Positions 1-64,000 of a DNA stretch of 64,000 nt are shown here, piece after piece. The notes under the pieces are model-generated. The model worked only from the letters and a program-made list of their open reading frames with translations. It had not been told where the DNA came from and ran no database searches. This DNA is from a virus. Made by a program: the position numbers and the translations under genes. Position 1 is the first letter of the stretch. Each line of letters starts with the position of its first letter. The stretch lies in IMG/VR virus record IMGVR_UViG_3300034073_005389, positions 1 to 64,000 of that record; one strand, written 5' to 3'.

Positions 1-363
1 ATGATAGTATTAATATTACAAATATTAGTTTCTTTATATTTATTATTTTTAGTATTGGGAACAGCATCTCAATATAAGATAAAGCTAAATATACATAATG
101 TTTCTTTTGGTATTTTAATGGGGGTATTATTAATTACCTCTATAGTGTATTGCTATAAGAATTTTTCTAATTACATATATATTGGAATGGGGATAGGTAT
201 TATTTCAGAGATTTTAAATTTCTTTAAAATAAGAAATGCGCCAGAAATAGGGGTTTTGCAGAAATGGGCTACATTTTTGGTATGTGTTTTTTTCTGGCCG
301 CAGGCATTAACTTTTGTATTTTACATTTACAAAAATTATCAATATATCGATGCGAATTCTTAG
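1..363 (+). CDS. small multi-pass membrane protein
   Basis: I do not recognise this 120-residue protein. It is strongly hydrophobic, with about three to four predicted membrane helices (near residues 2-22, 36-52, 58-75 and 88-108) and a short polar C-terminus. The first base of the window is the A of an ATG, so I cannot see whether the true start lies further upstream. Its end overlaps the next gene by 14 bp, which suggests co-transcription with the unknown protein and IF-1 that follow. An inner-membrane location is inferred from composition only. Confidence 0.55.
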   Translation: MIVLILQILVSLYLLFLVLGTASQYKIKLNIHNVSFGILMGVLLITSIVYCYKNFSNYIYIGMGIGIISEILNFFKIRNAPEIGVLQKWATFLVCVFFWPQALTFVFYIYKNYQYIDANS

Positions 364-1024
364 TCCTGAAAATTGGTATTCTCGTTTAGAGAGGCAGATA
401 AAGTTATTTGAGGCTCACATGGAGGTAAAGGAGTTTTCTTTTATTGCTAAGAGCTGTAAATTAAAGCCATATGATATTATTTATAAAAAAGCTAAATTTG
501 ATTTAAATTTACATAAGCATTGGGTAGATGAATATGGAAACAGTATTGTTATTGGAAGAAATGGTAAATTAAAAATAGAATACAATTCTCTTTTAGTAGA
601 GAGAAATAAGATTGTCAATACGGATTTGTATTATAATTTATCTTTAGACAAGGTAGTTAAGATTAGTAAATTGGCTTATATTTTTTGTGGAAAAGAAGAT
701 ATACAAGAAGAAAGTTGTATTTATTTATCTTTTTTGGGACTGGATAATTGTTTAAGGTGTTATTATTATATGCACCAGGAATGGAGACAAGTATCTCCAT
801 TATGCATTGGTTTATTTAATTTAAAAATGATAGCAAATAACTTAGACATTAAATATTATTTAACTTTTAAGTCTAATAATTTAAATTTACCGCCGTATTG
901 CATTTCTGGTACAGGATGGATAACATCTTTACCGATGCCGGAGGCAATATTAAAAGAGTTAACGTTACACAGCAACAATGTAATTAACAATGTTTTATTT
1001 GAAAGGAAACAAATTAATCAATGA
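350..1024 (+). CDS. hypothetical protein
   Basis: This 224-residue protein (starting MRILSPENW) has no motif I recognise. It is rich in Lys, Asn, Leu and Tyr, has several cysteines (for example the LDNCLRCYYY stretch) and no clear membrane segment. A longer frame could begin at a TTG at 314, but the ATG at 350 gives a more normal start; neither has a strong ribosome-binding site. Its stop overlaps the IF-1 start as ATGA, so translation of the two is probably coupled. Confidence 0.6.
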   Translation: MRILSPENWYSRLERQIKLFEAHMEVKEFSFIAKSCKLKPYDIIYKKAKFDLNLHKHWVDEYGNSIVIGRNGKLKIEYNSLLVERNKIVNTDLYYNLSLDKVVKISKLAYIFCGKEDIQEESCIYLSFLGLDNCLRCYYYMHQEWRQVSPLCIGLFNLKMIANNLDIKYYLTFKSNNLNLPPYCISGTGWITSLPMPEAILKELTLHSNNVINNVLFERKQINQ

Positions 1025-1245
1025 GTAACACTGATAAAATGGAGTTTGAGGGAGAAGTAATTGATTCTTGCAAGGGAAAGTTCAAAGTACGCATTACTGA
1101 TGCTTTAACAGTACTTTGCACTTTAAGTGGCAAGATTCGAATGAATTCGGTAAAGATTTTAGTGGGCGATAAGGTAAAGGTAGAGGTATCAGAATATGAT
1201 ACTTCTCAGGGTAGGATTACTTATCGGGTAAAAAATATGCAATAG
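1021..1245 (+). CDS. infA: translation initiation factor IF-1
   Basis: This 74-residue protein is close to the full length of bacterial IF-1 (about 71 to 73 residues). It matches IF-1 along its length: an EFEGEVID first strand, a FKVRI strand, the SGKIRMNSVKILVGDKV core and the closing YDTSQGRITYR motif, which together make an S1-like OB fold. IF-1 binds the A site of the 30S subunit and helps IF-2 and IF-3 select the initiator tRNA. The start overlaps the previous stop as ATGA, with an AAGGA about 13 bases upstream. The 3' end overlaps the convergent gene by 29 bp. Whether it replaces or modulates host IF-1 is inference. Confidence 0.93.
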   Translation: MSNTDKMEFEGEVIDSCKGKFKVRITDALTVLCTLSGKIRMNSVKILVGDKVKVEVSEYDTSQGRITYRVKNMQ

Positions 1246-2329
1246 TGCCAAGTTGCATAGCTCTTTTTATAATATTTTTTCTTCTTTGTTGCATAACAGA
1301 TGAAATGCTTTCTAGCATTTGGTCTATTTTTTTTACGTATTCTTTTTCTTTTTCTGTTATGGAAGCAGTAGGTTTAGTGGATGTTGTTGGCTCTGGCTTA
1401 ACATCTACTTTATCTATTGTTTTTTTATCTTCAGGTTTTTTAGGTTTTGCTTCATCTTTTTCTTCAGGGGGTAATTTTGCGATAGGGGATGTAGGAATGG
1501 CGCCTCTGGGACCTATTGGATTTTTAATAGCTTGAGGAGTTTCTTTGTACATTTCTAAAGCTTTATCAGAATCAATTTCTCCTACAGGCTTACCATTTTC
1601 TATTATAGTGGCAGTACCGGCAGTACCTCTGAAAGCAGTAAGATATTCAGGACCATAGTTGCTAGAAACATGTCCAGAAGCTCCTTGACCAGAGGCTCCT
1701 CCTTGAATAGGAACTCCATCTGGAGTAAAAGCGCCTACAAAGTGAACTCTATCTTCAAATCCTTTTACTGGTTTTGTATATTCTTTAAAAAAACCAGAAG
1801 TAATTTCATTAGGTTGTACATTTTTAGCAGCTAATTCTTGCTGATATTTATCGGCGTAATTTTGAATAAAAGGATCATAGGTTACACCTTTATCTACTAC
1901 TTCTTTGCCGGTATATTTTTTACCATCAACAGTAACGCCTGTACCGCTTAAAGGTTTAGCCGGTATTTTTTTATCTGCTTTTTGATGAATTAATCTAACC
2001 ATATCTGCTGCAGGCAGATCTATGCCATAGTGTGCAGCTAAACTTCTACTGGTATTATACGCTAAAGGAACAGGTCTACCTTCTATAGAAAGTACATTAG
2101 GCATTACTTTAAATTGTAATTTTTTGTTACCTTCTAAGGGTACTTCTAAAGGAACCATCATTTTTTGCATAGCTTCTTTAGAATAAATAGATTTAATAGA
2201 TTGTAAAATAAAGTTTTCCCTAGCTGGACCAGGGCTTTTGTAAGTAGTATTTAATTGCTCCCAAAAACTTTTACCTGCTTTAGCTTCTGGTTTAACTTCT
2301 GGTTTAACTTCTGGCTTAGTTTCTGGCAT
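1217..2329 (-). CDS. hypothetical protein, paralogue of the 2331-3086 product
   Basis: This 370-residue protein has no known function. It has a charged proline-rich N-terminus with a KPEVKPEVKPEAK repeat and a second Lys/Glu/Pro-rich stretch near residues 285-330. The central part resembles the product of the adjacent upstream gene: a shared LSI strand followed by an alignable helix, and a later NG.PI / Tyr-Gly block. It begins one base after that gene ends, so the pair probably arose by tandem duplication. No signal peptide or membrane segment is seen. Its 3' end overlaps IF-1, which is convergent. Confidence 0.65.
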   Translation of the reverse strand: MPETKPEVKPEVKPEAKAGKSFWEQLNTTYKSPGPARENFILQSIKSIYSKEAMQKMMVPLEVPLEGNKKLQFKVMPNVLSIEGRPVPLAYNTSRSLAAHYGIDLPAADMVRLIHQKADKKIPAKPLSGTGVTVDGKKYTGKEVVDKGVTYDPFIQNYADKYQQELAAKNVQPNEITSGFFKEYTKPVKGFEDRVHFVGAFTPDGVPIQGGASGQGASGHVSSNYGPEYLTAFRGTAGTATIIENGKPVGEIDSDKALEMYKETPQAIKNPIGPRGAIPTSPIAKLPPEEKDEAKPKKPEDKKTIDKVDVKPEPTTSTKPTASITEKEKEYVKKIDQMLESISSVMQQRRKNIIKRAMQLGTIAYFLPDK

Positions 2330-2330
2330 A

Positions 2331-3086
2331 TTAGTATCTCAAAAAAGTTAAAGGTCCTTCATCACTAATCAAGCTCCAAAGAGATTTATCTTTAAATACA
2401 TCTTGTATTCTCATTGGCTTTTCATTTACCATTACATCATTAGCTACTAATCTAATACCGTGACTATAATCTGCGTAAGTATCTTCATGATTTCCGGGTA
2501 ATGGTTGAATAGCCTGACCATTTGCTTGAATCCATCCGTACAAAGCTAATTTTTTATTTGGGTTATTGGGGCTAAATAAATTAGTTAATACTACATCTTT
2601 TTTTTGACCAGAAATAAGAGCAGTAATATCTTTGTCTTTTAGTTGGTCTTGTATTCTTTGATTATGGATGCCATATCTGCTGGTGCTCATCATACTAGCA
2701 TCATATGGTGGACCCCAGGGCAAAGGTTGTAGTTTAATAGTAGATTGTTTCCAGATATCATTGACCATTTTTCTAGTAATCAAAGAGCAATCATATTTAT
2801 CGGCTATTTTTTGAGCAGTCAAAGGATTCATTGGCATTCTAACATAATCTTTATCATTGCCAATAGATAAATAATCAGAAGTAACTAAATAAGTAATAGA
2901 GTTTTTTCCTTCTGTAACTTTAATAGCGGCGAATTTTCTTAAAAAATCAGGAATATTGCCCGACAAAAATTCCTGTAAAATATTCTTTTCTCTATCTGGA
3001 ATAGAGCTATTCATATTATTTGTTATAAATTCCGAGCCAGAACAAGCATTTGGGCTGGATGGAATTAATGTATCAGCTATTGGCAT
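2331..3086 (-). CDS. hypothetical protein with YADYSHGIRLV motif
   Basis: This 251-residue protein of unknown function ends in a conserved-looking HEDTYADYSHGIRLV block (about residues 200-215) whose His, Asp, Tyr and His could be catalytic or metal-binding; I do not know the family. It starts with a good GAGG site just before the ATG, and its first codons overlap the 3' end of the tiny lipoprotein gene. It is weakly similar to the next gene downstream. Position in the papain-like protease operon suggests a role alongside that enzyme, but nothing in the sequence proves it. Confidence 0.65.
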   Translation of the reverse strand: MPIADTLIPSSPNACSGSEFITNNMNSSIPDREKNILQEFLSGNIPDFLRKFAAIKVTEGKNSITYLVTSDYLSIGNDKDYVRMPMNPLTAQKIADKYDCSLITRKMVNDIWKQSTIKLQPLPWGPPYDASMMSTSRYGIHNQRIQDQLKDKDITALISGQKKDVVLTNLFSPNNPNKKLALYGWIQANGQAIQPLPGNHEDTYADYSHGIRLVANDVMVNEKPMRIQDVFKDKSLWSLISDEGPLTFLRY

Positions 3087-3184
3087 GGGACCTCATTCGG
3101 GTAAACTTTATTGGTAGCAGAACAGCTATAAAAAGTTATTATACTAAAGATAACTAAAAAACAAGAAGCAATTATATGTCTCAT
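3077..3184 (-). CDS. tiny putative lipoprotein (35 aa)
   Basis: A 35-codon frame starts at 3184 as ATGA, overlapping the TGA of the protease, and runs to a TAG at 3077. It reads as a basic N-terminus, a hydrophobic stretch (residues 4-19), then FYSC, which resembles a lipobox with Cys21 as lipid attachment site, followed by only 14 residues. Its last ten bases overlap the next gene. Size and design resemble entericidin-like or very short outer-membrane lysis lipoproteins; the mature part is short for a classical o-spanin. Coupled starts on both sides support translation, but function is open. Confidence 0.5.
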   Translation of the reverse strand: MRHIIASCFLVIFSIITFYSCSATNKVYPNEVPCQ

Positions 3185-3954
3185 AATAAATTAGGCATTA
3201 AGGTGGGTACCCAGATATCGCTGGTAGTGGGATGTAAAAAATAAGATTGGTCAAACCAAGTATGACCATTTCTACCCCAGTCAGTTCCCCAACTATTTCT
3301 AATATAAAACTGCAAATTATTATTTACTTCTTTTACGCCAGTTACTATCATAGCGTGCAGTCCTACAATTTGCTCAGTGGGAGCAAACCAAGTTTTATCT
3401 GTATTACTATAAGCATATCTTAAAAAGCTATCAGTAACACCTGTACCAAATACAACTGGGTGATTGGCTCGAATGGCAGACTCTATTTCTATTATTCTTT
3501 TTTCACCTGTGGCATTTATTCTATAAAAAGAATGTATGGTATTATCTAATCCTTGTCGATATGCTTCCATGGGTGGTTGGGCAAATACTTTGTTGGTGTT
3601 ATATTCCCAAACTGATTCAGGGCAAACTCCATCTTTAGCTAAAGAGTTAAAAGCATTTCTAATAAAAGTACCTTCATCTTTATCTGTTGATTTATCATAT
3701 AACCTAGCATTCCAATATACAAACAATCTAGATAACTGAACAGGTTTGCCAGACAATCCCATTAATATTTCTAAAGAATCAACGGTTGCATTAGCTACAC
3801 AAGATCCTAAGTTTAATTGATTAGAAACTGGAGTATATTCTTGAATAATATGCTCATTATTTGAGCTAGAGGAAAACTTTTTAATATTTAAGTGAATATC
3901 AGAAAAACTATTATCATTTGTAACATGTTCACTAGGTAAAAAACCAAATTTCAT
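3181..3954 (-). CDS. papain-like cysteine protease (peptidase family C1A)
   Basis: This 257-residue protein carries the C1A active-site pattern in order: oxyanion Gln46 and nucleophile Cys52 in NQLNLGSCVANA, catalytic His200 in GLHAMIV, and Asn220 in RNSWGTDWG. The start at 3954 (MKFGFLP) is preferred over an in-frame ATG pair at 3993 because it has a GAGG five bases upstream and avoids overlapping the previous gene. There is no signal peptide and no obvious long propeptide. Phage C1A proteases are uncommon; targets could be host proteins or virion precursors. Neighbours are a membrane-anchored Cys-rich protein and a tiny lipoprotein. Confidence 0.88.
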   Translation of the reverse strand: MKFGFLPSEHVTNDNSFSDIHLNIKKFSSSSNNEHIIQEYTPVSNQLNLGSCVANATVDSLEILMGLSGKPVQLSRLFVYWNARLYDKSTDKDEGTFIRNAFNSLAKDGVCPESVWEYNTNKVFAQPPMEAYRQGLDNTIHSFYRINATGEKRIIEIESAIRANHPVVFGTGVTDSFLRYAYSNTDKTWFAPTEQIVGLHAMIVTGVKEVNNNLQFYIRNSWGTDWGRNGHTWFDQSYFLHPTTSDIWVPTLMPNLL

Positions 3955-3961
3955 ATTTACC

Positions 3962-4321
3962 TCAAGGTTTGGCAGTTCCAGTACATACATCAATATAGCT
4001 ACAAGTTGTTTTCTCTGTTACCTCTGTAGCTAAACATTTTGGATTTAAAAACACTCCATCTTTGTGTTTTTGTTCACAAAATTGAGTAAAATTCAAACCC
4101 TTTTTAGTATAAGGCTGATCGTCTGGTATGCATTCTAATTGTTGTAAATTAATTTCAGCTGCCTGACACCACTCTGTATCTTGTACTACTGGAGTAGGTT
4201 GTGGCGGTACGTAAGTATTATTGGGGCAACTATTTAAAGAAATAATTATAATAATTACAATTAGCATGACTACAAATGCTATTATTGGTTTAATTTTTGT
4301 TTCAAAAGTTTCTGTATCCAT
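3962..4321 (-). CDS. membrane-anchored cysteine-rich protein
   Basis: This protein is 119 residues when read from the ATG at 4321 (MDTETFETK), which I prefer to an upstream start because it leaves room for the divergent promoter region. It has a short cytoplasmic N-terminus, one long hydrophobic segment rich in Val and Ile (about residues 12-30) ending at SLNSC, then a Pro-rich linker and a domain with six further cysteines. This suggests either a membrane anchor or a non-canonical lipobox, with a disulphide-bonded periplasmic domain. It is the first gene of the papain-like protease operon. The family is unknown. Confidence 0.6.
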   Translation of the reverse strand: MDTETFETKIKPIIAFVVMLIVIIIIISLNSCPNNTYVPPQPTPVVQDTEWCQAAEINLQQLECIPDDQPYTKKGLNFTQFCEQKHKDGVFLNPKCLATEVTEKTTCSYIDVCTGTAKP

Positions 4322-4349
4322 AATACAAATATGCTGTTTTTTTAGTAGC

Positions 4350-4375
4350 TTGACAAATAAACTACTTGATATAAT
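4350..4375 (+). promoter_or_regulatory. promoter for the IMPDH-ThyA-DHFR operon
   Basis: A consensus TTGACA lies at 4350-4355 and an extended -10 element TGATATAAT at 4367-4375, just before the GAGG ribosome-binding site (4385-4388) and ATG at 4397. The spacing between hexamers is only 14 bases, short for a sigma-70 promoter, so the extended -10 may be doing most of the work. The divergent gene starts at 4321, so this gap must also hold its promoter. Confidence 0.55.
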
Positions 4376-4396
4376 ATACAAGTTGAGGATTTAATT

Positions 4397-5428
4397 ATGG
4401 TAAAATTTTTAGAAAGTTTAAGTTTTAACGATGTGTTACTGCAACCTAAATATTCTACTATCACTTCTAGAAGTGATGTAGATCTTTCTGTTTCATTAAA
4501 AAATTTTAAATTTGAGATACCTTTGTTACCAGCTAACATGGCAAGCTTAGTTGGTGAGCAAATGTGTGAATTTATGTATCAACATAAAGGTATGGCTTTG
4601 CTTCATCGCTTTGAGTCTACAAAAAATACAATTAGTGTATTTGATAATCTAAAATGTAAATACGGAAAAGATATTTATAATTACATTGGCGTATCAGTTG
4701 GTGTAAAAAAAGAAGATTATGAGTTAGTTGATATTTATTACAATTTAGGAATCAAGATTATGGTAGTTGATGTGGCTCATGGAGACCATATCAATTGCAT
4801 AAATATGACTCGCTATATTAGTGAAAAATATCCAGGAGTATTGTTAATTTCTGGTAATGTAGCTACTGGCACTGGAGCTTTAAATCTATGGAAAGCTGGA
4901 GCAGATATCGTAAAAGTAAATGTTGGTGCTGGTAGCTTATGTACTACTAGAGTAGAAACTGGTGCTGGCGTAGCGCAATTATCAGCTTTATTAGATGTTT
5001 GGGAGATGAAATCTTATGCTGAAAATACACTAAATAAAGTATTATATGTTATGTCAGATGGTGGCATGACATATGTAGGAGATTTAGTAAAAAGCCTGTG
5101 TTTCTCTGACATTGCTATGTCTGGACATTTCTTTGCTGGTACAGAAGAGACGCCAGGAGAAGTAGTAGAATACAATGGGACATTGGTAAAAGGTTACAAC
5201 GGAAGCTCTACGCATAAGACCAATCACGTAGAGGGCGTAAAGAGTTATGTCAAATATCGCGGTCCAATGAGTAAAGAATTGCAAAAAATTTTAGAAGGAT
5301 TAAGATCTGGGTGTAGCTATCAGGGCGCTCATAATTTAAGTGAATTGAAGAATAATCCTGTTTTATGTAAGATTACTCATGCTGGTTTGATTGAAAGCCA
5401 TCCTCACAATGTAATTGTGTTAAAATAA
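4397..5428 (+). CDS. IMP dehydrogenase / GMP reductase family protein
   Basis: This 343-residue TIM-barrel enzyme has the family nucleophile loop GAGSLCTTR with Cys182, the following ETGAGVAQLSA, and the SFNDVLLQPKYS N-terminus. It lacks CBS domains, giving a length like GMP reductase. However, the AGTEETPGEV segment and the C-terminal GLRSGCSYQGA plus ESHPHN motif are IMPDH-like. The mobile flap between them is about 20 residues shorter than in IMPDH, and the Arg-Tyr pair needed for hydrolysis is not seen. I therefore cannot decide between IMPDH, GMP reductase or another purine nucleotide oxidoreductase. It heads an operon with thyA and DHFR. Confidence 0.87.
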   Translation: MVKFLESLSFNDVLLQPKYSTITSRSDVDLSVSLKNFKFEIPLLPANMASLVGEQMCEFMYQHKGMALLHRFESTKNTISVFDNLKCKYGKDIYNYIGVSVGVKKEDYELVDIYYNLGIKIMVVDVAHGDHINCINMTRYISEKYPGVLLISGNVATGTGALNLWKAGADIVKVNVGAGSLCTTRVETGAGVAQLSALLDVWEMKSYAENTLNKVLYVMSDGGMTYVGDLVKSLCFSDIAMSGHFFAGTEETPGEVVEYNGTLVKGYNGSSTHKTNHVEGVKSYVKYRGPMSKELQKILEGLRSGCSYQGAHNLSELKNNPVLCKITHAGLIESHPHNVIVLK

Positions 5429-5437
5429 AGGAATAAT

Positions 5438-6277
5438 ATGAATACAGAAGAGCAGTTTTATCTAAATTTGTTAGATTATACTATAAAAGCTGGAATAGAT
5501 CAATCCGACAGAACCGGAGTAGGAACTAAAAGTTTATGTGGTGCAATGTTAAGATTTTCATTGCAAGATAATACGTTGCCCTTATTAACAACCAAGAAGA
5601 TGTTTGCTCGTGGAATAGTTGAAGAATTATTGTTCTTTATCCGAGGAGAAACAAATTCTAAAAAATTAGAAGAAAAGGGTGTTAATATCTGGAAGGGTAA
5701 TACCAGCAGAGAGTTTTTGGATAAAAGAGGTTTATTGGATTATCCTGAAGGTGAGATGGGACCTATGTATGGCTACTTGTGGAGAAATTTCCATGGAGTA
5801 GACCAGTTAAGAAACTGCCTAGAACTAATTAAAAAAGATCCGTCTAGTCGTAGGATTATGGTGACGGCGTATGATCCATCCTTATCTGAGGGGTGTGTAT
5901 TAGACCCTTGTCATTTATTTTTTCAGTTTCACGTACAAAATAATAAATTAAGTTTGCAATGGTATCAGCGTTCTGTAGACATGTTTTTAGGATTACCTTT
6001 TAACATTTGCAGTTATGGTATTTTGTTACATTTATTTGCAAAAGCTGCTGGTTTAGAAACTGGTGATTTAATTTTTAATGGTGGCAACATACATATTTAT
6101 AATAATCACATTGAACAATGTGAAAAGCAAATAACTAGAGTTCCTAAAGAATTTCCTAAATTAATAATTAAAAAAGAAATTAGTTCTATAGAAGATATGG
6201 AAAAATTAGTTTTTGAAGACTTTGAGATAACAGGATATGATCCTTTTCCAGCGATTAAAGCGGAGATGGCTGTATGA
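5438..6277 (+). CDS. thyA: thymidylate synthase
   Basis: This 279-residue ThyA-type enzyme methylates dUMP to dTMP using methylene-tetrahydrofolate. Visible motifs are the RTGVGT N-terminus, LPLLTTKK, SSRRIMV (phosphate-binding Arg pair), the catalytic Cys158 in LDPCHLFFQF, and FNICSYG whose Asn189 is the residue that selects uracil. Retention of that Asn argues against the dCMP or dUMP hydroxymethylases made by some phages. The HIY motif reads GGNIHIYNNH, with Asn where E. coli has Asp. Its stop overlaps the DHFR start as ATGA, matching the biochemical need to recycle dihydrofolate. Confidence 0.95.
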   Translation: MNTEEQFYLNLLDYTIKAGIDQSDRTGVGTKSLCGAMLRFSLQDNTLPLLTTKKMFARGIVEELLFFIRGETNSKKLEEKGVNIWKGNTSREFLDKRGLLDYPEGEMGPMYGYLWRNFHGVDQLRNCLELIKKDPSSRRIMVTAYDPSLSEGCVLDPCHLFFQFHVQNNKLSLQWYQRSVDMFLGLPFNICSYGILLHLFAKAAGLETGDLIFNGGNIHIYNNHIEQCEKQITRVPKEFPKLIIKKEISSIEDMEKLVFEDFEITGYDPFPAIKAEMAV

Positions 6278-6744
6278 TTAGAATAATTGCGGCATGCTCT
6301 AGTAATGGAGTTATTGGCGTAGATAACAAAATTCCATTTTATTATTCAGAAGACTTGCAACATTTTAGAAAGTCTACCAACAATGGAGTTGTTATTATGG
6401 GTCGTAAGACTTTTGAAAGCATAGGTAGCAAACCATTGCCCAACAGAAAAAATATAGTTATTACTAGAAATAGTATTGAAAATATAGAGACGTGCGCTTC
6501 TTTAAAAGAAGCGCTAGATAGATTAGATAAATTAGAAGATATTTGGCTGATTGGGGGAGCGAATATTTATCAAGAGGGAATGAAATATGCGGAAGAGATA
6601 GTATTAACTATTACTCCAGATCATATTGAGAATGATAATAGTATCAGGTTTCCTTGGATTAATCCTTTGCTTTTCCGTGTAAGAGAAGAAAGAACATTTA
6701 TTGAAAGTCCAATAAAAATCATGTATTATAAAAAATTACATTAA
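6274..6744 (+). CDS. folA: dihydrofolate reductase
   Basis: This 156-residue protein matches bacterial and phage DHFR throughout: IIAACSSNGVIG at the N-terminus, the acidic active-site residue in SEDLQHFRK, VIMGRKTFESIG, PNRKNIVITR and IWLIGGANIYQ. It regenerates tetrahydrofolate consumed by the overlapping upstream ThyA. The 3' end overlaps the convergent M23 peptidase gene by 9 bp, and no terminator is seen between them. Confidence 0.95.
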   Translation: MIRIIAACSSNGVIGVDNKIPFYYSEDLQHFRKSTNNGVVIMGRKTFESIGSKPLPNRKNIVITRNSIENIETCASLKEALDRLDKLEDIWLIGGANIYQEGMKYAEEIVLTITPDHIENDNSIRFPWINPLLFRVREERTFIESPIKIMYYKKLH

Positions 6745-7434
6745 AAATTTTGTAATCCTATTATATAAGGCAGCTGCTTTATATAGAGTTTTTATTTGAT
6801 TAGAGAATTGCAAAGGATGTGATGCCTTTGCTTTTTTTTTGGGCTTACTAAATTTTTCTTTATTGTATGGAGGTACATCAAAAAACTTACCTGGATCTAC
6901 AATATTTTCATTTTCCCAGACTTGAAAGTGCAAGTGAGGAGTAGTGCCTTGAGCATTTCCGGTCATTCCAACGGTAGCAATTTGAGTATTTTTATCTACT
7001 TCTTGCTTGGGTCTTACTAATACTTGATCGCAATGAGCATAAAAAGTTTTTACATTATTAGCATGCTGAATACTTAAGCTATTTCCAGATTTACCTCCAG
7101 ACCCTACCTTGATAACAATACCAGCTTCCATGGGATAAATAGGAGTGCCCATTGGAGCTGCCAAATCAATTCCATGATGACCTCCTAAATGCCTTTCATC
7201 AGTGGCTGCTCCAGGAGAAAAATCTCCTAAATTATCCCAGTCTGCCTTAATGGGGCATTGATATCCTGAAGACATGTCACTTAATAAATCTTCTTTTTTA
7301 TCTGATAATTCTAAATCAGGAACATCAGATACTCCAGAGAACAAGGTACTAACAGATTGTTGTAAATCTTCAATATCTTTTTCTGATAATAATTCTGGGT
7401 CTAAATCTTGATCTAAAAATGAAATTTTTTTCAT
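6736..7434 (-). CDS. M23 (LytM-type) peptidase
   Basis: This 232-residue protein has an acidic N-terminal region (1-60) and a LytM/M23 zinc endopeptidase domain (about 75-190): His86 and Asp90 in GGHHGIDLAAPMGTPI, His134 in FYAHC, and the HLHFQ motif with His167 and His169. It should cleave peptide cross-bridges in peptidoglycan. There is no signal peptide, so it is probably either a virion-associated lysin used at entry or an endolysin released by a holin. It has a short Lys-rich tail. It lies alone on the minus strand, downstream of a terminator. Confidence 0.9.
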   Translation of the reverse strand: MKKISFLDQDLDPELLSEKDIEDLQQSVSTLFSGVSDVPDLELSDKKEDLLSDMSSGYQCPIKADWDNLGDFSPGAATDERHLGGHHGIDLAAPMGTPIYPMEAGIVIKVGSGGKSGNSLSIQHANNVKTFYAHCDQVLVRPKQEVDKNTQIATVGMTGNAQGTTPHLHFQVWENENIVDPGKFFDVPPYNKEKFSKPKKKAKASHPLQFSNQIKTLYKAAALYNRITKFLM

Positions 7435-7470
7435 ATTATGAATGCAAATTTATATACTATAAAAACAAAA

Positions 7471-7492
7471 AAGCCCGAAATTATTCGGGCTT
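7471..7492 (-). terminator. rho-independent terminator after the exonuclease-GT-macro unit
   Basis: A perfect 9-bp stem (AAGCCCGAA / TTCGGGCTT) with a 4-base loop lies 22 bases past the stop of the 7514-8008 gene. On the minus strand the stem is followed by a T run (TTTTTTG then TTTTT), so it terminates minus-strand transcription. Confidence 0.85.
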
Positions 7493-7513
7493 TATAAAAA
7501 TATTTAATATTTT

Positions 7514-8008
7514 TCATTCTTCATATACTGATACATTTACGCCTTGGTTTACTAAATGTGGCACTAATAAAGAAGAAAGTTCTGGCACTGCTTGTAGCAG
7601 TAGGTTACTGACATGTACACTGGCTTTTTCGTATTTAGCACTTGCACATACTTTTTTTAAGCACTCTTCTAACGCTTTGGTGTCTACTTCAAGATTTTCA
7701 TCTTGGCAAAGCATATGAATTACCCATGTATCGCTTTGTACTGCCGTAGTATTGGTTACGCCTAATTTATAGGCACCTGTTTTAGTAGCATACCATCCTT
7801 TTGCTTCTTCTTTTACTTTTTTCCATCTTTTTTCAAAAAGAGGATAAAGCGGATGGTTATCATGTTTCCCAGCCATATTAGTCACACTAAGTATAAATCT
7901 TAGTCCCGCATTTTCTGGAGCTAAAATAGTGCCTTTAATGGTTTTGAGTTTGCCTGGAGTTTGAAACTTGCTTACATTATCTGTTACTGTTATTTGTAAT
8001 TTACTCAT
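7514..8008 (-). CDS. macro-domain-like protein
   Basis: This 164-residue protein resembles ADP-ribose-binding macro domains in layout: an N-terminal beta strand region, AGKHDNHPLYPLFEKRW followed by KEEAKGWY, then YKLG, a WVIHMLCQDENL block where macro proteins have a VANMIGQ-like strand, a long helix, and a closing ASVHVSN...GVNVSVYEE that mirrors the final strands. The Gly-rich second phosphate loop expected after ASVHV is not seen. It could be a non-catalytic binder or an unrelated Rossmann-like fold. It overlaps the glycosyltransferase stop as ATGA and is last in its operon. The assignment is from remembered motifs, not an alignment. Confidence 0.5.
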   Translation of the reverse strand: MSKLQITVTDNVSKFQTPGKLKTIKGTILAPENAGLRFILSVTNMAGKHDNHPLYPLFEKRWKKVKEEAKGWYATKTGAYKLGVTNTTAVQSDTWVIHMLCQDENLEVDTKALEECLKKVCASAKYEKASVHVSNLLLQAVPELSSLLVPHLVNQGVNVSVYEE

Positions 8009-9009
8009 GATATTCCTTGCAAATTAAAAAAATTATCTATTTCTTGATGTAGATAGTTGACATTACTATTATAACTAGCCTTTATATTATTTTCAATATC
8101 TAATTCTGTTTCATTGTAGTTTATAATTTTACATAAATCAAATTTTTCAGCATACAAAGAATTTGTAATACAATCTGGGTCTTGATAATTAAATAAGACC
8201 ACTGGCTTTTTATCATTATAAAAAGCATCAGCTAAAAAGCTAGCTTGCCCTTCACAAATAAAAATATTGCAATTTTTTAAATTGCAAAAGTATTCATGTT
8301 GATTTTCAATTTTTTTTAAATGAACATTATTATATTTTTCTTCTATAAAATCTGAAAAGGCTACAACATCTTTGTATTTTTTAATAATATTTAAAATATT
8401 TTTATTAGAAGACAAAAAAGCAGCAACTACATTGTGCTGGCACACTGCAGATATTTTTGATATCTGATGGTAAGGTCTTATCCATTCATATTCTGGAGAT
8501 AATAGCATTGGATTAGAGATATCTCCTAAATGAGAACAAACTAATCTTCTATTAGAATTTTGAATAAAATTATTAATTTTTTGATTTTTAACAGAATTAT
8601 TGCTTAATAAATAAGAAAAATGAGTGTAATTTTTTACACTGTATTTATGTTTTTCTAAAATAGCTTGATTTAGTATTTGAGAAGAATATTGCCACACAGG
8701 TATTTGTAAGTGCATGGCAGCACAAGAAGTAAAGTATTCAAAATCAGAAATTATTAAATCTGGATTGAATATTTTAATTTGCTCTATATAGTTAGAAAAA
8801 TTATCATTATCTAAATATTTTTGAGTTGGGTCATAGACACTGAGTAGTGAGTCTAGGGACCAATCAATATGAATATTAGGAGCAGAATTAATGTAAGATG
8901 CTAATTTAATTATGTATGGTTTATCTTTAACTGCTTCTAGAAACCTATACATTTGTATCTTGGCATTTAAACTATTTCCTGCAGCATAGATAATTTTAAT
9001 TTTTTTCAT
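8005..9009 (-). CDS. GT-B glycosyltransferase (UGT/MurG-like)
   Basis: This 334-residue protein looks like a GT-B glycosyltransferase of the group that includes MurG and UGTs. It has an N-terminal nucleotide-fold start KIKIIYAAGN, a PDLIISDFE strand, and a C-terminal donor-binding region NIFICEGQASFLADAFYNDKKPVVLF...D...NSLYAEKF, the counterpart of the family's HGG...E...GvP...DQ...NA pattern, though with a Glu-Gly-Gln where His-Gly-Gly is usual. The acceptor is unknown. It is joined by ATGA overlaps to the exonuclease upstream and the macro-like gene downstream. Confidence 0.7.
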   Translation of the reverse strand: MKKIKIIYAAGNSLNAKIQMYRFLEAVKDKPYIIKLASYINSAPNIHIDWSLDSLLSVYDPTQKYLDNDNFSNYIEQIKIFNPDLIISDFEYFTSCAAMHLQIPVWQYSSQILNQAILEKHKYSVKNYTHFSYLLSNNSVKNQKINNFIQNSNRRLVCSHLGDISNPMLLSPEYEWIRPYHQISKISAVCQHNVVAAFLSSNKNILNIIKKYKDVVAFSDFIEEKYNNVHLKKIENQHEYFCNLKNCNIFICEGQASFLADAFYNDKKPVVLFNYQDPDCITNSLYAEKFDLCKIINYNETELDIENNIKASYNSNVNYLHQEIDNFFNLQGIS

Positions 9010-9593
9010 TTAGATAAAACTTTTTTAAAGTATTCTGTTTGTTTTTCAAATACTTCTTTGGTAGCTTTTACGTCAGCTTCGGCGGTATGTGCTTTTTCGT
9101 TTTTAACGCCATACTTTTTTACTAAGTTAGCTAAACTATAGCCTTCTGCTAGGGTACCTTTACACCAATCTAAAAAGAATTCAATTTGCATGGTGTCTAG
9201 GGTTCTTCTGCCAAAAGGAAAAGTATCTTTTGAATTGCACTTTATCCAAAGTTGCTCTAGCATTAATTTATCAAAGGCTATATTCTGACCACACAGAATC
9301 TTTTTTTCTGCAGGAACTCCGTCTTCTGCGACCCAATTTTCAATTTCAATAATTATTTTGTTAGGATCTTTGTATGTATCTGTGCCAAATTTAGTTTGGT
9401 GTTTTAAATCTTCTAATTTATGACCGTTAACTCGTAAAGCCCCAGAATCAATGGTCTCATAATTAATTGGTCTCAAATGCCAAGTGCGCTGGACATGATC
9501 TGTTAATCTGTACATTGATAATTCAATGACATCATGTCTGTAAGCATCTAGCCCAGTAGTTTCTACGTCAGCAATATAAATTACATAATCCAT
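9006..9593 (-). CDS. DnaQ-like DEDDh 3'-5' exonuclease
   Basis: This 195-residue protein has the three exonuclease motifs of the DEDDh class: Exo I IADVETTGLD with the Asp-x-Glu pair, Exo II around GQNIAFDKLML, and Exo III KAHTAEADVKAT with the His and Asp. It would remove nucleotides from 3' ends, as a proofreading subunit or a stand-alone DNase or RNase. It is the first gene of a short unit starting at a TTGACA promoter. I see no polymerase next to it. Confidence 0.9.
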   Translation of the reverse strand: MDYVIYIADVETTGLDAYRHDVIELSMYRLTDHVQRTWHLRPINYETIDSGALRVNGHKLEDLKHQTKFGTDTYKDPNKIIIEIENWVAEDGVPAEKKILCGQNIAFDKLMLEQLWIKCNSKDTFPFGRRTLDTMQIEFFLDWCKGTLAEGYSLANLVKKYGVKNEKAHTAEADVKATKEVFEKQTEYFKKVLSK

Positions 9594-9621
9594 AAAATTA
9601 CACCTCTTGTAACGATGAGGT

Positions 9622-9649
9622 ATCTTAATTTTTATTAATTACATGTCAA
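9622..9649 (-). promoter_or_regulatory. promoter for the exonuclease operon
   Basis: Read on the minus strand this is TTGACA (9644-9649), a 16-base AT-rich spacer and TAAGAT (9622-9627), 28 bases before the ATG at 9593. The TGA inside the -35 box is also the stop codon of the preceding gene (9646-10011). About 24 of 28 bases match the promoter at 40771-40798, so this is a repeated phage promoter. Confidence 0.75.
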
Positions 9650-10011
9650 GCTTGGTTTGATAAAACTTTTTTTAATTCATTTTTTAATACATTTAAAGAT
9701 TTGATACCTTGTTTATGCTGATTTATTAAAAAATTAAATCCATTAACTGTACGAAGATATTCTTTTTCTTTATTGTTTAATTTAGAACCTTCTAAGACAA
9801 ACATAACTTTATTGTCTTCAAAAATTTTCCATCTTTCCCCGTTATTAGGGATAGATATTCTTTTAACTCTAATTACTTTTTCTACAGTATTATTTTCTTC
9901 TCTGTGAAAATCATATTCAAATTTATTTAATGTATATTTAGTGTTCTTTTCTTTCATTTCGTCAGTAATCGACATAACGCGGTATGAATCATCATCTACA
10001 TTATTTTTCAT
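9646..10011 (-). CDS. hypothetical protein
   Basis: This 121-residue charged protein, rich in Lys, Asn and Glu, has no motif I recognise. It has a good GAGGG site just before the ATG at 10011, eight bases after the FAD dehydrogenase gene ends, and so belongs to that transcript. Its TGA stop is embedded in the -35 box of the next promoter. No signal peptide or membrane segment is visible. Confidence 0.65.
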   Translation of the reverse strand: MKNNVDDDSYRVMSITDEMKEKNTKYTLNKFEYDFHREENNTVEKVIRVKRISIPNNGERWKIFEDNKVMFVLEGSKLNNKEKEYLRTVNGFNFLINQHKQGIKSLNVLKNELKKVLSNQA

Positions 10012-10018
10012 TTTTCCC

Positions 10019-11230
10019 TCATTTACAAATAGAATCTACACAAATCGTGCCCATAGCAGCAGCACTTAATATGCCGTGTATTCCAGCAGACTCTCCTGCC
10101 ACAAACATGCCACTTACTTCTGTTTCTAAATTTGAACCAATATTAATTTTAGGAGCCATGGGAAGAATGGTCGGAACATGAAAATATCCTTTTTGTATTA
10201 CTTCTGGTATAATAATAGATAAATTTTCTATCATAGGTCTTAGCCAATCATATTCTGGAATAATAGATATTCTACTTTTTTTATTTATTATATTAGATAT
10301 TTTTTCTTTCACAATTCTATCATTAGCCAAAATAAAAGTTAATTTTGCAATTCTTTCAATTTGCTCAAACGCTTTTTCTTGATAAGGAATACTGCCTAAC
10401 AGAGAAAAAGAAACCTTATCTGTTTTCCACCTATTTTCATTAGATCGAAAAGATGAAATAGCAAAATCTACATGATCTTCTGGAATAACCGTACCAGACC
10501 AAGAAAGTGGTCCTAATTCTAAACTATCATCTTTATAAATACTACAATTAGATTTATTAAATTCTTTCATGGACTCAGCATTTACTTCTATCCTGATTCC
10601 ATACTTAGCAAAATTATTATTTTCTATAATTCCAAAATTCTGATAAACTTCTTTTACCCATCGCCAACCACTACGACCTACACAAACAATTAATTTTTTA
10701 CATTTAAATTCTTGATTATCAGAAGCAATAATGAAATGACCCCTTTGTTTATATATTTTTTTTATTTCATTATCAAAACTAAAAGTAATATTGTTATTTT
10801 TTTCAATGGCATCAGCCATATATTTAGATAAAGCATGAATGTCTTTAGGATAAAGCTGTAAATAATCATTTAGCTCAATCTCATATCCATGTTTTTTAAA
10901 TTTTTTTTCTAAAGAAATTTGAGGAGCTTTATCTTTAATAATTTTAAAATCATCAATATTTTTAAGAACATTGTTAACATAAGTAAATCCAGATTTTGCT
11001 TTTCGCAAACCTGTTAAATTAGATACTTTATTAATATCTGTTAAATATAATTTTCCATCACTATTAGGAAGACACCCCAACCAACCTTCTAATTGGCGAC
11101 GACGCTTCATAGGTGGTCTGCCTAAATCAAAAACAACTGTTTTTACATTTTTATATTCTTTCGCTATTTTATATGTAGCAAAAGAACCTGCTACGCCAGC
11201 ACCAATAATTCCGACATCAAAAATAGTCAT
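10019..11230 (-). CDS. FAD-dependent dehydrogenase
   Basis: This 403-residue flavoprotein starts with the dinucleotide-binding motif VGIIGAGVAGS and ends with the FAD-contacting VAGESAGIHGILSAAAMG. The middle holds CVGRSGWRWVKE and a KYGIRIEV strand, which recall the uncharacterised NAD(FAD)-utilising dehydrogenases of the COG2509 group. No membrane segment is seen. The substrate is unknown; I do not associate this family with phages. It has an AAGGA ribosome-binding site and a short leader that includes the 10-bp palindrome CAGTTAACTG at 11244-11253. It is followed closely by a small unknown gene. Confidence 0.82.
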   Translation of the reverse strand: MTIFDVGIIGAGVAGSFATYKIAKEYKNVKTVVFDLGRPPMKRRRQLEGWLGCLPNSDGKLYLTDINKVSNLTGLRKAKSGFTYVNNVLKNIDDFKIIKDKAPQISLEKKFKKHGYEIELNDYLQLYPKDIHALSKYMADAIEKNNNITFSFDNEIKKIYKQRGHFIIASDNQEFKCKKLIVCVGRSGWRWVKEVYQNFGIIENNNFAKYGIRIEVNAESMKEFNKSNCSIYKDDSLELGPLSWSGTVIPEDHVDFAISSFRSNENRWKTDKVSFSLLGSIPYQEKAFEQIERIAKLTFILANDRIVKEKISNIINKKSRISIIPEYDWLRPMIENLSIIIPEVIQKGYFHVPTILPMAPKINIGSNLETEVSGMFVAGESAGIHGILSAAAMGTICVDSICK

Positions 11231-11285
11231 TTATTATCCTTCACAGTTAACTGCGAGGATACTTATATCATCTTTTATTTGTTTT

Positions 11286-11939
11286 TCATGTCTTATCACA
11301 TAATTCATCTAATATATTAAATATATAATCTTCAAAAGGTCTTTCTCCTTTTTCAATCTTTTTTACCGCCTGATCAAACTCTTTATCTAAATTAGGAAAA
11401 ATCCACATAAAATAATATGATGAATTCTTAAATTGTTTTAAAAAGATTTCTTTATTTTCCTCTAACAATGGATTAAACTTTAATCTTGCTCCTAATCTTT
11501 GCGCCACATACAAAGAAGTAAAATATGCTCTTTTCTCAAAGACCATTCTGAAATAAGCAGGTAACGGAGCCAATAAAACAACAAACAAAATCAATGCTAC
11601 CCACCAATTAAAGAAAAATAATGGAATAGCTAATACAGCTAAAATTTGTGGAAATAAATATAAAAAGCTATATAAAATATGACCAACTCTTTTAGCATCT
11701 TCAATATGTACTAGTTCATGTAAAAAAGTAATAATATTAACTATATTATTTGTTTTTAAATAATCTTTAGTAGGAAAATATACTGTATTCCCAATGGTAG
11801 TGGAATACTTGGTCATGAACTCTTTGTTAAAAAATAACAAAGTTGCAAGAACTTTCATGAAGGAAGATTCGTCTTTAAATTTAACTTGTAATTCTGGATA
11901 ATATTTTTTGGCAACAGTAATTACATTTTCTAATGACAT
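11286..11939 (-). CDS. membrane zinc metalloprotease-like protein (HELVH)
   Basis: This 217-residue protein has a HELVH zinc-binding motif (about residues 71-75) followed by two adjacent membrane helices (about 89-130), then FEKRAYF, whose Glu could be the third zinc ligand. The order HExxH, helices, Glu resembles membrane gluzincins such as the M48 family, although the protein is short. A GGAGG site precedes the ATG. It sits between the FAD enzyme and the first tail-fibre gene. A role in cleaving or modifying host envelope proteins is only a guess. Confidence 0.65.
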   Translation of the reverse strand: MSLENVITVAKKYYPELQVKFKDESSFMKVLATLLFFNKEFMTKYSTTIGNTVYFPTKDYLKTNNIVNIITFLHELVHIEDAKRVGHILYSFLYLFPQILAVLAIPLFFFNWWVALILFVVLLAPLPAYFRMVFEKRAYFTSLYVAQRLGARLKFNPLLEENKEIFLKQFKNSSYYFMWIFPNLDKEFDQAVKKIEKGERPFEDYIFNILDELCDKT

Positions 11940-11951
11940 ATAAACCTCCTA

Positions 11952-13994
11952 TTAGATAGCACTCCATTCAGTTCCATTATAAATTACATCAAAAGATTCA
12001 TAGTTAGTTGACATAGGATATGTAGCAACGCCATCAATAGTATTTAAGCCAGCATCTACAGTAATAGTCCAAGTGCCAGCATTACCTCCAGAATCTTTAA
12101 TTGTATATGTATCTCCCGTAACAGGAGAAGCTGGTAAATAAACACTAAAAGCTGCCGCAATAGAGGTAACTGAAATTACATCATCACCAGCCACAACAGT
12201 ATATCCTGCCGGATAAGTAGTATCATCTGCATCAGTAATACTTCTACGACGACCTTTGTTAGTAACAAATTTATCTACCAATACTTGTGCAGTAAGTGCG
12301 CTAGGTGAACCAATGTAAAAATTACAAAAAACAGGAAGATCAAAACTACATCCATTAAGAGATAATGTTGCTCGGTCTGAATTTCCAACTTGTAAAACTA
12401 AATTTCCATGATTTCCTGAACCAGAATTTCCAGAAGTTAGATATAAATCACCTGCACCCGTAGAAGCAACAGCGTTATTTGACTGGGCAAATATTTTTAA
12501 GTCTGTACCAGCAGATCCAGGCAAGTTGATTGGGTCTTGACCAAATTCAATAGGATCATAAGGGACAGTAATATTTTCATCAAAATTAAGTCTATTTGTA
12601 AATATTCTTATTGCATCGGCACGAACTTCTAATTGATTAGTCCCACCATTTTGTAGATAAAGCCTTCCATTAGTACCAAGTCCTACGCCCGAAGTTAAAA
12701 TCAAATCTCCTGCCGTACCACCTAACCCATTATTATCTTGCGCAGAAATAGTAAAGTTACTGGCGGCACCAAAAGCATTGCTAACTGCTTCTTGTTCAAT
12801 TTCTACGCTAGCAAGAGTTCTTTCAAATTGAAATAAATCATTATAAGAAATAAGAGTAGTGTCATTTACTCTAAATTTAGGAACACCTGCAATTCTTAAA
12901 TCAACATATCCTGATGTAAGACCGCTTCCAGCTGATAAGATTACATCTCCACCATTGCCTCCAGGATCAGAAGAGCTTTGAGCTTCGATAGTTATTGGTT
13001 TACCATTTCCAACATTTTGCGCAGTTTGCTTGATAGTTGGGTTATAAGAATCCTTATCAAAAGTAATACTATCTCCATTAATATTATCTTTAAAAATAGA
13101 TAATATTGGAGAACTATTTATCTCAAATGTATGAGAGCTGGATGTATTGCCAACTTTATATATAATTCCCTGGTTATTAACGCTTTCACCAATTACTATT
13201 TCATCAGAAGATGTTGAACTGACAGCATCTAAATTAGCTAATGCAGCATTATTTAAAAATGATAAGGCAGTAGTGTTGTTAGGTGTTCTAATCAATCCAG
13301 ATGATGCCACGCTGGCGCCGCCATTGACTAAAGATAAATAATCATCTACTAGTAAATCTGCTGGCATGTAAACGCCATAGCTGGAACTACCAACTTCTAC
13401 TCTATCATTAGTGTTAACTCCAATTATAGGTATTGTTGCCCCTCCAATTAAATCTAATGATTTAATAAATTCATTATTAGGAAGTCTAATAATACCGCTG
13501 GTTGGTACTGAAGTACCAATGGCTAACGCAGTGTATGCCACTGGAGCGCCGAGTGAGTTAATATAATTTAAATTCCATTGACCAGCACTTGGAGAGCTAC
13601 CTTCTTTCCAATACATGGCTGCAAAATCTCTTGAAGTAGGCGGGTTTGCAGTATCAGTAGTACCCCTCATTACGGCTATGCCATATGGAACTCCTACTGT
13701 AGGAGCTGGTACGGGTACAGGAAGTGTAGGATTATCAGGGTGAATCCAATCATATCCGTTTAAATAAAAGAAATATTGATTAGCAGCAGGAATTTGATTA
13801 CCAACAAAAGAAGGTAATGATGATTTAATAATAGTATTAACTGGCGATTGAACAGTTCTATTAATTCTAATATTAATTAATGGGTTAATAGAACCAGAAT
13901 AAGTACCAGAGGTGTCTGGTGTATCATTTACTACCCAATCTACATCTGTCTGAGTGATGGCATCATAGCCTCTCATATAATATTGAATCGCCAT
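11952..13994 (-). CDS. tail fibre / structural protein
   Basis: This 680-residue protein is typical of phage fibres: low in charge, rich in Gly, Ser, Thr and Asn, with repeated short blocks such as DLILTSGVG, DLYLTSGNSG and DVILSAGSG, suggesting a beta-helical shaft. The C-terminus (YPAGYTVVAGDDVISVT...DTYTIKDSGGNAGTWTI) resembles a domain that recurs at the end of phage fibre proteins. The N-terminal 100 residues contain DYMRGYDA-like and Pro-rich segments that may attach it to the tail. A GGAGA site precedes the ATG. The receptor is unknown. Confidence 0.8.
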   Translation of the reverse strand: MAIQYYMRGYDAITQTDVDWVVNDTPDTSGTYSGSINPLINIRINRTVQSPVNTIIKSSLPSFVGNQIPAANQYFFYLNGYDWIHPDNPTLPVPVPAPTVGVPYGIAVMRGTTDTANPPTSRDFAAMYWKEGSSPSAGQWNLNYINSLGAPVAYTALAIGTSVPTSGIIRLPNNEFIKSLDLIGGATIPIIGVNTNDRVEVGSSSYGVYMPADLLVDDYLSLVNGGASVASSGLIRTPNNTTALSFLNNAALANLDAVSSTSSDEIVIGESVNNQGIIYKVGNTSSSHTFEINSSPILSIFKDNINGDSITFDKDSYNPTIKQTAQNVGNGKPITIEAQSSSDPGGNGGDVILSAGSGLTSGYVDLRIAGVPKFRVNDTTLISYNDLFQFERTLASVEIEQEAVSNAFGAASNFTISAQDNNGLGGTAGDLILTSGVGLGTNGRLYLQNGGTNQLEVRADAIRIFTNRLNFDENITVPYDPIEFGQDPINLPGSAGTDLKIFAQSNNAVASTGAGDLYLTSGNSGSGNHGNLVLQVGNSDRATLSLNGCSFDLPVFCNFYIGSPSALTAQVLVDKFVTNKGRRRSITDADDTTYPAGYTVVAGDDVISVTSIAAAFSVYLPASPVTGDTYTIKDSGGNAGTWTITVDAGLNTIDGVATYPMSTNYESFDVIYNGTEWSAI

Positions 13995-14059
13995 AGTTTC
14001 TCCTAGACAGATGCAGATTTATTACAATAAACTAAAATTTATCTTATATTTACAATTAA

Positions 14060-14905
14060 TTGTGGTATTTGGTTGTTGTCGCGTGCGCGTCCTAGGATTT
14101 GATCCTTACAGCGTCTGAATAATCAGGTTTTCAATCGTAGCAGTGAAGGATACGGATCCCGCAGGTCGTTCAATGTAAAAGCCAACCGCGCATGTAGATA
14201 GGTTTGTGAATGGGTTGACTCCCCATACGGCGTTGGTGTTTGTTGCACCTTGAAAGACGTTGTTCATGTCAATGTTTGGGTTTCCGTTCCAACCTGCGCT
14301 CGGACCTTGATATAGCCAATATTCCGGTCCGTTCACTTCAACACAAAACATGTTGTCCGCTGATGATGCTGGTTGAGAAACTCCATTTGTTCTTGCAGAC
14401 GGAGGAACGGAGCCAAAAGATTGAAAACTAGCTCGACGAGATGAGTTATCTTGTTCAAAGCCTACGGCAACTCTGTTTGCTGTAGTGATTGGCAGTCCAT
14501 CGTACTGCAAGAACAAAATGGCATAACTGTCGTTCGACGTTGTATCGGGGTTGCTTGCAAACTTCATCCTTGCCAAAAATCGAATCTGCTTAGTGATTGT
14601 TGACAACAATGATGACGCCTGAATGATAAGCCAAGATGCACCAGACGAAACCGCTGGCTGAAACTGCAACCCAACTCCATTCGTCAATGATGCGCCGAGA
14701 TTGGTTCCTCCATTGATTACGCTCCACGTTTTCCCATCGATCGTGCGAGTTGTTGTCGTGCCAGCTGTGCCCCACGGTCCAGCGTCAGTAGGCTGCGCCT
14801 TGAAATCGATCGAGTAGGCGGTAGTCCACCCACCACTGCCCGTCAGGGTTCCGCCCGCAAGCGTGAGCCCTGAACCTAATGTGACCGCCGAACCGTCGCC
14901 AGCTA
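14060..14905 (-). other. GC-rich island within the tail-fibre region
   Basis: Base composition changes sharply here. For example 14761-14820 has 39 G or C in 60 and 14161-14220 has 28 in 60, whereas 13981-14040 has 17 in 60. The block covers all but the N-terminal linker of the 14106-15002 gene and a short GC-rich tail past its stop. It is best explained as recently acquired DNA from a GC-richer source. Boundaries are approximate. Confidence 0.75.
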
Positions 14906-15002
14906 ATAAATCAGAAGAAGTTCCCTTAGCAGTTGAAGATAAATATCCATCTGCATCTGTTCCTAAAAATTGATTTGAACCAAATTTACCTACATATGAC
15001 AT
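14106..15002 (-). CDS. mosaic tail fibre with GC-rich body
   Basis: This 298-residue protein starts at the ATG at 15002, which has a GAGGAG six bases upstream; an in-frame TTG at 15020 is less likely. Residues 1-35 (MSYVGKFGSNQF...GTSSDLLAGDG) match the local AT-rich style and share the GTSSDL.AGDGS linker with the fibre gene at 20671-21330. The rest is encoded by markedly GC-rich DNA and reads as a beta-sandwich, possibly a lectin-like receptor-binding domain (WTTAYSIDFKAQ..., ending FTATIENLIIQTL). This looks like a fibre whose tip was replaced by recombination at a conserved linker. Confidence 0.78.
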   Translation of the reverse strand: MSYVGKFGSNQFLGTDADGYLSSTAKGTSSDLLAGDGSAVTLGSGLTLAGGTLTGSGGWTTAYSIDFKAQPTDAGPWGTAGTTTTRTIDGKTWSVINGGTNLGASLTNGVGLQFQPAVSSGASWLIIQASSLLSTITKQIRFLARMKFASNPDTTSNDSYAILFLQYDGLPITTANRVAVGFEQDNSSRRASFQSFGSVPPSARTNGVSQPASSADNMFCVEVNGPEYWLYQGPSAGWNGNPNIDMNNVFQGATNTNAVWGVNPFTNLSTCAVGFYIERPAGSVSFTATIENLIIQTL

Positions 15003-15056
15003 ATTCTGCTCCTCAACCAATGTAGAGATATTAATATCTACCTAAATATTATAATT

Positions 15057-15365
15057 TTAAATAGGATTTAATACTAAATGAATTTCCTGATATCCTCTGT
15101 TTGCAGCCTCTTCTGCCCTTACTCTCCAAGATGCAAACCATGATCTTGCCCTATGATGAAGCTCTTCCGATAAATTTAAATTCATATCAACAAGCAAAAC
15201 CTCACCAGGTAAAAAATTTTCAGGACTTACACCCAATGCATTAACTCCAACAGGAACCACCTGCACTACTCGTACCGAATCTTTTACTTCATCTGTTTCT
15301 AAAATTAACTCAGTAATAAATTTTTCATTTAAATATATCTCTGTTACATCTTTTAAAATAAACAC
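15057..15365 (-). CDS. small protein between fibre genes
   Basis: This 102-residue protein is not one I recognise. It starts with GTG, supported by a GGGAG six bases upstream, and lies three bases after the collagen-like fibre gene. The sequence alternates short strands (VRVVQVVPVGVNALGV, EVLLVDMNL) with an Arg/Ala/Glu-rich helix (HHRARSWFASWRVRAEEAANRG). Small genes between fibre genes are often fibre assembly chaperones or minor tail components; that is inference from position. Confidence 0.6.
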   Translation of the reverse strand: MFILKDVTEIYLNEKFITELILETDEVKDSVRVVQVVPVGVNALGVSPENFLPGEVLLVDMNLNLSEELHHRARSWFASWRVRAEEAANRGYQEIHLVLNPI

Positions 15366-15368
15366 AGC

Positions 15369-17582
15369 TTATCTCCCAATCTGAATATAACCATTTACTG
15401 CTATTCTTGTCTGACAACGACCTATGTTCTTAGAAATTGTATCTAAATCTGTAGCCCCAGAAGTTAATGGAGTTGCTCTTCCCGTACTTGCTAATTCTAA
15501 AAATTGACCTCTTTCTATTACCGCCGCTCCTAACATAGGAGTTACAGCCTCAGGTCCTAAAGGAACTACACAAGTAGCAGTAGAACTAGTTCCTAATGCT
15601 ACCGCACATGCAGTACTACCCGCAGTACTAGAATTAAGTATGTACAAAGCAGTATCCGCCCTTCCTGTCTGAATGTCATATGCTAAACCAAATGTAGGAG
15701 AAAAGCCTGTTCTAGCAATTTGTATATTTTCAGCACGCATATTGGCTATGCCTACTACAGGTATAAAACAACGCTGTATAAATGGATAACGCTGATCAGT
15801 CGCTGCTGGTAAGAAAGATGTACTACTATCCATAAATGCAGTAAACCCTGATCCTGCATAAAAATTATTAAATGTAGGAGAGCTTATGCAATTCATGGCT
15901 ATCGGATATGGTCCAGTTGCAGCCCCTGTTCCAGGAACAGGAGCCATGTAAAAATCTCCTCTTAAAGAGTTAAAGGTCCCATTACAAACCATTCCAACTG
16001 TGGCGCCTACAATATTAATATCTACTTGTCCCTCTACATCTTGACAAGTACAAGCTAAGTAGCTGTAATTATTAGCAGTATTGCCAGTAGCACCTTTATT
16101 AGACAATCTAAATCTTAGTCTAAGCTGATATTGATCGTGTAAATACAAGGCTGCAGCGTAATTATAAATAGAATTAGCCATTAATGGGGGATATAAATAA
16201 TTTCCGCTATTCCACCGGCTACAGATTATATCATAATCATTTCCGAACCCAAATTCAGCAATAGTTAAATCATTAGGACCTGTATCTAATACAAATCCAC
16301 GACGACTTGCCGCACTATCTTCTGGGTTATTGGCTAACCAAAATCCCCCATTTACTTCCATTACATTTGCTTGCATGACGCAACGAACTCCGCCCCAGCA
16401 CATTAATGCCATTGGAGCAAATGAAACTTCACAATTAAAATATCTTATACGTATTGGTTGAGAGCGCCAACCTAATGCCGGTGTTGGAACGCCTCCAAAT
16501 GGATTAACATAATATCTTTCTTCTAAGATATCTCTAAAATTATCTACTAAAATATCTTGACAGGTCCAGCACATAATACGACCATTATTTGCTCCTAAAC
16601 CTACGCAATTAATTACTGTAGATTCACGGACTGCATAAAAATCAATTGGTCTATATGTAAATCCTTTGAATGCACAATTTATTATATTTATTCTTAAAGC
16701 AAAATCTGCTTCAATTGCCGTTCCGACTAATGGTAAAGTATTTGAAGAGTCCCAAGCATCAAATTTAATATTTTTAATATTTACATTTTGAGTAATTGAA
16801 GAAAGAAGTGTTACAGTTTTACCGGCACCATGATGTGCGTATTGAGTTAATTTATGAGTTACTGTGTTTACGCTAACACTTTGTACTTGCAACAACTCAT
16901 CTGAAACTGCATTTACTCCAGTGCTGCTACCATAATAATCTGTACCAGCAGGAAAAATCCCTGTTATCTTAAAATAAGAATCATTTAAGAAAGAAGTAGC
17001 ATCAGCAAGAATAACAGAAGTTCCTTCACGAGGGGCAGTGGTATTTACTGTTGTTGTAGTTGCTGTAGCTACACTTCTTAAATTAAAAAAGCTATTTGTT
17101 CTAACCGCACCAGAATTTACCCAGCTTGAGCCTTGACGAATAGTAGCTCTTTCAGTCAAAGTGGTAGCAATAGTTTTTCCACTAGGAATAGATACGCTGG
17201 TGCTTAAATAATAAGTTTGACCGCTAACTAAATAAATATTGTCATAACTAGATAAATAAAGATTTAAATTAGCAGTATCTTGCGCTCCAGTTGTATCTCC
17301 AGATGGTTGAAGAATATAACTAGAAATACTATTATATAAATTTGTTAAATCTGCATTAGACCCAGCTGGACCTGTAGGACCTGTGGCTCCGGTAGCTCCT
17401 GTGGGACCGGTAGGACCTGCAGGTCCAGTTGGTCCAGTCACTCCTGTTGGTCCGGTTGGTCCTGTTAAACCAACAGGCACACCAGGAACCCAAGAATTAG
17501 ATGAACTGCTCCACCTTAAAATATATCCATCAGGTGGCGTAAAACTAGGATCCGCATTAATAACTGTTTTTGTAATACTCAT
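15369..17582 (-). CDS. tail fibre with collagen-like stalk and beta-helix
   Basis: This 737-residue fibre protein has a short N-terminal domain (1-37, PPDGYILRWSSSSNSWVPG), then twelve Gly-X-Y triplets (38-74), then a long region with the spacing of a right-handed beta-helix (about 80-450, including VSIPSGKTIATTL, NVNIKNIKFDAW and INIINCAFKGF), then a C-terminal domain. The layout suggests a trimeric fibre with a host-binding or depolymerase-like helix; I see no clear catalytic residues. A GAGGT site precedes the ATG. The upstream fibre gene ends two bases before. Confidence 0.85.
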   Translation of the reverse strand: MSITKTVINADPSFTPPDGYILRWSSSSNSWVPGVPVGLTGPTGPTGVTGPTGPAGPTGPTGATGATGPTGPAGSNADLTNLYNSISSYILQPSGDTTGAQDTANLNLYLSSYDNIYLVSGQTYYLSTSVSIPSGKTIATTLTERATIRQGSSWVNSGAVRTNSFFNLRSVATATTTTVNTTAPREGTSVILADATSFLNDSYFKITGIFPAGTDYYGSSTGVNAVSDELLQVQSVSVNTVTHKLTQYAHHGAGKTVTLLSSITQNVNIKNIKFDAWDSSNTLPLVGTAIEADFALRINIINCAFKGFTYRPIDFYAVRESTVINCVGLGANNGRIMCWTCQDILVDNFRDILEERYYVNPFGGVPTPALGWRSQPIRIRYFNCEVSFAPMALMCWGGVRCVMQANVMEVNGGFWLANNPEDSAASRRGFVLDTGPNDLTIAEFGFGNDYDIICSRWNSGNYLYPPLMANSIYNYAAALYLHDQYQLRLRFRLSNKGATGNTANNYSYLACTCQDVEGQVDINIVGATVGMVCNGTFNSLRGDFYMAPVPGTGAATGPYPIAMNCISSPTFNNFYAGSGFTAFMDSSTSFLPAATDQRYPFIQRCFIPVVGIANMRAENIQIARTGFSPTFGLAYDIQTGRADTALYILNSSTAGSTACAVALGTSSTATCVVPLGPEAVTPMLGAAVIERGQFLELASTGRATPLTSGATDLDTISKNIGRCQTRIAVNGYIQIGR
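17361..17471 (-). repeat. collagen-like Gly-X-Y repeat
   Basis: Twelve consecutive Gly-X-Y triplets, mostly GPT, GAT and GPA, occupy residues 38-74 of the 737-residue fibre. The DNA repeats the corresponding GGA-CC(T/A)-AC pattern and is prone to replication slippage, so stalk length may vary between relatives. Confidence 0.9.
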
Positions 17583-17583
17583 A

Positions 17584-19767
17584 TCATAACCTCGAAAGTT
17601 CTCGCCACTCTACTGTAGCTATCGCTCTACGATCATTAACGCTTCCTGTATTATCTACTGTAATTACTAGTTCATCACCACCAGAAGTACTAAAACTTAC
17701 AGTCCATCCTGTTCCATTATCTGTGCTTAATGTATTATTAGTATTATCTAAAGTTAATAATCCAGCCTCTTGATAAGCTAATATATCATATACATATCTG
17801 GCACGTTCAAGAGTACCATTAGTCTCTAGTATTAATATTCTTACACATATATCATATGATTTATTATTCTCTAAAGCAATATTATTTACAGTACCAGGTA
17901 TAGTTAAATCAAAACTTGATCCAGAACCACCAGATCCATTAACAATCACTCTAGAATATTGCGAATCTCCTGCACTACCACCAAATGCATCTACCGCATG
18001 TACAAATTGTCCCGTGTATACAGTTTTACCTAAATCACCAGTAATAAATGAATAGTCTGCTCCGCTATTACTATTTTTAGCAAAAATAGCAGAATATCCA
18101 TCAGTAACAGTATTACTACCGCCAAATATGTAATTATTAACAGCAGAAGTAGATAATGTATTATTATCTCCTAATATATAATTTGCATTACAGCTATTTC
18201 CTATTGTATTGCTTGCGCCAAATATAGTATTACCAAAGCTAGTTCCTATATTGTTAGAATCTCCTTTAACAAAAGAACCATCTGAGTTAGAAGATAATGT
18301 ATTACTGCTTCCAAATATTTGATTGTTGTCAGAACTTATATCGTTACTATCTCCAAAAATAGTAACAGATGGAGAATAACTTTGAACTGTATTGCTACTT
18401 CCAAAAATAGTAGCATATTCAGACGAACCATTGACATTATTGTCTGACCCTTTAATAGTTACATATTGAGAATTAGTAACTGTATTATTGTCTCCATTAA
18501 TTATTGTTGAATAATCAGCATTAACATCTAATGTATTGCTGCTCCCGCAAATAATAGAGCTTAAGATACTATTAATTGTATTATTATTCCCTGTCCCAAT
18601 AATAGATGCTGTCGCATTAATTTGATTGGTCGATCCATTTAACACAACGGAGTTTTGTGAGCTAATATTGTTAGTATCTCCTCCAATCACTACAGAATAA
18701 TCATTAGATACAACATTATCTGTCCCGTTTAATATAGTAGCATAATTTCCAGTAGAAATACTGTTATTATCTCCAGATAGAATAGCGGAGTATGTTGCTC
18801 CACCTAATCCATCTCCAATAGAATTATCTATTCCCCCTAAAATAGAAGAATGATCGGCGCCATTAATTGTATTAGATTCTCCACCGCCAATAAATGAATG
18901 ACCGTCATCAGTATATGTAGGAGAAGCTGGTAAAATTTGATTATCAAACCCACCTGAAATGCTAGAAAATTTAATATTAACTTGACAAGCTCTTCCTCCT
19001 AATATGGCTGAATAACTATCTTGAACAGAAGATAGCGCAGCCATATTAGTAATTCCTATTTTAGTATTATCAACACTAGAAGGATATCCTGGTCTATTTG
19101 CTTTTATATTGGCTTCGCCAGCTACTGTATCAAATACTACTGCACTAGTTCTAGGTTCCCAATTACTACCAGCTGAATCCCAAGTTAATACTTGAGCATC
19201 TGAAGGCGCTGTTGCTGATACTGCATTGCCCTGTAATCCAATTACTGTTTGAGAAGTTAATGTGCCAGATAAATCTCCACCTGCTGAAAAACTTACAGAT
19301 GGCAACCACTGTGACCCATCCCAAGTTAATACTTCATTTGCATTTGGAGCATTATTAGAAACTGGATTATTCTGCAATCCAATTACTGTTTGACTGGAAG
19401 AATCTCCAAATAAGTCGCCGCTACCAACCCAAGGAGCAGTTTCGACTAAACTCCATGCACCACTACGACGAGCATACAGACCCTCATCAACATATCCATC
19501 TCTACGCAAATAAAGAGAGCCATCCACACGATTTTCAGTGGGATAGCCATCCCCAGTGCTAATAGAAACGCCACTGTTACCAATGAAGAAAGGATCTTCT
19601 ACATTGGGAGCAGGGGCATTTGGATTATTGATACGAGCTTCTAAGATATCTAGTCTGGTACGAACAGTGGAATAGACACCATTTGGGTCAACACCAAGTT
19701 CATTTTCTATATCTTGAATATCATTTTTTATTTGTGTAATAACTGCTGGGTCTACAATAATAGGCAT
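17584..19767 (-). CDS. structural protein with YadA-head-like repeats
   Basis: This 727-residue protein has an N-terminal helix (1-45, with a coiled-coil look), two LTWDSxGSxWEPR / QTVIGLQ repeat blocks (about 105-205), a long run of 14-15-residue repeats with core S.I.GSSNT.. or ..GDNNTI.., and a C-terminal domain that may bind something (about 600-727). The repeats resemble the left-handed beta-roll of trimeric autotransporter heads such as YadA, where they mediate adhesion. Here they would form a stiff trimeric fibre. The upstream leader (19768-19832) contains the palindrome CTTATATAAG overlapping an AAGGA ribosome-binding site. Confidence 0.8.
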   Translation of the reverse strand: MPIIVDPAVITQIKNDIQDIENELGVDPNGVYSTVRTRLDILEARINNPNAPAPNVEDPFFIGNSGVSISTGDGYPTENRVDGSLYLRRDGYVDEGLYARRSGAWSLVETAPWVGSGDLFGDSSSQTVIGLQNNPVSNNAPNANEVLTWDGSQWLPSVSFSAGGDLSGTLTSQTVIGLQGNAVSATAPSDAQVLTWDSAGSNWEPRTSAVVFDTVAGEANIKANRPGYPSSVDNTKIGITNMAALSSVQDSYSAILGGRACQVNIKFSSISGGFDNQILPASPTYTDDGHSFIGGGESNTINGADHSSILGGIDNSIGDGLGGATYSAILSGDNNSISTGNYATILNGTDNVVSNDYSVVIGGDTNNISSQNSVVLNGSTNQINATASIIGTGNNNTINSILSSIICGSSNTLDVNADYSTIINGDNNTVTNSQYVTIKGSDNNVNGSSEYATIFGSSNTVQSYSPSVTIFGDSNDISSDNNQIFGSSNTLSSNSDGSFVKGDSNNIGTSFGNTIFGASNTIGNSCNANYILGDNNTLSTSAVNNYIFGGSNTVTDGYSAIFAKNSNSGADYSFITGDLGKTVYTGQFVHAVDAFGGSAGDSQYSRVIVNGSGGSGSSFDLTIPGTVNNIALENNKSYDICVRILILETNGTLERARYVYDILAYQEAGLLTLDNTNNTLSTDNGTGWTVSFSTSGGDELVITVDNTGSVNDRRAIATVEWRELSRL
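18070..19020 (-). repeat. tandem 14-15-residue beta-roll repeats
   Basis: About twenty imperfect repeats of a motif like x-S-x-I-x-G-(S/D/T)-(S/N)-N-x-(I/V) encode the central part of the 727-residue protein. At DNA level each is about 42-48 bp and varies, so they are old rather than recently expanded. Limits are approximate. Confidence 0.75.
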
Positions 19768-19832
19768 GTAAAATCCTTATATAAGATTTGTATGTCTCTT
19801 ATATGTTAGAATTTTAGTATTTAAAATTAAGT

Positions 19833-20666
19833 TTAAATAATATTCCATTTGTTTGTTAAATAATTTACAACGCCATCCCAGTCAGAATCTGAAATAGCAT
19901 TATCGTAAGCTAAAACTTCGTGTATTTTAACACTATTACACATTTCTTCTGGACCAGGACCTCTAATAGGGTCTATTCTGCCTATTCTGCTTCCTAAGGT
20001 AATTCCTTCTGGATTAAAAGTATAAATCCAATAAGAAATTGGGTTTGCAGTATCAAGAGCTATAGTATTACTACCTACAATTGTATTATTAGCTTTCCAG
20101 GCATCTACAGTACCATTATACCTACATGATATAACTTTTGCATCAGAATTAGTTCCTGATTCTGATGTTTGAAACCCATCTTGCAAATAATTATTTCCAT
20201 AATAGGGCTGATATCCTCTTAAATTTAAGATACCATAAGCAGAGTAGGCTCCTACCATAAAATATCCATAAGAAGTTCCATAATGCAAAATATGAGAATT
20301 AGGACCGTTGTACCAAGGAGGGGACCCAGGCAAAGAAGCTTCTGATGTAACCACAAAAAGTGTTCTACCTCCTGCACCAGTAGCAGGGATGCAATTAGTA
20401 TACATTCTTGAATTAGAAAAAACTACTCCATTTTTTCCACCAGATGTAGAAAAAGTAGGAGTGCCTGAATCAGTGGTAGCATTGTTACCAGCCTCAGACT
20501 TGTCTGCCCATGCTGTTACAGTAGTAGGACCAGAAAGAGTTAAAGTGGGCGTATCGTCTGCATCCAGCCAAAGAACCAGCCCTGGAACATCAACTGGATT
20601 GATTCCTCCACCACCTACTGGGCTACTAGCTCCAAAAGAAAATCTAGCAGAAAATGAGCTTAGCAT
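19833..20666 (-). CDS. structural protein with lectin/LamG-like domain
   Basis: This 277-residue protein is taken from the ATG at 20666, just after the previous stop; an in-frame TTG lies at 20678. It contains GLVLWLDADDTPTLTL, TAWADKS...NNAT and ending HEVLAYDNAISDSDWDGVVNYL, a pattern typical of concanavalin A-like (LamG/laminin-G) domains in secreted and phage adhesin proteins. It probably binds a glycan or forms a fibre tip. It lies in the fibre train immediately after the collagen-like gene at 20671. Confidence 0.78.
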   Translation of the reverse strand: MLSSFSARFSFGASSPVGGGGINPVDVPGLVLWLDADDTPTLTLSGPTTVTAWADKSEAGNNATTDSGTPTFSTSGGKNGVVFSNSRMYTNCIPATGAGGRTLFVVTSEASLPGSPPWYNGPNSHILHYGTSYGYFMVGAYSAYGILNLRGYQPYYGNNYLQDGFQTSESGTNSDAKVISCRYNGTVDAWKANNTIVGSNTIALDTANPISYWIYTFNPEGITLGSRIGRIDPIRGPGPEEMCNSVKIHEVLAYDNAISDSDWDGVVNYLTNKWNII

Positions 20667-20670
20667 ATGA

Positions 20671-21330
20671 TCATCCAAATGTGGTTAATTGCCCTAAAAC
20701 TACGTAAGTAGGAGATCCTGTAGTTCCTATATTTAAAATGCTAAATGAAACTATATCTATTTGATTTGCATTGCCAGAAGGTGGCGAGGCTCCTTGCCAA
20801 TTAATAGTTTGAGCTACGTCATCTATCTGTAAAGCGATAGGTAAATATGCGGTTACACCTTGATTTAAAAATAAAATTACACTTGTGCCAAAATTACCTG
20901 TTAAATAAAGTCTAAAAATATTTGCAGTAAAATCACTAGCTATAGATTCATGATAAAAAATTTGACCATTTGAGCAATCGTGAATAACAGTACCTGTAGC
21001 TCCTGTTAAATTAACAAATTTTTCTCTCACTCCTAAAATATCAGTTTGTGTAGAAGATAAATTTACAGAAAGTGTTCCGCCAGATAAAACTAAACCAGTA
21101 CTACCAATAGGATCAACACTTACTACAGAACCATCTCCAGCCGTTAAATCTGAAGATGTCCCAGAAAATGTTGCAGCAGGTCCAGTAGCTCCTGTAGGAC
21201 CAGTAGGACCAACACCTGCAGGTCCCATTGGACCAATTGGTCCTGTTGGTCCAGCCACACTAATATCAGTGTCGCTTACTATTTTAGTTCCATCCCACCT
21301 TAAATATCCCGGAGTCAGCGCATTAACCAT
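20671..21330 (-). CDS. tail fibre with short collagen-like segment
   Basis: This 219-residue fibre protein has an N-terminal adaptor (GYLRWDGTKIVSD), a collagen-like stretch (about residues 27-50) with one broken triplet, the GTSSDLTAGDGS linker also seen in the 14106-15002 fibre, an LVLSGGTLSVN element, and a C-terminal beta domain (about 95-219). A GAGG site precedes the ATG. It is the first fibre gene of the train when read in the direction of transcription. Confidence 0.82.
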   Translation of the reverse strand: MVNALTPGYLRWDGTKIVSDTDISVAGPTGPIGPMGPAGVGPTGPTGATGPAATFSGTSSDLTAGDGSVVSVDPIGSTGLVLSGGTLSVNLSSTQTDILGVREKFVNLTGATGTVIHDCSNGQIFYHESIASDFTANIFRLYLTGNFGTSVILFLNQGVTAYLPIALQIDDVAQTINWQGASPPSGNANQIDIVSFSILNIGTTGSPTYVVLGQLTTFG

Positions 21331-21362
21331 ATTGCCTCAATTATATTGGATATATCTATACC

Positions 21363-21914
21363 TTATCTTTGATATCTACTTATCACATTATTTATTAATG
21401 TTACTCTTTCTTGCATGTTAGAAGTATTTATCTGAAAATATGGCAACTCCCACATCTCTATCATTAATTTTATCATCGCATCAATTGCCACCACTCCATC
21501 CCAACTTAATGTCTCTCGCACTCCATCTTCTTTCATCGTCTCTTTACACGGTCGTACAAAGAAAATAAATGAATCACTTTTCTTTAATGACTCTAAATAT
21601 TCTAGAAACTTAGCAGATTTGATTAATTTAGCAAATACCCTACTATGCTGCGCCGCATATGCCAAATTGTCAAAAGTACGATCTGATACAAATTTACTAT
21701 ATTTATTTTCTTCTTCTATCTGTCTTTGAAACACTTCTGTCTGATAAGAGTCCACTACATCTAAATTAGTACGTAATGAATTAATAGCTAACTCTCTCTC
21801 AGATAATACTTGCCTGGCTACTTCTGTTACCATAGGCAAATTATATTTTTCAGAAATATAACGAGACAACGTGCTTTTACCAACAGAATGTGCTCCAGCA
21901 ATATATACTCGCAT
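21363..21914 (-). CDS. NadR/AAA_28-like P-loop nucleotide kinase
   Basis: This 183-residue protein starts with a Walker A motif, YIAGAHSVGKSTLSRY, followed by PMVTEVARQVL and FVSDRTFDNLAYA, the arrangement of the NadR C-terminal kinase / AAA_28 family. NadR kinases phosphorylate nicotinamide riboside; others in the group act on different nucleosides or phosphorylate unknown substrates. The protein lacks the NadR adenylyltransferase domain. A role in NAD salvage or nucleotide metabolism during infection is possible, not shown. Confidence 0.75.
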   Translation of the reverse strand: MRVYIAGAHSVGKSTLSRYISEKYNLPMVTEVARQVLSERELAINSLRTNLDVVDSYQTEVFQRQIEEENKYSKFVSDRTFDNLAYAAQHSRVFAKLIKSAKFLEYLESLKKSDSFIFFVRPCKETMKEDGVRETLSWDGVVAIDAMIKLMIEMWELPYFQINTSNMQERVTLINNVISRYQR

Positions 21915-21915
21915 A

Positions 21916-22095
21916 TCAACCTACTTTAATATCAGAAATTAATTGCTTGAATTGTGATTCTTCTATTTCTACGGCATTAGTAATTTTTTTCAAAGGATTC
22001 TCATAATCCTTAGCAGAAATAACAATTACTATTTTGCCAGGAGTATCTGATTTTTTGCATTCAATATAGCTTTTATCATTAAATTCTATTTTCAT
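21916..22095 (-). CDS. small hypothetical protein (59 aa)
   Basis: A 59-codon frame starts as ATGA overlapping the methionine aminopeptidase stop (ATG at 22095) and ends with TGA at 21916, one base before the kinase gene. The product, starting MKIEFNDKSYIECKK, looks like a small alpha/beta protein: GKIVIVISAKDY forms a strand and the C-terminal half is an amphipathic helix. The coupling and tight packing support a real gene. I do not recognise the family. Confidence 0.65.
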   Translation of the reverse strand: MKIEFNDKSYIECKKSDTPGKIVIVISAKDYENPLKKITNAVEIEESQFKQLISDIKVG

Positions 22096-22892
22096 AAATT
22101 ATCTCTTGAAGTTACTATTTCTACATGGTCTTCATGCACAAAAACTGTATGTTCTGCATGGCAGCTTATATCTTGACCAAAAACTGTCCATCCATCAGAT
22201 GAAACATAAGTATATGTATCTCCAATAATACTCATTGGCTCAATTGCTATTACCAATCCAGGCTGAATAGTAATTCCTTCATCAACACTACTTTTGTTAG
22301 CTACAAAAGGAGAAGCATGAGGAGTATGTAAATCAATACCATGACCCCCATATTTATCAATAATTCCAAAACCATTATTTTTAATATGTTTGCTAATGGC
22401 ATTACCAATGCAGCCTAATTTATTGCCTACTTTAATAGCTTGAATTCCTTTCATTAAAGCTTCTTCATTGGTTGTTATTAACTTAATATTTTTTTCAGAT
22501 TTAGGCTCTCCATAAATACAGGTTAAAGCAGAATCTGCAATTACTCCGTCTACTGTAGCCCCTAAATCAAAGCTAACAACATCTCCTTCTTGTAAGAATA
22601 TATTTTTAGGAATTCCATGCACTAATTCTTTGTTGATAGAAATGCAAACTCCTGCCGGAAATCCTTTATACCCCTTGAAAGTAGGAATGGCTCCGGATTT
22701 AACAATATATTCTTCTGCAATACTGTTTAATTCTAAACAAGATAATTTAGTTTTTTCTTTAACTAAATTATGTAACATATTTAGTGTCTGAGCTACTATT
22801 TTACCAGCAACTCTTTGTTTATCTAACCACTCTTTGTTTTTTAATGTAATATAAAAATTATCTTTAAATGGCTGATTGCTAACAATTCTCAT
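22092..22892 (-). CDS. map: methionine aminopeptidase, type I
   Basis: This 266-residue enzyme has all five metal ligands of MetAP: Asp109 (SFDLG), Asp120 (IADSAL), His184 (GGHGID), Glu218 (AIEPM) and Glu247 (HAEHTV), with substrate-side His92 in VHGIP. It removes the initiator Met from proteins whose second residue is small. The GHGI motif continues as DLHTPH instead of the usual G...HE.P, a local difference near the active site. It is coupled to a 59-residue gene. With the phage IF-1, this is the second factor acting at protein start sites. Confidence 0.93.
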   Translation of the reverse strand: MRIVSNQPFKDNFYITLKNKEWLDKQRVAGKIVAQTLNMLHNLVKEKTKLSCLELNSIAEEYIVKSGAIPTFKGYKGFPAGVCISINKELVHGIPKNIFLQEGDVVSFDLGATVDGVIADSALTCIYGEPKSEKNIKLITTNEEALMKGIQAIKVGNKLGCIGNAISKHIKNNGFGIIDKYGGHGIDLHTPHASPFVANKSSVDEGITIQPGLVIAIEPMSIIGDTYTYVSSDGWTVFGQDISCHAEHTVFVHEDHVEIVTSRDNL

Positions 22893-22894
22893 AG

Positions 22895-23140
22895 TTATTT
22901 CTTTAAACCAGATTTAATATTATTAATTTTAGCTGCTTCTTCAATGGCTTTTCGCACATCTTGATAATTAATATAATCTTTGAACTCATCTGATTCTAAT
23001 AATTTTAGAATCTTTTTGTCCATTAAAATAAGCATTCCATTCATTAAATTTACAGTAGACCTTTCAATGTAAGGACTATTACTAACTTGTGCCATATACT
23101 GGCGAATATTGATTAATTCATTAATTTCTTTTAAATCCAT
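22895..23140 (-). CDS. hypothetical protein
   Basis: This 81-residue protein is predicted to be mainly helical (LKEINELINIRQYMAQV, then MLILMDKKILKLLES, then VRKAIEEAAK). It contains no motif I recognise. It ends two bases before the methionine aminopeptidase gene and starts just after a GC-rich hairpin. Confidence 0.6.
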   Translation of the reverse strand: MDLKEINELINIRQYMAQVSNSPYIERSTVNLMNGMLILMDKKILKLLESDEFKDYINYQDVRKAIEEAAKINNIKSGLKK

Positions 23141-23157
23141 ATCTTACCTTATAAAGC

Positions 23158-23183
23158 AATCAGCCCCAGTAAAGGGGCTGATT
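23158..23183. terminator. symmetrical hairpin, possible terminator
   Basis: A perfect 10-bp stem (AATCAGCCCC / GGGGCTGATT) with a 6-base loop lies between the genes ending at 23190 and starting at 23140. Flanking T tracts are weak on both strands, so it may attenuate or protect the transcript rather than fully terminate it. Confidence 0.6.
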
Positions 23184-23189
23184 TTAATT

Positions 23190-23447
23190 TTATTGTTTAA
23201 CAGCTCCGCCACGCAAAATCTCACCTTGCTCTGAAATAGCATCTTGCTCTGTTAATCCATATTTCATATACAACTGCAAGATAACATACTTATAAGCTAA
23301 GTCTGCAGTCTCATTTTGAGCAATTGCTTTTTCTGCATTGGCTAGTGCAGTTTTACGATTGGCTTTAGCTAGCTCTAAAGCTAATCGATCTGTTTCTTGT
23401 AATTTTTCTTTTGGTGCTGCCATTTCTGGCATTTTAACTTCAGTCAT
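23190..23447 (-). CDS. hypothetical helical protein
   Basis: This 85-residue protein (start ATG at 23447 with AAGGAG six bases upstream; an upstream in-frame start at 23468 is unlikely) is Ala/Glu/Lys-rich and probably one long helix or coiled coil (LALELAKANRKTALANAEKAIAQ), with a short C-terminal part. The function is unknown. It follows PIN-PhoH in the same direction and is followed by the hairpin at 23158-23183. Confidence 0.65.
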   Translation of the reverse strand: MTEVKMPEMAAPKEKLQETDRLALELAKANRKTALANAEKAIAQNETADLAYKYVILQLYMKYGLTEQDAISEQGEILRGGAVKQ

Positions 23448-23485
23448 ACTCTGCTCCTTTCTTAGCAAAGTACTTATATCAACCT

Positions 23486-24796
23486 CTATAAGATATTAGA
23501 AGCTAAAGTTGCTAACCTGCTTCTTTCACCTTTAGTAAAGGTAATATGCCCTGCTAATTCTGAATCTTTAAACTTTTCTATTGTATAAGAAAGTCCATTG
23601 TTAATGGCATCTAATTTATTATTATCAATCTGTTCGATGTCGCCTGTCAAGATAACTTTAGTTCCTTCACCGGCTCTTGTCAAGAGTGTTTTAATTTCAT
23701 CTTTAGATAAATTTTGAGCCTCATCAATTAAAATAATTGCATTGGGTATGCTTCTGCCACGTACATAAGCAATGGCATCCATTTCAATTTGACCTTTCTT
23801 TTGAAACATTTCTAAGTTTCTTTTCCAATCACCACTTTTGGTAGAAAATAATACTTCAAAACTATCCATAATTGCTTGAAACCATGGAGCTAATTTTTCT
23901 GATATATCTCCAGGCAAATAGCCAATGCCTGACCCCACCTCTTGAATTGGGCGGTAAATGATTAATTTATCATACTCTTTTTTATTTAGAACCAACTCAA
24001 TGGCAGAAGCTAGGGCTATTAAGCTCTTACCGGACCCGGCCTTTCCAATCAAAGTAACTAAATCTATATTTTTATCCATTAATAAATCAATGGCAAAAGT
24101 CTGCTCTTTGTTTCTAGGAGAAATGCTCCAAGGATAATGTTTTTTAATTGGCTTGATTTTATCAAATGACACTTTGCGACCCATGGCAATTCCATCGCCA
24201 TTTTCATTTTTAAATAAAACACATTCATTGGCTTGTAATTTTAAATTATATGCACGAGGATCAATACTATTGCTTTTCTGCAAATCTAATCCTGCAGCCT
24301 CATCAACTACTACTTGAAATCCTGTATATAATTCACTAAAAGAAGATGCTGCCCCTTCATGAGAAATAGCATCCAATCCACGAGCTTTGGCTTTAACTCG
24401 CAAATTAATATCATTGCTGACAAAGATTACATCTTTGGTAGGATGATTTTTTAAATTAGAAACTGCGCAAGCTAGAATTTGAGTATCTCCATAAGTTGGA
24501 TCTCCAAATCCAGCGAAATCTGGTAAATTTAAATCGTAATAAGTTGGGTCTACCTTTACTAAAACATCTTGCTCTTTAAGAAGTACTCCAGTACTAATAT
24601 CAGTTAACTCACTTAACTCATCTAATAATCTAATAGCTAATCTAGCTTTTTTAGCCGCATCACTAAAATCTTTTTTTAACTTATCTAATTCATTTAAAAC
24701 CGTAATTGGGATGACTACATCGCTATGATAAAATTGTTTGTAGGCACTTGGATCTTCCACTAAAACTGAAGTATCTAATATATATGTAGTTCTCAT
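23486..24796 (-). CDS. PIN-PhoH ATPase/nuclease
   Basis: This 436-residue fusion has an N-terminal PIN nuclease domain (about 1-140) with acidic residues in LDTSVLVED, LNELDKL, GDTQILA and SNDINLR, and a C-terminal PhoH-like ATPase (about 215-436) with Walker A GKAGSGKS, IYRPIQEVGSGIGYLPGDI and Walker B-like ILIDEAQN. Bacterial PIN-PhoH proteins act as RNA-unwinding ribonucleases, and PhoH proteins are common in large phages. Its stop side is followed by a small helical protein; its start overlaps the previous gene as ATGA. Confidence 0.93.
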   Translation of the reverse strand: MRTTYILDTSVLVEDPSAYKQFYHSDVVIPITVLNELDKLKKDFSDAAKKARLAIRLLDELSELTDISTGVLLKEQDVLVKVDPTYYDLNLPDFAGFGDPTYGDTQILACAVSNLKNHPTKDVIFVSNDINLRVKAKARGLDAISHEGAASSFSELYTGFQVVVDEAAGLDLQKSNSIDPRAYNLKLQANECVLFKNENGDGIAMGRKVSFDKIKPIKKHYPWSISPRNKEQTFAIDLLMDKNIDLVTLIGKAGSGKSLIALASAIELVLNKKEYDKLIIYRPIQEVGSGIGYLPGDISEKLAPWFQAIMDSFEVLFSTKSGDWKRNLEMFQKKGQIEMDAIAYVRGRSIPNAIILIDEAQNLSKDEIKTLLTRAGEGTKVILTGDIEQIDNNKLDAINNGLSYTIEKFKDSELAGHITFTKGERSRLATLASNIL

Positions 24797-25164
24797 TCGC
24801 TCTCTTGTTGTTCAAAGATTGACCAATAATTTATTGCCATTTCAAGGTATAATTGTTTTTTTGGATCGATTTGGCGAAGATCCCTTTTTATTTTATAAGT
24901 ACATTTATGCCACTCTCCTACAAGTTCATTTTCTACGTACACTTGCATATGACCATCTAAATCATCAATTGCTTGAATATTATAAGTAGCTAAAATATTT
25001 CTTAATTTTATTTTTTGAGGGATAGATAGATTTCCTTCGCCATTCCAAAATTCATTTACTGGTACACCCATTTGTTCTAGCAAAGAATAGAGAAATCTAT
25101 TTTTTTCCTCTTCCTCCACTTGTCTGGTATTCTCATCATAATTTAATAATAACGTGCCTTTCAT
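24793..25164 (-). CDS. hypothetical protein
   Basis: This 123-residue protein does not match a family I know. It has a Glu-rich N-terminal helix, a middle segment (IPQKIKLRNILATYNIQAIDDLDGHMQVYVEN) and a C-terminal helix with Tyr and Trp. It is the first gene after the terminator at 25204-25232 in the direction of transcription, and its stop overlaps the PIN-PhoH start as ATGA. The promoter must lie between 25165 and the terminator; I see no strong match. Confidence 0.65.
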   Translation of the reverse strand: MKGTLLLNYDENTRQVEEEEKNRFLYSLLEQMGVPVNEFWNGEGNLSIPQKIKLRNILATYNIQAIDDLDGHMQVYVENELVGEWHKCTYKIKRDLRQIDPKKQLYLEMAINYWSIFEQQESE

Positions 25165-25203
25165 TTAATTAACATGCCTGCTAAATCATATATCCATAAA
25201 ATT

Positions 25204-25232
25204 AAAAAGGCGGGAAAACCTCCCGCCTTTTT
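25204..25232 (-). terminator. rho-independent terminator after nrdA
   Basis: A perfect 12-bp stem (AAAAAGGCGGGA / TCCCGCCTTTTT) with a 5-base loop starts right at the nrdA stop codon. On the minus strand it ends in TTTTTAATTTT, so it should terminate the nrdBA transcript; the symmetrical A/T flanks make it potentially bidirectional. Confidence 0.9.
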
Positions 25233-26923
25233 CATCCTTCACATGCCTTACACTCCTCTTTCTGCCTATTTACTGAGTCTCCTTTCAATGCCGCTTCAGA
25301 CCTACAATAATACAGCCCCTTTAATCCTTCTTCCCAAGCTAACATATGCACACTATGTATATACTTAGGATCCGAATTCTTAGCAAAGAACAAATTCACA
25401 CTCTGCCCCTGATCAATATACTTCTGCCTCTGCCCCGCTTGTTTAACGATTGCATGTTGATTAATTTCTCTAGCTGTTAAGAATACTTCTTTCTCTTCAT
25501 CAGATAATCCTTTCAACTCTGATACGCTTCCGCTGTTTTCATTAATCTGCTTCCATGTATCAATATTATCCAACCCCTTCTCTTCTAACAACTGCTTCAA
25601 AATAGGATTGGTTCTCATAAATGTACCTTTGGCTGTTTTCAATGCCACCACGTTAGCAGAAATAGGCTCAATTCCCGCAGATACACTTCCAGAAATAATA
25701 GAGTTAGATACTGTAGGAGCTACTGCCATCTGATGAGTATTCCTTATTCCAAAACCCTTACACCACTCTGGCTCTCCATATTCTTTAGCTAATTCCTTAG
25801 TGGCAATCTGAGTCTCTTTCTGCATATGCCTAAAAATCTCACCATTCAATCTCATAGACTCAAAGCTGTCAAATGGTAATTTCTTTTTTTGTAGTAGAGA
25901 ATGCCACCCTAATACTCCAAGACCTACTGCTCTAGATTTTTCTGCAAATCGCACTGCAGATTCTAAGCCACTGATATGTTGAGCCTTGTCAATGTATTCT
26001 TGAATGACTGCATCCAAGAACCAAATAGACAATTGTACTGCTTTAGTATCTTTCCATTCTTCATACTTAAATAAATTCATGCTAGATAAACAGCAGACAA
26101 AAGTATGCTCCTTGTCAGTGTAGAGATAAATTTCGTTACAGATATTACTTGTTTTGATAGATAAATTATTAGCTACATAACAATTAGGGCGCTGCCTATT
26201 TACATTATCCGTAAAGAATAAATATGGTTCTCCTGTTTCAAATCTGGCTTTTAAGATTTCTTTCCATAAATATCGTTCATGTGAACCGCCATTTTGCACG
26301 GCATTCATGAATTGATCGTCAATGCATACAGCATGATGTAAGTTTAAGCAACGGCGGTTGACATCTCCAACTGGTCGGCGTATGTTAATAAATTCTTCAA
26401 TATCAGAATGATTTGCTGGCAAATAAACGGCTGAAGCGCCCCTACGGATTGCCCCTTGCGAAACTGCCACGGTTGTAGAATCATAGCATTTGAGCCAGGG
26501 GATCACTCCTTCAGATTTTCCATTTCCAGAAATATTTGATCCTCTACCGCGCACATCTCCAACATAAATACCTACTCCAGCGCCATTTTTTGATAAAACT
26601 GCTAACTCAGTTTGCTTATCAAAAATACTACGAATACTATCGCCTACATGAATACTATTACAGCTAATAGGAAGCCCACGGCTGGTTCCCATATTGCTTA
26701 GGACCGGAGTAGCTCCGCACAACCAATTGTTCCAAAATAGTTCAAAGAACTTATCTTCTAGCTCTGGTTTATTCAATCTTTTAGCAGCAGCAACGCACAC
26801 TCTACGCCACATATCTTTTGGCGTTTCTCCAGATAATAAATAACCATTTTGAAGAGTAGTTAATCCTTCATCTGTCAACCATTCAGGAGCTTCTTTATTT
26901 TGTTTTAATGTTTGTAAATCCAT
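25232..26923 (-). CDS. nrdA: ribonucleotide reductase class I, large (alpha) subunit
   Basis: This 563-residue catalytic subunit is read from the ATG at 26923, which has GAGG six bases upstream; the frame extends to 26935 but that overlaps nrdB more. Active-site residues are visible: Cys88 (PISCNS), Asn260, Cys262 and Glu264 in SNICNE, Cys277 in VCCLSS, the YY pair in GLYYCRS, and a C-terminal CKAC redox pair. It is short for NrdA and begins almost directly at the barrel region, so the N-terminal ATP cone that gives dATP feedback is missing. It reduces ribonucleotides to deoxyribonucleotides with NrdB, encoded just upstream. Confidence 0.95.
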   Translation of the reverse strand: MDLQTLKQNKEAPEWLTDEGLTTLQNGYLLSGETPKDMWRRVCVAAAKRLNKPELEDKFFELFWNNWLCGATPVLSNMGTSRGLPISCNSIHVGDSIRSIFDKQTELAVLSKNGAGVGIYVGDVRGRGSNISGNGKSEGVIPWLKCYDSTTVAVSQGAIRRGASAVYLPANHSDIEEFINIRRPVGDVNRRCLNLHHAVCIDDQFMNAVQNGGSHERYLWKEILKARFETGEPYLFFTDNVNRQRPNCYVANNLSIKTSNICNEIYLYTDKEHTFVCCLSSMNLFKYEEWKDTKAVQLSIWFLDAVIQEYIDKAQHISGLESAVRFAEKSRAVGLGVLGWHSLLQKKKLPFDSFESMRLNGEIFRHMQKETQIATKELAKEYGEPEWCKGFGIRNTHQMAVAPTVSNSIISGSVSAGIEPISANVVALKTAKGTFMRTNPILKQLLEEKGLDNIDTWKQINENSGSVSELKGLSDEEKEVFLTAREINQHAIVKQAGQRQKYIDQGQSVNLFFAKNSDPKYIHSVHMLAWEEGLKGLYYCRSEAALKGDSVNRQKEECKACEG

Positions 26924-26924
26924 A

Positions 26925-27887
26925 TCACGCCTCAAAAATTGAATCCCAGTTTACAGTACCTTTGGCATAAGTAGTAACTCTACCGCTAAAGAAGTCCGCA
27001 TGTTCTACACCTTGTGAAATTACATCGAACCAGAAGAACTTATCAATTATTTTTTTGTCTATATTTTTCCAATTAGATTTTAGACCTAAATCTTGTAGTT
27101 TGGTATTGGTTCTAAAACGAATATAAGTTTTTAGATCTTCTTTGGTAAGTCCTTCTATATCGCCTTTTGCGAATGCCATGTCAATAAATGAATCTTCTAA
27201 TTGAACAGTCAAGCGGGCAGCGTCATAGATTTCTTTTTTTAATTCATCGGTCCAAATTTCTGGATTTTCTTGAATTAAAGTTCTAAATAACCAGCATCCT
27301 GCATTGGAGTGCAGTGACTCATCTCTGATAGAGAATTGTATAATTTGACCTACTCCACGTAGTTTATTGAATCTGCTGAAGTTGAGTAGGATGGCGAAGC
27401 TGCTGAATAAGTTGACGCCTTCATTAAAAGCTGAGAAGATAGCTAATGATAAGGCAATTTCTTTTTTAGACTTTCCTTTAGCATTAATCAAACGATCAAT
27501 TTTAGCTTTGGCAGCTGGTTCATATAGAAATGCTTCATAATCTTCTAGACCAAGAGATTGGTTAAGATAGGCATAGGAGACGGCATGAATGCTTTCAAAG
27601 GCGGCAAAGGTATTTGCCATCATTTGAATTTCTGGGTGTTTGAACCACTTGGCGATTTTATTGCTCCAATAATCTTCGATTACGATTTCGGCTTGGGTGA
27701 AGCCTTTGAGCACTGAACCTATGACAAATTTTTCAGTATCTGTGAGGTTATTTTTCCAGTCGGAGATATCCCCTGCCATGGATATCTCCGTGTGCAGCCA
27801 GTGGGCCTGCTGTTGTTTTTCCCAAAAATCGTAAGCGTTTTGATATACAAAAGGGGCATATATTAGTCGTGGTTCTAAAAGTGTCAT
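26925..27887 (-). CDS. nrdB: ribonucleotide reductase class I, small (beta) subunit
   Basis: This 320-residue diiron subunit has the ligand pairs FESIH (Glu and His, equivalent to E. coli Glu115 and His118) and RDESLH (Glu238 and His241), Glu in FNEGVNLF (Glu204), and Tyr in HAVSY at the Tyr122 position. Counting 31 residues back from the FESIH Glu gives a Glu in TQAEIVIED where E. coli has Asp84. That substitution is found in some subclasses with other metal centres. It is the first gene of the nrdBA unit and contacts NrdA through its C-terminus. Confidence 0.94.
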   Translation of the reverse strand: MTLLEPRLIYAPFVYQNAYDFWEKQQQAHWLHTEISMAGDISDWKNNLTDTEKFVIGSVLKGFTQAEIVIEDYWSNKIAKWFKHPEIQMMANTFAAFESIHAVSYAYLNQSLGLEDYEAFLYEPAAKAKIDRLINAKGKSKKEIALSLAIFSAFNEGVNLFSSFAILLNFSRFNKLRGVGQIIQFSIRDESLHSNAGCWLFRTLIQENPEIWTDELKKEIYDAARLTVQLEDSFIDMAFAKGDIEGLTKEDLKTYIRFRTNTKLQDLGLKSNWKNIDKKIIDKFFWFDVISQGVEHADFFSGRVTTYAKGTVNWDSIFEA

Positions 27888-27914
27888 TTCGTCTCCGCAC
27901 TAAGTTTACAATAT

Positions 27915-27931
27915 ACTTTAAGATTTAAAGT
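27915..27931. promoter_or_regulatory. inverted repeat upstream of nrdB
   Basis: ACTTTAA and TTAAAGT flank a 3-base centre in the gap between the sigma-factor gene and nrdB. It is not a NrdR box. It could be an operator or part of an AT-rich promoter; in this AT-rich DNA chance is also possible. Confidence 0.3.
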
Positions 27932-27956
27932 AATAAATTTTATTAAGAAAATAAAT

Positions 27957-28586
27957 TTAAATCTTAATATTTTCTTTCATAGTAGAAAGGGCATTGTTAA
28001 TTATTTTAATACAATTTAATCTAGAAATATTTAATTTTTTACAAATTTTATTAATAGAGATGGGCTTATCTCCATCTAGACCATAAGCTAGGGAAATAAT
28101 TTCTTTTTGTTGATTTGACAAAGTGCTAATTGCATTTTGTATAGCAAAATTGGTTTGACAATTTTCTAGTTGTTTATCTGGGCAGTATTGATCTTCTACG
28201 ATAACGGGCATAATAGCTTCTTTATGAGGTGCTGTTTCTTTAGCCACTCGTAAAGGGTAACGAATAGTAGTGTGAAGGTTGGCGCTTCTAGAAATACGAG
28301 TCCCAATATAATGATGTGCCCAAGCAAAAAAAGATCCTTTCTTAGGGTTATATGTTTTAATTGCCTTAATTAAGGCTTCAAAACCTTCTTGATTTAAATC
28401 TTCATAATTACTAAAAGTTTTATATCTGCCAGTTTTCATAGTAACTAAATATTTAAGTTTATTAATGCATTTTTGTTCATGCATTTTTAATTCAGAACGA
28501 ATTTTAGAATCATTGGTAGACTGAACTGCAGAACGTAAATCTACTAACTTAATTATTAAATCTTGCGCTTCTTGTTCGGTTAGCAT
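27957..28586 (-). CDS. sigma-70 family RNA polymerase sigma factor
   Basis: This 209-residue protein has sigma region 2 (about 55-115: YEDLNQEGFEALIKAIKTYNPKKGSFFAWAHHYIG, with the RNA polymerase- and -10-binding features) and a region 4-like helix-turn-helix near the C-terminus (about 160-205: LSNQQKEIISLAYGL, then INKICKKLNISRLNCIKIINNAL). Regions 1.1 and 3 are reduced. It would redirect host RNA polymerase to phage promoters, probably middle or late ones. It lies between the replication block and nrdBA, preceded by a hairpin. Confidence 0.88.
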   Translation of the reverse strand: MLTEQEAQDLIIKLVDLRSAVQSTNDSKIRSELKMHEQKCINKLKYLVTMKTGRYKTFSNYEDLNQEGFEALIKAIKTYNPKKGSFFAWAHHYIGTRISRSANLHTTIRYPLRVAKETAPHKEAIMPVIVEDQYCPDKQLENCQTNFAIQNAISTLSNQQKEIISLAYGLDGDKPISINKICKKLNISRLNCIKIINNALSTMKENIKI

Positions 28587-28639
28587 AAATTTCTCGTTTA
28601 AAGTAAAAGTGTATTTTCCATATACAATTATTGATATTG

Positions 28640-28670
28640 ATGTAGGGCAAGAAGTTACCTTACCCTACAT
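28640..28670 (-). promoter_or_regulatory. hairpin upstream of the sigma-factor gene
   Basis: A 12-bp inverted repeat (ATGTAGGGCAAG / CTTACCCTACAT) with a 7-base loop pairs fully in the minus-strand RNA, with one G-U pair, about 50 bases before the sigma ATG. There is no T run, so a processing signal, transcript stabiliser or attenuator is more likely than a simple terminator. Confidence 0.5.
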
Positions 28671-28686
28671 TATCCAGGAAAAAAAA

Positions 28687-28824
28687 TTATTTATTTTCTT
28701 CTTCTAACATCTCAATAACAGATTCTATTGTGGCACGAATGATTTCTTCATCGTTTAATGACAATGAAAATTTTAATAATTCAATAATTTTTATAATTTT
28801 AGAATTCTTATTTTTCTTACTCAT
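28687..28824 (-). CDS. small hypothetical protein (45 aa)
   Basis: A 45-codon frame starts at ATG 28824, one base after the zinc-ribbon gene stops, and ends with TAA at 28687. The product, starting MSKKNKNSKIIK, has a basic N-terminus and an acidic amphipathic C-terminal helix (NDEEIIRATIESVIEML). Its position in a tightly packed gene train supports it; no family is recognised and the ribosome-binding site is poor. Confidence 0.5.
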   Translation of the reverse strand: MSKKNKNSKIIKIIELLKFSLSLNDEEIIRATIESVIEMLEEENK

Positions 28825-28825
28825 A

Positions 28826-29026
28826 TCATTTATAATTATCTTTTGCCCAACCACCACCCATTAGCATAAAATTGGTACCAGAGGCGATCAATCTTTTTAC
28901 TTTTTGAGGTGGTAAATTTTGTTTGGCGCAAACAGATCTGGGACACTCTTCTAATTTATCATTAATAGAGTGTTCGTATTCAAATTCTTTGTTGCAAGTT
29001 TCGCATTTATATAAATATGTTGGCAT
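28826..29026 (-). CDS. FmdB-like zinc-ribbon protein
   Basis: This 66-residue protein starts MPTYLYKCETC and has Cys pairs CETC and CPRSVC, the FmdB-family zinc ribbon (MPxYxYxCxxCxxxFE). The start at 29026 with GGAAG just upstream is chosen over a longer frame from 29065 whose first 13 residues look non-coding. The function of FmdB proteins is unclear; they are small zinc-binding regulators or adaptors. A second copy of the domain is encoded next to it. Confidence 0.8.
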   Translation of the reverse strand: MPTYLYKCETCNKEFEYEHSINDKLEECPRSVCAKQNLPPQKVKRLIASGTNFMLMGGGWAKDNYK

Positions 29027-29079
29027 AACTTCCTTTAAATGTAAAATATGTATAATAATTGTCAACTACTAGTAATTAA

Positions 29080-29385
29080 TTATCTTTTTCTACGATCTAA
29101 TTTAGTTTGTAAATTATGATAAACTGACTCCCCAACTAAATTGGCATATACATTGGCATTGCTAGCGGCATCACGCTTTAATTGCTTTGTGTCTTCTTTT
29201 AGTTTTTCAACCAATTCATTGCCATTTAACTCTACCACTCCCTTACCGCCTAAAGAAATAAGGCGCTTAACAGTTTCTTTATTGCATTTGGGGCAAGTTT
29301 TGGGAGGATTGGCTTTAATAGAATATTCATCTTCCCATTCATAATTACATTCTTTATCTTGACAAAGATGTTCGTAAGTCGGCAT
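29080..29385 (-). CDS. FmdB-like zinc-ribbon protein with helical tail
   Basis: This 101-residue protein starts MPTYEHLCQDKEC and has a second pair CPKC, making an FmdB-type zinc ribbon in residues 1-45. It then continues as a charged helix (LVEKLKEDTKQLKRDAASN) ending in a basic KLDRRKR tail, which could contact nucleic acid. A GAGGAG precedes the ATG. It and the next gene are tandem paralogues of the ribbon; the helical tail is specific to this copy. Position beside helicase genes suggests a replication or transcription role. Confidence 0.78.
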   Translation of the reverse strand: MPTYEHLCQDKECNYEWEDEYSIKANPPKTCPKCNKETVKRLISLGGKGVVELNGNELVEKLKEDTKQLKRDAASNANVYANLVGESVYHNLQTKLDRRKR

Positions 29386-29388
29386 AAA

Positions 29389-29562
29389 TTACTCCTCTTC
29401 CACTAATAGCTTATCTATTAATTTATATTCTATATCATTTACCCATTTAGTTTTAATATCTTGCTTGAACTTTTCATCTTTTACTTTGAAAACAATAAAA
29501 AGTTCTCCAGTCTTAGACTCATACTCTAAACGTACTGCTTCAGCAAGTATTTTTTTATTCAT
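29389..29562 (-). CDS. small hypothetical protein (57 aa)
   Basis: A 57-codon frame from ATG 29562 to TAA at 29389 fills the gap between the replicative helicase and a zinc-ribbon gene. It is highly charged: starts MNKKILAEAVRLEYESK, has a strand GELFIVFKVKD and ends in LLVEEE. An AGAGAG motif sits a few bases before the ATG, and its 3' end (GAAGAGGAG) provides the ribosome-binding site of the next gene. Real but of unknown function. Confidence 0.65.
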   Translation of the reverse strand: MNKKILAEAVRLEYESKTGELFIVFKVKDEKFKQDIKTKWVNDIEYKLIDKLLVEEE

Positions 29563-29573
29563 AGTAACTCTCT

Positions 29574-30980
29574 TTAGATTTCTAAATCTTCTATCTCATC
29601 CGAGATATCTTCTGTCCCATAATCTGCAAATTGATTAGCATCTTCTTCTGTTTCCATAGGCTTATCTATTAATGTAGCACATGCTAAGTTTTTATACAAC
29701 ATGCCTTTGCCCTTTGGACCTTTTCTGTTCTTTATTACATGGATAATCATCTCTCCGCGTAAATGTTCATCTTGCCTACTTTCAATTTGAAGCACATGAG
29801 TTGCATGAGTGGCAATAGTGCCAGATCGTGCCAATCTAGATAGTCCAATATTTTCAGAGGAATCTTTACCTTGAGATTTTCTATTTAGCTGTACTGCAGA
29901 AAAGATAGGTAATTTATGCTTTCTACCAATGGCACGGACTTCATAAGAAATAGTCCCTTGCTTAAGCCAGTCGGCTTCGTCACTTTTTTCATTGGTATTC
30001 ATAATACCTAAATAATCTATAAATATTACGTCGAACTTTTCTTCGCAGTTGGCAAATATTGCTTCTAAATCATTAGCACTGGCATCGGCAATATCTACAA
30101 TTTTAAAGTTGTAAGGATATCTTTTAACAAAGTCTAATGCCTTCTTTACTTTAGAAAACTCTTCTCTAGATAAAGAAGCATTTTCTATGCTCCTAGAAGG
30201 AACTCCTGACAGTCTGCTTAACAGACGATTAAAGCAGTCTTCATAAGGCATCTCTAAGCTAAAATAAATAATATTTTTACCTGGAGTAAATTGCGTAGTT
30301 TGATCAATTGTATTATCTTGCATCCAAGTTTGGATTGCTATATTATTTAATAATAAGCTTTTACCGAAGCCAGATTCGCCTGCTATAAGTACGAAATCTG
30401 CTGGCTTAACCCCATTGGTGGCATAGTCAAAAAAAGAATATTTTGTTTTAATGCCTGCTTCTACATCAGGGTTATCTTTTCGTTGATTAAATTTTTCTAC
30501 GAAAAAAGGCAAATATTCTTTGATATTTTGACTTTCATATGTTTTAGATTGATTCAAACTTTTTACATTTTGAATCATTTTCTGCATATCTACTAATATC
30601 TTGCCAACATCTATAGACCCTGGTTCGCATTTAGACAGATATTCTTTTGCACTAATAATTTGCTTTTCTGCGAATCTTTTCTTTAATTTTTCTAAATCAT
30701 GCTTGTACTCTTTGTCATCGTATTCAACATTTTGAATACTATCCCATGTTTTAGTGATGTGTTCTACTAGCTTTTCATTATTTCCTTTATTGATCTTTTC
30801 TACTAAAACTCTAAGAGTAGGAATCTCCTTATATGACTTAACATAATTAACTACTAAGTTGGCAAAGTTCCAAACTTCTGGACTAAAAAGTTTTGCATCG
30901 TTTTCAGAAACGAATTCTAAAGCATATTGTTTATTTGTAACTAAAACTTTTAGTATAAGTAAATCTAGTGAGGTAGTCAT
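29574..30980 (-). CDS. replicative DNA helicase, DnaB family
   Basis: This 468-residue protein has an N-terminal helical domain (about 1-140) and a RecA-type helicase domain (about 165-440) with Walker A AGESGFGKS, FSLEMPYEDC, Walker B VIFIDYLGIM, the AVQLNRKSQGK motif and the KNRKGPKG finger. It should unwind the fork as a hexamer on the lagging strand. It overlaps the loader gene upstream as ATGA and lies in a replication cluster. I see no primase fused to it in this window. Confidence 0.94.
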   Translation of the reverse strand: MTTSLDLLILKVLVTNKQYALEFVSENDAKLFSPEVWNFANLVVNYVKSYKEIPTLRVLVEKINKGNNEKLVEHITKTWDSIQNVEYDDKEYKHDLEKLKKRFAEKQIISAKEYLSKCEPGSIDVGKILVDMQKMIQNVKSLNQSKTYESQNIKEYLPFFVEKFNQRKDNPDVEAGIKTKYSFFDYATNGVKPADFVLIAGESGFGKSLLLNNIAIQTWMQDNTIDQTTQFTPGKNIIYFSLEMPYEDCFNRLLSRLSGVPSRSIENASLSREEFSKVKKALDFVKRYPYNFKIVDIADASANDLEAIFANCEEKFDVIFIDYLGIMNTNEKSDEADWLKQGTISYEVRAIGRKHKLPIFSAVQLNRKSQGKDSSENIGLSRLARSGTIATHATHVLQIESRQDEHLRGEMIIHVIKNRKGPKGKGMLYKNLACATLIDKPMETEEDANQFADYGTEDISDEIEDLEI

Positions 30981-31684
30981 ATTACTTTTTTCTTTCTATA
31001 ATCTTCGCCAAATACAGGAAACAATTTTAGATAGCCTTTCATTAGGCTATCTATACTAGCTTTTAATGGACCATTAAAGCTCTCAATAATATTAGGAGAG
31101 TTAGTACACATTAAAGTGGGAAGCTTGTTTTGGCTCCTAGTTCTAAAAATATTTTCTAAAGTACGAGCATACAAGTCTGCTGCGTTATCAGAAGAGATAA
31201 ATCTAGAATCAAATTCGTCAATTACTAAGAAATCAACCAAGCCAAGTTCTCTTCTGGCTATAAATTTATCTTCATTAGAAGCAGAAGTTAAAACATTTAC
31301 AATATCACTTAGTGTAGTGTATAAGCAAGTAAAGCCTTTACTGGAAGCCTTTTTAAGGACAGAGCAAACAGTAAAGGTCTTTCCTAATCCATGAGATCCT
31401 GCAAAACAAACTGAGGCGCCTTCTAAATAAGACTTCTTTAAATCTTGCGTATACTCATTATGTTTATTTAAAAGCCTAGAGTCTCCATGGAAATCTTTTT
31501 CCATTTTTAGACTCCAATACTCGATAGGAATATTGCTTTCGGCATATCGATTGACAGCAATTAGTTTAATATTCTTAGCCTGGAAATCTTCTTCTGTTTT
31601 TTCAATAGAAGATAATATTTCTTGTAATTTTCTAGGAGGAATGTTATTTAGAGCCTTGCTTCTTAAAAATATTTGGTTGTTCAT
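30977..31684 (-). CDS. DnaC/DnaI-like helicase loader ATPase
   Basis: This 235-residue AAA+ protein has Walker A AGSHGLGKTF, YTTLSDIVNVLTSA, Walker B FLVIDEFDSRF and sensor 1-like TLMCTNSPNI, the layout of DnaC/IstB-type loaders. Its N-terminal 75 residues should bind helicase. It is coupled to the DnaB-like gene by an ATGA overlap, so it most likely loads that helicase. Its start overlaps the Sm-like gene by 41 bp; a GAGAGG lies rather far (15 bases) upstream. Confidence 0.87.
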   Translation of the reverse strand: MNNQIFLRSKALNNIPPRKLQEILSSIEKTEEDFQAKNIKLIAVNRYAESNIPIEYWSLKMEKDFHGDSRLLNKHNEYTQDLKKSYLEGASVCFAGSHGLGKTFTVCSVLKKASSKGFTCLYTTLSDIVNVLTSASNEDKFIARRELGLVDFLVIDEFDSRFISSDNAADLYARTLENIFRTRSQNKLPTLMCTNSPNIIESFNGPLKASIDSLMKGYLKLFPVFGEDYRKKKVI

Positions 31685-32069
31685 ATTTTGTTGTTTTTAC
31701 CTCTCCTATTGTATGCTCTTTTAACTTACTTGCAATTATTATTTTTTCTTGCCTATTTAATTCTGATTTTAAATCAGCCAAGGTTTTTAACCTTAATTCA
31801 TCTTCACTTGGCATTTGATATGTTTCATCAAATTTTTTTTCTAATTGAGTTTTTACCTCTTCTGGTTTTTCGGGTATTTGAGATAATAGATCAGATTCTT
31901 TATGAAGAACTTTTACCACTCGCACATCTTCTTTCGGATGTAGCAATACAGAAGTACTACTTTCATCTGTAGAAATTAAAACAATCTGATGAGGACTCCA
32001 ATGCTTTACTATTCCTTCTAAAATCATGTTATTTTGTAACAAAATTTGCACATGTTTATTAATAAACAT
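31644..32069 (-). CDS. Sm-like (LSm/Hfq-fold) domain protein
   Basis: This 141-residue protein begins with what looks like an Sm fold (residues 1-55): NKHVQILLQNNMILEGIVKHWSPHQIVLIS, then SVLLHPKEDVRVVKV, matching the five-strand pattern in which a ligand-binding or RNA-binding loop follows LxGxV. The rest is a charged helix (about 85-125) and a Lys-rich tail. Sm proteins form rings that bind RNA; here it lies inside a replication operon between an unknown protein (TAATG overlap) and the helicase loader. The assignment rests on pattern alone. Confidence 0.5.
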   Translation of the reverse strand: MFINKHVQILLQNNMILEGIVKHWSPHQIVLISTDESSTSVLLHPKEDVRVVKVLHKESDLLSQIPEKPEEVKTQLEKKFDETYQMPSEDELRLKTLADLKSELNRQEKIIIASKLKEHTIGEVKTTKYEQPNIFKKQGSK

Positions 32070-32656
32070 TATAAAATCCTTGTTAAAATATTTTTATCTA
32101 AACCAGCTAATTCTGCCTCTTGTAAGGCTCCTACTATGGAAAAATCATCCATCTTAGATAAGAAGGCTAAATCTCCATAAGTTTGCAGGCTAAATCCTTT
32201 GTCATTGAAAATATTTTTATATTTATCTGGTAAAGGAGTTTCTCGGCTAATAGTCTGAGAAGTGGAAAATAAATATTTTAGTTTATATTCATTGACGACT
32301 CCTTCTACTGTCATAAAAGAAATAGAAGTTAATCTTCTTTTAGCTTTTACTACTTTATTTAAGTAAACCCAATCAATATATTCTTTTAAGATAGAAGGAT
32401 TGGAGGATAGTAGTTGTGACAATTTTTTAATTTGAAATACTTCAAAACATTTTGAAGGAGCTGAATTATTAAATTTAAATTTATAATCTATTTGATATGT
32501 TTCTTTGTACTTTTTACAAAAGTAAGCCAAAACATGCAATACCTTCCAGTCTTTTACTTCTAAGGTATCTATTTCTGAAAATTTTAGAAAAAACTTTTTA
32601 TAGTTTTCATTGGGGGCTTCTCCTAAATTTCCGCCAGTCAAATCAATTTTCTTCAT
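32069..32656 (-). CDS. hypothetical protein of the replication operon
   Basis: This 195-residue protein is mostly helical, with Lys/Tyr-rich segments (CKKYKETYQIDYKFKFN) and no motif I can name. It sits between the UvsW-like helicase, whose 3' end it overlaps by 14 bp, and the Sm-like gene, joined by TAATG. The position suggests a replication accessory role, for example helicase loading or single-strand binding, without direct evidence. Confidence 0.65.
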   Translation of the reverse strand: MKKIDLTGGNLGEAPNENYKKFFLKFSEIDTLEVKDWKVLHVLAYFCKKYKETYQIDYKFKFNNSAPSKCFEVFQIKKLSQLLSSNPSILKEYIDWVYLNKVVKAKRRLTSISFMTVEGVVNEYKLKYLFSTSQTISRETPLPDKYKNIFNDKGFSLQTYGDLAFLSKMDDFSIVGALQEAELAGLDKNILTRIL

Positions 32657-34163
32657 TGCTTGTACCTAATAAATCCTTTTTTAAATCTTTGGGTATTATT
32701 ATTTTAAATCCTGTTTCAGTAGAATATATTTTATGTCGCTTTTTAGAATGCGCCTTTAAATATTTTACATCATCAAAAAAATCTACAATAGCAGCATATT
32801 TTTTACCAGGGAACTTACGAATTACTCTACCTATTCTCTGCAATGCTCGAATACTGCTTTTGCCACCTCCAGTTAATACCAAGGCAGACAAAGAGCTAAT
32901 ATCAACTCCGATATCAAAAATAGAGCTGGCTAATACTAAATTAGATTTTTTAGATAATAAATTTTGCTTGGTCTGATTTCTTTTTTCTAAAGAATCAGAG
33001 CCTGATAAATATTCGTAAGGAATTTCCTGTTCCTCAAATAATTCACATAAATTTTTGCCATGCTGCAAATGCTTGAACAATACTAATACTTGATAATTCT
33101 TTGTCAAGAGATCCTTCACTTGATCAATTATCAAATTATTTCTGATTATATTTTCAGAAATATATTCTTTATACACAGTTTGATAGTTAGCTGTACCTGT
33201 TCCAATATAGGTTTTAGGAACTCTAACAAATTTAATAATAGGTTGCGCCAAATGCCCCTCTTCTATTAATTCAGAAGCCTGCACATTGACAATTTGCTCT
33301 CCTAATATTCCATTGATAAGTAAATCTGATCCATCATCTCTAAATGGAGTGCCTGAGAAACCATAAATATATTCAGGATCTATTTTAGTAAAAATATTTT
33401 TAATAGTATCAGTAGTAACTACGTGACTTTCATCAAAAATATGAACTTTAGCTTGTTGAAGCATAGAAACAATTTGCTCGCTTTGAGTTTGAGTAGGAGC
33501 AGTTTCTTTTTCTTCTAATTCATCATCTGTAACGATAGAATGTTTTAATTTTAACGCGCTGCTAACAGACCAAATACTAACGATATTAATCCGATGGATA
33601 CGACAAACACCATTTCCGATAAATCCGATTGGTTCGTCAAATAATAAGGAAAAAAGATCATAAAATTGTTGCAATAAGTCTATACCAATTACATAAATAT
33701 TGGTAGGTTTATTAAGCTTCGCAGTAATCAAAGCTGTGCAAAGAGTTTTACCTGCACCAGTGCAAGCACGCACAATTCCTTTGTGATTGTTAACAGCTGC
33801 ATCTACAATCTTTTGCTGATAAGATCTGGTAGTGAAATTATTTTGAACTAATTTATCTGATAAATCAATTGAATCATTTTTCTTAACTGATTCTCTTTTA
33901 TCAATTAATTCAAAATTAATTTTATTTGTATTTAAAAAATGTATTACTTTATTTAATAGTCCTAATAAAAAAGTACCATTTTTGGCTAATAAGTAATTTA
34001 CTCCATCCCAACCATTTTTGTATGCTGCCGTATATTCTACACCTGCAGTTTTATATGACAAGGTGCGTCTTAATCTATTAAATAATAATGGGTTACTTAA
34101 TTTTATTTGACCATGTTTATGATTATGAATAATTATTTGACAAATTTCTTGTGATTCTGACAT
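32643..34163 (-). CDS. superfamily 2 DNA helicase (UvsW-like)
   Basis: This 506-residue helicase has motif I CTGAGKTLCT, motif II FDESH (DExH box), motif III GFSGTPFRDD, motif V VLASSIFDIGVDI and motif VI ALQRIGRVIRK. The N-terminal 110 residues form a DNA-binding region like that of T4 UvsW, which unwinds branched DNA in recombination-dependent replication and switches off R-loop origins. An AT-rich GATATATAAATT element lies about 20 bases upstream of its start. Confidence 0.9.
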   Translation of the reverse strand: MSESQEICQIIIHNHKHGQIKLSNPLLFNRLRRTLSYKTAGVEYTAAYKNGWDGVNYLLAKNGTFLLGLLNKVIHFLNTNKINFELIDKRESVKKNDSIDLSDKLVQNNFTTRSYQQKIVDAAVNNHKGIVRACTGAGKTLCTALITAKLNKPTNIYVIGIDLLQQFYDLFSLLFDEPIGFIGNGVCRIHRINIVSIWSVSSALKLKHSIVTDDELEEKETAPTQTQSEQIVSMLQQAKVHIFDESHVVTTDTIKNIFTKIDPEYIYGFSGTPFRDDGSDLLINGILGEQIVNVQASELIEEGHLAQPIIKFVRVPKTYIGTGTANYQTVYKEYISENIIRNNLIIDQVKDLLTKNYQVLVLFKHLQHGKNLCELFEEQEIPYEYLSGSDSLEKRNQTKQNLLSKKSNLVLASSIFDIGVDISSLSALVLTGGGKSSIRALQRIGRVIRKFPGKKYAAIVDFFDDVKYLKAHSKKRHKIYSTETGFKIIIPKDLKKDLLGTSNEEN

Positions 34164-34255
34164 AAATTCCTACTCGATCTAGAAATTTATATATCGAATA
34201 GGAATAAAAATAGTTTTTTAAAATTGATTTTATCTTATATATCAATTAAATGAAA

Positions 34256-34283
34256 AAGCCATACGAAATTAATCGTATGGCTT
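34256..34283 (-). terminator. rho-independent terminator after the tubulin-like gene
   Basis: A perfect 11-bp stem (AAGCCATACGA / TCGTATGGCTT) with a 6-base loop lies 22 bases past the stop at 34305. On the minus strand it is followed by TTTTTC, so it ends transcription of the tubulin-like gene and separates it from the helicase operon. Confidence 0.85.
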
Positions 34284-34304
34284 CTTGCTAAACAAAGGTA
34301 GATT

Positions 34305-37076
34305 TCACTTTCTGCGATCTACTAATCCAGTTACCAACTTACCAAAAGATGAAGATTTTGCTGCAATTTTGTCTTTAATCTTCTGAGCAGCTGATACTGT
34401 TTCATTTACTCCAGTATCTAAGTTCAAAGTAAGATTTCTTGAATCATCTTTGTCTTTTACTTTAGATTGAAGTTCTTTAGTTTCTGCTTTTAGCTGTTCT
34501 ACACGAGAGTTAGGCAATCCTAGTCCAGAAAACATACTATATACTTTTACAGTGTCTGCAGCAGAATCTACTACATACATACCTTTAAATACTCCTTTAG
34601 GAGTGCCACATAGATCATTAATCATGCTACTAGCATAATTAATACTGGAGGCTGGAATCTTAGACCATACTTCTTTGTTAGCCACCACCATAAAACCAAC
34701 ATACTTAGACTGCTTTAAATCAAAACCGCTGGCTAATAAGTTTCCTGATAAGTTGTTAATAACAGCTTCAGCAATAGCTGTATCTTCTTGATAATTATCA
34801 ACAGTAAATTCCCCATATACTGAGAGACCTTCCCCATCAATAAATAACTTAGAGAATTCCATAGGGTCTAGTGCCTTAGTAGAAGAAGGCATGCTAGACA
34901 AAGTATTGAAAGCATCGATAGGATCGACAATGGCTTTATTAGCTACGCCATAAAAATCTACCTGACTTACGTTGTGATAAATTGTTTCAATCTTTGCGTT
35001 ATCTACTACAATAAGATTACTAACTCGTTTGCTTTGAGTAAGCTTAGCCAATTTAGCTAATGTCTCTAATGCATTAGATTTGGTCTGAGAATCTTCTGTA
35101 TCCATAGGAAGGGCAGCAATTACTACTAATGGCTTTCCCATATCTGCAAGTAAATCTACTAATGTTTCACAGGAGCCTGCTCCAGAGCCGCCACCTAAGC
35201 TAAGGCAGAGTAAGTGAACTTGGGCTGAGCTTAAACGATCATTAACTAATTGTGCAATTTGACCACGATGAGTTTCAGCAGCTGCTTTACCAATTTCAAT
35301 TTCTTTAGCAGCACCACCTAAGCCATATTCTAGAAGCAATTTGTTGCTATCAGGAATATCAATAAATTTTAGATCTTGTAAAGCAGTGTTAACCACACAT
35401 GCCTGATATCCTAATTTGTAAAAAGACTCGGCTAAGCGACTATTATGAGTAAATATGAATCCATTTTCTCCAGCAACATAATTTTCATATGTTTCTACTG
35501 TCAAATCAAAAAATTCATATTGATCATCTTCTGTATCAATTTTAATATTTTTAATATCAATCAGTTTAGGGGCGATGTCTGAAATATAACTCAATTGATC
35601 AGATTTATTTAAATTAGAAATCATATTTATAAATGTTGGAATTGACAAGTCTCTAACTCCAGCCACCCAATTTTTGATATTTAAATTTGTCTTTTTATAA
35701 AATTCATTTGGTCCACCAAAACCTCCTTCTTTAACTAAAACGTGATCAATGTCCTTATAATCAATAGGGACAATAGATGTTGTATAGCTTTTCTGTTTTT
35801 TAGTCAAATGATTAGATAGCCTGCTATGTTTTAATGTAGACTTTACATTATCACATAAAAAATCTGCCATTGGTCCGAAATTTAATTTACCATTTATAGA
35901 TATTTTAAATCCATCTTTTTCGTTATCTCTATTAGAAATACTATTTCTTAATGAAGATCTCCCACCAATAGAAGAAATTAAACATCCTAATTTACTAGCT
36001 AATGCGCTAGAAGTAGTATATACTTGAGCCTCGCACCAATCATCGCTTACAGTTCCATCAGCATCTATTAAGCCGGATAAAAATGCAGTTCTTACTTCTA
36101 ATGAAGCAGCAGAGACACAAGAAGGTACATCAATAGAGTACGTTTTATGACCAAATCCTCCATTAGTTTTTCCTACGTACATGTTAAAACAAGATTCAAT
36201 AAACAAACGGAATGAAAGACCAAAAACCTCTACTTGATCACATCCCGCTCTTTTATTAAGAGATATTGATGAATGAGGGATTAATGAACATACCTCAACA
36301 ATGTTTTTAGTTACATTTTCATCACTTGAATAAAATGATATGGAATTTCCATGTAATTTATCGTGACCATCCCCTGCAAAAACACCTAATAACCAAGCTA
36401 TTTTGCTATTTATTTCTATACCTCTAACATAGGTTTTTTGAGAAATTATATCAACAGGCTCTAATCTAGTATCTACTAGATTATCGCCAACAGATAATGG
36501 CTTACTATTACTTAATGAAGAAAAAAATGCTTTTCTTCTTGACATAGGTTTAAAAACTAAACTTGGATGTGTTTTTGAACATGAAAGACTTGTTCCATTG
36601 CTTAATATAATTTTATTTTTAATACTTTTTTTGTTTTTCCATACAGCTAAAACTTTTCCCTTTTTAATTTGACCAGTTTCTGGATCTATAGAAACAGTAT
36701 AAACATCTTTGTCTAATTCAATGCAAATATCATTATTTGCCTGCATTTTTATATTTTCTAATTTTGAACAATTTAATTGATTATAGAAAAAATCTTTAAT
36801 TGAAATTATTCCGTAATCAGAAAGATAAATATTGGTATTACCATCTATACATCCTGCCTGACCCGAACCTAATACACCTACTTGTAAACTTCTTTCTTTA
36901 GGTGCTACGATTTTTGCTGCCATTTTTGACTCCTGTTGTTTTGCTTGACTTTTCGCTTTTAGAGCGGCTAATTTATTTGTATCTATTGTATCTTCTGATG
37001 CCTTTACTTCTGCGGTTGAAATATTATCTACAACATTTTCGGGTTTATTTTCTTCTGTAATTGAAGTTGCTGACAT
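34305..37076 (-). CDS. FtsZ/tubulin-family GTPase precursor containing an intein
   Basis: The 923-residue product is a tubulin-like GTPase split by an intein at residues 76-545, so the mature protein would have about 453 residues. Its host part shows an N-terminal extension (1-62), loop T1 VLGSGQAG (69-75 up to the junction) continuing as SRLAESFYK, T3 region GLGGAAKE, the tubulin signature LGGGSGAGS (T4), T5 ALPMDTED, T6 LIVVDNAK, a T7-like ALDPMEFSKLF, and a basic C-terminal tail. It might form filaments that centre or segregate phage DNA, as PhuZ does in other jumbo phages. A strong terminator follows. Confidence 0.88.
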   Translation of the reverse strand: MSATSITEENKPENVVDNISTAEVKASEDTIDTNKLAALKAKSQAKQQESKMAAKIVAPKERSLQVGVLGSGQAGCIDGNTNIYLSDYGIISIKDFFYNQLNCSKLENIKMQANNDICIELDKDVYTVSIDPETGQIKKGKVLAVWKNKKSIKNKIILSNGTSLSCSKTHPSLVFKPMSRRKAFFSSLSNSKPLSVGDNLVDTRLEPVDIISQKTYVRGIEINSKIAWLLGVFAGDGHDKLHGNSISFYSSDENVTKNIVEVCSLIPHSSISLNKRAGCDQVEVFGLSFRLFIESCFNMYVGKTNGGFGHKTYSIDVPSCVSAASLEVRTAFLSGLIDADGTVSDDWCEAQVYTTSSALASKLGCLISSIGGRSSLRNSISNRDNEKDGFKISINGKLNFGPMADFLCDNVKSTLKHSRLSNHLTKKQKSYTTSIVPIDYKDIDHVLVKEGGFGGPNEFYKKTNLNIKNWVAGVRDLSIPTFINMISNLNKSDQLSYISDIAPKLIDIKNIKIDTEDDQYEFFDLTVETYENYVAGENGFIFTHNSRLAESFYKLGYQACVVNTALQDLKFIDIPDSNKLLLEYGLGGAAKEIEIGKAAAETHRGQIAQLVNDRLSSAQVHLLCLSLGGGSGAGSCETLVDLLADMGKPLVVIAALPMDTEDSQTKSNALETLAKLAKLTQSKRVSNLIVVDNAKIETIYHNVSQVDFYGVANKAIVDPIDAFNTLSSMPSSTKALDPMEFSKLFIDGEGLSVYGEFTVDNYQEDTAIAEAVINNLSGNLLASGFDLKQSKYVGFMVVANKEVWSKIPASSINYASSMINDLCGTPKGVFKGMYVVDSAADTVKVYSMFSGLGLPNSRVEQLKAETKELQSKVKDKDDSRNLTLNLDTGVNETVSAAQKIKDKIAAKSSSFGKLVTGLVDRRK
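35442..36851 (-). other. LAGLIDADG intein in the tubulin-like GTPase
   Basis: A 470-residue intein. Block A starts at Cys76 (CIDGNTNIYLSDYG), block B is near NGTSLSCSKTHPS with His170, and the C-terminal block has VETYENYVAG then FTHN with His544 and Asn545, followed by Ser546 as the first extein residue. The homing endonuclease has two dodecapeptides, WLLGVFAGDG (228-237) and FLSGLIDADG (332-341), each keeping its acidic residue. All splicing residues are present, so it should splice to join GQAG to SRLAES. It is AT-richer than its host gene (36301-36360 has 13 G or C in 60; 35101-35160 has 25). Confidence 0.93.
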
Positions 37077-37102
37077 TATATCTCCTTAATAACATTATTT
37101 AA

Positions 37103-38068
37103 TCATTTAAAGAACCATTGGTTGTTTAAATACCATTGGATCGTTTCAGCTATTCCATCTTTAAACTTATAGTTTGGCTTCCATCCTAGTTTTCTAACTT
37201 TAGAAGAATCTACTGAATACCTAAAATCATGACCACTACCACGAGGGTCTTCAACATGACTAATTAAATCATGACCTTTTTGCATTACATTGCATATTTT
37301 TTGTACTACTTCAATATTAGAAAGTTCTTGATTGGAAGAAATATTATATATTTGATTATTTTCCCCCTGATTAATTACTTGAAATAAAGCAGAACAATTA
37401 TCATAAACATGAGTCCAATCTCTAATTTGTAGACCCTGACCATATATAGGTATTTTATTTCCTTCTAAAATAGATTTGATTGTCTTAGGTATTAATTTCT
37501 CAGGGGTTTGTCTAGGTCCATAATTATTAGAGCTTCGAGTAATATTATAATTTAATCCAAATGAATGATGGGCAGCTTTTACTAATAACTCTCCAGCAGC
37601 TTTTGTTGCTGCATATGGGTTTCTTGGATTAAGAACATTTTCCTCTGACCAAGAAGCTTCATTTTCGCTTTGAAGCTGACCATATACTTCATCTGTGGAT
37701 ATGTAAACTAATTTGTCTATTTTATATTTTACGCAAGCATTAATAATAACTTGTGTACCTAATACATTAGAAGTTACGAACGAATTTGGCTGTGTCAAGG
37801 AGGTGTCTACAAAAGTTTCTGCCGCACCATGCAAAACTACATCTGGTTTTTCAAATTGAAAAATAGTATCTATTACATGCTGATCTCGAATATCAGCAAT
37901 ATGAAATGTATGATTTTTATTCCAATACATAGAGTTAATACTATTATAGTTAACTCGATCTACACTAACTAATGAATATGGCTGTTTTTCATATACTGCC
38001 TTTCTTAAAAAGTTAGACAATATAAATCCACAAGAACCAGTGCATAATAATTTAATTCTATCTTTCAT
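37103..38068 (-). CDS. NAD-dependent sugar-nucleotide dehydratase (RmlB-like)
   Basis: This 321-residue short-chain dehydrogenase has the nucleotide-binding motif CTGSCGFILS, DIRD, the STDEVYG catalytic segment, YAATK (Tyr and Lys) and RSSNNYGPRQ, the pattern of dTDP-glucose 4,6-dehydratase. It would make a 4-keto-6-deoxy sugar nucleotide, the first step towards rhamnose and related sugars. The next gene in the transcript is a glycosyltransferase that it overlaps by 11 bp. No other rml gene is visible here, so host enzymes may complete the pathway, or another sugar nucleotide may be the substrate. Confidence 0.88.
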   Translation of the reverse strand: MKDRIKLLCTGSCGFILSNFLRKAVYEKQPYSLVSVDRVNYNSINSMYWNKNHTFHIADIRDQHVIDTIFQFEKPDVVLHGAAETFVDTSLTQPNSFVTSNVLGTQVIINACVKYKIDKLVYISTDEVYGQLQSENEASWSEENVLNPRNPYAATKAAGELLVKAAHHSFGLNYNITRSSNNYGPRQTPEKLIPKTIKSILEGNKIPIYGQGLQIRDWTHVYDNCSALFQVINQGENNQIYNISSNQELSNIEVVQKICNVMQKGHDLISHVEDPRGSGHDFRYSVDSSKVRKLGWKPNYKFKDGIAETIQWYLNNQWFFK

Positions 38069-38894
38069 ATTTATATAGATTATACTTAGGATTAATAATA
38101 TATTTTTTCTGATCTAACATATATCGGTTTGCCCATTTTTTTCTAAAATGAAAAATATTATGACCAAAAAAAAGTAAATTGGCAGGATTCTTTTTTAAAG
38201 AATAACTAGATTCATGAAATATATTGGTCTTACCACAATATACAATATCATAATTCATATTGTATTTGATGTTTAAACATAAATCTACATCATCAAATGA
38301 CCAATGATATTGCTCATCCATACCACTAATACCAGAGCGATTTGTTTTGCAAGACTCTTTATATAAATTAGTTCTAGTCAATAGAACAGCACCAGTTACG
38401 CTTTGGAAAAGTCTATTTTTTTCTGCCTGCTCATCATTTGGTTGTAAATCTTTAAAATTAAATGGCAGCTGGTCTATATCATTAAATATAATTCCGGCAT
38501 GTTGTATTTTATTAGAATTTAAATATAATAACCTAGCTCCTACCACACCCACTTTACTATTTTTTTTAATGATGTCAATCATATTTTTAATCGAATTAAC
38601 ATCATTAAAAACAATGTCATTGTTTAACAACAACATTAAATCTTTGTCATTTGGTTTGGCAGTTTCTACTAAAAAGTTCATCCCCTCAGCAAAATTTTGA
38701 TTATTATTTTTATATGGAATAACATGAATGTTTTTGCCCCAATGAGATGCTACACTCAACGTATTATCAGTAGAATAATTATCTTTAATAAACCACTCAT
38801 AATCAATATCTTTTAAAGCAGGTATTAAAGATTCTTTGAGACGAGTTAATTTATCTAAAGCATTCCAAGTTAAAGTAAAAATATTTACTTTCAT
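38058..38894 (-). CDS. family 2 glycosyltransferase
   Basis: This 278-residue GT-A enzyme has the start NIFTLTWNALDKL, the DNYSTDNTL segment, LLLNNDIVF (DxD-like metal site), GAVLLTRTNLY and the FDDVDLCLNIK acidic motif near the C-terminus, all typical of GT2 rhamnosyl- or related transferases. It is closely related in layout to the gene at 40795. It overlaps the membrane-anchored protein gene as ATGA and the dehydratase gene by 11 bp, so sugar supply and transfer are co-expressed. Confidence 0.88.
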   Translation of the reverse strand: MKVNIFTLTWNALDKLTRLKESLIPALKDIDYEWFIKDNYSTDNTLSVASHWGKNIHVIPYKNNNQNFAEGMNFLVETAKPNDKDLMLLLNNDIVFNDVNSIKNMIDIIKKNSKVGVVGARLLYLNSNKIQHAGIIFNDIDQLPFNFKDLQPNDEQAEKNRLFQSVTGAVLLTRTNLYKESCKTNRSGISGMDEQYHWSFDDVDLCLNIKYNMNYDIVYCGKTNIFHESSYSLKKNPANLLFFGHNIFHFRKKWANRYMLDQKKYIINPKYNLYKYER

Positions 38895-39895
38895 AAACCA
38901 ACTCGAACTCCTGCCATAATTTTTACATTCGCATCAGTACCTACATGCACCGATGGTCCTAAATAAAAATTTTTCATAAATGGTAAATGTTGCCCAACAT
39001 TATAAGCAAATGGTGTCAAACTAAATTGAAATGTCTGACTTACTACCCCATATCCAACACCTACCTGTAATACAGAAAAATCTGGAGTGTTTAAATATCT
39101 ACCATAAGACATAATCCCTAGATTAATAGAGGGGGCAAATTCTCCTTGCACCGGATTTAAAGCCACACCTCCATCTAAGCCAACAAACAATCTTGGATTC
39201 CAAAAACTCCATTTAGCCTCTGGATACTGTTGCTTTGTAGTAGTTTGAACTGGGATCTCATATTCTTTATCATCTACTCTAAGAGTGACTCTGTTATACA
39301 CGTAAGTTTTCTCATTTTCATCTACCCCAATTACTGTGCCTAATTTATATTGTCTTGGCTTAATCTCTACATACCATGGATTTTCTTTCCAGGCACTAAA
39401 TCCAACCTTACCTAAAGGAACAGTAAACTTTCCAAAATTCTCTTCTAAATCACGAATTTGCTGCTGCTTTAAATATCCAAACACGTCTATGGCAGGGCAC
39501 ATACCATCTTTGCATTCAGATGGTTTATTGTTTGGGTTATAAGCAGGATTTGCTTCTCCTACCCCACTGCTAGGAAGATTGTATTCTTTTTGACCTAAAC
39601 TTTGAAAAATAACAAAATTAGCAGCTACAATATCTGCCTGTAATTTATCTAAATCATTTTTCACAGCATTGTAATTAATACCATTGTTATTAACAAAGCT
39701 TTCTAAATCTTTCTTAGTAGCATACTCTGTTTGGCTACGAAAAATGCCATCTACAAGCTCTTTTTGCTTAGTAACTTGATCTTCAATGTTCTTTTGACGC
39801 TCAGACATTTCAACTACTTTAAAAGTAATTAATGCAAGAGCTGTTAATACTATCAACACGCTAGCTATAATAATAGCTTGTAGATACTTTGGCAT
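38891..39895 (-). CDS. membrane-anchored coiled-coil protein with beta-rich C-terminus
   Basis: This 334-residue protein has one N-terminal membrane helix (about 7-27), a coiled coil (about 30-60), a middle domain, and a C-terminal region (about 230-334) of alternating Gly-rich strands (GLDGGVALNPVQ, QVGVGYGVVS, YLGPSVHVGTDANVK) that resembles an outer-membrane beta-barrel or a beta-sandwich. Such an inner-membrane anchor joined to a barrel-like end is unusual. It may span the periplasm or be a virion protein. It is sandwiched between the Nei-like gene and a glycosyltransferase. I do not recognise the family. Confidence 0.6.
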   Translation of the reverse strand: MPKYLQAIIIASVLIVLTALALITFKVVEMSERQKNIEDQVTKQKELVDGIFRSQTEYATKKDLESFVNNNGINYNAVKNDLDKLQADIVAANFVIFQSLGQKEYNLPSSGVGEANPAYNPNNKPSECKDGMCPAIDVFGYLKQQQIRDLEENFGKFTVPLGKVGFSAWKENPWYVEIKPRQYKLGTVIGVDENEKTYVYNRVTLRVDDKEYEIPVQTTTKQQYPEAKWSFWNPRLFVGLDGGVALNPVQGEFAPSINLGIMSYGRYLNTPDFSVLQVGVGYGVVSQTFQFSLTPFAYNVGQHLPFMKNFYLGPSVHVGTDANVKIMAGVRVGL

Positions 39896-39901
39896 ATTTC
39901 C

Positions 39902-40747
39902 TCACTTCTGTACGTCAGGGCACCAATGAATTGTCCTGCCTTCTGGCGTAGCCTCTGTCTTTACTATGTTGCCCAACGGGTCTTGCTTGTTTCCATACAC
40001 TCTAAAGAAACTAGAATAGTTCCCTTCTTCTCCATATACATTTGTATATGTATGTAGAGTGGCTCCCTGATATTGGTATGATTCTTGCATCACGGTAACA
40101 ATATCTTGACATAAACTATTAATCTCATTGTACATCAATTTATTGCCAGGTCTCCAAGGAGAAATTTTAGATAAATATAACGCTTCAGCTCTTATATAAT
40201 TACCAACTCCTGCAAAAATAGATTGATCCATCAATAACTGACCAATTGGTTTATCACTATTTAATTTTTTATGAATACGATTCTTATAATCATTATAATT
40301 GTCTTGTAAAGGATCCCATCCTAAGCTTTTTAATTTTTTCTCTAAAGCTTGTTTGCCTTTAACAAACTTAATTGTTCCAAAATGTCTGGGATCATTAAAA
40401 TACAGCTTGCTCGTAGTTCCATCTTTATCTTCTAAGTCTATAATAAAACATGGATGCTTGCCTTCTTTTGGGCTCCATTGACCTGTCATGCCATATGTAC
40501 AAAACATATACCAATCATTGGTAAATGTCCAATACATAAACTTACCTTTTACATTAACATCTATGATAGAGATTGGATTATGTTTAAATAAGTATCTTTC
40601 TTGCAAGAATTCAAACATACCCTCTACTGTAGAAGTAACTTTGCCATATCTTCCATTTAAGGTAGGTGAGGCGTCTATTACTTTTTTATCTATGGCAAAA
40701 ACTTTAATAAATCCGGCTGATAATCTTAATTCTGGACCTTCGGGCAC
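39902..40747 (-). CDS. Fpg/Nei-family DNA glycosylase with zincless finger
   Basis: This 281-residue enzyme begins MPEGPELR, with Pro2 (Schiff-base nucleophile) and Glu3 exposed after Met removal. It also has the VKGKFMYW beta-hairpin with the conserved Lys and the GVGNYIRAEAL helix-two-turn-helix. The C-terminal hairpin GNIVKTEATPEGRTIHWCPDVQ lacks the four zinc cysteines of bacterial Fpg and Nei and resembles the zincless finger of NEIL1-type enzymes. The start is GTG, with AAGGAG in the leader. It would excise oxidised bases and cleave the AP site. A TTGACA promoter drives it. Confidence 0.88.
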   Translation of the reverse strand: MPEGPELRLSAGFIKVFAIDKKVIDASPTLNGRYGKVTSTVEGMFEFLQERYLFKHNPISIIDVNVKGKFMYWTFTNDWYMFCTYGMTGQWSPKEGKHPCFIIDLEDKDGTTSKLYFNDPRHFGTIKFVKGKQALEKKLKSLGWDPLQDNYNDYKNRIHKKLNSDKPIGQLLMDQSIFAGVGNYIRAEALYLSKISPWRPGNKLMYNEINSLCQDIVTVMQESYQYQGATLHTYTNVYGEEGNYSSFFRVYGNKQDPLGNIVKTEATPEGRTIHWCPDVQK

Positions 40748-40770
40748 AAAAATCTCCTTATTGGGAGATC

Positions 40771-40798
40771 ATCTTAATTTTATTAAATTAGATGTCAA
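40771..40798 (-). promoter_or_regulatory. promoter for the Nei-like gene and downstream operon
   Basis: On the minus strand: TTGACA (40793-40798), a 16-base spacer and TAAGAT (40771-40776), 24 bases before the GTG start. The TGA in the -35 box is the stop codon of the upstream glycosyltransferase. The element is nearly identical to that at 9622-9649. Confidence 0.78.
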
Positions 40799-41487
40799 CT
40801 CTTGTGCAATCTCTTTCTTAGCCTGGGTGCCCATTTTTTAAAAAATATTTCTTTGGCTGATGTATATAGCTGTTGAGTATTTAATTGCCGACTGCTAATT
40901 TTACCAAAATGAACCACAGGAATATCAATTACTTTAAATGGTACCTGTAATTCTCTAGCTCTAAAAGAAAGATCAGTATCTTCAAAATAACAAAAGAACT
41001 CTTCACTAAATATTTCATTATTAGAAATATCTAATTTCTTCCACATACTCTTAGAAGAAGCTAAACACCAACCACTCATATAAGACAATCCATCTAGATA
41101 TTGATTCGCTTCTTTTACAAAAGAAAAATTATAAGCTAATTGACCCATAGTAGGTCCTACTAAAAATTCAGGACAATGTTTAATTAGTTCTTGAGTCCAA
41201 TTACTATGATTTTCTTTTACTCTGATATCGTTGTTTAAAAACAATACATTTTCAGAACTAGATTCTGCATATCCTTTATTACAAGCTTTAGCAAATCCTT
41301 GATTAACACTATTTCTAATATATTTTATTTCAGAAGAATCTTTTAATTGAGACTCTGTCTCATCTGAACTAGCATTATCTACTACAATGATTTCATGATC
41401 ATTAGGCAGTTTTGATAAATCATTTAAACAACTTTTAGTAAAGTTAAATTTATTAAATACAGGTATTACAATAGATAGTTGTTTCAT
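40795..41487 (-). CDS. family 2 glycosyltransferase
   Basis: This 230-residue GT-A enzyme starts MKQLSIVIPVFNKFNFTKS, with VVDNASSDET (nucleotide-sugar binding), FLNNDIR (metal-binding) and FEDTDLSFRAREL, all typical of GT2. The ATG at 41487 is preferred over one at 41493: it forms ATGA with the previous stop and has a better-spaced purine-rich site. It is paralogous to the 38058-38894 gene. The stop codon lies within the promoter of the next transcript. Likely acceptors are phage capsid or fibre proteins, or host surface glycans. Confidence 0.85.
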   Translation of the reverse strand: MKQLSIVIPVFNKFNFTKSCLNDLSKLPNDHEIIVVDNASSDETESQLKDSSEIKYIRNSVNQGFAKACNKGYAESSSENVLFLNNDIRVKENHSNWTQELIKHCPEFLVGPTMGQLAYNFSFVKEANQYLDGLSYMSGWCLASSKSMWKKLDISNNEIFSEEFFCYFEDTDLSFRARELQVPFKVIDIPVVHFGKISSRQLNTQQLYTSAKEIFFKKWAPRLRKRLHKS

Positions 41488-42605
41488 TGGCATCTTTCTA
41501 ACATTTTATTTACTATATTTTTCCAAGAATATTCTTTATATAAATTAACTATGTTATTTTGAATTTTTTTATTCATTTCAACATAATTTTCTTTAGCAAA
41601 TCTAAGTTTATCTACCGCATCATCTACAGAAGGCTTAAACCAAATTGCATTTTGCTTAGACTCCCAATACATACTAGTAGGATCTGCTCGTTCTTCTTTT
41701 CCACTAATTAATAATGAATTATCTTTATTCAAGAAATCTATTTGACCTCCCCAGTTAGGCGCAATTGCTAACTTACCAGAAATAATAGACTCTAATCCAG
41801 GAAAATAAAAACCTTCACAATGCGACATTGTGACGCAGGCATCTACACTTCTATACAAAGAAGAAATGTCTGGTAAAAATTCTGAAAATATTTTTACTTC
41901 AGCATGTTTTGGATATTTTTGTTTAAATTCAGACAAGCACTGATTTAAAGATACTTCAAATTGAGCTTTGACTGGCTTATCTTTTCCCTTTAATATTAAA
42001 CATACATCATCTTTATTAGAAAATGTTTTACCATATGCATCTAATAATCCTTTTAAATTTTTTCTTTTATGATTTTGAGCAATATTAGCTAATAATTTAA
42101 ATGATTTGTCTGTTGGCAACTTTATTTTAGAATTTCCTAAATATGTAATGTCTACTCCATGAGGAATTACATCTACGTGCGATTCTGGCACGCCAGAATC
42201 TAAAAAGATTTGTTTAGCAAAATTAGATGGGGCAAAGATTTTATCGCAAGATTTATAATGTTTAGCAAATCCTGTGGGCAGGACATTTTTACCAGCCCAT
42301 TCATAGCACCAAATACCAAATCGGTTCTTTTTGCCATGAGCTAAATTAAATGGAAAATTTTTCATGGCAGTATAACTGATCTGACAATCATAATCCTGAT
42401 CAGGAATTCTGCCATAAACGTCAGCTTTATTTTCTTCTACATACCCAATTACACTATTTAATAAATGCTTTGGAGTATGCTCCACCGCATCTGTGGAAAA
42501 TACATCTACCTTATGCCCTAAGGTTCTTAGAGCTTCTGTAATCCCCCAGCCACAATTTGCCCAAGAATGATTTTTTCCATAAAATTGCTTCAATAAAATC
42601 TTCAT
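41484..42605 (-). CDS. family 4 (GT-B) glycosyltransferase
   Basis: This 373-residue enzyme has an N-terminal glycine-rich region (WANCGWGITEALRTLGHKVDV), FAPSNFAKQIF, VIPHGVD, NHKRKNLKGLLDAY and the donor-binding HCEGFYFPGLESIISGKLAIAP, in which the first Glu-Gly-Phe and later Glu are the family signature. This is a group 1 (GT4) glycosyltransferase. It opens a unit driven by the promoter at 42614-42642 and is followed by a second glycosyltransferase (ATGA overlap). Together they could build a short glycan. Confidence 0.88.
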   Translation of the reverse strand: MKILLKQFYGKNHSWANCGWGITEALRTLGHKVDVFSTDAVEHTPKHLLNSVIGYVEENKADVYGRIPDQDYDCQISYTAMKNFPFNLAHGKKNRFGIWCYEWAGKNVLPTGFAKHYKSCDKIFAPSNFAKQIFLDSGVPESHVDVIPHGVDITYLGNSKIKLPTDKSFKLLANIAQNHKRKNLKGLLDAYGKTFSNKDDVCLILKGKDKPVKAQFEVSLNQCLSEFKQKYPKHAEVKIFSEFLPDISSLYRSVDACVTMSHCEGFYFPGLESIISGKLAIAPNWGGQIDFLNKDNSLLISGKEERADPTSMYWESKQNAIWFKPSVDDAVDKLRFAKENYVEMNKKIQNNIVNLYKEYSWKNIVNKMLERCQ

Positions 42606-42613
42606 ATTAGAAG

Positions 42614-42642
42614 ATCATATATCAGCTAATTTTAGCTGTCAA
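42614..42642 (-). promoter_or_regulatory. promoter for the glycosyltransferase pair
   Basis: On the minus strand: TTGACA (42637-42642), 17-base spacer, TATGAT (42614-42619), only eight bases before the ATG, so the mRNA would have almost no leader. The spacer contains the inverted repeat AGCTAA/TTAGCT (42624-42637), in operator position. Confidence 0.7.
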
Positions 42643-42648
42643 ATAAAA

Positions 42649-45600
42649 TCAAATTGGAGTAGGTGATGGTAGATATGGTACAAAATTCCAGCTATGAGCA
42701 ATAGGGGGTGAAGCTGCATATGGATTGTCATATGTCATTACCAATCTTGCCATCTTACAGATAGCCGCATCTAATCCAGGAGCGCCTGTATTTAAACTTA
42801 AATGTATTTCATATAAGAAATCACTTGCGCCAATATTTAACAAAGTCTTAATATCGTCTGAAGCTAAATATGTAGCAGCAGTATTTAAAGTAGATAATAT
42901 AGGTCCACCACCAGAAATATTAATATAAGATGCATTAGCAATGTCATACAACTGGATTTGTGCATCTAGGGCTGCATTAGTGGTTTCTAATATTACTTCT
43001 AACTTAATAGTGCTTAATCCTTGTAAAATATAATTATCAAATCTGAAGGGGAAAGCGCCAATTACTGTAGGAGAGTTATTATCATTAGAATAAATACCAG
43101 CTGTTCCATAAATATAAACAGGATTCTTATACATAAAGCTTGGATCTAATAATCCATAGCCATCTGTCTTTGGAATCTTATCTGCATCAGGAATGCCTAA
43201 CGAGAAAGGTATTACTCCAGGTAAACTAGTTATAAACTGATAGCTTAATCCGCTACCTGTGCTCATTAATACTGTTCCAAATACGCCTACGCTATTTAGT
43301 CCTGTACCGCCATGTACAATAGGAAGTATCCCAGTAATATCTGTAGCCAAATCTACAAGAGCAGAAGGACCTCCATCTACAGCCCCGCTAAACACGCTAA
43401 TTAATTTTAGCATATTTTGTAATTTAGTAGAATCTACGAATAGTGGTCGATTGTTAAATCCACCTTTTTTAAGGTAAACACTTACTTGAATTTTTGTGCT
43501 TAATGTTTTTAACACTTCATCTTGAAACAAGTTAGTAAAGTTTAGTGTTAACAAGCCTGTAGAATAATCAATTGATACACCAATTTTACCATCTACAATT
43601 GCTCCTGAATATCCATCATTGCTCAAACCATTTGTATTAGGAGAAAATGACTGTACAGCTACTGAGAATCTAATTTGATCTTTGGCTAAAGCATCTGCTT
43701 TTACAAAAGAACAGTCGGCAAATCTCATGGCAGGAAAGCCTAAACGGGTTACGCCATTATTGGTGTAATCAGCAATAAAATCATCCATAATATTGATGGT
43801 GCGTTCTGTTCCAAATAATCCATCTGGAACTTCTAGAACTAGAGTACCAACTTCAAAATCTACTTTATAAAAATTACCATCTGGTCTATGAAGTTCTCCC
43901 CCATCTCCTAGAATAATATTATCTGGAGCAAATACATCTACTCTACCAGAATTAAAATCAGGTTTACTACCATATACATTACATAGAATTCCTTGTATAT
44001 TGCATTCATTTTTAACAAATCCTGATAATGTAGTAAATACGCTAGGTACTTGTTTTGCTCTACTATTAGTGACAATTAAAGACTCGGTCCAAGTTAATTG
44101 TTTTTCAAACACTAAAGCTGATGGGCTAGTATAAAAATCATGCGAAGCAAAGTAGTATCCGTCATTCAAGAAAACATCTTGTAAAGGATGTATAGTCGTA
44201 GAGCGACCTATAGTAACAGGTGAATAATCATCTGCTCTATCTACAAATTTTTCTACTTTAATTCTTATGACGTTAAAAGGGGTACCGATTTTGGTATAAG
44301 CGTTAGTTGCTGGGGCTGGATAAGTAGTAGTTCCAGATGTAGTAAGAGGAAAACGATCAATATAGTTTTGCAACAAATAACCATCATTAGCTGTAACTGC
44401 AAAATCTCCGTCAATATCTGCTCTTAGCATCTGACCTAATACGTCGCCTGTTAAATATATTTTTCTAAGTGTTAATACATCTGTATTGGAAGTAATGCTA
44501 ATAATGTCGAATCCACCATTATTCTCAGGATTAGAAGGCGCTAAGACCACTAATTTATAAGAGCTTAAACCAATAATTGTATTAAAATTAACGGTAGCAC
44601 TAGTAAATTGAGCTAATCTAGGATTGGTAGGGCTAGCTACTAGCACGCCATCTGTACCAGAAGCTACAACCAAACTAGTAGCAGTATCTACTAATTGAAA
44701 TGAAACATTAAAAATATTGGTAAATGGCTTTATATAAGTTGTATAACCATTAGTAAATGTAGTAATGTATCCATCTGTATTAATAATTGTATTTTGTGGT
44801 AACCCTACATTTAAATTATAGTTTAAATAAGTGTTTAATAACACTAAGTCTTCATCTGTAATTAGCCCATCGCCATTTACATCTCCAACTAACATAGAGC
44901 ATAGTTTAGCATCTGCTATTCTATAGAAGATGTTTGGATCAGAGTAATTTGGATATATTTTGGCGCCATTTAAATCACCGTTAAGTAAATTTGTAACTAA
45001 GCTAGTTACAGAGTTATCAAATCTAACTACATCAGTAGGATCATCTACTATTCTGATAAGAATTTCATCTTCAGCTAATGTGGCGCTAAATAATTTAGAC
45101 ACTATTTGCGCTGAAATAGCGTCGTAATATTTTCTATTTTTATCAGAAATAGCTCCAACTAATAATGGCTCTGAAGCTGTTTCTAAATTTGCAATTTCTA
45201 AACTATTTAGCAATTTAACATCTGGCACAATTTCTTGTCTAGATAAAACAGGATTCCCTGTTCTTTGATCTGGCACAGGCGTTGTCTTATCTGTTACCGC
45301 TTGAACAACAGCACGATATACATCGTTGCCAGTAAATTGTAAATTTTGCAGACAGTAATCAATTGTAGCCTGAGAGGCTGTATCTAAAATAGTTTTAGGC
45401 AGAATCATCCCTAAACCAGAATCATAAGCTTGTCCATCTGACATTTTAGCAGCATCTGTCCAAATGCTAAACCACAAATCTTCGTCTGGTAAATCTACCC
45501 ATAATGTACCAGTAAATACTGTAATTCTAGAATCTTTTACAGTATCATTACCGCTAGTAACTAAAATATCACATTTATTTGCTGCGCCAGATCTTTTAAT

Positions 45601-46668
45601 GGTGAAAGCATAGTAATTACCGGGTACAATTACGTTTCCACCAGCTACTGTACTATTACTAAAGATAAAGTCCACTGGTTGAGGAACGCTATCTAATACA
45701 GTACCAGCGGCTTGCAAACTGCCATAGTTAACACTTAGTTGTGCTAATGGAATATTAGATGGAGGAAATTCAATTTGAAGATTAGGGGCAATGTCAGTAG
45801 GACAATTTAAATTAGACTGTAAAGGATAAATACTAATAATTAAGTCGCCAGTCCATGCTAAGTCATTTTCATACCCTACTTCTTGATTTCTAACAGATAG
45901 TAGCAAAGTAAGTTTTTGTATATTATTAGTGGTAGCTACAAACTTTTGACCAAGTTGAGTGGTCACATCATTTAAATATAATATTTTATTTTCTTTACCA
46001 GTTGTATAAATATTTAAAGAATCTACATTGTATAATGGTAAAGCGGTTTGTATTAAATTAATAACAGAGCCATAGCCATCTACATAACCATCAACAAAGA
46101 AGTCTCTAAAAAATAGATTTGGCTCTACTGTCTGAGATACCATGACAGGGTTTCTTGACAAAGTCAATGGATTGGCATCTTTAATTATAATTTGACCACC
46201 TAAATTTAAAGATAATTCTGGATTACCAATAAAATCATTAAAAAGTAATAATAATATTTTAGTAAAGTGCTTAACACTTACTTGAGATTCATTGGTTTGG
46301 AAAACAAATGTCTCATATTGTAAGTTAGATTGAAAATCTAAACCAATAACACATACTTTAACAGTTCTTTTACCTGCGGCAGCAGAACCAGTCAAAGAGA
46401 TTTCTAATTGATTTCCTAAATTATTATCTGATGGTTGATTTTGAGTAAAAATAGCAACGCCATCTAAAAATCCTGTTTGAAGCAAAGAATCAAACAAGAT
46501 TCTAGGCACTAAAGATTCAGACAATACGCCATTACCAATGTGATTATTTATAATACCAGCATTAATAGTAGTATTATATGTTTGCTCTAAAGATAGATCA
46601 GTAGCATCTACTTGCTGAGCATCAAACCAAATATTTTGTTCTGCGGAGATAGGAGTTCTTTTAGTCAT
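42649..46668 (-). CDS. large virion protein with dockerin-like calcium loops
   Basis: This 1339-residue protein is rich in Asn, Asp, Leu, Thr and aromatic residues with repeated beta-sandwich character (for example SFQLVDTATSLVVASG and QFSVAVQSFSP-like blocks). It has two dockerin-type EF-hand loops (residue 595 and residue 750). It is coupled to the 2378-residue neighbour by a six-base gap, and is part of the baseplate and tail block. I propose a baseplate-associated or tail-fibre-attachment role from position and composition; no close family is recognised. Confidence 0.7.
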   Translation of the reverse strand: MTKRTPISAEQNIWFDAQQVDATDLSLEQTYNTTINAGIINNHIGNGVLSESLVPRILFDSLLQTGFLDGVAIFTQNQPSDNNLGNQLEISLTGSAAAGKRTVKVCVIGLDFQSNLQYETFVFQTNESQVSVKHFTKILLLLFNDFIGNPELSLNLGGQIIIKDANPLTLSRNPVMVSQTVEPNLFFRDFFVDGYVDGYGSVINLIQTALPLYNVDSLNIYTTGKENKILYLNDVTTQLGQKFVATTNNIQKLTLLLSVRNQEVGYENDLAWTGDLIISIYPLQSNLNCPTDIAPNLQIEFPPSNIPLAQLSVNYGSLQAAGTVLDSVPQPVDFIFSNSTVAGGNVIVPGNYYAFTIKRSGAANKCDILVTSGNDTVKDSRITVFTGTLWVDLPDEDLWFSIWTDAAKMSDGQAYDSGLGMILPKTILDTASQATIDYCLQNLQFTGNDVYRAVVQAVTDKTTPVPDQRTGNPVLSRQEIVPDVKLLNSLEIANLETASEPLLVGAISDKNRKYYDAISAQIVSKLFSATLAEDEILIRIVDDPTDVVRFDNSVTSLVTNLLNGDLNGAKIYPNYSDPNIFYRIADAKLCSMLVGDVNGDGLITDEDLVLLNTYLNYNLNVGLPQNTIINTDGYITTFTNGYTTYIKPFTNIFNVSFQLVDTATSLVVASGTDGVLVASPTNPRLAQFTSATVNFNTIIGLSSYKLVVLAPSNPENNGGFDIISITSNTDVLTLRKIYLTGDVLGQMLRADIDGDFAVTANDGYLLQNYIDRFPLTTSGTTTYPAPATNAYTKIGTPFNVIRIKVEKFVDRADDYSPVTIGRSTTIHPLQDVFLNDGYYFASHDFYTSPSALVFEKQLTWTESLIVTNSRAKQVPSVFTTLSGFVKNECNIQGILCNVYGSKPDFNSGRVDVFAPDNIILGDGGELHRPDGNFYKVDFEVGTLVLEVPDGLFGTERTINIMDDFIADYTNNGVTRLGFPAMRFADCSFVKADALAKDQIRFSVAVQSFSPNTNGLSNDGYSGAIVDGKIGVSIDYSTGLLTLNFTNLFQDEVLKTLSTKIQVSVYLKKGGFNNRPLFVDSTKLQNMLKLISVFSGAVDGGPSALVDLATDITGILPIVHGGTGLNSVGVFGTVLMSTGSGLSYQFITSLPGVIPFSLGIPDADKIPKTDGYGLLDPSFMYKNPVYIYGTAGIYSNDNNSPTVIGAFPFRFDNYILQGLSTIKLEVILETTNAALDAQIQLYDIANASYINISGGGPILSTLNTAATYLASDDIKTLLNIGASDFLYEIHLSLNTGAPGLDAAICKMARLVMTYDNPYAASPPIAHSWNFVPYLPSPTPI
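44359..44421 (-). other. dockerin-type calcium loop 2
   Basis: Residues 750-770 of the same protein read ADIDGDFAVTANDGYLLQNY and one more residue, a second, slightly less perfect loop of the same kind. In true dockerins the two loops are adjacent; here they are about 155 residues apart and bracket a beta-rich segment. Confidence 0.65.
44824..44886 (-). other. dockerin-type calcium loop 1
   Basis: Residues 595-615 of the 1339-residue virion protein read GDVNGDGLITDEDLVLLNTY and one more residue, matching the dockerin loop GDVNGDGxIxxxDxxxL, in which the Asp/Asn residues bind calcium. Confidence 0.75.
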
Positions 46669-46674
46669 AGTATT

Positions 46675-49600
46675 TCATCTAGTATACTGTATAAACACCT
46701 TACTGTTGGCTGGCTTCAGCACTTTTATTAACTTTTCTAAAGCAGCCTGGACTTGTGGGCTACTATTAACTATACCAAAGCTATCAAGAATATTAACAGT
46801 AAAATCAAAATAACCATTATTTCTGTTTTTTAATACCGAAAAGTCAGTATTTAATTTAACTAAAGTGTCAAAGTTTAATAAATAAGTAGTATACAAGTCT
46901 GGTGTTACTGGGAATGCCATTTGTAAGTTACTATTATAGTTGACATCAATAGGATCTCCATATGGAGCATAAATAGGTCTAGAAATATCACTTATTCTGA
47001 GATTATCTATTAATGAGAATATTGGGCTAGTCTGATCATATTGCGCTCCAATAAACAACTCATTAATTGGGTCTTTAAACTTTATATTTGGTAATATCTC
47101 ATATCCATCCTTAAACCCAGGGGTAGCTAAATAGATAGGAGCTTTATTCTTTTCTGTAAACAATATCCTAGAATATTGATAACCATCTAAAAATAATCTC
47201 ATTTCATCAAAGCCAGTACTGCTATTTAACTTATAACTAGCTTTAACTCTATGCCATGTATTTTTAGACCAAAAAATAGGAGCTTTTACCGTATAATTAT
47301 TTTCAGATGCAGTAATTGAAAAATTCATATACCCAAGTTTGTCTTTAAAGATAGATAGCCTATCTCCTTGTAATCCCTGAGGAATATAATTTACGATTAC
47401 TTGAGAATTTTGATTTGGTAATTTTCTATTTAACCTAATTACCTGAGTATTTATTTTTGTATTTTGATTTTCTACTGGTTTATAAGTAATTAACAATGGC
47501 AAATTAGAGGCGGGTAAAACTTTACCTAAATAAATTGTTTTTCTATCTGGACCAATTGCACCATTATTAAAATAATCAGTGTTAGTCAAATCTCCAATAA
47601 TTTGAACTTTAACTACCTGCAAAATATTTTTAGCAGTAGTAACAGAACTATTTCCAATACTTAACGCTTCTTCTTGAATTGCATTTTGAGTGTCTATTTC
47701 TACTTTGCCTCCTACAAAATAATCTATTGCAGGATCTCCATATTTTAACTTAACACTTAAGACTTGAGAAATTGGAGAATTAATTTTAATAGATACATTA
47801 TCCACACTTACAGCATCTTCTAATACCGCTCCGTATGCGTCAAAGTAATATCTTTCATTTGGATCATTACCTGTATCAAAAATAGGATTCATCCAAAATT
47901 CAACAGTACCTTCTTTTTTAGTGTCTAGAATGCCATCATTAGATAAAATGATAGGCTTATTTAATAACACAATGCTATTTCCAAAATTTTCATTTACTAC
48001 GATTGAAGACTGAAAATAATTCTTTAATTCTGAAGTATTCGTATAATAATCAGAATTATTAGTAAATGGATATGTATCAAAACTTAATAACATTAAAGTG
48101 TTAGCATCTTTTCTTAAAGGCTTTAAAGAGTTGTAATCTTTAGTTATAGATCTTTGGTTATTAGGAATTGTTTCTCCTACTCTAGTATCAGTTAACATCA
48201 CCGAGTATATTTTTACTTGATCTACTATGCCATTAAACTGATGAGTACCTTTAAAATTAGATCCTAAATACACTTGCATATTAAGTGGCGGCATTTTAAT
48301 TTTTGTATAAGTACTATACTTTAGCTCATAAAACCCACTAGATAAATAATATGCTTGGCTTGGTAATTTATTTACTTGGAAAGTAAAGAACCCATTTTGC
48401 AATCCACTTCTATAATCTGTTGTTTTTACTATCTGATAGTAGCCGTCTACAAAGTTAGGTACTGGTAAAGGTGGTGCGGCTGTACTGGGTTGTACCGTTA
48501 AAGATAAAAGGTCTGGCGATACATCCGTTATTACATAGTAACCAGCAGGGGCAATAGGATAGGTAATTATTAAATAATTATTTATATATTCTGTGCTAAA
48601 TGCATTGTAACCATCTGTTACAATATCATATCCGTCTTTGTATAAAGAAATTCCATCATTAATTATATAACTATATTTAACTACTGGGGCTAATCCGCTC
48701 AACTCAGCATAAGTCATAGAGTATTTTTCTTTAGCTTCTATAGTCAACGCTGGTTTCAAAGTATTAATTGGCTTCGCATTTACTTGAATATAATTTACAG
48801 AAAGGTATGGATTAACAAAATTAAGAGTGCCATAATCTGTAAAAGTAATTGTTTCGCTTACAGTAACAATTCCAGTTAAACCATTAATAGTTACTGTGAC
48901 TGGAGTAGAAAAATCAGTATTATTACCAGCAATAGTAACAGCTATTGTTCTGCCGCTTTGTGAATTGGTTGGCTGAGATGTTGTTAAGTTATTAGAAACA
49001 AATACATTTCCAACTAAAGTAGAGTTGGATGGACCAATTGGAACTACAGGAAGTATTATTTTTTTAATTATTGCTTCATCTAAAGAAATAGGGGCAGGTA
49101 ATCTGGTCCTAATAATATTTTCTACGTTATTTCCCCACACATAATATTTATGTGTAAAATTTCTGTAATTTAATCCCAATAATCTAACTAAAATTAAATC
49201 CTCTGCAAAAACATCATTAGAAATAGTTAAAATATTATTGTAATTAATATCTTTAGAGACAGAGTAAGATGGATCTACTGCTCGTAACCCAGGTATTTCA
49301 GTTTCTGCGGGTGCATAAACTTGAAATTGTGCATTTGTTAGCGAAATAGGCAGATTGTCCGTAATTGTAACTGTATTTCCAGATACTTGCACAATATTAT
49401 AACTAATTTCAAAATTTGGATTATTAACTCTAATTAAATAACCTGGTAATACTCCTTGATTTTGAAAATTATAAGAAGCAGAAGAAATAACATTAGAACC
49501 TACATTAGTAATAGCATCAGATCCTTTGAAAATAGGGCTAATGGTACTTACAGTAATATTAGAAGCTATATCTATTTCAGAAGTTACTGTAAACTGAGTT

Positions 49601-52600
49601 CTATTTACAGAGAATCTGCCATTTTGCAGTGTTAATGGCATATTAGCACTTAATGTTAAATTTTGTCCATTAATTGCTAAAATAGTATATCCATTAGTAT
49701 CAAATCCAAGTTCGTCTATAAAAATAGTATCACCAACAAAAATATTGTATGCACTAAAATTAATACTAGATTTAACTACGTTGCTACCACTAGTAATGAC
49801 TAAATCATTGCTACCAATAATGTCTCTATTAGCTAAACCAATTAACTCTTCTGGATCTACTGTTCTAAATTTTTCATGTAAATATGGTTTTAATTTTTGA
49901 CCATATCTAATTATATTTGGAACTTCTAATCCATCAATAAATAAATGCATTTCATCACGACTATCTGGATTATTTAATTTCCAAGATACTGCTACTTGAT
50001 GTAATTCTCCAGCTTTCCAAGAAGATACGTCTGCGCTTAATAAATACATATTACGCTCTACATCATAAACTCTAAAATTTAGATATCCGCTAATGTCTTT
50101 AAAGACAGACAATCTACCTTCTGTTTCATGCACTCCAAAATCTAATAAATAATGATCTACATCTGATACAAATGTAATACCACTATCTACTGCAATAGAA
50201 CTGCCTAAAGTAAAAGTAATGCTATTAGTACCGGTAAAAATACTTAAATTATATGGTTTAGGTATAACAATACTCTTAGAGTCATAGAATCCGCCAGTAG
50301 AAGTAATTTTAAATTTATAGGAAGAGCTTCCTGGATTAACATATCCATCTATTACTCTAACATACCATCGATTAAAATTGCCAGATACATCTTGATCGTA
50401 ATAAATATAAATTCCATCTTTATTAAAGTTAGGGAGACCAATTGCGCCAGAATTTTTATTAATTGTAAAAGTTCCGTTTACAATTTCGGGATGATATTCA
50501 GAAGCCCCAATAAATATGCCTAAATTAGAAATAGAATATCCATCATATCCATCTTTTTTAATTAAGAAAGTTAATTCTGCATCATTATCAATACCATTCC
50601 ATTGAGGAGATACCCAGGTTTCAAAAGTACCTTCTTCTAAACGAAGATTGGAAGAAGCTGGAAAAGTAATAGTTTGATCTGAACTATTAATTAATACTCC
50701 ATTAGAAAATTTTGCAGGCAATAATTGAAATGAACCTGTACTCGAAACTCCTTCTGGAAACAATAAACTAGATCCTAAGGACCAGTTTTCAAACACAGAT
50801 TCAGTAATTTTAGGATCAATATGTGATATTTTTTTACCTATGTTTTTTATAGCTTTAACTGTAGGTCCTTGAATAAAAGAACCCATAGCGGCTACTAGCG
50901 CATCACGATATCTTTCTCTATTAAATTCAATATCAAAATTAGTTAATTCAGGTATGTTAACTAAATCTCCAAAGTTTTTTAACAACGCATCTCTTAATGC
51001 GCCATATCTATAACTAACAAAATATTCAGACCCTACAGGAAGGCTTGTATTTTGCCTAAAATCTAAAACGTTATCTCCATATTCATAACTAACAATAATT
51101 TCATCAGCTAAATAAGTATAATCTACTAAATACTCTCCTTTACTATAATCTACTACCACTCTTGAAGTATCGTTTATAGTAAATGTATAAGTAATATTTA
51201 CTAATTGACCAGCTACTGGTGAATTAATATTTGGAAGTATTAATTTAACAGGATCTCCTGGAACAACAGTACCAGCATTATTCCAAAGTTGAGCAGAATC
51301 AGAGGCTCTAATTATACTAAAGTTAAAAGTAATATTTGGAGAAAAATAAGGTATATTTTCGTTAATATTTACATAAAAATTGGTCCCATCAAATTGAATT
51401 GTGTCAAATAATTGTTTTGATAATGAATTGACGCTAATATTAAAATTATTAGCTACAGCATAATTAGCAAAATTGATAGGATTAGTGCTATTTGTTAAAT
51501 CATCAAACTCAAATAAGCCCCTGACAAAAGAAACTTGCTCTGACACTCCAGGCAAAAAGCCAGCATTAACAAAAATACCGACATTTTTATTATAAAGCTG
51601 ATAGGCTGCTTGAGGATTATTATTTAAATATAATTCATCAGAATATTCTAAAGATGCAGGTATAATTGATCCATCTGCAAAAGAAGTATATGCAAATTGT
51701 TTATTTTTAATACCTAGCTGATCTATTTGATAGTAAATATCCTCAACACTAATTAAATGTGGGTATTCTGGAGAAATATTAGCATATTTATAAGTAATTG
51801 TTCCTATATTATTATCTTGAGTATTGGAGACTGCACAATATACAATACCATTTTCGTAATCAATACAGTAATCACCTATTGCTGTTAATTTTTGTATGTT
51901 ATTTTGATCTAATTCTCTGTTAAACCATTTTTCAGCTTTAAAAATATTTATTTTTGAAAAATTAACACTGGTATTTGTGCTCATGCCCTGACTATCTTCA
52001 GTAGATGAAGATAATCTATTATTAGATAATTTTAAAATAAAGACTTTGCGACCAGAAGTGTTTACTAATGAAGAATCCACAAACAACAATTCATTTTCTA
52101 TTGTTTTAAACTTAATTTTTTCTTTTGTTTTAGATTGAATATTAGGTGGATTTAAATATCTAAAATAAACACGATCTCCGTTCCAGCGGTCAATTGTATA
52201 AATTTCTCCAGAAGTCTCATTATAGATTCTAAAAATATTTGTAACTGGAGAGTTTTTCACTCTAAGTGAATTGAGAGCCAATAATCTGTTCTCAATACGC
52301 TCTTGCATATTTTCTTTGTGAACATTAGCCACATAATCTATGTTAGGAACTAATACTTGCTCATACTTAAATTCAATAGTGCCTGAATTTTCAAGCAAGT
52401 TACCTAATGGTAATGCCACTAGATCTCTAGTAGTGTCATCATAAGCATAATCTTGCTCTAATTTATAAAAAAACTTATAATTATAAGTAGCTAATGGGGG
52501 ATAAGGACCAGTACCATCATTATTAAGATCAGATCCATACACATATACTGTTCCTGTAGGGTAATCAATAGCATATTGCCCAGGAATAGAAGGTAATCCA

Positions 52601-53811
52601 TTTAATCTAAATGGTATCTCAGTAATAAATGCAGGGTGTTTAGCATTTGGAATATTTGTATTAGGATCAGTAAAAGTAACTCCTCCCAAAGTTGCCGGGG
52701 CAGCATTAGATGTTACAATAGGAGCATATTTTAAATTAAAAATATTTATAATTGGAGGTAATACCTCTCTAATAGATTTGCGAACAGTATAAACAGATAG
52801 GCTATTAGAGTCTACAATAACGCCTTCATTTTTATATTCGTAGTTTACATCTACTTTTATTATTTTATCTAAAGCAAATAATGGATCTGATAATATTTCA
52901 CTGTTTAGTTTAATTTGATTATTAGCTAATAAAGCATAACTAAACCCATATTCTTGATCATATCTAGAATCTAATATTTGATATCCTAGTTTTTGAATAT
53001 CATAAACAAAAATTGGATTATTAGTGTTTAATGTAAATGTTACGCTTTTTAACTTAGTTACAGGAAAGCTAGTTAAATTTAATATTAAATCATTTATATT
53101 AAATTTACCAACTTCATTTACTGAGTCTGAAGTAAGAGATTGAAATGCAGATTCTTGTTGTAAAGTAATTGGATAATAAGGAGTCTCATCATAAGAAAAC
53201 TTTTTGGTTACTGCAAAACCAGTACGAGTTCTTCCTACTCTAAATACATCATAAGCCCCTTCTTCTAAGAGACGATCAAAAGCGCCTTCGCCTCTAATTT
53301 TCTTTTCATCAATAACATCTAAAGATAAATAATTTTCATTACCTAATTGTCTTATGTCGTACAAAGCCCTAGATAAATTTTCAGATAAAGAACGTATATA
53401 AACAGAAATTAAAGAGTTAGTATTTTCTAAATTATAGACTCCATCTTTTAAGAAATTATTTAAATATAACTGTACAGGATTATCAGGGTCTACTGGACCA
53501 ATTATAAAATATTTGTTAGCAACATCATCTTCAATAATTTTAGCAAATCCATTTACTGAAGTAAATGGATGTCCAGTTACAGATTTAAAATAAACAAAAT
53601 ATCCAGCCAAATCAGTTAATGGTTGACATTCAATATTTAAAATATTTTTTCTAACATTAATAGATATTACTTTAGGATCTGGTACATTAGGAGTTTCAGA
53701 TTTAATCTCTACGTTAGAAGTGACCAAGTTATTAGTCAAAGACTCGGAAAAAGTAGCCTCTATAGTAGTACTACTTGTAGTTTTAACATTAGATATTCTT
53801 AAGTTTTGCAT
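46675..53811 (-). CDS. giant tail/baseplate protein with LamG-like domains
   Basis: This 2378-residue protein is the largest in the window. It is beta-rich, with many Asn, Tyr and Ile residues. At least two concanavalin A/LamG-like modules can be recognised (about 1055-1350, with EEGTFETWVSPQW and DEMHLFIDGLEV, and about 1965-2250, with EGTVEFWMNPIF and DEMRLFLDGYQ). The N-terminus (SNVKTTSSTTIEATFSESL) looks Ig-like. It overlaps the GpJ-like gene (TAATG) and probably forms the baseplate periphery or a side fibre that contacts host glycans. Confidence 0.75.
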   Translation of the reverse strand: MQNLRISNVKTTSSTTIEATFSESLTNNLVTSNVEIKSETPNVPDPKVISINVRKNILNIECQPLTDLAGYFVYFKSVTGHPFTSVNGFAKIIEDDVANKYFIIGPVDPDNPVQLYLNNFLKDGVYNLENTNSLISVYIRSLSENLSRALYDIRQLGNENYLSLDVIDEKKIRGEGAFDRLLEEGAYDVFRVGRTRTGFAVTKKFSYDETPYYPITLQQESAFQSLTSDSVNEVGKFNINDLILNLTSFPVTKLKSVTFTLNTNNPIFVYDIQKLGYQILDSRYDQEYGFSYALLANNQIKLNSEILSDPLFALDKIIKVDVNYEYKNEGVIVDSNSLSVYTVRKSIREVLPPIINIFNLKYAPIVTSNAAPATLGGVTFTDPNTNIPNAKHPAFITEIPFRLNGLPSIPGQYAIDYPTGTVYVYGSDLNNDGTGPYPPLATYNYKFFYKLEQDYAYDDTTRDLVALPLGNLLENSGTIEFKYEQVLVPNIDYVANVHKENMQERIENRLLALNSLRVKNSPVTNIFRIYNETSGEIYTIDRWNGDRVYFRYLNPPNIQSKTKEKIKFKTIENELLFVDSSLVNTSGRKVFILKLSNNRLSSSTEDSQGMSTNTSVNFSKINIFKAEKWFNRELDQNNIQKLTAIGDYCIDYENGIVYCAVSNTQDNNIGTITYKYANISPEYPHLISVEDIYYQIDQLGIKNKQFAYTSFADGSIIPASLEYSDELYLNNNPQAAYQLYNKNVGIFVNAGFLPGVSEQVSFVRGLFEFDDLTNSTNPINFANYAVANNFNISVNSLSKQLFDTIQFDGTNFYVNINENIPYFSPNITFNFSIIRASDSAQLWNNAGTVVPGDPVKLILPNINSPVAGQLVNITYTFTINDTSRVVVDYSKGEYLVDYTYLADEIIVSYEYGDNVLDFRQNTSLPVGSEYFVSYRYGALRDALLKNFGDLVNIPELTNFDIEFNRERYRDALVAAMGSFIQGPTVKAIKNIGKKISHIDPKITESVFENWSLGSSLLFPEGVSSTGSFQLLPAKFSNGVLINSSDQTITFPASSNLRLEEGTFETWVSPQWNGIDNDAELTFLIKKDGYDGYSISNLGIFIGASEYHPEIVNGTFTINKNSGAIGLPNFNKDGIYIYYDQDVSGNFNRWYVRVIDGYVNPGSSSYKFKITSTGGFYDSKSIVIPKPYNLSIFTGTNSITFTLGSSIAVDSGITFVSDVDHYLLDFGVHETEGRLSVFKDISGYLNFRVYDVERNMYLLSADVSSWKAGELHQVAVSWKLNNPDSRDEMHLFIDGLEVPNIIRYGQKLKPYLHEKFRTVDPEELIGLANRDIIGSNDLVITSGSNVVKSSINFSAYNIFVGDTIFIDELGFDTNGYTILAINGQNLTLSANMPLTLQNGRFSVNRTQFTVTSEIDIASNITVSTISPIFKGSDAITNVGSNVISSASYNFQNQGVLPGYLIRVNNPNFEISYNIVQVSGNTVTITDNLPISLTNAQFQVYAPAETEIPGLRAVDPSYSVSKDINYNNILTISNDVFAEDLILVRLLGLNYRNFTHKYYVWGNNVENIIRTRLPAPISLDEAIIKKIILPVVPIGPSNSTLVGNVFVSNNLTTSQPTNSQSGRTIAVTIAGNNTDFSTPVTVTINGLTGIVTVSETITFTDYGTLNFVNPYLSVNYIQVNAKPINTLKPALTIEAKEKYSMTYAELSGLAPVVKYSYIINDGISLYKDGYDIVTDGYNAFSTEYINNYLIITYPIAPAGYYVITDVSPDLLSLTVQPSTAAPPLPVPNFVDGYYQIVKTTDYRSGLQNGFFTFQVNKLPSQAYYLSSGFYELKYSTYTKIKMPPLNMQVYLGSNFKGTHQFNGIVDQVKIYSVMLTDTRVGETIPNNQRSITKDYNSLKPLRKDANTLMLLSFDTYPFTNNSDYYTNTSELKNYFQSSIVVNENFGNSIVLLNKPIILSNDGILDTKKEGTVEFWMNPIFDTGNDPNERYYFDAYGAVLEDAVSVDNVSIKINSPISQVLSVKLKYGDPAIDYFVGGKVEIDTQNAIQEEALSIGNSSVTTAKNILQVVKVQIIGDLTNTDYFNNGAIGPDRKTIYLGKVLPASNLPLLITYKPVENQNTKINTQVIRLNRKLPNQNSQVIVNYIPQGLQGDRLSIFKDKLGYMNFSITASENNYTVKAPIFWSKNTWHRVKASYKLNSSTGFDEMRLFLDGYQYSRILFTEKNKAPIYLATPGFKDGYEILPNIKFKDPINELFIGAQYDQTSPIFSLIDNLRISDISRPIYAPYGDPIDVNYNSNLQMAFPVTPDLYTTYLLNFDTLVKLNTDFSVLKNRNNGYFDFTVNILDSFGIVNSSPQVQAALEKLIKVLKPANSKVFIQYTR

Positions 53812-56800
53812 TATCTAGTCTCTGTGTTAAGAACAATATTGTTTGGAGTAAAATACTCATCATTTTGTGCCTGTATCTTTAATACTTGCCCTTCCTTACC
53901 AGTCTTATTAAAATACAATATTCTTGCTCTGGCAATTCCATTTACTCCTTGAGCTAAATTAATAAGAGTAATTTGATCAATAAAAGCTCCTAAATTAGTA
54001 GCTGTTAATGCAGTAGTCAAAGTATCTCTTACTGTTTGCAATACTGTTGAAGTAGATGGTTTAAATGCTTCATCTATAACTACGTTCATTGTTAAATCTA
54101 ACTTAATTTCTTTTGCCGCCTTGACAATTACATCTGCATTAATAGGTCTAGTGTTTTCTATATTAAAAGTAACATCTGATACTAATTTATTAAAATTGTA
54201 ATTAATAACAATTCTTTCATTTTGTTTAGGTGCGGTATAATCATAAAAAGCTTTATATCTAGCACCAGCATTTGGCTGAGTAAAAGAAGTTAGTGTTAGC
54301 TTAGTTGACTGAGATGTCTTGAAACCACTACTAACAAATACCCTATTAATAAAAGCAAATTTTTTATTTGTATATAACACACCATTCCTGGTATAAGCTA
54401 AGTTCTCAGAATCATTATCATTTACATAATAGAAGGTAACTCTTAATTTGTCCCCTATTCTTGGCAAATTTTGAACATCTGTATTTAAAGTATTATTTTC
54501 CGTAGAAGGAAGAATAAACTCTAAATTAGATAAAGTAGGATCTGATAAGCAATCATTTGCATATAACAAATTATTTTTTATAATAGTATTTTGTAAATCA
54601 TAAGTAGTTAGCACAGAAACCACTTCATCATTAGAATTACTTACTGTTGTTACTTTTTCTAATTTAGCAATTTTAGCTACTCGGAAATTACTAGGTACTG
54701 CCGTCGCAGAAGATATGCCTAATGCCTTGCGCATTGCCTCTAGTAGATTCAATCTTAATCCAGTATTAGTAGCAGTAAATACAATGTTTGTAGCTTTAGT
54801 TACCGTAGTGCCTGCAAAAGTAATAGTCCCAGTATTAGTTATTTGATCTGTTGTAGTAGATGCTAGTCTTGTTAATGACTGTTTTAAATTAGAATAGTTG
54901 AAAAAACTAATGTATACAACATCATTTTCTTTTGCATTTGCTCCAGATGGCAAATACAATCTATTTCCAGCCACATCAATAGTTCCACTTGTATTCCAAA
55001 CTTCTTGACCATCTAATACTCTTACTATAGAAATTTGGTTAGCATTAATTTGCTCTAATGAACTGCTAATTACCATAGTGTTATTAGCTAAGTCATAACC
55101 AACAATATCATACAACCCATTGTTATTGGTACCTGAATTATATATTTTTATTTTTTTATTAAGTAATCCGTCTAACGTAGAAAAGTTAATAGAAAAACTT
55201 CCTAATATAGCGGTAGAGCCATTATTAACTAAGTAACCGTCATTAACAGTAAACAATGCAATGTCAGTGTTTGGCTCTAACACCTGAAAATCCATATTAA
55301 TTTCATTAACAAAATTATTAATTGGAACATATAAAGTGTTAGTAAAAAAATCTTTTAGCAGAGTACCAACTCTGTATTTAATTAAATTATTTTGGAAAGT
55401 AAATGGCTGGTATCTGCGGTTATCAGTAGCGTAATAAATTACCAATACTCTTTCAGAAGTAACAGGAATATTGTAACCAGTTAAAATTAACTGATAATTT
55501 CCAGAAGTTCCGATTGCAATAGTTCCTAAATTATCTGAATTCCATAGCTCATCTCCATCTGACAATCTAATGACAGAAATAACTTGAGAAGCTAATAAAG
55601 TATAATCGTTAGAAGGTAATGTTAGCTCTACATAAAACTGATTGCTAAAGTTTTTTTGTATAACTTGAGATTCTCTCCTAGCTAAATTAACTGGAGTAAA
55701 ATTATTAAATCCAGTATTATTTGCTAATAAATAACCATTACTAACTCTACTGGTAGGCAGGGCATTAAAAGCAGAACTATATAAATCAAATACGCTAGCC
55801 ACATATGAGACTCTTAAATTTATTACATTGGCGGTAGTATCAATATTATCTGCAGGTATTGTAATTTGATTTCCATTTGTACTGCCTACTGAATTAGTGG
55901 CATGAAATACATCTTCTGAGTTTAAAAAGACAGTAACTCTGTCACCATTTTTAACTACAACATCTGTAGGAAGAATAATAGTAGTTGTATATAATATATT
56001 AGCGTTAACTAATACAGGAATACTAGTAAAACTACCATTTGCTTGAGCGGTATTGTACTGTTCTGTATTTGTGTTTTTAACTAGTATAGAATCAATAGTA
56101 TTAGTAATTACTGGAAGATTGCTGAGTACAACAGATAATCTTCCAATAAAGATACCAGATGTAATAGCTACTACTGTACCATCTACTTCAATAGATTTAT
56201 TAGCAGTAGCTACTGAACTTACTGGATGTATGGTTGTACCATTAAAAAAATTTGTACCAGATGTTTTAGTAAAAGTAACTATTTCATTTCTAACAATAGA
56301 TGCATATCCCCAATCAATACTATCATTAACGGCTCTGATATTAGAAGTATTGTATAATCCGTCAAAATCTGAATACTGATCATAAGATACAATCCAGTTA
56401 TAATCTACTTGTAAAACGTCACTAGGAACTGGTAAAGTATTTCCAGAAATTTGTATTCTTCCAGTAGTATTGTATATGCCTGTATTATCTAAATTTTGAT
56501 TTGTTACTACGTATCTTTCGCCAGTATTTACGTTAAATACTCTAGTAACATTATTTAATGGTGTGTGCAATAGTTTTAAAATAGAACGATCTGAAGTAAC
56601 ATCACTGTCTTCATTGGTTATAGAAATATTCTGTTGCGCATCATGTATTTGGATTAATCCGCTAAAAGTAGCTGGATCCTGACCATTAAATTGGTTTTTT
56701 ACTTTTTCATCTTGAAAAAGAGATATTTTATTAGAAATCCAATGAAACTTATCAAAACCCCAAGGAGAACCGGAGTACACTCCAGTGTCTTTAATTAATT

Positions 56801-57902
56801 CATAATTACCAGTTACTCTTCCATAGGAATCAACTGATTTTTGAACAAAGTTAGAGCCACTAACAGACCCAGAAACTTGTAATATCTGGCTAACAGGCTG
56901 TTGTGGTAAGCTGCCCTCACTGATATTATCTATTCTTTTGCGATTAATTGTTTTGTTTTCATCTCCAGCAATTTGTCCTAATACTACATCATTTCTAGCA
57001 TCAGTAGGATCATTATTATTGCTTTTATCTTTATAAATATAAGAATCTGTAGTTTGCTGCAATACATTTCCTAAAACAGCAATATCTACTTTTCCACCAG
57101 TACCTTCACTAATAATAGTGGCTGATCCATCTGGGTTAATTAAAGTAATTGTACCATCTCTAACCATCAATGGATCTCCGGGTTCAATTACCGTAGCATC
57201 AATTACTCCTGTAGTGCTTAACGCGGCGTTTTGATAACCTAAAGTAGTTCCTACACTAGACCCACTAAAAGTGGCTAAAACTCTATTTCTAAATATGGCA
57301 TCTGTTTCTTGGTCAGCTCCACCAGCAAAAGAATTAATGTTGGTAACATTGCTAACTCCTGGAATAGTAGTTCTATTTAAACTATATTTACCTATGTTGC
57401 TTGCGCTTCCAGCAGAAGTAGCAATTACAGTTACTTCTACGGCGTAAAGATCAGTAATACCAGCTAAATCTAATTGATCTCTATATTTAGTGGCTACTGA
57501 TTTATAAAAATTAATAGCTGAAGTAGTGACAGAGGTACCAGTAGTAACAGAAAATGATAATCCATTAGTAGAAATAACAATATCGCCTTGATTGATATTT
57601 ATTGGGGCATCAATAGATGCAAAAGTTAATAATGCTACTCCGCTAGAAGGAATTGCTTGTTTTCTAGTTAATGAAAAGTTTTTAGCTAATTTATCTAAAT
57701 CAGTACCAGCAACTAATCTTAGTGATTGTTTATTAGATACACCAGTTAATTCATCATATAATAAAGATAATTGAGAAGCGGGAGCATCAATAAATAAATC
57801 TCTTGCTACTGTACCTGGTTTAGTATCTAGGTCAGGCTTAGTTAATTTAAAAAAATCTATTAGATTTAATATAATTTCATTGACAGATTTAATATTTACC
57901 AT
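53811..57902 (-). CDS. baseplate wedge protein, GpJ-like
   Basis: This 1363-residue protein has an N-terminal helical region with FKLTKPDLDTKPGTVARDLFIDAP, a GVALLTFAS...INQGDIVISTNGLSFSVT beta domain, and SFAGGADQETDAIFRNRVLA (about 190-210), the hallmark of the baseplate J/gp6-like family that forms the wedge ring in contractile-tailed phages. It is far longer than typical GpJ (about 300 residues); the extra roughly 1000 residues are repeated beta-rich segments. It is followed by the giant 2378-residue protein. Confidence 0.88.
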   Translation of the reverse strand: MVNIKSVNEIILNLIDFFKLTKPDLDTKPGTVARDLFIDAPASQLSLLYDELTGVSNKQSLRLVAGTDLDKLAKNFSLTRKQAIPSSGVALLTFASIDAPININQGDIVISTNGLSFSVTTGTSVTTSAINFYKSVATKYRDQLDLAGITDLYAVEVTVIATSAGSASNIGKYSLNRTTIPGVSNVTNINSFAGGADQETDAIFRNRVLATFSGSSVGTTLGYQNAALSTTGVIDATVIEPGDPLMVRDGTITLINPDGSATIISEGTGGKVDIAVLGNVLQQTTDSYIYKDKSNNNDPTDARNDVVLGQIAGDENKTINRKRIDNISEGSLPQQPVSQILQVSGSVSGSNFVQKSVDSYGRVTGNYELIKDTGVYSGSPWGFDKFHWISNKISLFQDEKVKNQFNGQDPATFSGLIQIHDAQQNISITNEDSDVTSDRSILKLLHTPLNNVTRVFNVNTGERYVVTNQNLDNTGIYNTTGRIQISGNTLPVPSDVLQVDYNWIVSYDQYSDFDGLYNTSNIRAVNDSIDWGYASIVRNEIVTFTKTSGTNFFNGTTIHPVSSVATANKSIEVDGTVVAITSGIFIGRLSVVLSNLPVITNTIDSILVKNTNTEQYNTAQANGSFTSIPVLVNANILYTTTIILPTDVVVKNGDRVTVFLNSEDVFHATNSVGSTNGNQITIPADNIDTTANVINLRVSYVASVFDLYSSAFNALPTSRVSNGYLLANNTGFNNFTPVNLARRESQVIQKNFSNQFYVELTLPSNDYTLLASQVISVIRLSDGDELWNSDNLGTIAIGTSGNYQLILTGYNIPVTSERVLVIYYATDNRRYQPFTFQNNLIKYRVGTLLKDFFTNTLYVPINNFVNEINMDFQVLEPNTDIALFTVNDGYLVNNGSTAILGSFSINFSTLDGLLNKKIKIYNSGTNNNGLYDIVGYDLANNTMVISSSLEQINANQISIVRVLDGQEVWNTSGTIDVAGNRLYLPSGANAKENDVVYISFFNYSNLKQSLTRLASTTTDQITNTGTITFAGTTVTKATNIVFTATNTGLRLNLLEAMRKALGISSATAVPSNFRVAKIAKLEKVTTVSNSNDEVVSVLTTYDLQNTIIKNNLLYANDCLSDPTLSNLEFILPSTENNTLNTDVQNLPRIGDKLRVTFYYVNDNDSENLAYTRNGVLYTNKKFAFINRVFVSSGFKTSQSTKLTLTSFTQPNAGARYKAFYDYTAPKQNERIVINYNFNKLVSDVTFNIENTRPINADVIVKAAKEIKLDLTMNVVIDEAFKPSTSTVLQTVRDTLTTALTATNLGAFIDQITLINLAQGVNGIARARILYFNKTGKEGQVLKIQAQNDEYFTPNNIVLNTETR

Positions 57903-57919
57903 ATATTTCCCGCACTCTT

Positions 57920-58351
57920 TTAAATTGTAGAAACTCTAAAAGCTGTAGTAATAGGTTTTAATCCTTTAGTTAAAGCTCTTATGTTTACTTCAAATAATCT
58001 AGGATCAAATTTATTTCTATTAACAGATATATCTAAAACTGCTCCAAGTTGCTCATCAGCACTAACTCTTTGAAAGTTTTTTAGCTGTATTTCTTGCAAT
58101 CCTTTTAAATTTTCTAATGCAACAGTTAATTGTGACTGAGAAATGCTTAATAACATAGTATTATCCATTGGATTTCCAACAATAGTTCTAGATAAAAAAG
58201 AACCGTACCAAGGATGCAAGGGATTAGTGCCTGCTGTAGTGAGGCATAATTTTAATATGTCTTGAATGAGCTTTTCGCTATCTATGACTTGCTGTAAGTC
58301 ACCATTTTTGATAACTAAATCTCCATCAGTAATCTTTAAATCAAACGACAT
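57920..58351 (-). CDS. baseplate wedge protein, gp25-like
   Basis: This 143-residue protein has LKITDGDLVIKNGDLQQV, a SEKLIQDILKLCLTT helix, and GTNPLHPWYGSFL, the hallmark of the gp25/GpW-like baseplate family that joins the wedge to the tail sheath. A good AGGAG site precedes the ATG. It lies directly upstream of the GpJ-like gene, the usual order in contractile-tail phages. An AT-rich element CTTATAT (58408-58414) is present in the leader. Confidence 0.83.
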   Translation of the reverse strand: MSFDLKITDGDLVIKNGDLQQVIDSEKLIQDILKLCLTTAGTNPLHPWYGSFLSRTIVGNPMDNTMLLSISQSQLTVALENLKGLQEIQLKNFQRVSADEQLGAVLDISVNRNKFDPRLFEVNIRALTKGLKPITTAFRVSTI

Positions 58352-58417
58352 TGTATTAACTCCTGCTTTTTATAATACCGAAATATTATGTAATAAAAGT
58401 ACAATGTCTTATATTAT

Positions 58418-60049
58418 CTATACAGAATAGAAATCTTTATAAATTTTATCCATAATATTATAAAAATCACTAACAGTTTTGCTCAAATCTACTAAAGCAT
58501 CTGTAATTTCTACTGGATTTTGCTCTGGTAAACCTAATTCTTTTACTTCTTTAGCTCTAGAATAAGCGTCCCTATCTAAAAATCCAAGCAAGCTATTAGC
58601 AGGCATAACATATAAAGCCCCCATTATAGCGATTATATCACATAAACCAAACCCGCTAAATTCACCCATAATAATTTCAATGGTTCTTAAAGCGGTATTA
58701 GCTTCTGATAAAGCAGAATCTCTATTGCCAGTTAATTGTTTTAAACTTTCTGCGTTATTATCTCCTAACGCATTAGTAGTATCATTATTATAAGTAATAG
58801 TATAAGCTGGTAATAAAAAACCGCCAACATCAGTTTGATTTAATACAGTGGCTGCCTGAGAATTTAATTGATTTGTTACGTCTTTTAACCCAGCAGCAAC
58901 TACAGCCAAATCTTTTTGAGTTAATAAGGCGGCAGGAATTTTTTGATAAATAGGACTGACAGTACAGCCTGCTTCAGGTCCAGTCTTAGATGGGATTGGT
59001 AGCCAATAATACTGAGATTGAGCGTCTAAAATAGTTTTTTGAGCTTCTGTTAATTTATCTATCATAGAATAAATGATGCCCAAATATTTTAAAAATTGTT
59101 GCTGTTCAGATAAATTATATAATTTACCAGAAACTACTTTTTGTACTAACTCGCTATCTTTAATAGTATCATTATTTAAAATATCATCTACTACAGTTTG
59201 TGGTAAGCTACCAATATTGGCTTTTTGATTGGCTACTCCAAATCTATCTCTAATTATCTTTTCAATCAAAGGTCTAGCAACATATTTAGTTTCATTAACT
59301 CTTAATTGTAACTTATCTCTAACAAAAGGAATAGCTATTTTTTTGTCAGACGTAGTAGTTAAATCAATTCTAGGATCAACCATAAAAGGTTTAATTAAAT
59401 GATATCTAGTAGTACTAAACTTAGTGGGCGTAGTTCCTTCAAACCCTATATATTGATCAAAAGTAACTTTACTATTATTACCTATTAAACTTTCTTTAGA
59501 AATAATATAAGACTGATTAGCTATATTGAAATCTACAGAGCTAGCATCTTTTTTAAATGGAGAAGAAAACTCTCGAATATTACTGCTAGACAATGCCAAT
59601 ACACAAGAATCAATAGAATTATTATTAGAAAATATTTTTAAATTATCATTAACATACTGCTCTCTAGCTAAAGATATCTCTAAAAATCCTTGTAATAAAT
59701 TATTAGCTATAGCTACTTTTTGAGATAATGTAATAGTCCTGCCTGGCTCTACTATAATATCAAGTCCAGGATTATAAATTCCACTATTAGATACAACTGG
59801 TAACCCTAATATTCTATAAAAAGCGTGACATCTACTTTCTTGCGGCTCTTGCTCTGCCTTCAATCCAGAAGTAGTAGGACTACCACTAAAACTATCCTCT
59901 GTAAATTTCTTCAATAAATTTAAATTAGCAGGATCAGTAATATTAATATTGCTTCTTATTGAATCAATTGCTCCAATAAAATCAGAATAAATTTTATCAA
60001 TATTAATATCAAAGTTTTGCGGCTTATTAATATTATCTGCAGCAGCCAT
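58418..60049 (-). CDS. structural protein, unknown
   Basis: This 543-residue protein of the baseplate block is partly helical (about 20-70, 240-290, 330-350) with several Tyr-rich segments and no motif I recognise. There is no signal peptide; a possibly buried hydrophobic helix (FGLCDIIAIMGALYVM) occurs near 460-480. It overlaps the next gene upstream by TAATG. Baseplate or hub function is inferred from the company it keeps. Confidence 0.65.
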   Translation of the reverse strand: MAAADNINKPQNFDINIDKIYSDFIGAIDSIRSNINITDPANLNLLKKFTEDSFSGSPTTSGLKAEQEPQESRCHAFYRILGLPVVSNSGIYNPGLDIIVEPGRTITLSQKVAIANNLLQGFLEISLAREQYVNDNLKIFSNNNSIDSCVLALSSSNIREFSSPFKKDASSVDFNIANQSYIISKESLIGNNSKVTFDQYIGFEGTTPTKFSTTRYHLIKPFMVDPRIDLTTTSDKKIAIPFVRDKLQLRVNETKYVARPLIEKIIRDRFGVANQKANIGSLPQTVVDDILNNDTIKDSELVQKVVSGKLYNLSEQQQFLKYLGIIYSMIDKLTEAQKTILDAQSQYYWLPIPSKTGPEAGCTVSPIYQKIPAALLTQKDLAVVAAGLKDVTNQLNSQAATVLNQTDVGGFLLPAYTITYNNDTTNALGDNNAESLKQLTGNRDSALSEANTALRTIEIIMGEFSGFGLCDIIAIMGALYVMPANSLLGFLDRDAYSRAKEVKELGLPEQNPVEITDALVDLSKTVSDFYNIMDKIYKDFYSV

Positions 60050-62235
60050 TATACACTATCCTTACTTCTATCTCCTGTTAGATCACTAATGTCAAACCTT
60101 GGCTTACCGTCTGAAGAGTCGCCTTCAGGTATATTAATGCTTGGGCTAAAGATAAATTCATAGTTTATTTCTTGCAAATCTCTAGAAGGAGGCACATTAA
60201 CGTCATCTGGAATATTATTAATACAGAAAATATTATTATCAAAAGAAACCATTACGCTACCTTTACCAGGAGCTTTGCTGGTAAGATCTGAAGTAAAGAA
60301 TTGATATCCATCATAAGTAAATTTGCTCGCCTCTCCAAAAGTAACATGTGCTTTTAATCTATTTGAAAAATCTTCTGCTAAATCTGCAGGAATACCAGTA
60401 GCAATAGAAACCCCGTTCTTTTCTTTTAAGTCTACTGATATCTTAATAGGTTTAGTAGTAAATTGTAATACTGGTGTAGCTGTGAAAGTGCTTTTGCATG
60501 GATCAAACCCTAAACCAATTAAATCAGACAAGGCGTTGTTAGCATCTGATTTTAATTTATCTAAACAAGCTGTAGCTAAAGCCTGGAAGTTAGCCACTCC
60601 ACCTCTAGTTAAATTATTTCTTAAACCTGTTACTGCTAATGTTAAACACTCTTGAGTAGCTTGTAAATTAGGAAAACTAGGTCCATTCAAAATATCTCTT
60701 AATAATTGCAGCTTAAAGACTGCATCTCCAGCCACTAATGTATTAATAAAAGATTTATTTAAAGCAATTTCAGGAACACACCCGGCAGTTATTAAACTCT
60801 TACCAAGCAAAACAGGAATATTAGGCTTAAAAGTATATTCCATGTTTGTAAACAAATAGCCATCTGTAGGGCTTGGAGATGGGAATAAGTTAGTAATTTG
60901 TTGCTTGTGTAAGAAATTATTTAATGTAGCAGGTAGATTATTAGGAGTAATTCCATCTGGATCAAATCCAGTTAATAAAGTAACTCCATCATCTTCATAA
61001 CCAATACCTCCAGTTAACTCAATAACTGCATTGTTAATAGTGGTAACACTATTATCATAATTTTTTAAATTAACAGTTGGTAAAGCGGTAACAATACAAT
61101 CTTGAAAACGAATATATCTAGATTTGCCAGTACGACCCCAATCATTAGGATTGTAATATACTCTTAAATCTATTGTATAAGCCGCTTGATTAGGGGGCGT
61201 CTGAGAAGTATATACTACATCTGTAGGGAAGAAAATGGGCTTAACAGGAACTCCTAAAGAAGCTAAAATAGCCTTTTCTGGAGGAACAGGAACGTCATAT
61301 GCATTGTAAATATTACTAAATGCTTGATCTACTTGTTGCTGTACATCGTACAATTGCCAGCTTTCAGGGCGATAATCAATTGATAATTCATTTAATGGAG
61401 GAGGTAATCCAAGATCTAATAATGATATTTGATTTAAGTATCTAAATGTGCCAGTAGTTCTTGTATAGTCTGTTTTAACAATAGCTGGACATACATCAGT
61501 AGTACAACAGCTATCTGGACCAGTATCTGTACATGGAGGAATAGAGAAGATTCCCGCAGCAATGTCTTTAATGGCTTGAAATACTAAATTAAATATTTCA
61601 AATATAACAAATAAGTTTTGAAAAATACAAAGAGTAGCACCAATTTTATTAGCAATAGCAATAATTGCCGTTGCGTCATCGTAAGCAAATGCCTGCTCTA
61701 GTGCAATAATGTTAGTTAAAATTAACTCTACTAATTTTAGTATTTGAGCAATTAAGTACTCAATTAATGCAATAAGCATTAATATAAGAGAGATAATCAT
61801 TGTTATTAGAGCAAATACTGGAAATAAATTTAAGAACTCAGGAATACAGGTTCTAAATAATTTAATAATAGCGTTTATTAGTTTTTCTGGATTTAATAAA
61901 GAGCAAATAATTTCAATAATACAAATAATTAAATTTAATGCTGGTAAGAAAAATTTATACAGCATTAAAAATGGCATAAACTGGTCTAATAAATTTAATA
62001 AACCATCTAGAATATCTTTACTAAAATTAGCACTTAAATTAGGCTTTAATATACCTGGAGGTAGTAATAATTGCAGTTTTCCTAATACATCTAATAAATC
62101 CTCTGGGAATCCTTCAGGAAAAGTAGTGATATTAGGAATATTTAAAGCAAATGGAACTCCAAACCCCGGAATGGCTGGACCACTAGGCGCGTCTGGAATA
62201 GGAATTGATACATCATTAGGAGAGCAAGGGCACAT
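60049..62235 (-). CDS. baseplate-block protein with several membrane helices
   Basis: This 728-residue protein has an N-terminal Cys/Pro-rich segment (MCPCSPND), then about five long hydrophobic helices (roughly 85-245: MPFLMLYKFFLPALNLIICI, LITMIISLILMLIALIEYLI and others), a Cys cluster (CTDTGPDSCCTTDVCP), and a large soluble beta-rich C-terminal half. Membrane helices in a virion gene block suggest a tail protein that enters the host membrane during DNA delivery, analogous in idea to pore-forming ejection proteins. It is joined by TAATG to the 543-residue gene. Confidence 0.7.
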   Translation of the reverse strand: MCPCSPNDVSIPIPDAPSGPAIPGFGVPFALNIPNITTFPEGFPEDLLDVLGKLQLLLPPGILKPNLSANFSKDILDGLLNLLDQFMPFLMLYKFFLPALNLIICIIEIICSLLNPEKLINAIIKLFRTCIPEFLNLFPVFALITMIISLILMLIALIEYLIAQILKLVELILTNIIALEQAFAYDDATAIIAIANKIGATLCIFQNLFVIFEIFNLVFQAIKDIAAGIFSIPPCTDTGPDSCCTTDVCPAIVKTDYTRTTGTFRYLNQISLLDLGLPPPLNELSIDYRPESWQLYDVQQQVDQAFSNIYNAYDVPVPPEKAILASLGVPVKPIFFPTDVVYTSQTPPNQAAYTIDLRVYYNPNDWGRTGKSRYIRFQDCIVTALPTVNLKNYDNSVTTINNAVIELTGGIGYEDDGVTLLTGFDPDGITPNNLPATLNNFLHKQQITNLFPSPSPTDGYLFTNMEYTFKPNIPVLLGKSLITAGCVPEIALNKSFINTLVAGDAVFKLQLLRDILNGPSFPNLQATQECLTLAVTGLRNNLTRGGVANFQALATACLDKLKSDANNALSDLIGLGFDPCKSTFTATPVLQFTTKPIKISVDLKEKNGVSIATGIPADLAEDFSNRLKAHVTFGEASKFTYDGYQFFTSDLTSKAPGKGSVMVSFDNNIFCINNIPDDVNVPPSRDLQEINYEFIFSPSINIPEGDSSDGKPRFDISDLTGDRSKDSV

Positions 62236-62256
62236 TGTGTTACTTATATATCACTA

Positions 62257-62616
62257 TTATTTAGATTCACCTAACAACTTAGGCTCTTTGGGACCCTTTA
62301 CATCTTCTACATCTAAAGCTTCTTCTAAATCTTCAATAAAGTTAGAAACTAAAGAATCAATTACTTTAGATAACTTTTCAACTCTTACATTTTCTACATC
62401 ATAATATTTAGCTACTTTAGAAGCTAGTTCCCATAATCCTTGATAAATATCCCTATTCAAATCATCATAAGAATATTGATGCTCATGTTTCTCTAAACTT
62501 TCTGGAGCATGTATTGCAAACATAATAGCATCAGCTAAAGCCGTCATCCCTTGTTCTCTAGCTTCTTCTGCTTGCAATAATAAACGATTGTGGGCTATTT
62601 TATTTAATTTTGCCAT
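62257..62616 (-). CDS. hypothetical helical protein
   Basis: This 119-residue acidic, almost entirely helical protein (KIAHNRLLLQAEEAREQ, ALADAIMFAIHA, VDSLVSNFIEDLEEAL) has no motif I recognise. It lies between the spike-like protein and the membrane-helix protein, in the same direction, and is likely a tail assembly or minor tail protein, as inferred from context. Confidence 0.6.
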   Translation of the reverse strand: MAKLNKIAHNRLLLQAEEAREQGMTALADAIMFAIHAPESLEKHEHQYSYDDLNRDIYQGLWELASKVAKYYDVENVRVEKLSKVIDSLVSNFIEDLEEALDVEDVKGPKEPKLLGESK

Positions 62617-62624
62617 AATTATCC

Positions 62625-64000
62625 TTATATTGATCCGCCAAAAACTTTTTTAACTAATCTTCCTTGAATAGTACAATTTTCTACATCTATTTCTAAATCA
62701 GAGCCAGCAATTTTTATTTGCTTTGCAGCATATATATTTAAATTACCAGGAGTCATTAAAGTAACTCCATTATTATCTACTCTAAACATAGTTACTGTTT
62801 TTCCATCGTTAAATACACGTAAATCTAACACGGCTCCAATCTGACCATTTACTTGTTTAACAAATCTGCTATCTCCAACTACACCTAGCCCGCCAACTTG
62901 AATAAATACGTCTCCATTCATAGACATAGCTGCGCTCATATTTTTATTATCTCTACCAATGTTAGCTACAATGCCTCCAGCAGTATCTAACCATAAAGAC
63001 TGTCTATCTATAGTATTAGCTCCAACACTCATTTCAATTGATCCATCAAAATTTATTGAGCCGCTACGACCACCGGCATTTGCAGTAGAACCTCCTACTT
63101 GAATAGTATCTGTCACTACGTTTTTTAGTAGTGGAAATTCTTCTACATTGACAAATGGTTTAGAAGGATCTGTATATTGATATTTAACAAAATTATAACT
63201 TTGATGTGCGTAGCAAGTAGATAAAATATCGTGATAAGCCGTTCCATGCAACATATTTGCATTATATCTTCTATCCTTAGGAGTAGCTTCCGCTAAGCCA
63301 TCTTTTACATTGATAGATCCTGGCAAACTATTATAAACTAGTGTATTTAAATCTAACTTAGGAGCGGCAAAAGAATCTTGTAAAATATCAATTAAATCAT
63401 TATCGGGCAATAATTTATCTGGGTTTTCATTATCATCAGGACTTATATTGCAAAAATTTTCATATCTTGTTAAAAGAGCAATATTTCCTTTTTCTGAAGA
63501 AGCCGGGACATTTAATTTAAATTGCCCTTCTTTATCAATGTCAAAGAAAAATCTACTGCGAAGTCTACCATAGTCTGAGTTTGGAAACTTATTATCATAA
63601 CCAAATACATCTACAATATTGTTAGTTGGCTCATCTTCTCCACCAGAAATAGAGGCGCCCAACACATTGGTATTGCTAAAATCTTTTCTAGCATTTAATT
63701 CAAAATGAAAAGCAATTCCTTTTCTTTGTAATGCTCTTATTTTTTTGTAAGACTCTACTCTATCAATAGATATATTACTGTTAATTGTGTTTTGATCTTG
63801 TCCAATAGGAATTGGATATCGATTTATATCCAGAAAATTACCAAAAATATCTACAGCAGTGCCTTTTACTGTCTCCATCAAATAATTTGGAGATTCTAAT
63901 GTTAAGCTAAAAGTGTCTGCCTTACTTTTTCTTCTATTAGGTAAAGAATAAATAGTATTAGTTCCACCAGAAGAACTATAAATTAAAGATTCAGTAGTCT
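62625..64000 (-). CDS. tail spike/hub-like protein (5' end outside window)
   Basis: The reading frame is open from the TAA at 62625 to the right edge. An ATG lies at 63878 and a TTG at 63881, but the codons upstream (starting ...TTESLIYSSSGGTNTIYSLP) read as protein, so the true start lies beyond 64000 and the gene is incomplete here. The visible 458 codons end in a beta-helix-like region (GVTLMTPGNLNIYAAKQIKIAGSDLEIDV), the pattern of gp5/VgrG-type spikes. Upstream residues such as RVDN and GGEDE may be metal-binding. It probably forms the cell-puncturing device. Confidence 0.72.
   Translation of the reverse strand, partial: TTESLIYSSSGGTNTIYSLPNRRKSKADTFSLTLESPNYLMETVKGTAVDIFGNFLDINRYPIPIGQDQNTINSNISIDRVESYKKIRALQRKGIAFHFELNARKDFSNTNVLGASISGGEDEPTNNIVDVFGYDNKFPNSDYGRLRSRFFFDIDKEGQFKLNVPASSEKGNIALLTRYENFCNISPDDNENPDKLLPDNDLIDILQDSFAAPKLDLNTLVYNSLPGSINVKDGLAEATPKDRRYNANMLHGTAYHDILSTCYAHQSYNFVKYQYTDPSKPFVNVEEFPLLKNVVTDTIQVGGSTANAGGRSGSINFDGSIEMSVGANTIDRQSLWLDTAGGIVANIGRDNKNMSAAMSMNGDVFIQVGGLGVVGDSRFVKQVNGQIGAVLDLRVFNDGKTVTMFRVDNNGVTLMTPGNLNIYAAKQIKIAGSDLEIDVENCTIQGRLVKKVFGGSI

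Follow-up and report, generated by a model that had tools for sequence, protein, structure and literature searches.

A class-1 LAGLIDADG intein in the T1 nucleotide loop of a TubZ-like GTPase gene of an uncultured huge phage

The DNA analysed here, referred to as the window, comprises the first 64,000 nucleotides of a 361,490-base virus record (IMG/VR IMGVR_UViG_3300034073_005389; G000). On its minus strand lies a single open reading frame for a tubulin-superfamily GTPase that is split, between the last glycine of the T1 nucleotide loop GSGQAG and the serine that follows, by a class-1 intein (Table 1). Joining the exteins gives a protein of 453 residues. The neighbourhood of the gene, with a sugar epimerase upstream and a UvsW helicase downstream, is kept among the 27 relatives compared. 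Elsewhere in the window, a gene for an Fpg/Nei-type DNA glycosylase (39902-40747, minus strand; Fapy_DNA_glyco and H2TH domains) is one that many relatives also possess, and three consecutive very large reading frames of 1339, 2378 and 1363 residues occupy 42649-57902 on the minus strand. The 2378-residue frame has no match among named phages, and a search for the T4 portal gave no matches, controls included.

Table 1 Features of the intein-bearing gene and its surroundings (window positions)
Feature	Position	Strand	Remarks
Precursor reading frame, tubulin-like GTPase interrupted by intein	34305-37076	-	923 aa, one open frame
Shine-Dalgarno AAGGAG before the precursor ATG	37082-37087		
N-extein, residues 1-75, last residues GSGQAG	36852-37076	-	
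T1 loop GSGQAG, intein enters after last Gly	36852-36869	-	Bacillus cereus TubZ (4ei7) has GLGMGG at the aligned place
GGTCAGGCAGGA, N-side part of the 15-nt flank common to both intein carriers	36852-36863	-	
Intein, 470 aa, Cys1 to Asn470, precursor residues 76-545	35442-36851	-	Profiles and L088 homologue
Intein block B with His95 (NGTSLSCSKTHPSLVF)	36552-36599	-	Aligned with PI-PfuI
LLGVFAGDG, first LAGLIDADG motif, retaining catalytic Asp161 (L088: Asn)	36366-36392	-	
LSGLIDADG, second LAGLIDADG motif, retaining catalytic Asp265 (L088: Ser)	36054-36080	-	
Intein blocks F and G, FFDLTVETYENYVAGENGFIFTHN, up to Ser+1	35442-35513	-	Matches PI-PfuI FYDLTVENYQNYLAGENGMIFVHN
Ser+1 codon AGT, same in L088	35439-35441	-	
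C-extein, Ser+1 to stop	34305-35441	-	PF00091, TubZ-like_C
Tubulin signature GGGSGAG (T4 loop)	35175-35195	-	Invariant in 25-28 relatives
T7-loop LDPME; catalysis is expected of its acids Asp737 and Glu740	34857-34871	-	Asp and Glu invariant in relatives; aligned with FDASEF of TubZ 4ei7
Terminator-like hairpin directly 3' of the gene, then T run	34253-34286	-	Inverted repeat 14 nt, 93% complementary

The insertion matches the profiles Intein_splicing (PF14890, 4.1e-12), LAGLIDADG_3 (PF14528, 8.8e-9) and Hom_end (PF05204, 4.9e-8). Both of its splicing ends score above the curated cut-offs of the NCBI end models TIGR01445 and TIGR01443 (intein_Nterm, 1.4e-7, starting exactly at the Cys of residue 76; intein_Cterm, 8.1e-7). 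Cys1, the residue-1 nucleophile of a class-1 intein, directly follows Gly-1, and the C-terminal end is His469-Asn470 followed by Ser+1, both here and in a second carrier, the contig L088 described below. The first position of block B, usually Thr, is Ser in both (SKTHP with His95 in the window, SKKH in L088). Two LAGLIDADG motifs with Asp161 and Asp265 mark the window copy as a putative homing endonuclease. The closest solved intein is PI-PfuI, with nearly identical C-terminal blocks. A first reading made from the sequence only had described a complete 470-residue intein with Cys1, the block-B His, the His-Asn end, Ser+1 and two intact LAGLIDADG motifs; the residues and profiles bear this out, and the defect in a splicing residue that it had named as a possible refutation is absent, all of these residues being intact.

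The joined exteins match the profiles Tubulin (PF00091, 1.8e-14) and TubZ-like_C (PF22453, 1.9e-9). Their best solved relative is TubZ 4ei7, at 6.7e-15 from the single sequence and at 2e-28 when a profile of 28 family members is used, whereas PhuZ matches at about 0.004 in the single-sequence search. The fold was taken from an intein-free relative (L003) that is 80% identical to the window extein and has a predicted structure of mean pLDDT 80.7; this model matches the TubZ crystal structure 2xkb at 4.1e-25 (Foldseek), and its match to PhuZ is much weaker. A tubulin GTPase domain, a TubZ-type C-terminal domain and a TubZ-type predicted fold are thus all present, and PhuZ is not the nearest relative. 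The profile search that the sequence-only reading had proposed for the extein therefore places it in the tubulin family as expected, and the best matches in sequence and predicted fold assign the host gene to the TubZ kind, not to PhuZ. Since the GGGSGAG signature and the T7-loop Asp and Glu are invariant among relatives, the extein is likely to be an active GTPase. Among named phages, the extein had no matches.

The same reading had proposed a PhuZ-type spindle that centres the phage DNA compartment. Chimallin, the nuclear-shell family (PHROG 4795), was not found in the window's record or in four relatives, under conditions in which the phiKZ positive control scored 1.8e-232, although these records may have gaps and a shell protein of strongly diverged sequence would escape the search. 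With TubZ as the best match, PhuZ weaker and chimallin not found, there is no support for a spindle of the PhuZ kind surrounding a phage nucleus. A part in DNA movement or partitioning in the style of TubZ would be a guess by family. Pfam searches of ten neighbour genes found no TubR-type DNA-binding partner, TubR being small and divergent, and no tubC-like iteron array was found in the two flanks scanned.

The TubZ-like gene is conserved in a clade of uncultured huge phages. In IMG/VR, 92 relatives were confirmed, on contigs of up to 480 kb, and the best 80 of these 92 are those listed. The relatives inspected read GxGQxG-S or a close variant without interruption at the insertion residue, so that uninterrupted homologues join precisely where the intein sits, with the single exception of L088. 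The sequence-only placement of the insertion in the T1 GTP loop of a phage tubulin/FtsZ-superfamily GTPase is supported.

L088, a 353,765-base contig, carries a homologous intein at the identical residue, 49% identical over its whole length. Identity is 63% in the N-terminal splicing part, 47% in the endonuclease and 28% over residues 341-430. Both catalytic Asp residues of the L088 endonuclease are lost (AGDG to AGNG, LIDADG to LIDSSG), and the splicing residues at both ends are kept. The homing cycle is known to end in loss of the endonuclease acids (PMC8966425), and the sequence of L088 fits the same allele at a late stage of that cycle, with its endonuclease decayed. Chance cannot account for the insertion: relatives run on uninterrupted at this very residue, and the junction recurs in a phage that was assembled independently.

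It is highly unlikely that the window intein has lost its splicing activity or is an artefact of assembly. The Ser in place of the usual Thr in block B (SKTH) could be read in favour of a dead intein, but the frame is open, both splicing ends exceed the curated cut-offs and the junction recurs identically in the independent contig L088; an artefact is further opposed by the synteny of both flanks with relatives. A dead intein would moreover inactivate a gene that is conserved across the clade, and no second tubulin gene was found in the window's phage record.

Other inteins occur in both phages. In L088, the UvsW-like helicase (reading frame starting near 7606 and running to the end of the locus, plus strand) has an intein of its own in Walker A (GSGK/AQPLDAK...THN/TLC), with Ala at position 1, so this phage has inteins in the nucleotide loops of two nearby genes; the window UvsW (32643-34163) is without intein (VRACTGAGKTLC). 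The phage of L088 (G001) is rich in inteins, with at least three further splicing domains above the curated cut-off (136787-137776, 140997-141866 and 247797-248711), and several other relatives in the clade have no intein splicing domains. The window phage has a second intein (G000:C1:121869-122846, minus strand; locus L121) in a 1583-residue reading frame, with the junctions IKPYKN/CFPPRTKIL...VVSN/CNGDIF and a LAGLIDADG_3 match of 1.6e-13. Searches for further copies of the tubulin-gene intein relied on conserved short peptides, so that distant inteins would escape them: IMG/VR gave no matches with the window intein alone, and with an alignment of the two inteins it gave L088 again and one weak partial match of 25%, while the same alignment gave no matches in 84,980 prokaryote genomes. 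Among named phages, the intein found only weak matches to other intein-like hosts.

On the two sides of the junction, the window and L088 have the same 15 nucleotides, GGTCAGGCAGGA followed by AGT. Between their exteins, only 2 of 114 five-residue stretches of identical sequence are also identical in codons, one of these two being the insertion site itself. Both carriers encode Ser+1 by AGT, whereas the other 44 relatives of at least 70% identity that have this serine use TCN; AGY serine codons appear in more distant empty relatives. No single silent change links TCN and AGY serine codons. The shared flank and the AGT codon form the signature expected of co-conversion during homing, co-conversion of flanks being a known by-product of T4-type phage homing (PMC2988022). 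The shared flank and the patchy occurrence of the intein suggest horizontal transfer.

Inheritance from a common ancestor of the two carriers, with loss in the other lineages, is unlikely. It agrees with the extein tree in that both carriers, though not sisters, fall within one supported group of 11, and an AU test does not reject them as one clade (p 0.219). Within the tree, however, L088 groups with four intein-free relatives on a well supported branch (99/91) that does not include the window copy, and precise loss should leave the AGT serine codon behind, whereas the intein-free members of the supported group use TCN. Synonymous sites between the window and L088 are saturated in intein and extein alike, which is compatible with old vertical descent, leaves the comparison of dS uninformative and means that a transfer, if it took place, would be old and undatable.

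Base composition adds little. The sequence-only reading had taken the AT-richer intein DNA as a sign of later arrival, and the difference it noted is numerically right (G+C of 28.7% in the intein, against 36.6%). The genes of the window range from 24.0% to 38.6%, though, with 7 of 43 below the intein's value, so the composition of the intein says little about when it arrived, and AT content was set aside as an indicator. Later arrival itself is supported by the empty sites and the shared flank.

Very probably, then, a TubZ-like GTPase gene was invaded at its T1 codons by a class-1 LAGLIDADG homing intein that is both selfish and splicing. The precursor would join VLGSGQAG to SRLAESFYK by Cys1/Asn470/Ser+1 chemistry to give a normal GTPase, and the predicted ligated product contains SGQAGSRLAESF. 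Once freed, the intein would serve as an endonuclease: it would cleave intein-free copies of this gene in phages infecting the same cell and would spread as the breaks are repaired by copying; both its splicing and its cleavage of DNA are predicted from the intact motifs. Choice of site best accounts for the insertion in T1: the loop would offer a strongly conserved DNA site in new hosts and would not tolerate imprecise loss, and the intein would persist at a place that allows change in neither the DNA site nor the reading frame. Around 70% of inteins reside in ATP-binding proteins, with nucleotide-binding loops favoured (PMC5050341, PMC5790916).

The insertion lies between strand S1 and helix H1 (residues 59-64 and 66-77 in the L003 model), so the unspliced precursor is probably unable to bind GTP normally. 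The AlphaFold model of the 923-residue precursor is poor (pTM 0.45), and the shape of the precursor was not taken from it. A precursor made inactive by an insertion in its nucleotide loop is also the starting point of the idea, put forward in the sequence-only reading as timing by splicing rate, that slow or conditional splicing delays filament assembly or ties it to a signal during infection. Conditional splicing is documented in nucleotide-binding proteins such as RadA (PMC5790916), and in L088 the splicing ends have outlasted the endonuclease acids; splicing has thus been maintained there, although making the protein requires it in any case. Against such regulation stand the near absence of the intein among relatives, by which a splicing timer is no general part of the biology of these phages, the intact endonuclease of the window copy, as in a selfish element, and the lack of any sign of slow or conditional splicing in the sequence. 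We consider a regulatory intein quite unlikely; it is very unlikely that T1-loop splicing times or switches a phage tubulin filament and that selection has preserved this function in L088 since its endonuclease died. The patchy occurrence and the decayed endonuclease favour a selfish element that is obliged to splice well.

Inteins are common in other genes. For proteins of the tubulin superfamily (PhuZ, TubZ, FtsZ and tubulin), no report of an intein was found in the open-access part of the literature, and within that part the window intein apparently represents a new insertion allele, its host family having no published intein. It extends the host range of inteins to the tubulin superfamily. 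Empty alleles, an allele with an intact endonuclease and one with a decayed endonuclease, all at one site in related huge phages, form a natural matched set with which homing between uncultured jumbo phages becomes testable. The gene is also a possible laboratory handle for switching assembly, since splicing would be needed to complete the GTP loop of this tubulin-family filament protein.

Among known filament proteins, the window extein is closest to the TubZ of Bacillus plasmids and phage c-st, with which it has the profiles of both the GTPase and the C-terminal domain (PF00091 and PF22453) in common. It aligns with TubZ 4ei7 over near full length, the L003 model matches the fold of TubZ 2xkb, 2xka and 4ei7, and the GGGSGAG signature and T7 acids are shared. 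However, the extein is only about 20% identical to solved TubZ, and its family has a conserved C-terminal tail ending in DRRK. With the PhuZ of nucleus-forming jumbo phages it shares the tubulin superfamily, a large phage genome and a weak match to PHROG 4733 (3.4e-6), but those phages differ in having chimallin, a family of which no gene was found in the window phage. The intein itself resembles the class-1 LAGLIDADG inteins PI-PfuI and PI-SceI in blocks A, B, F and G, in its two LAGLIDADG motifs and in Cys1, His-Asn and Ser+1; it differs from them in its host, a tubulin-type GTPase whose T1 glycine loop is no Walker-A P-loop. The P-loop inteins of phage terminases and RadA likewise interrupt a nucleotide-binding enzyme at its phosphate-binding loop (PMC5050341, PMC5790916), but their hosts are Walker ATPases, whereas the host of the window intein is a GTPase of the tubulin superfamily.
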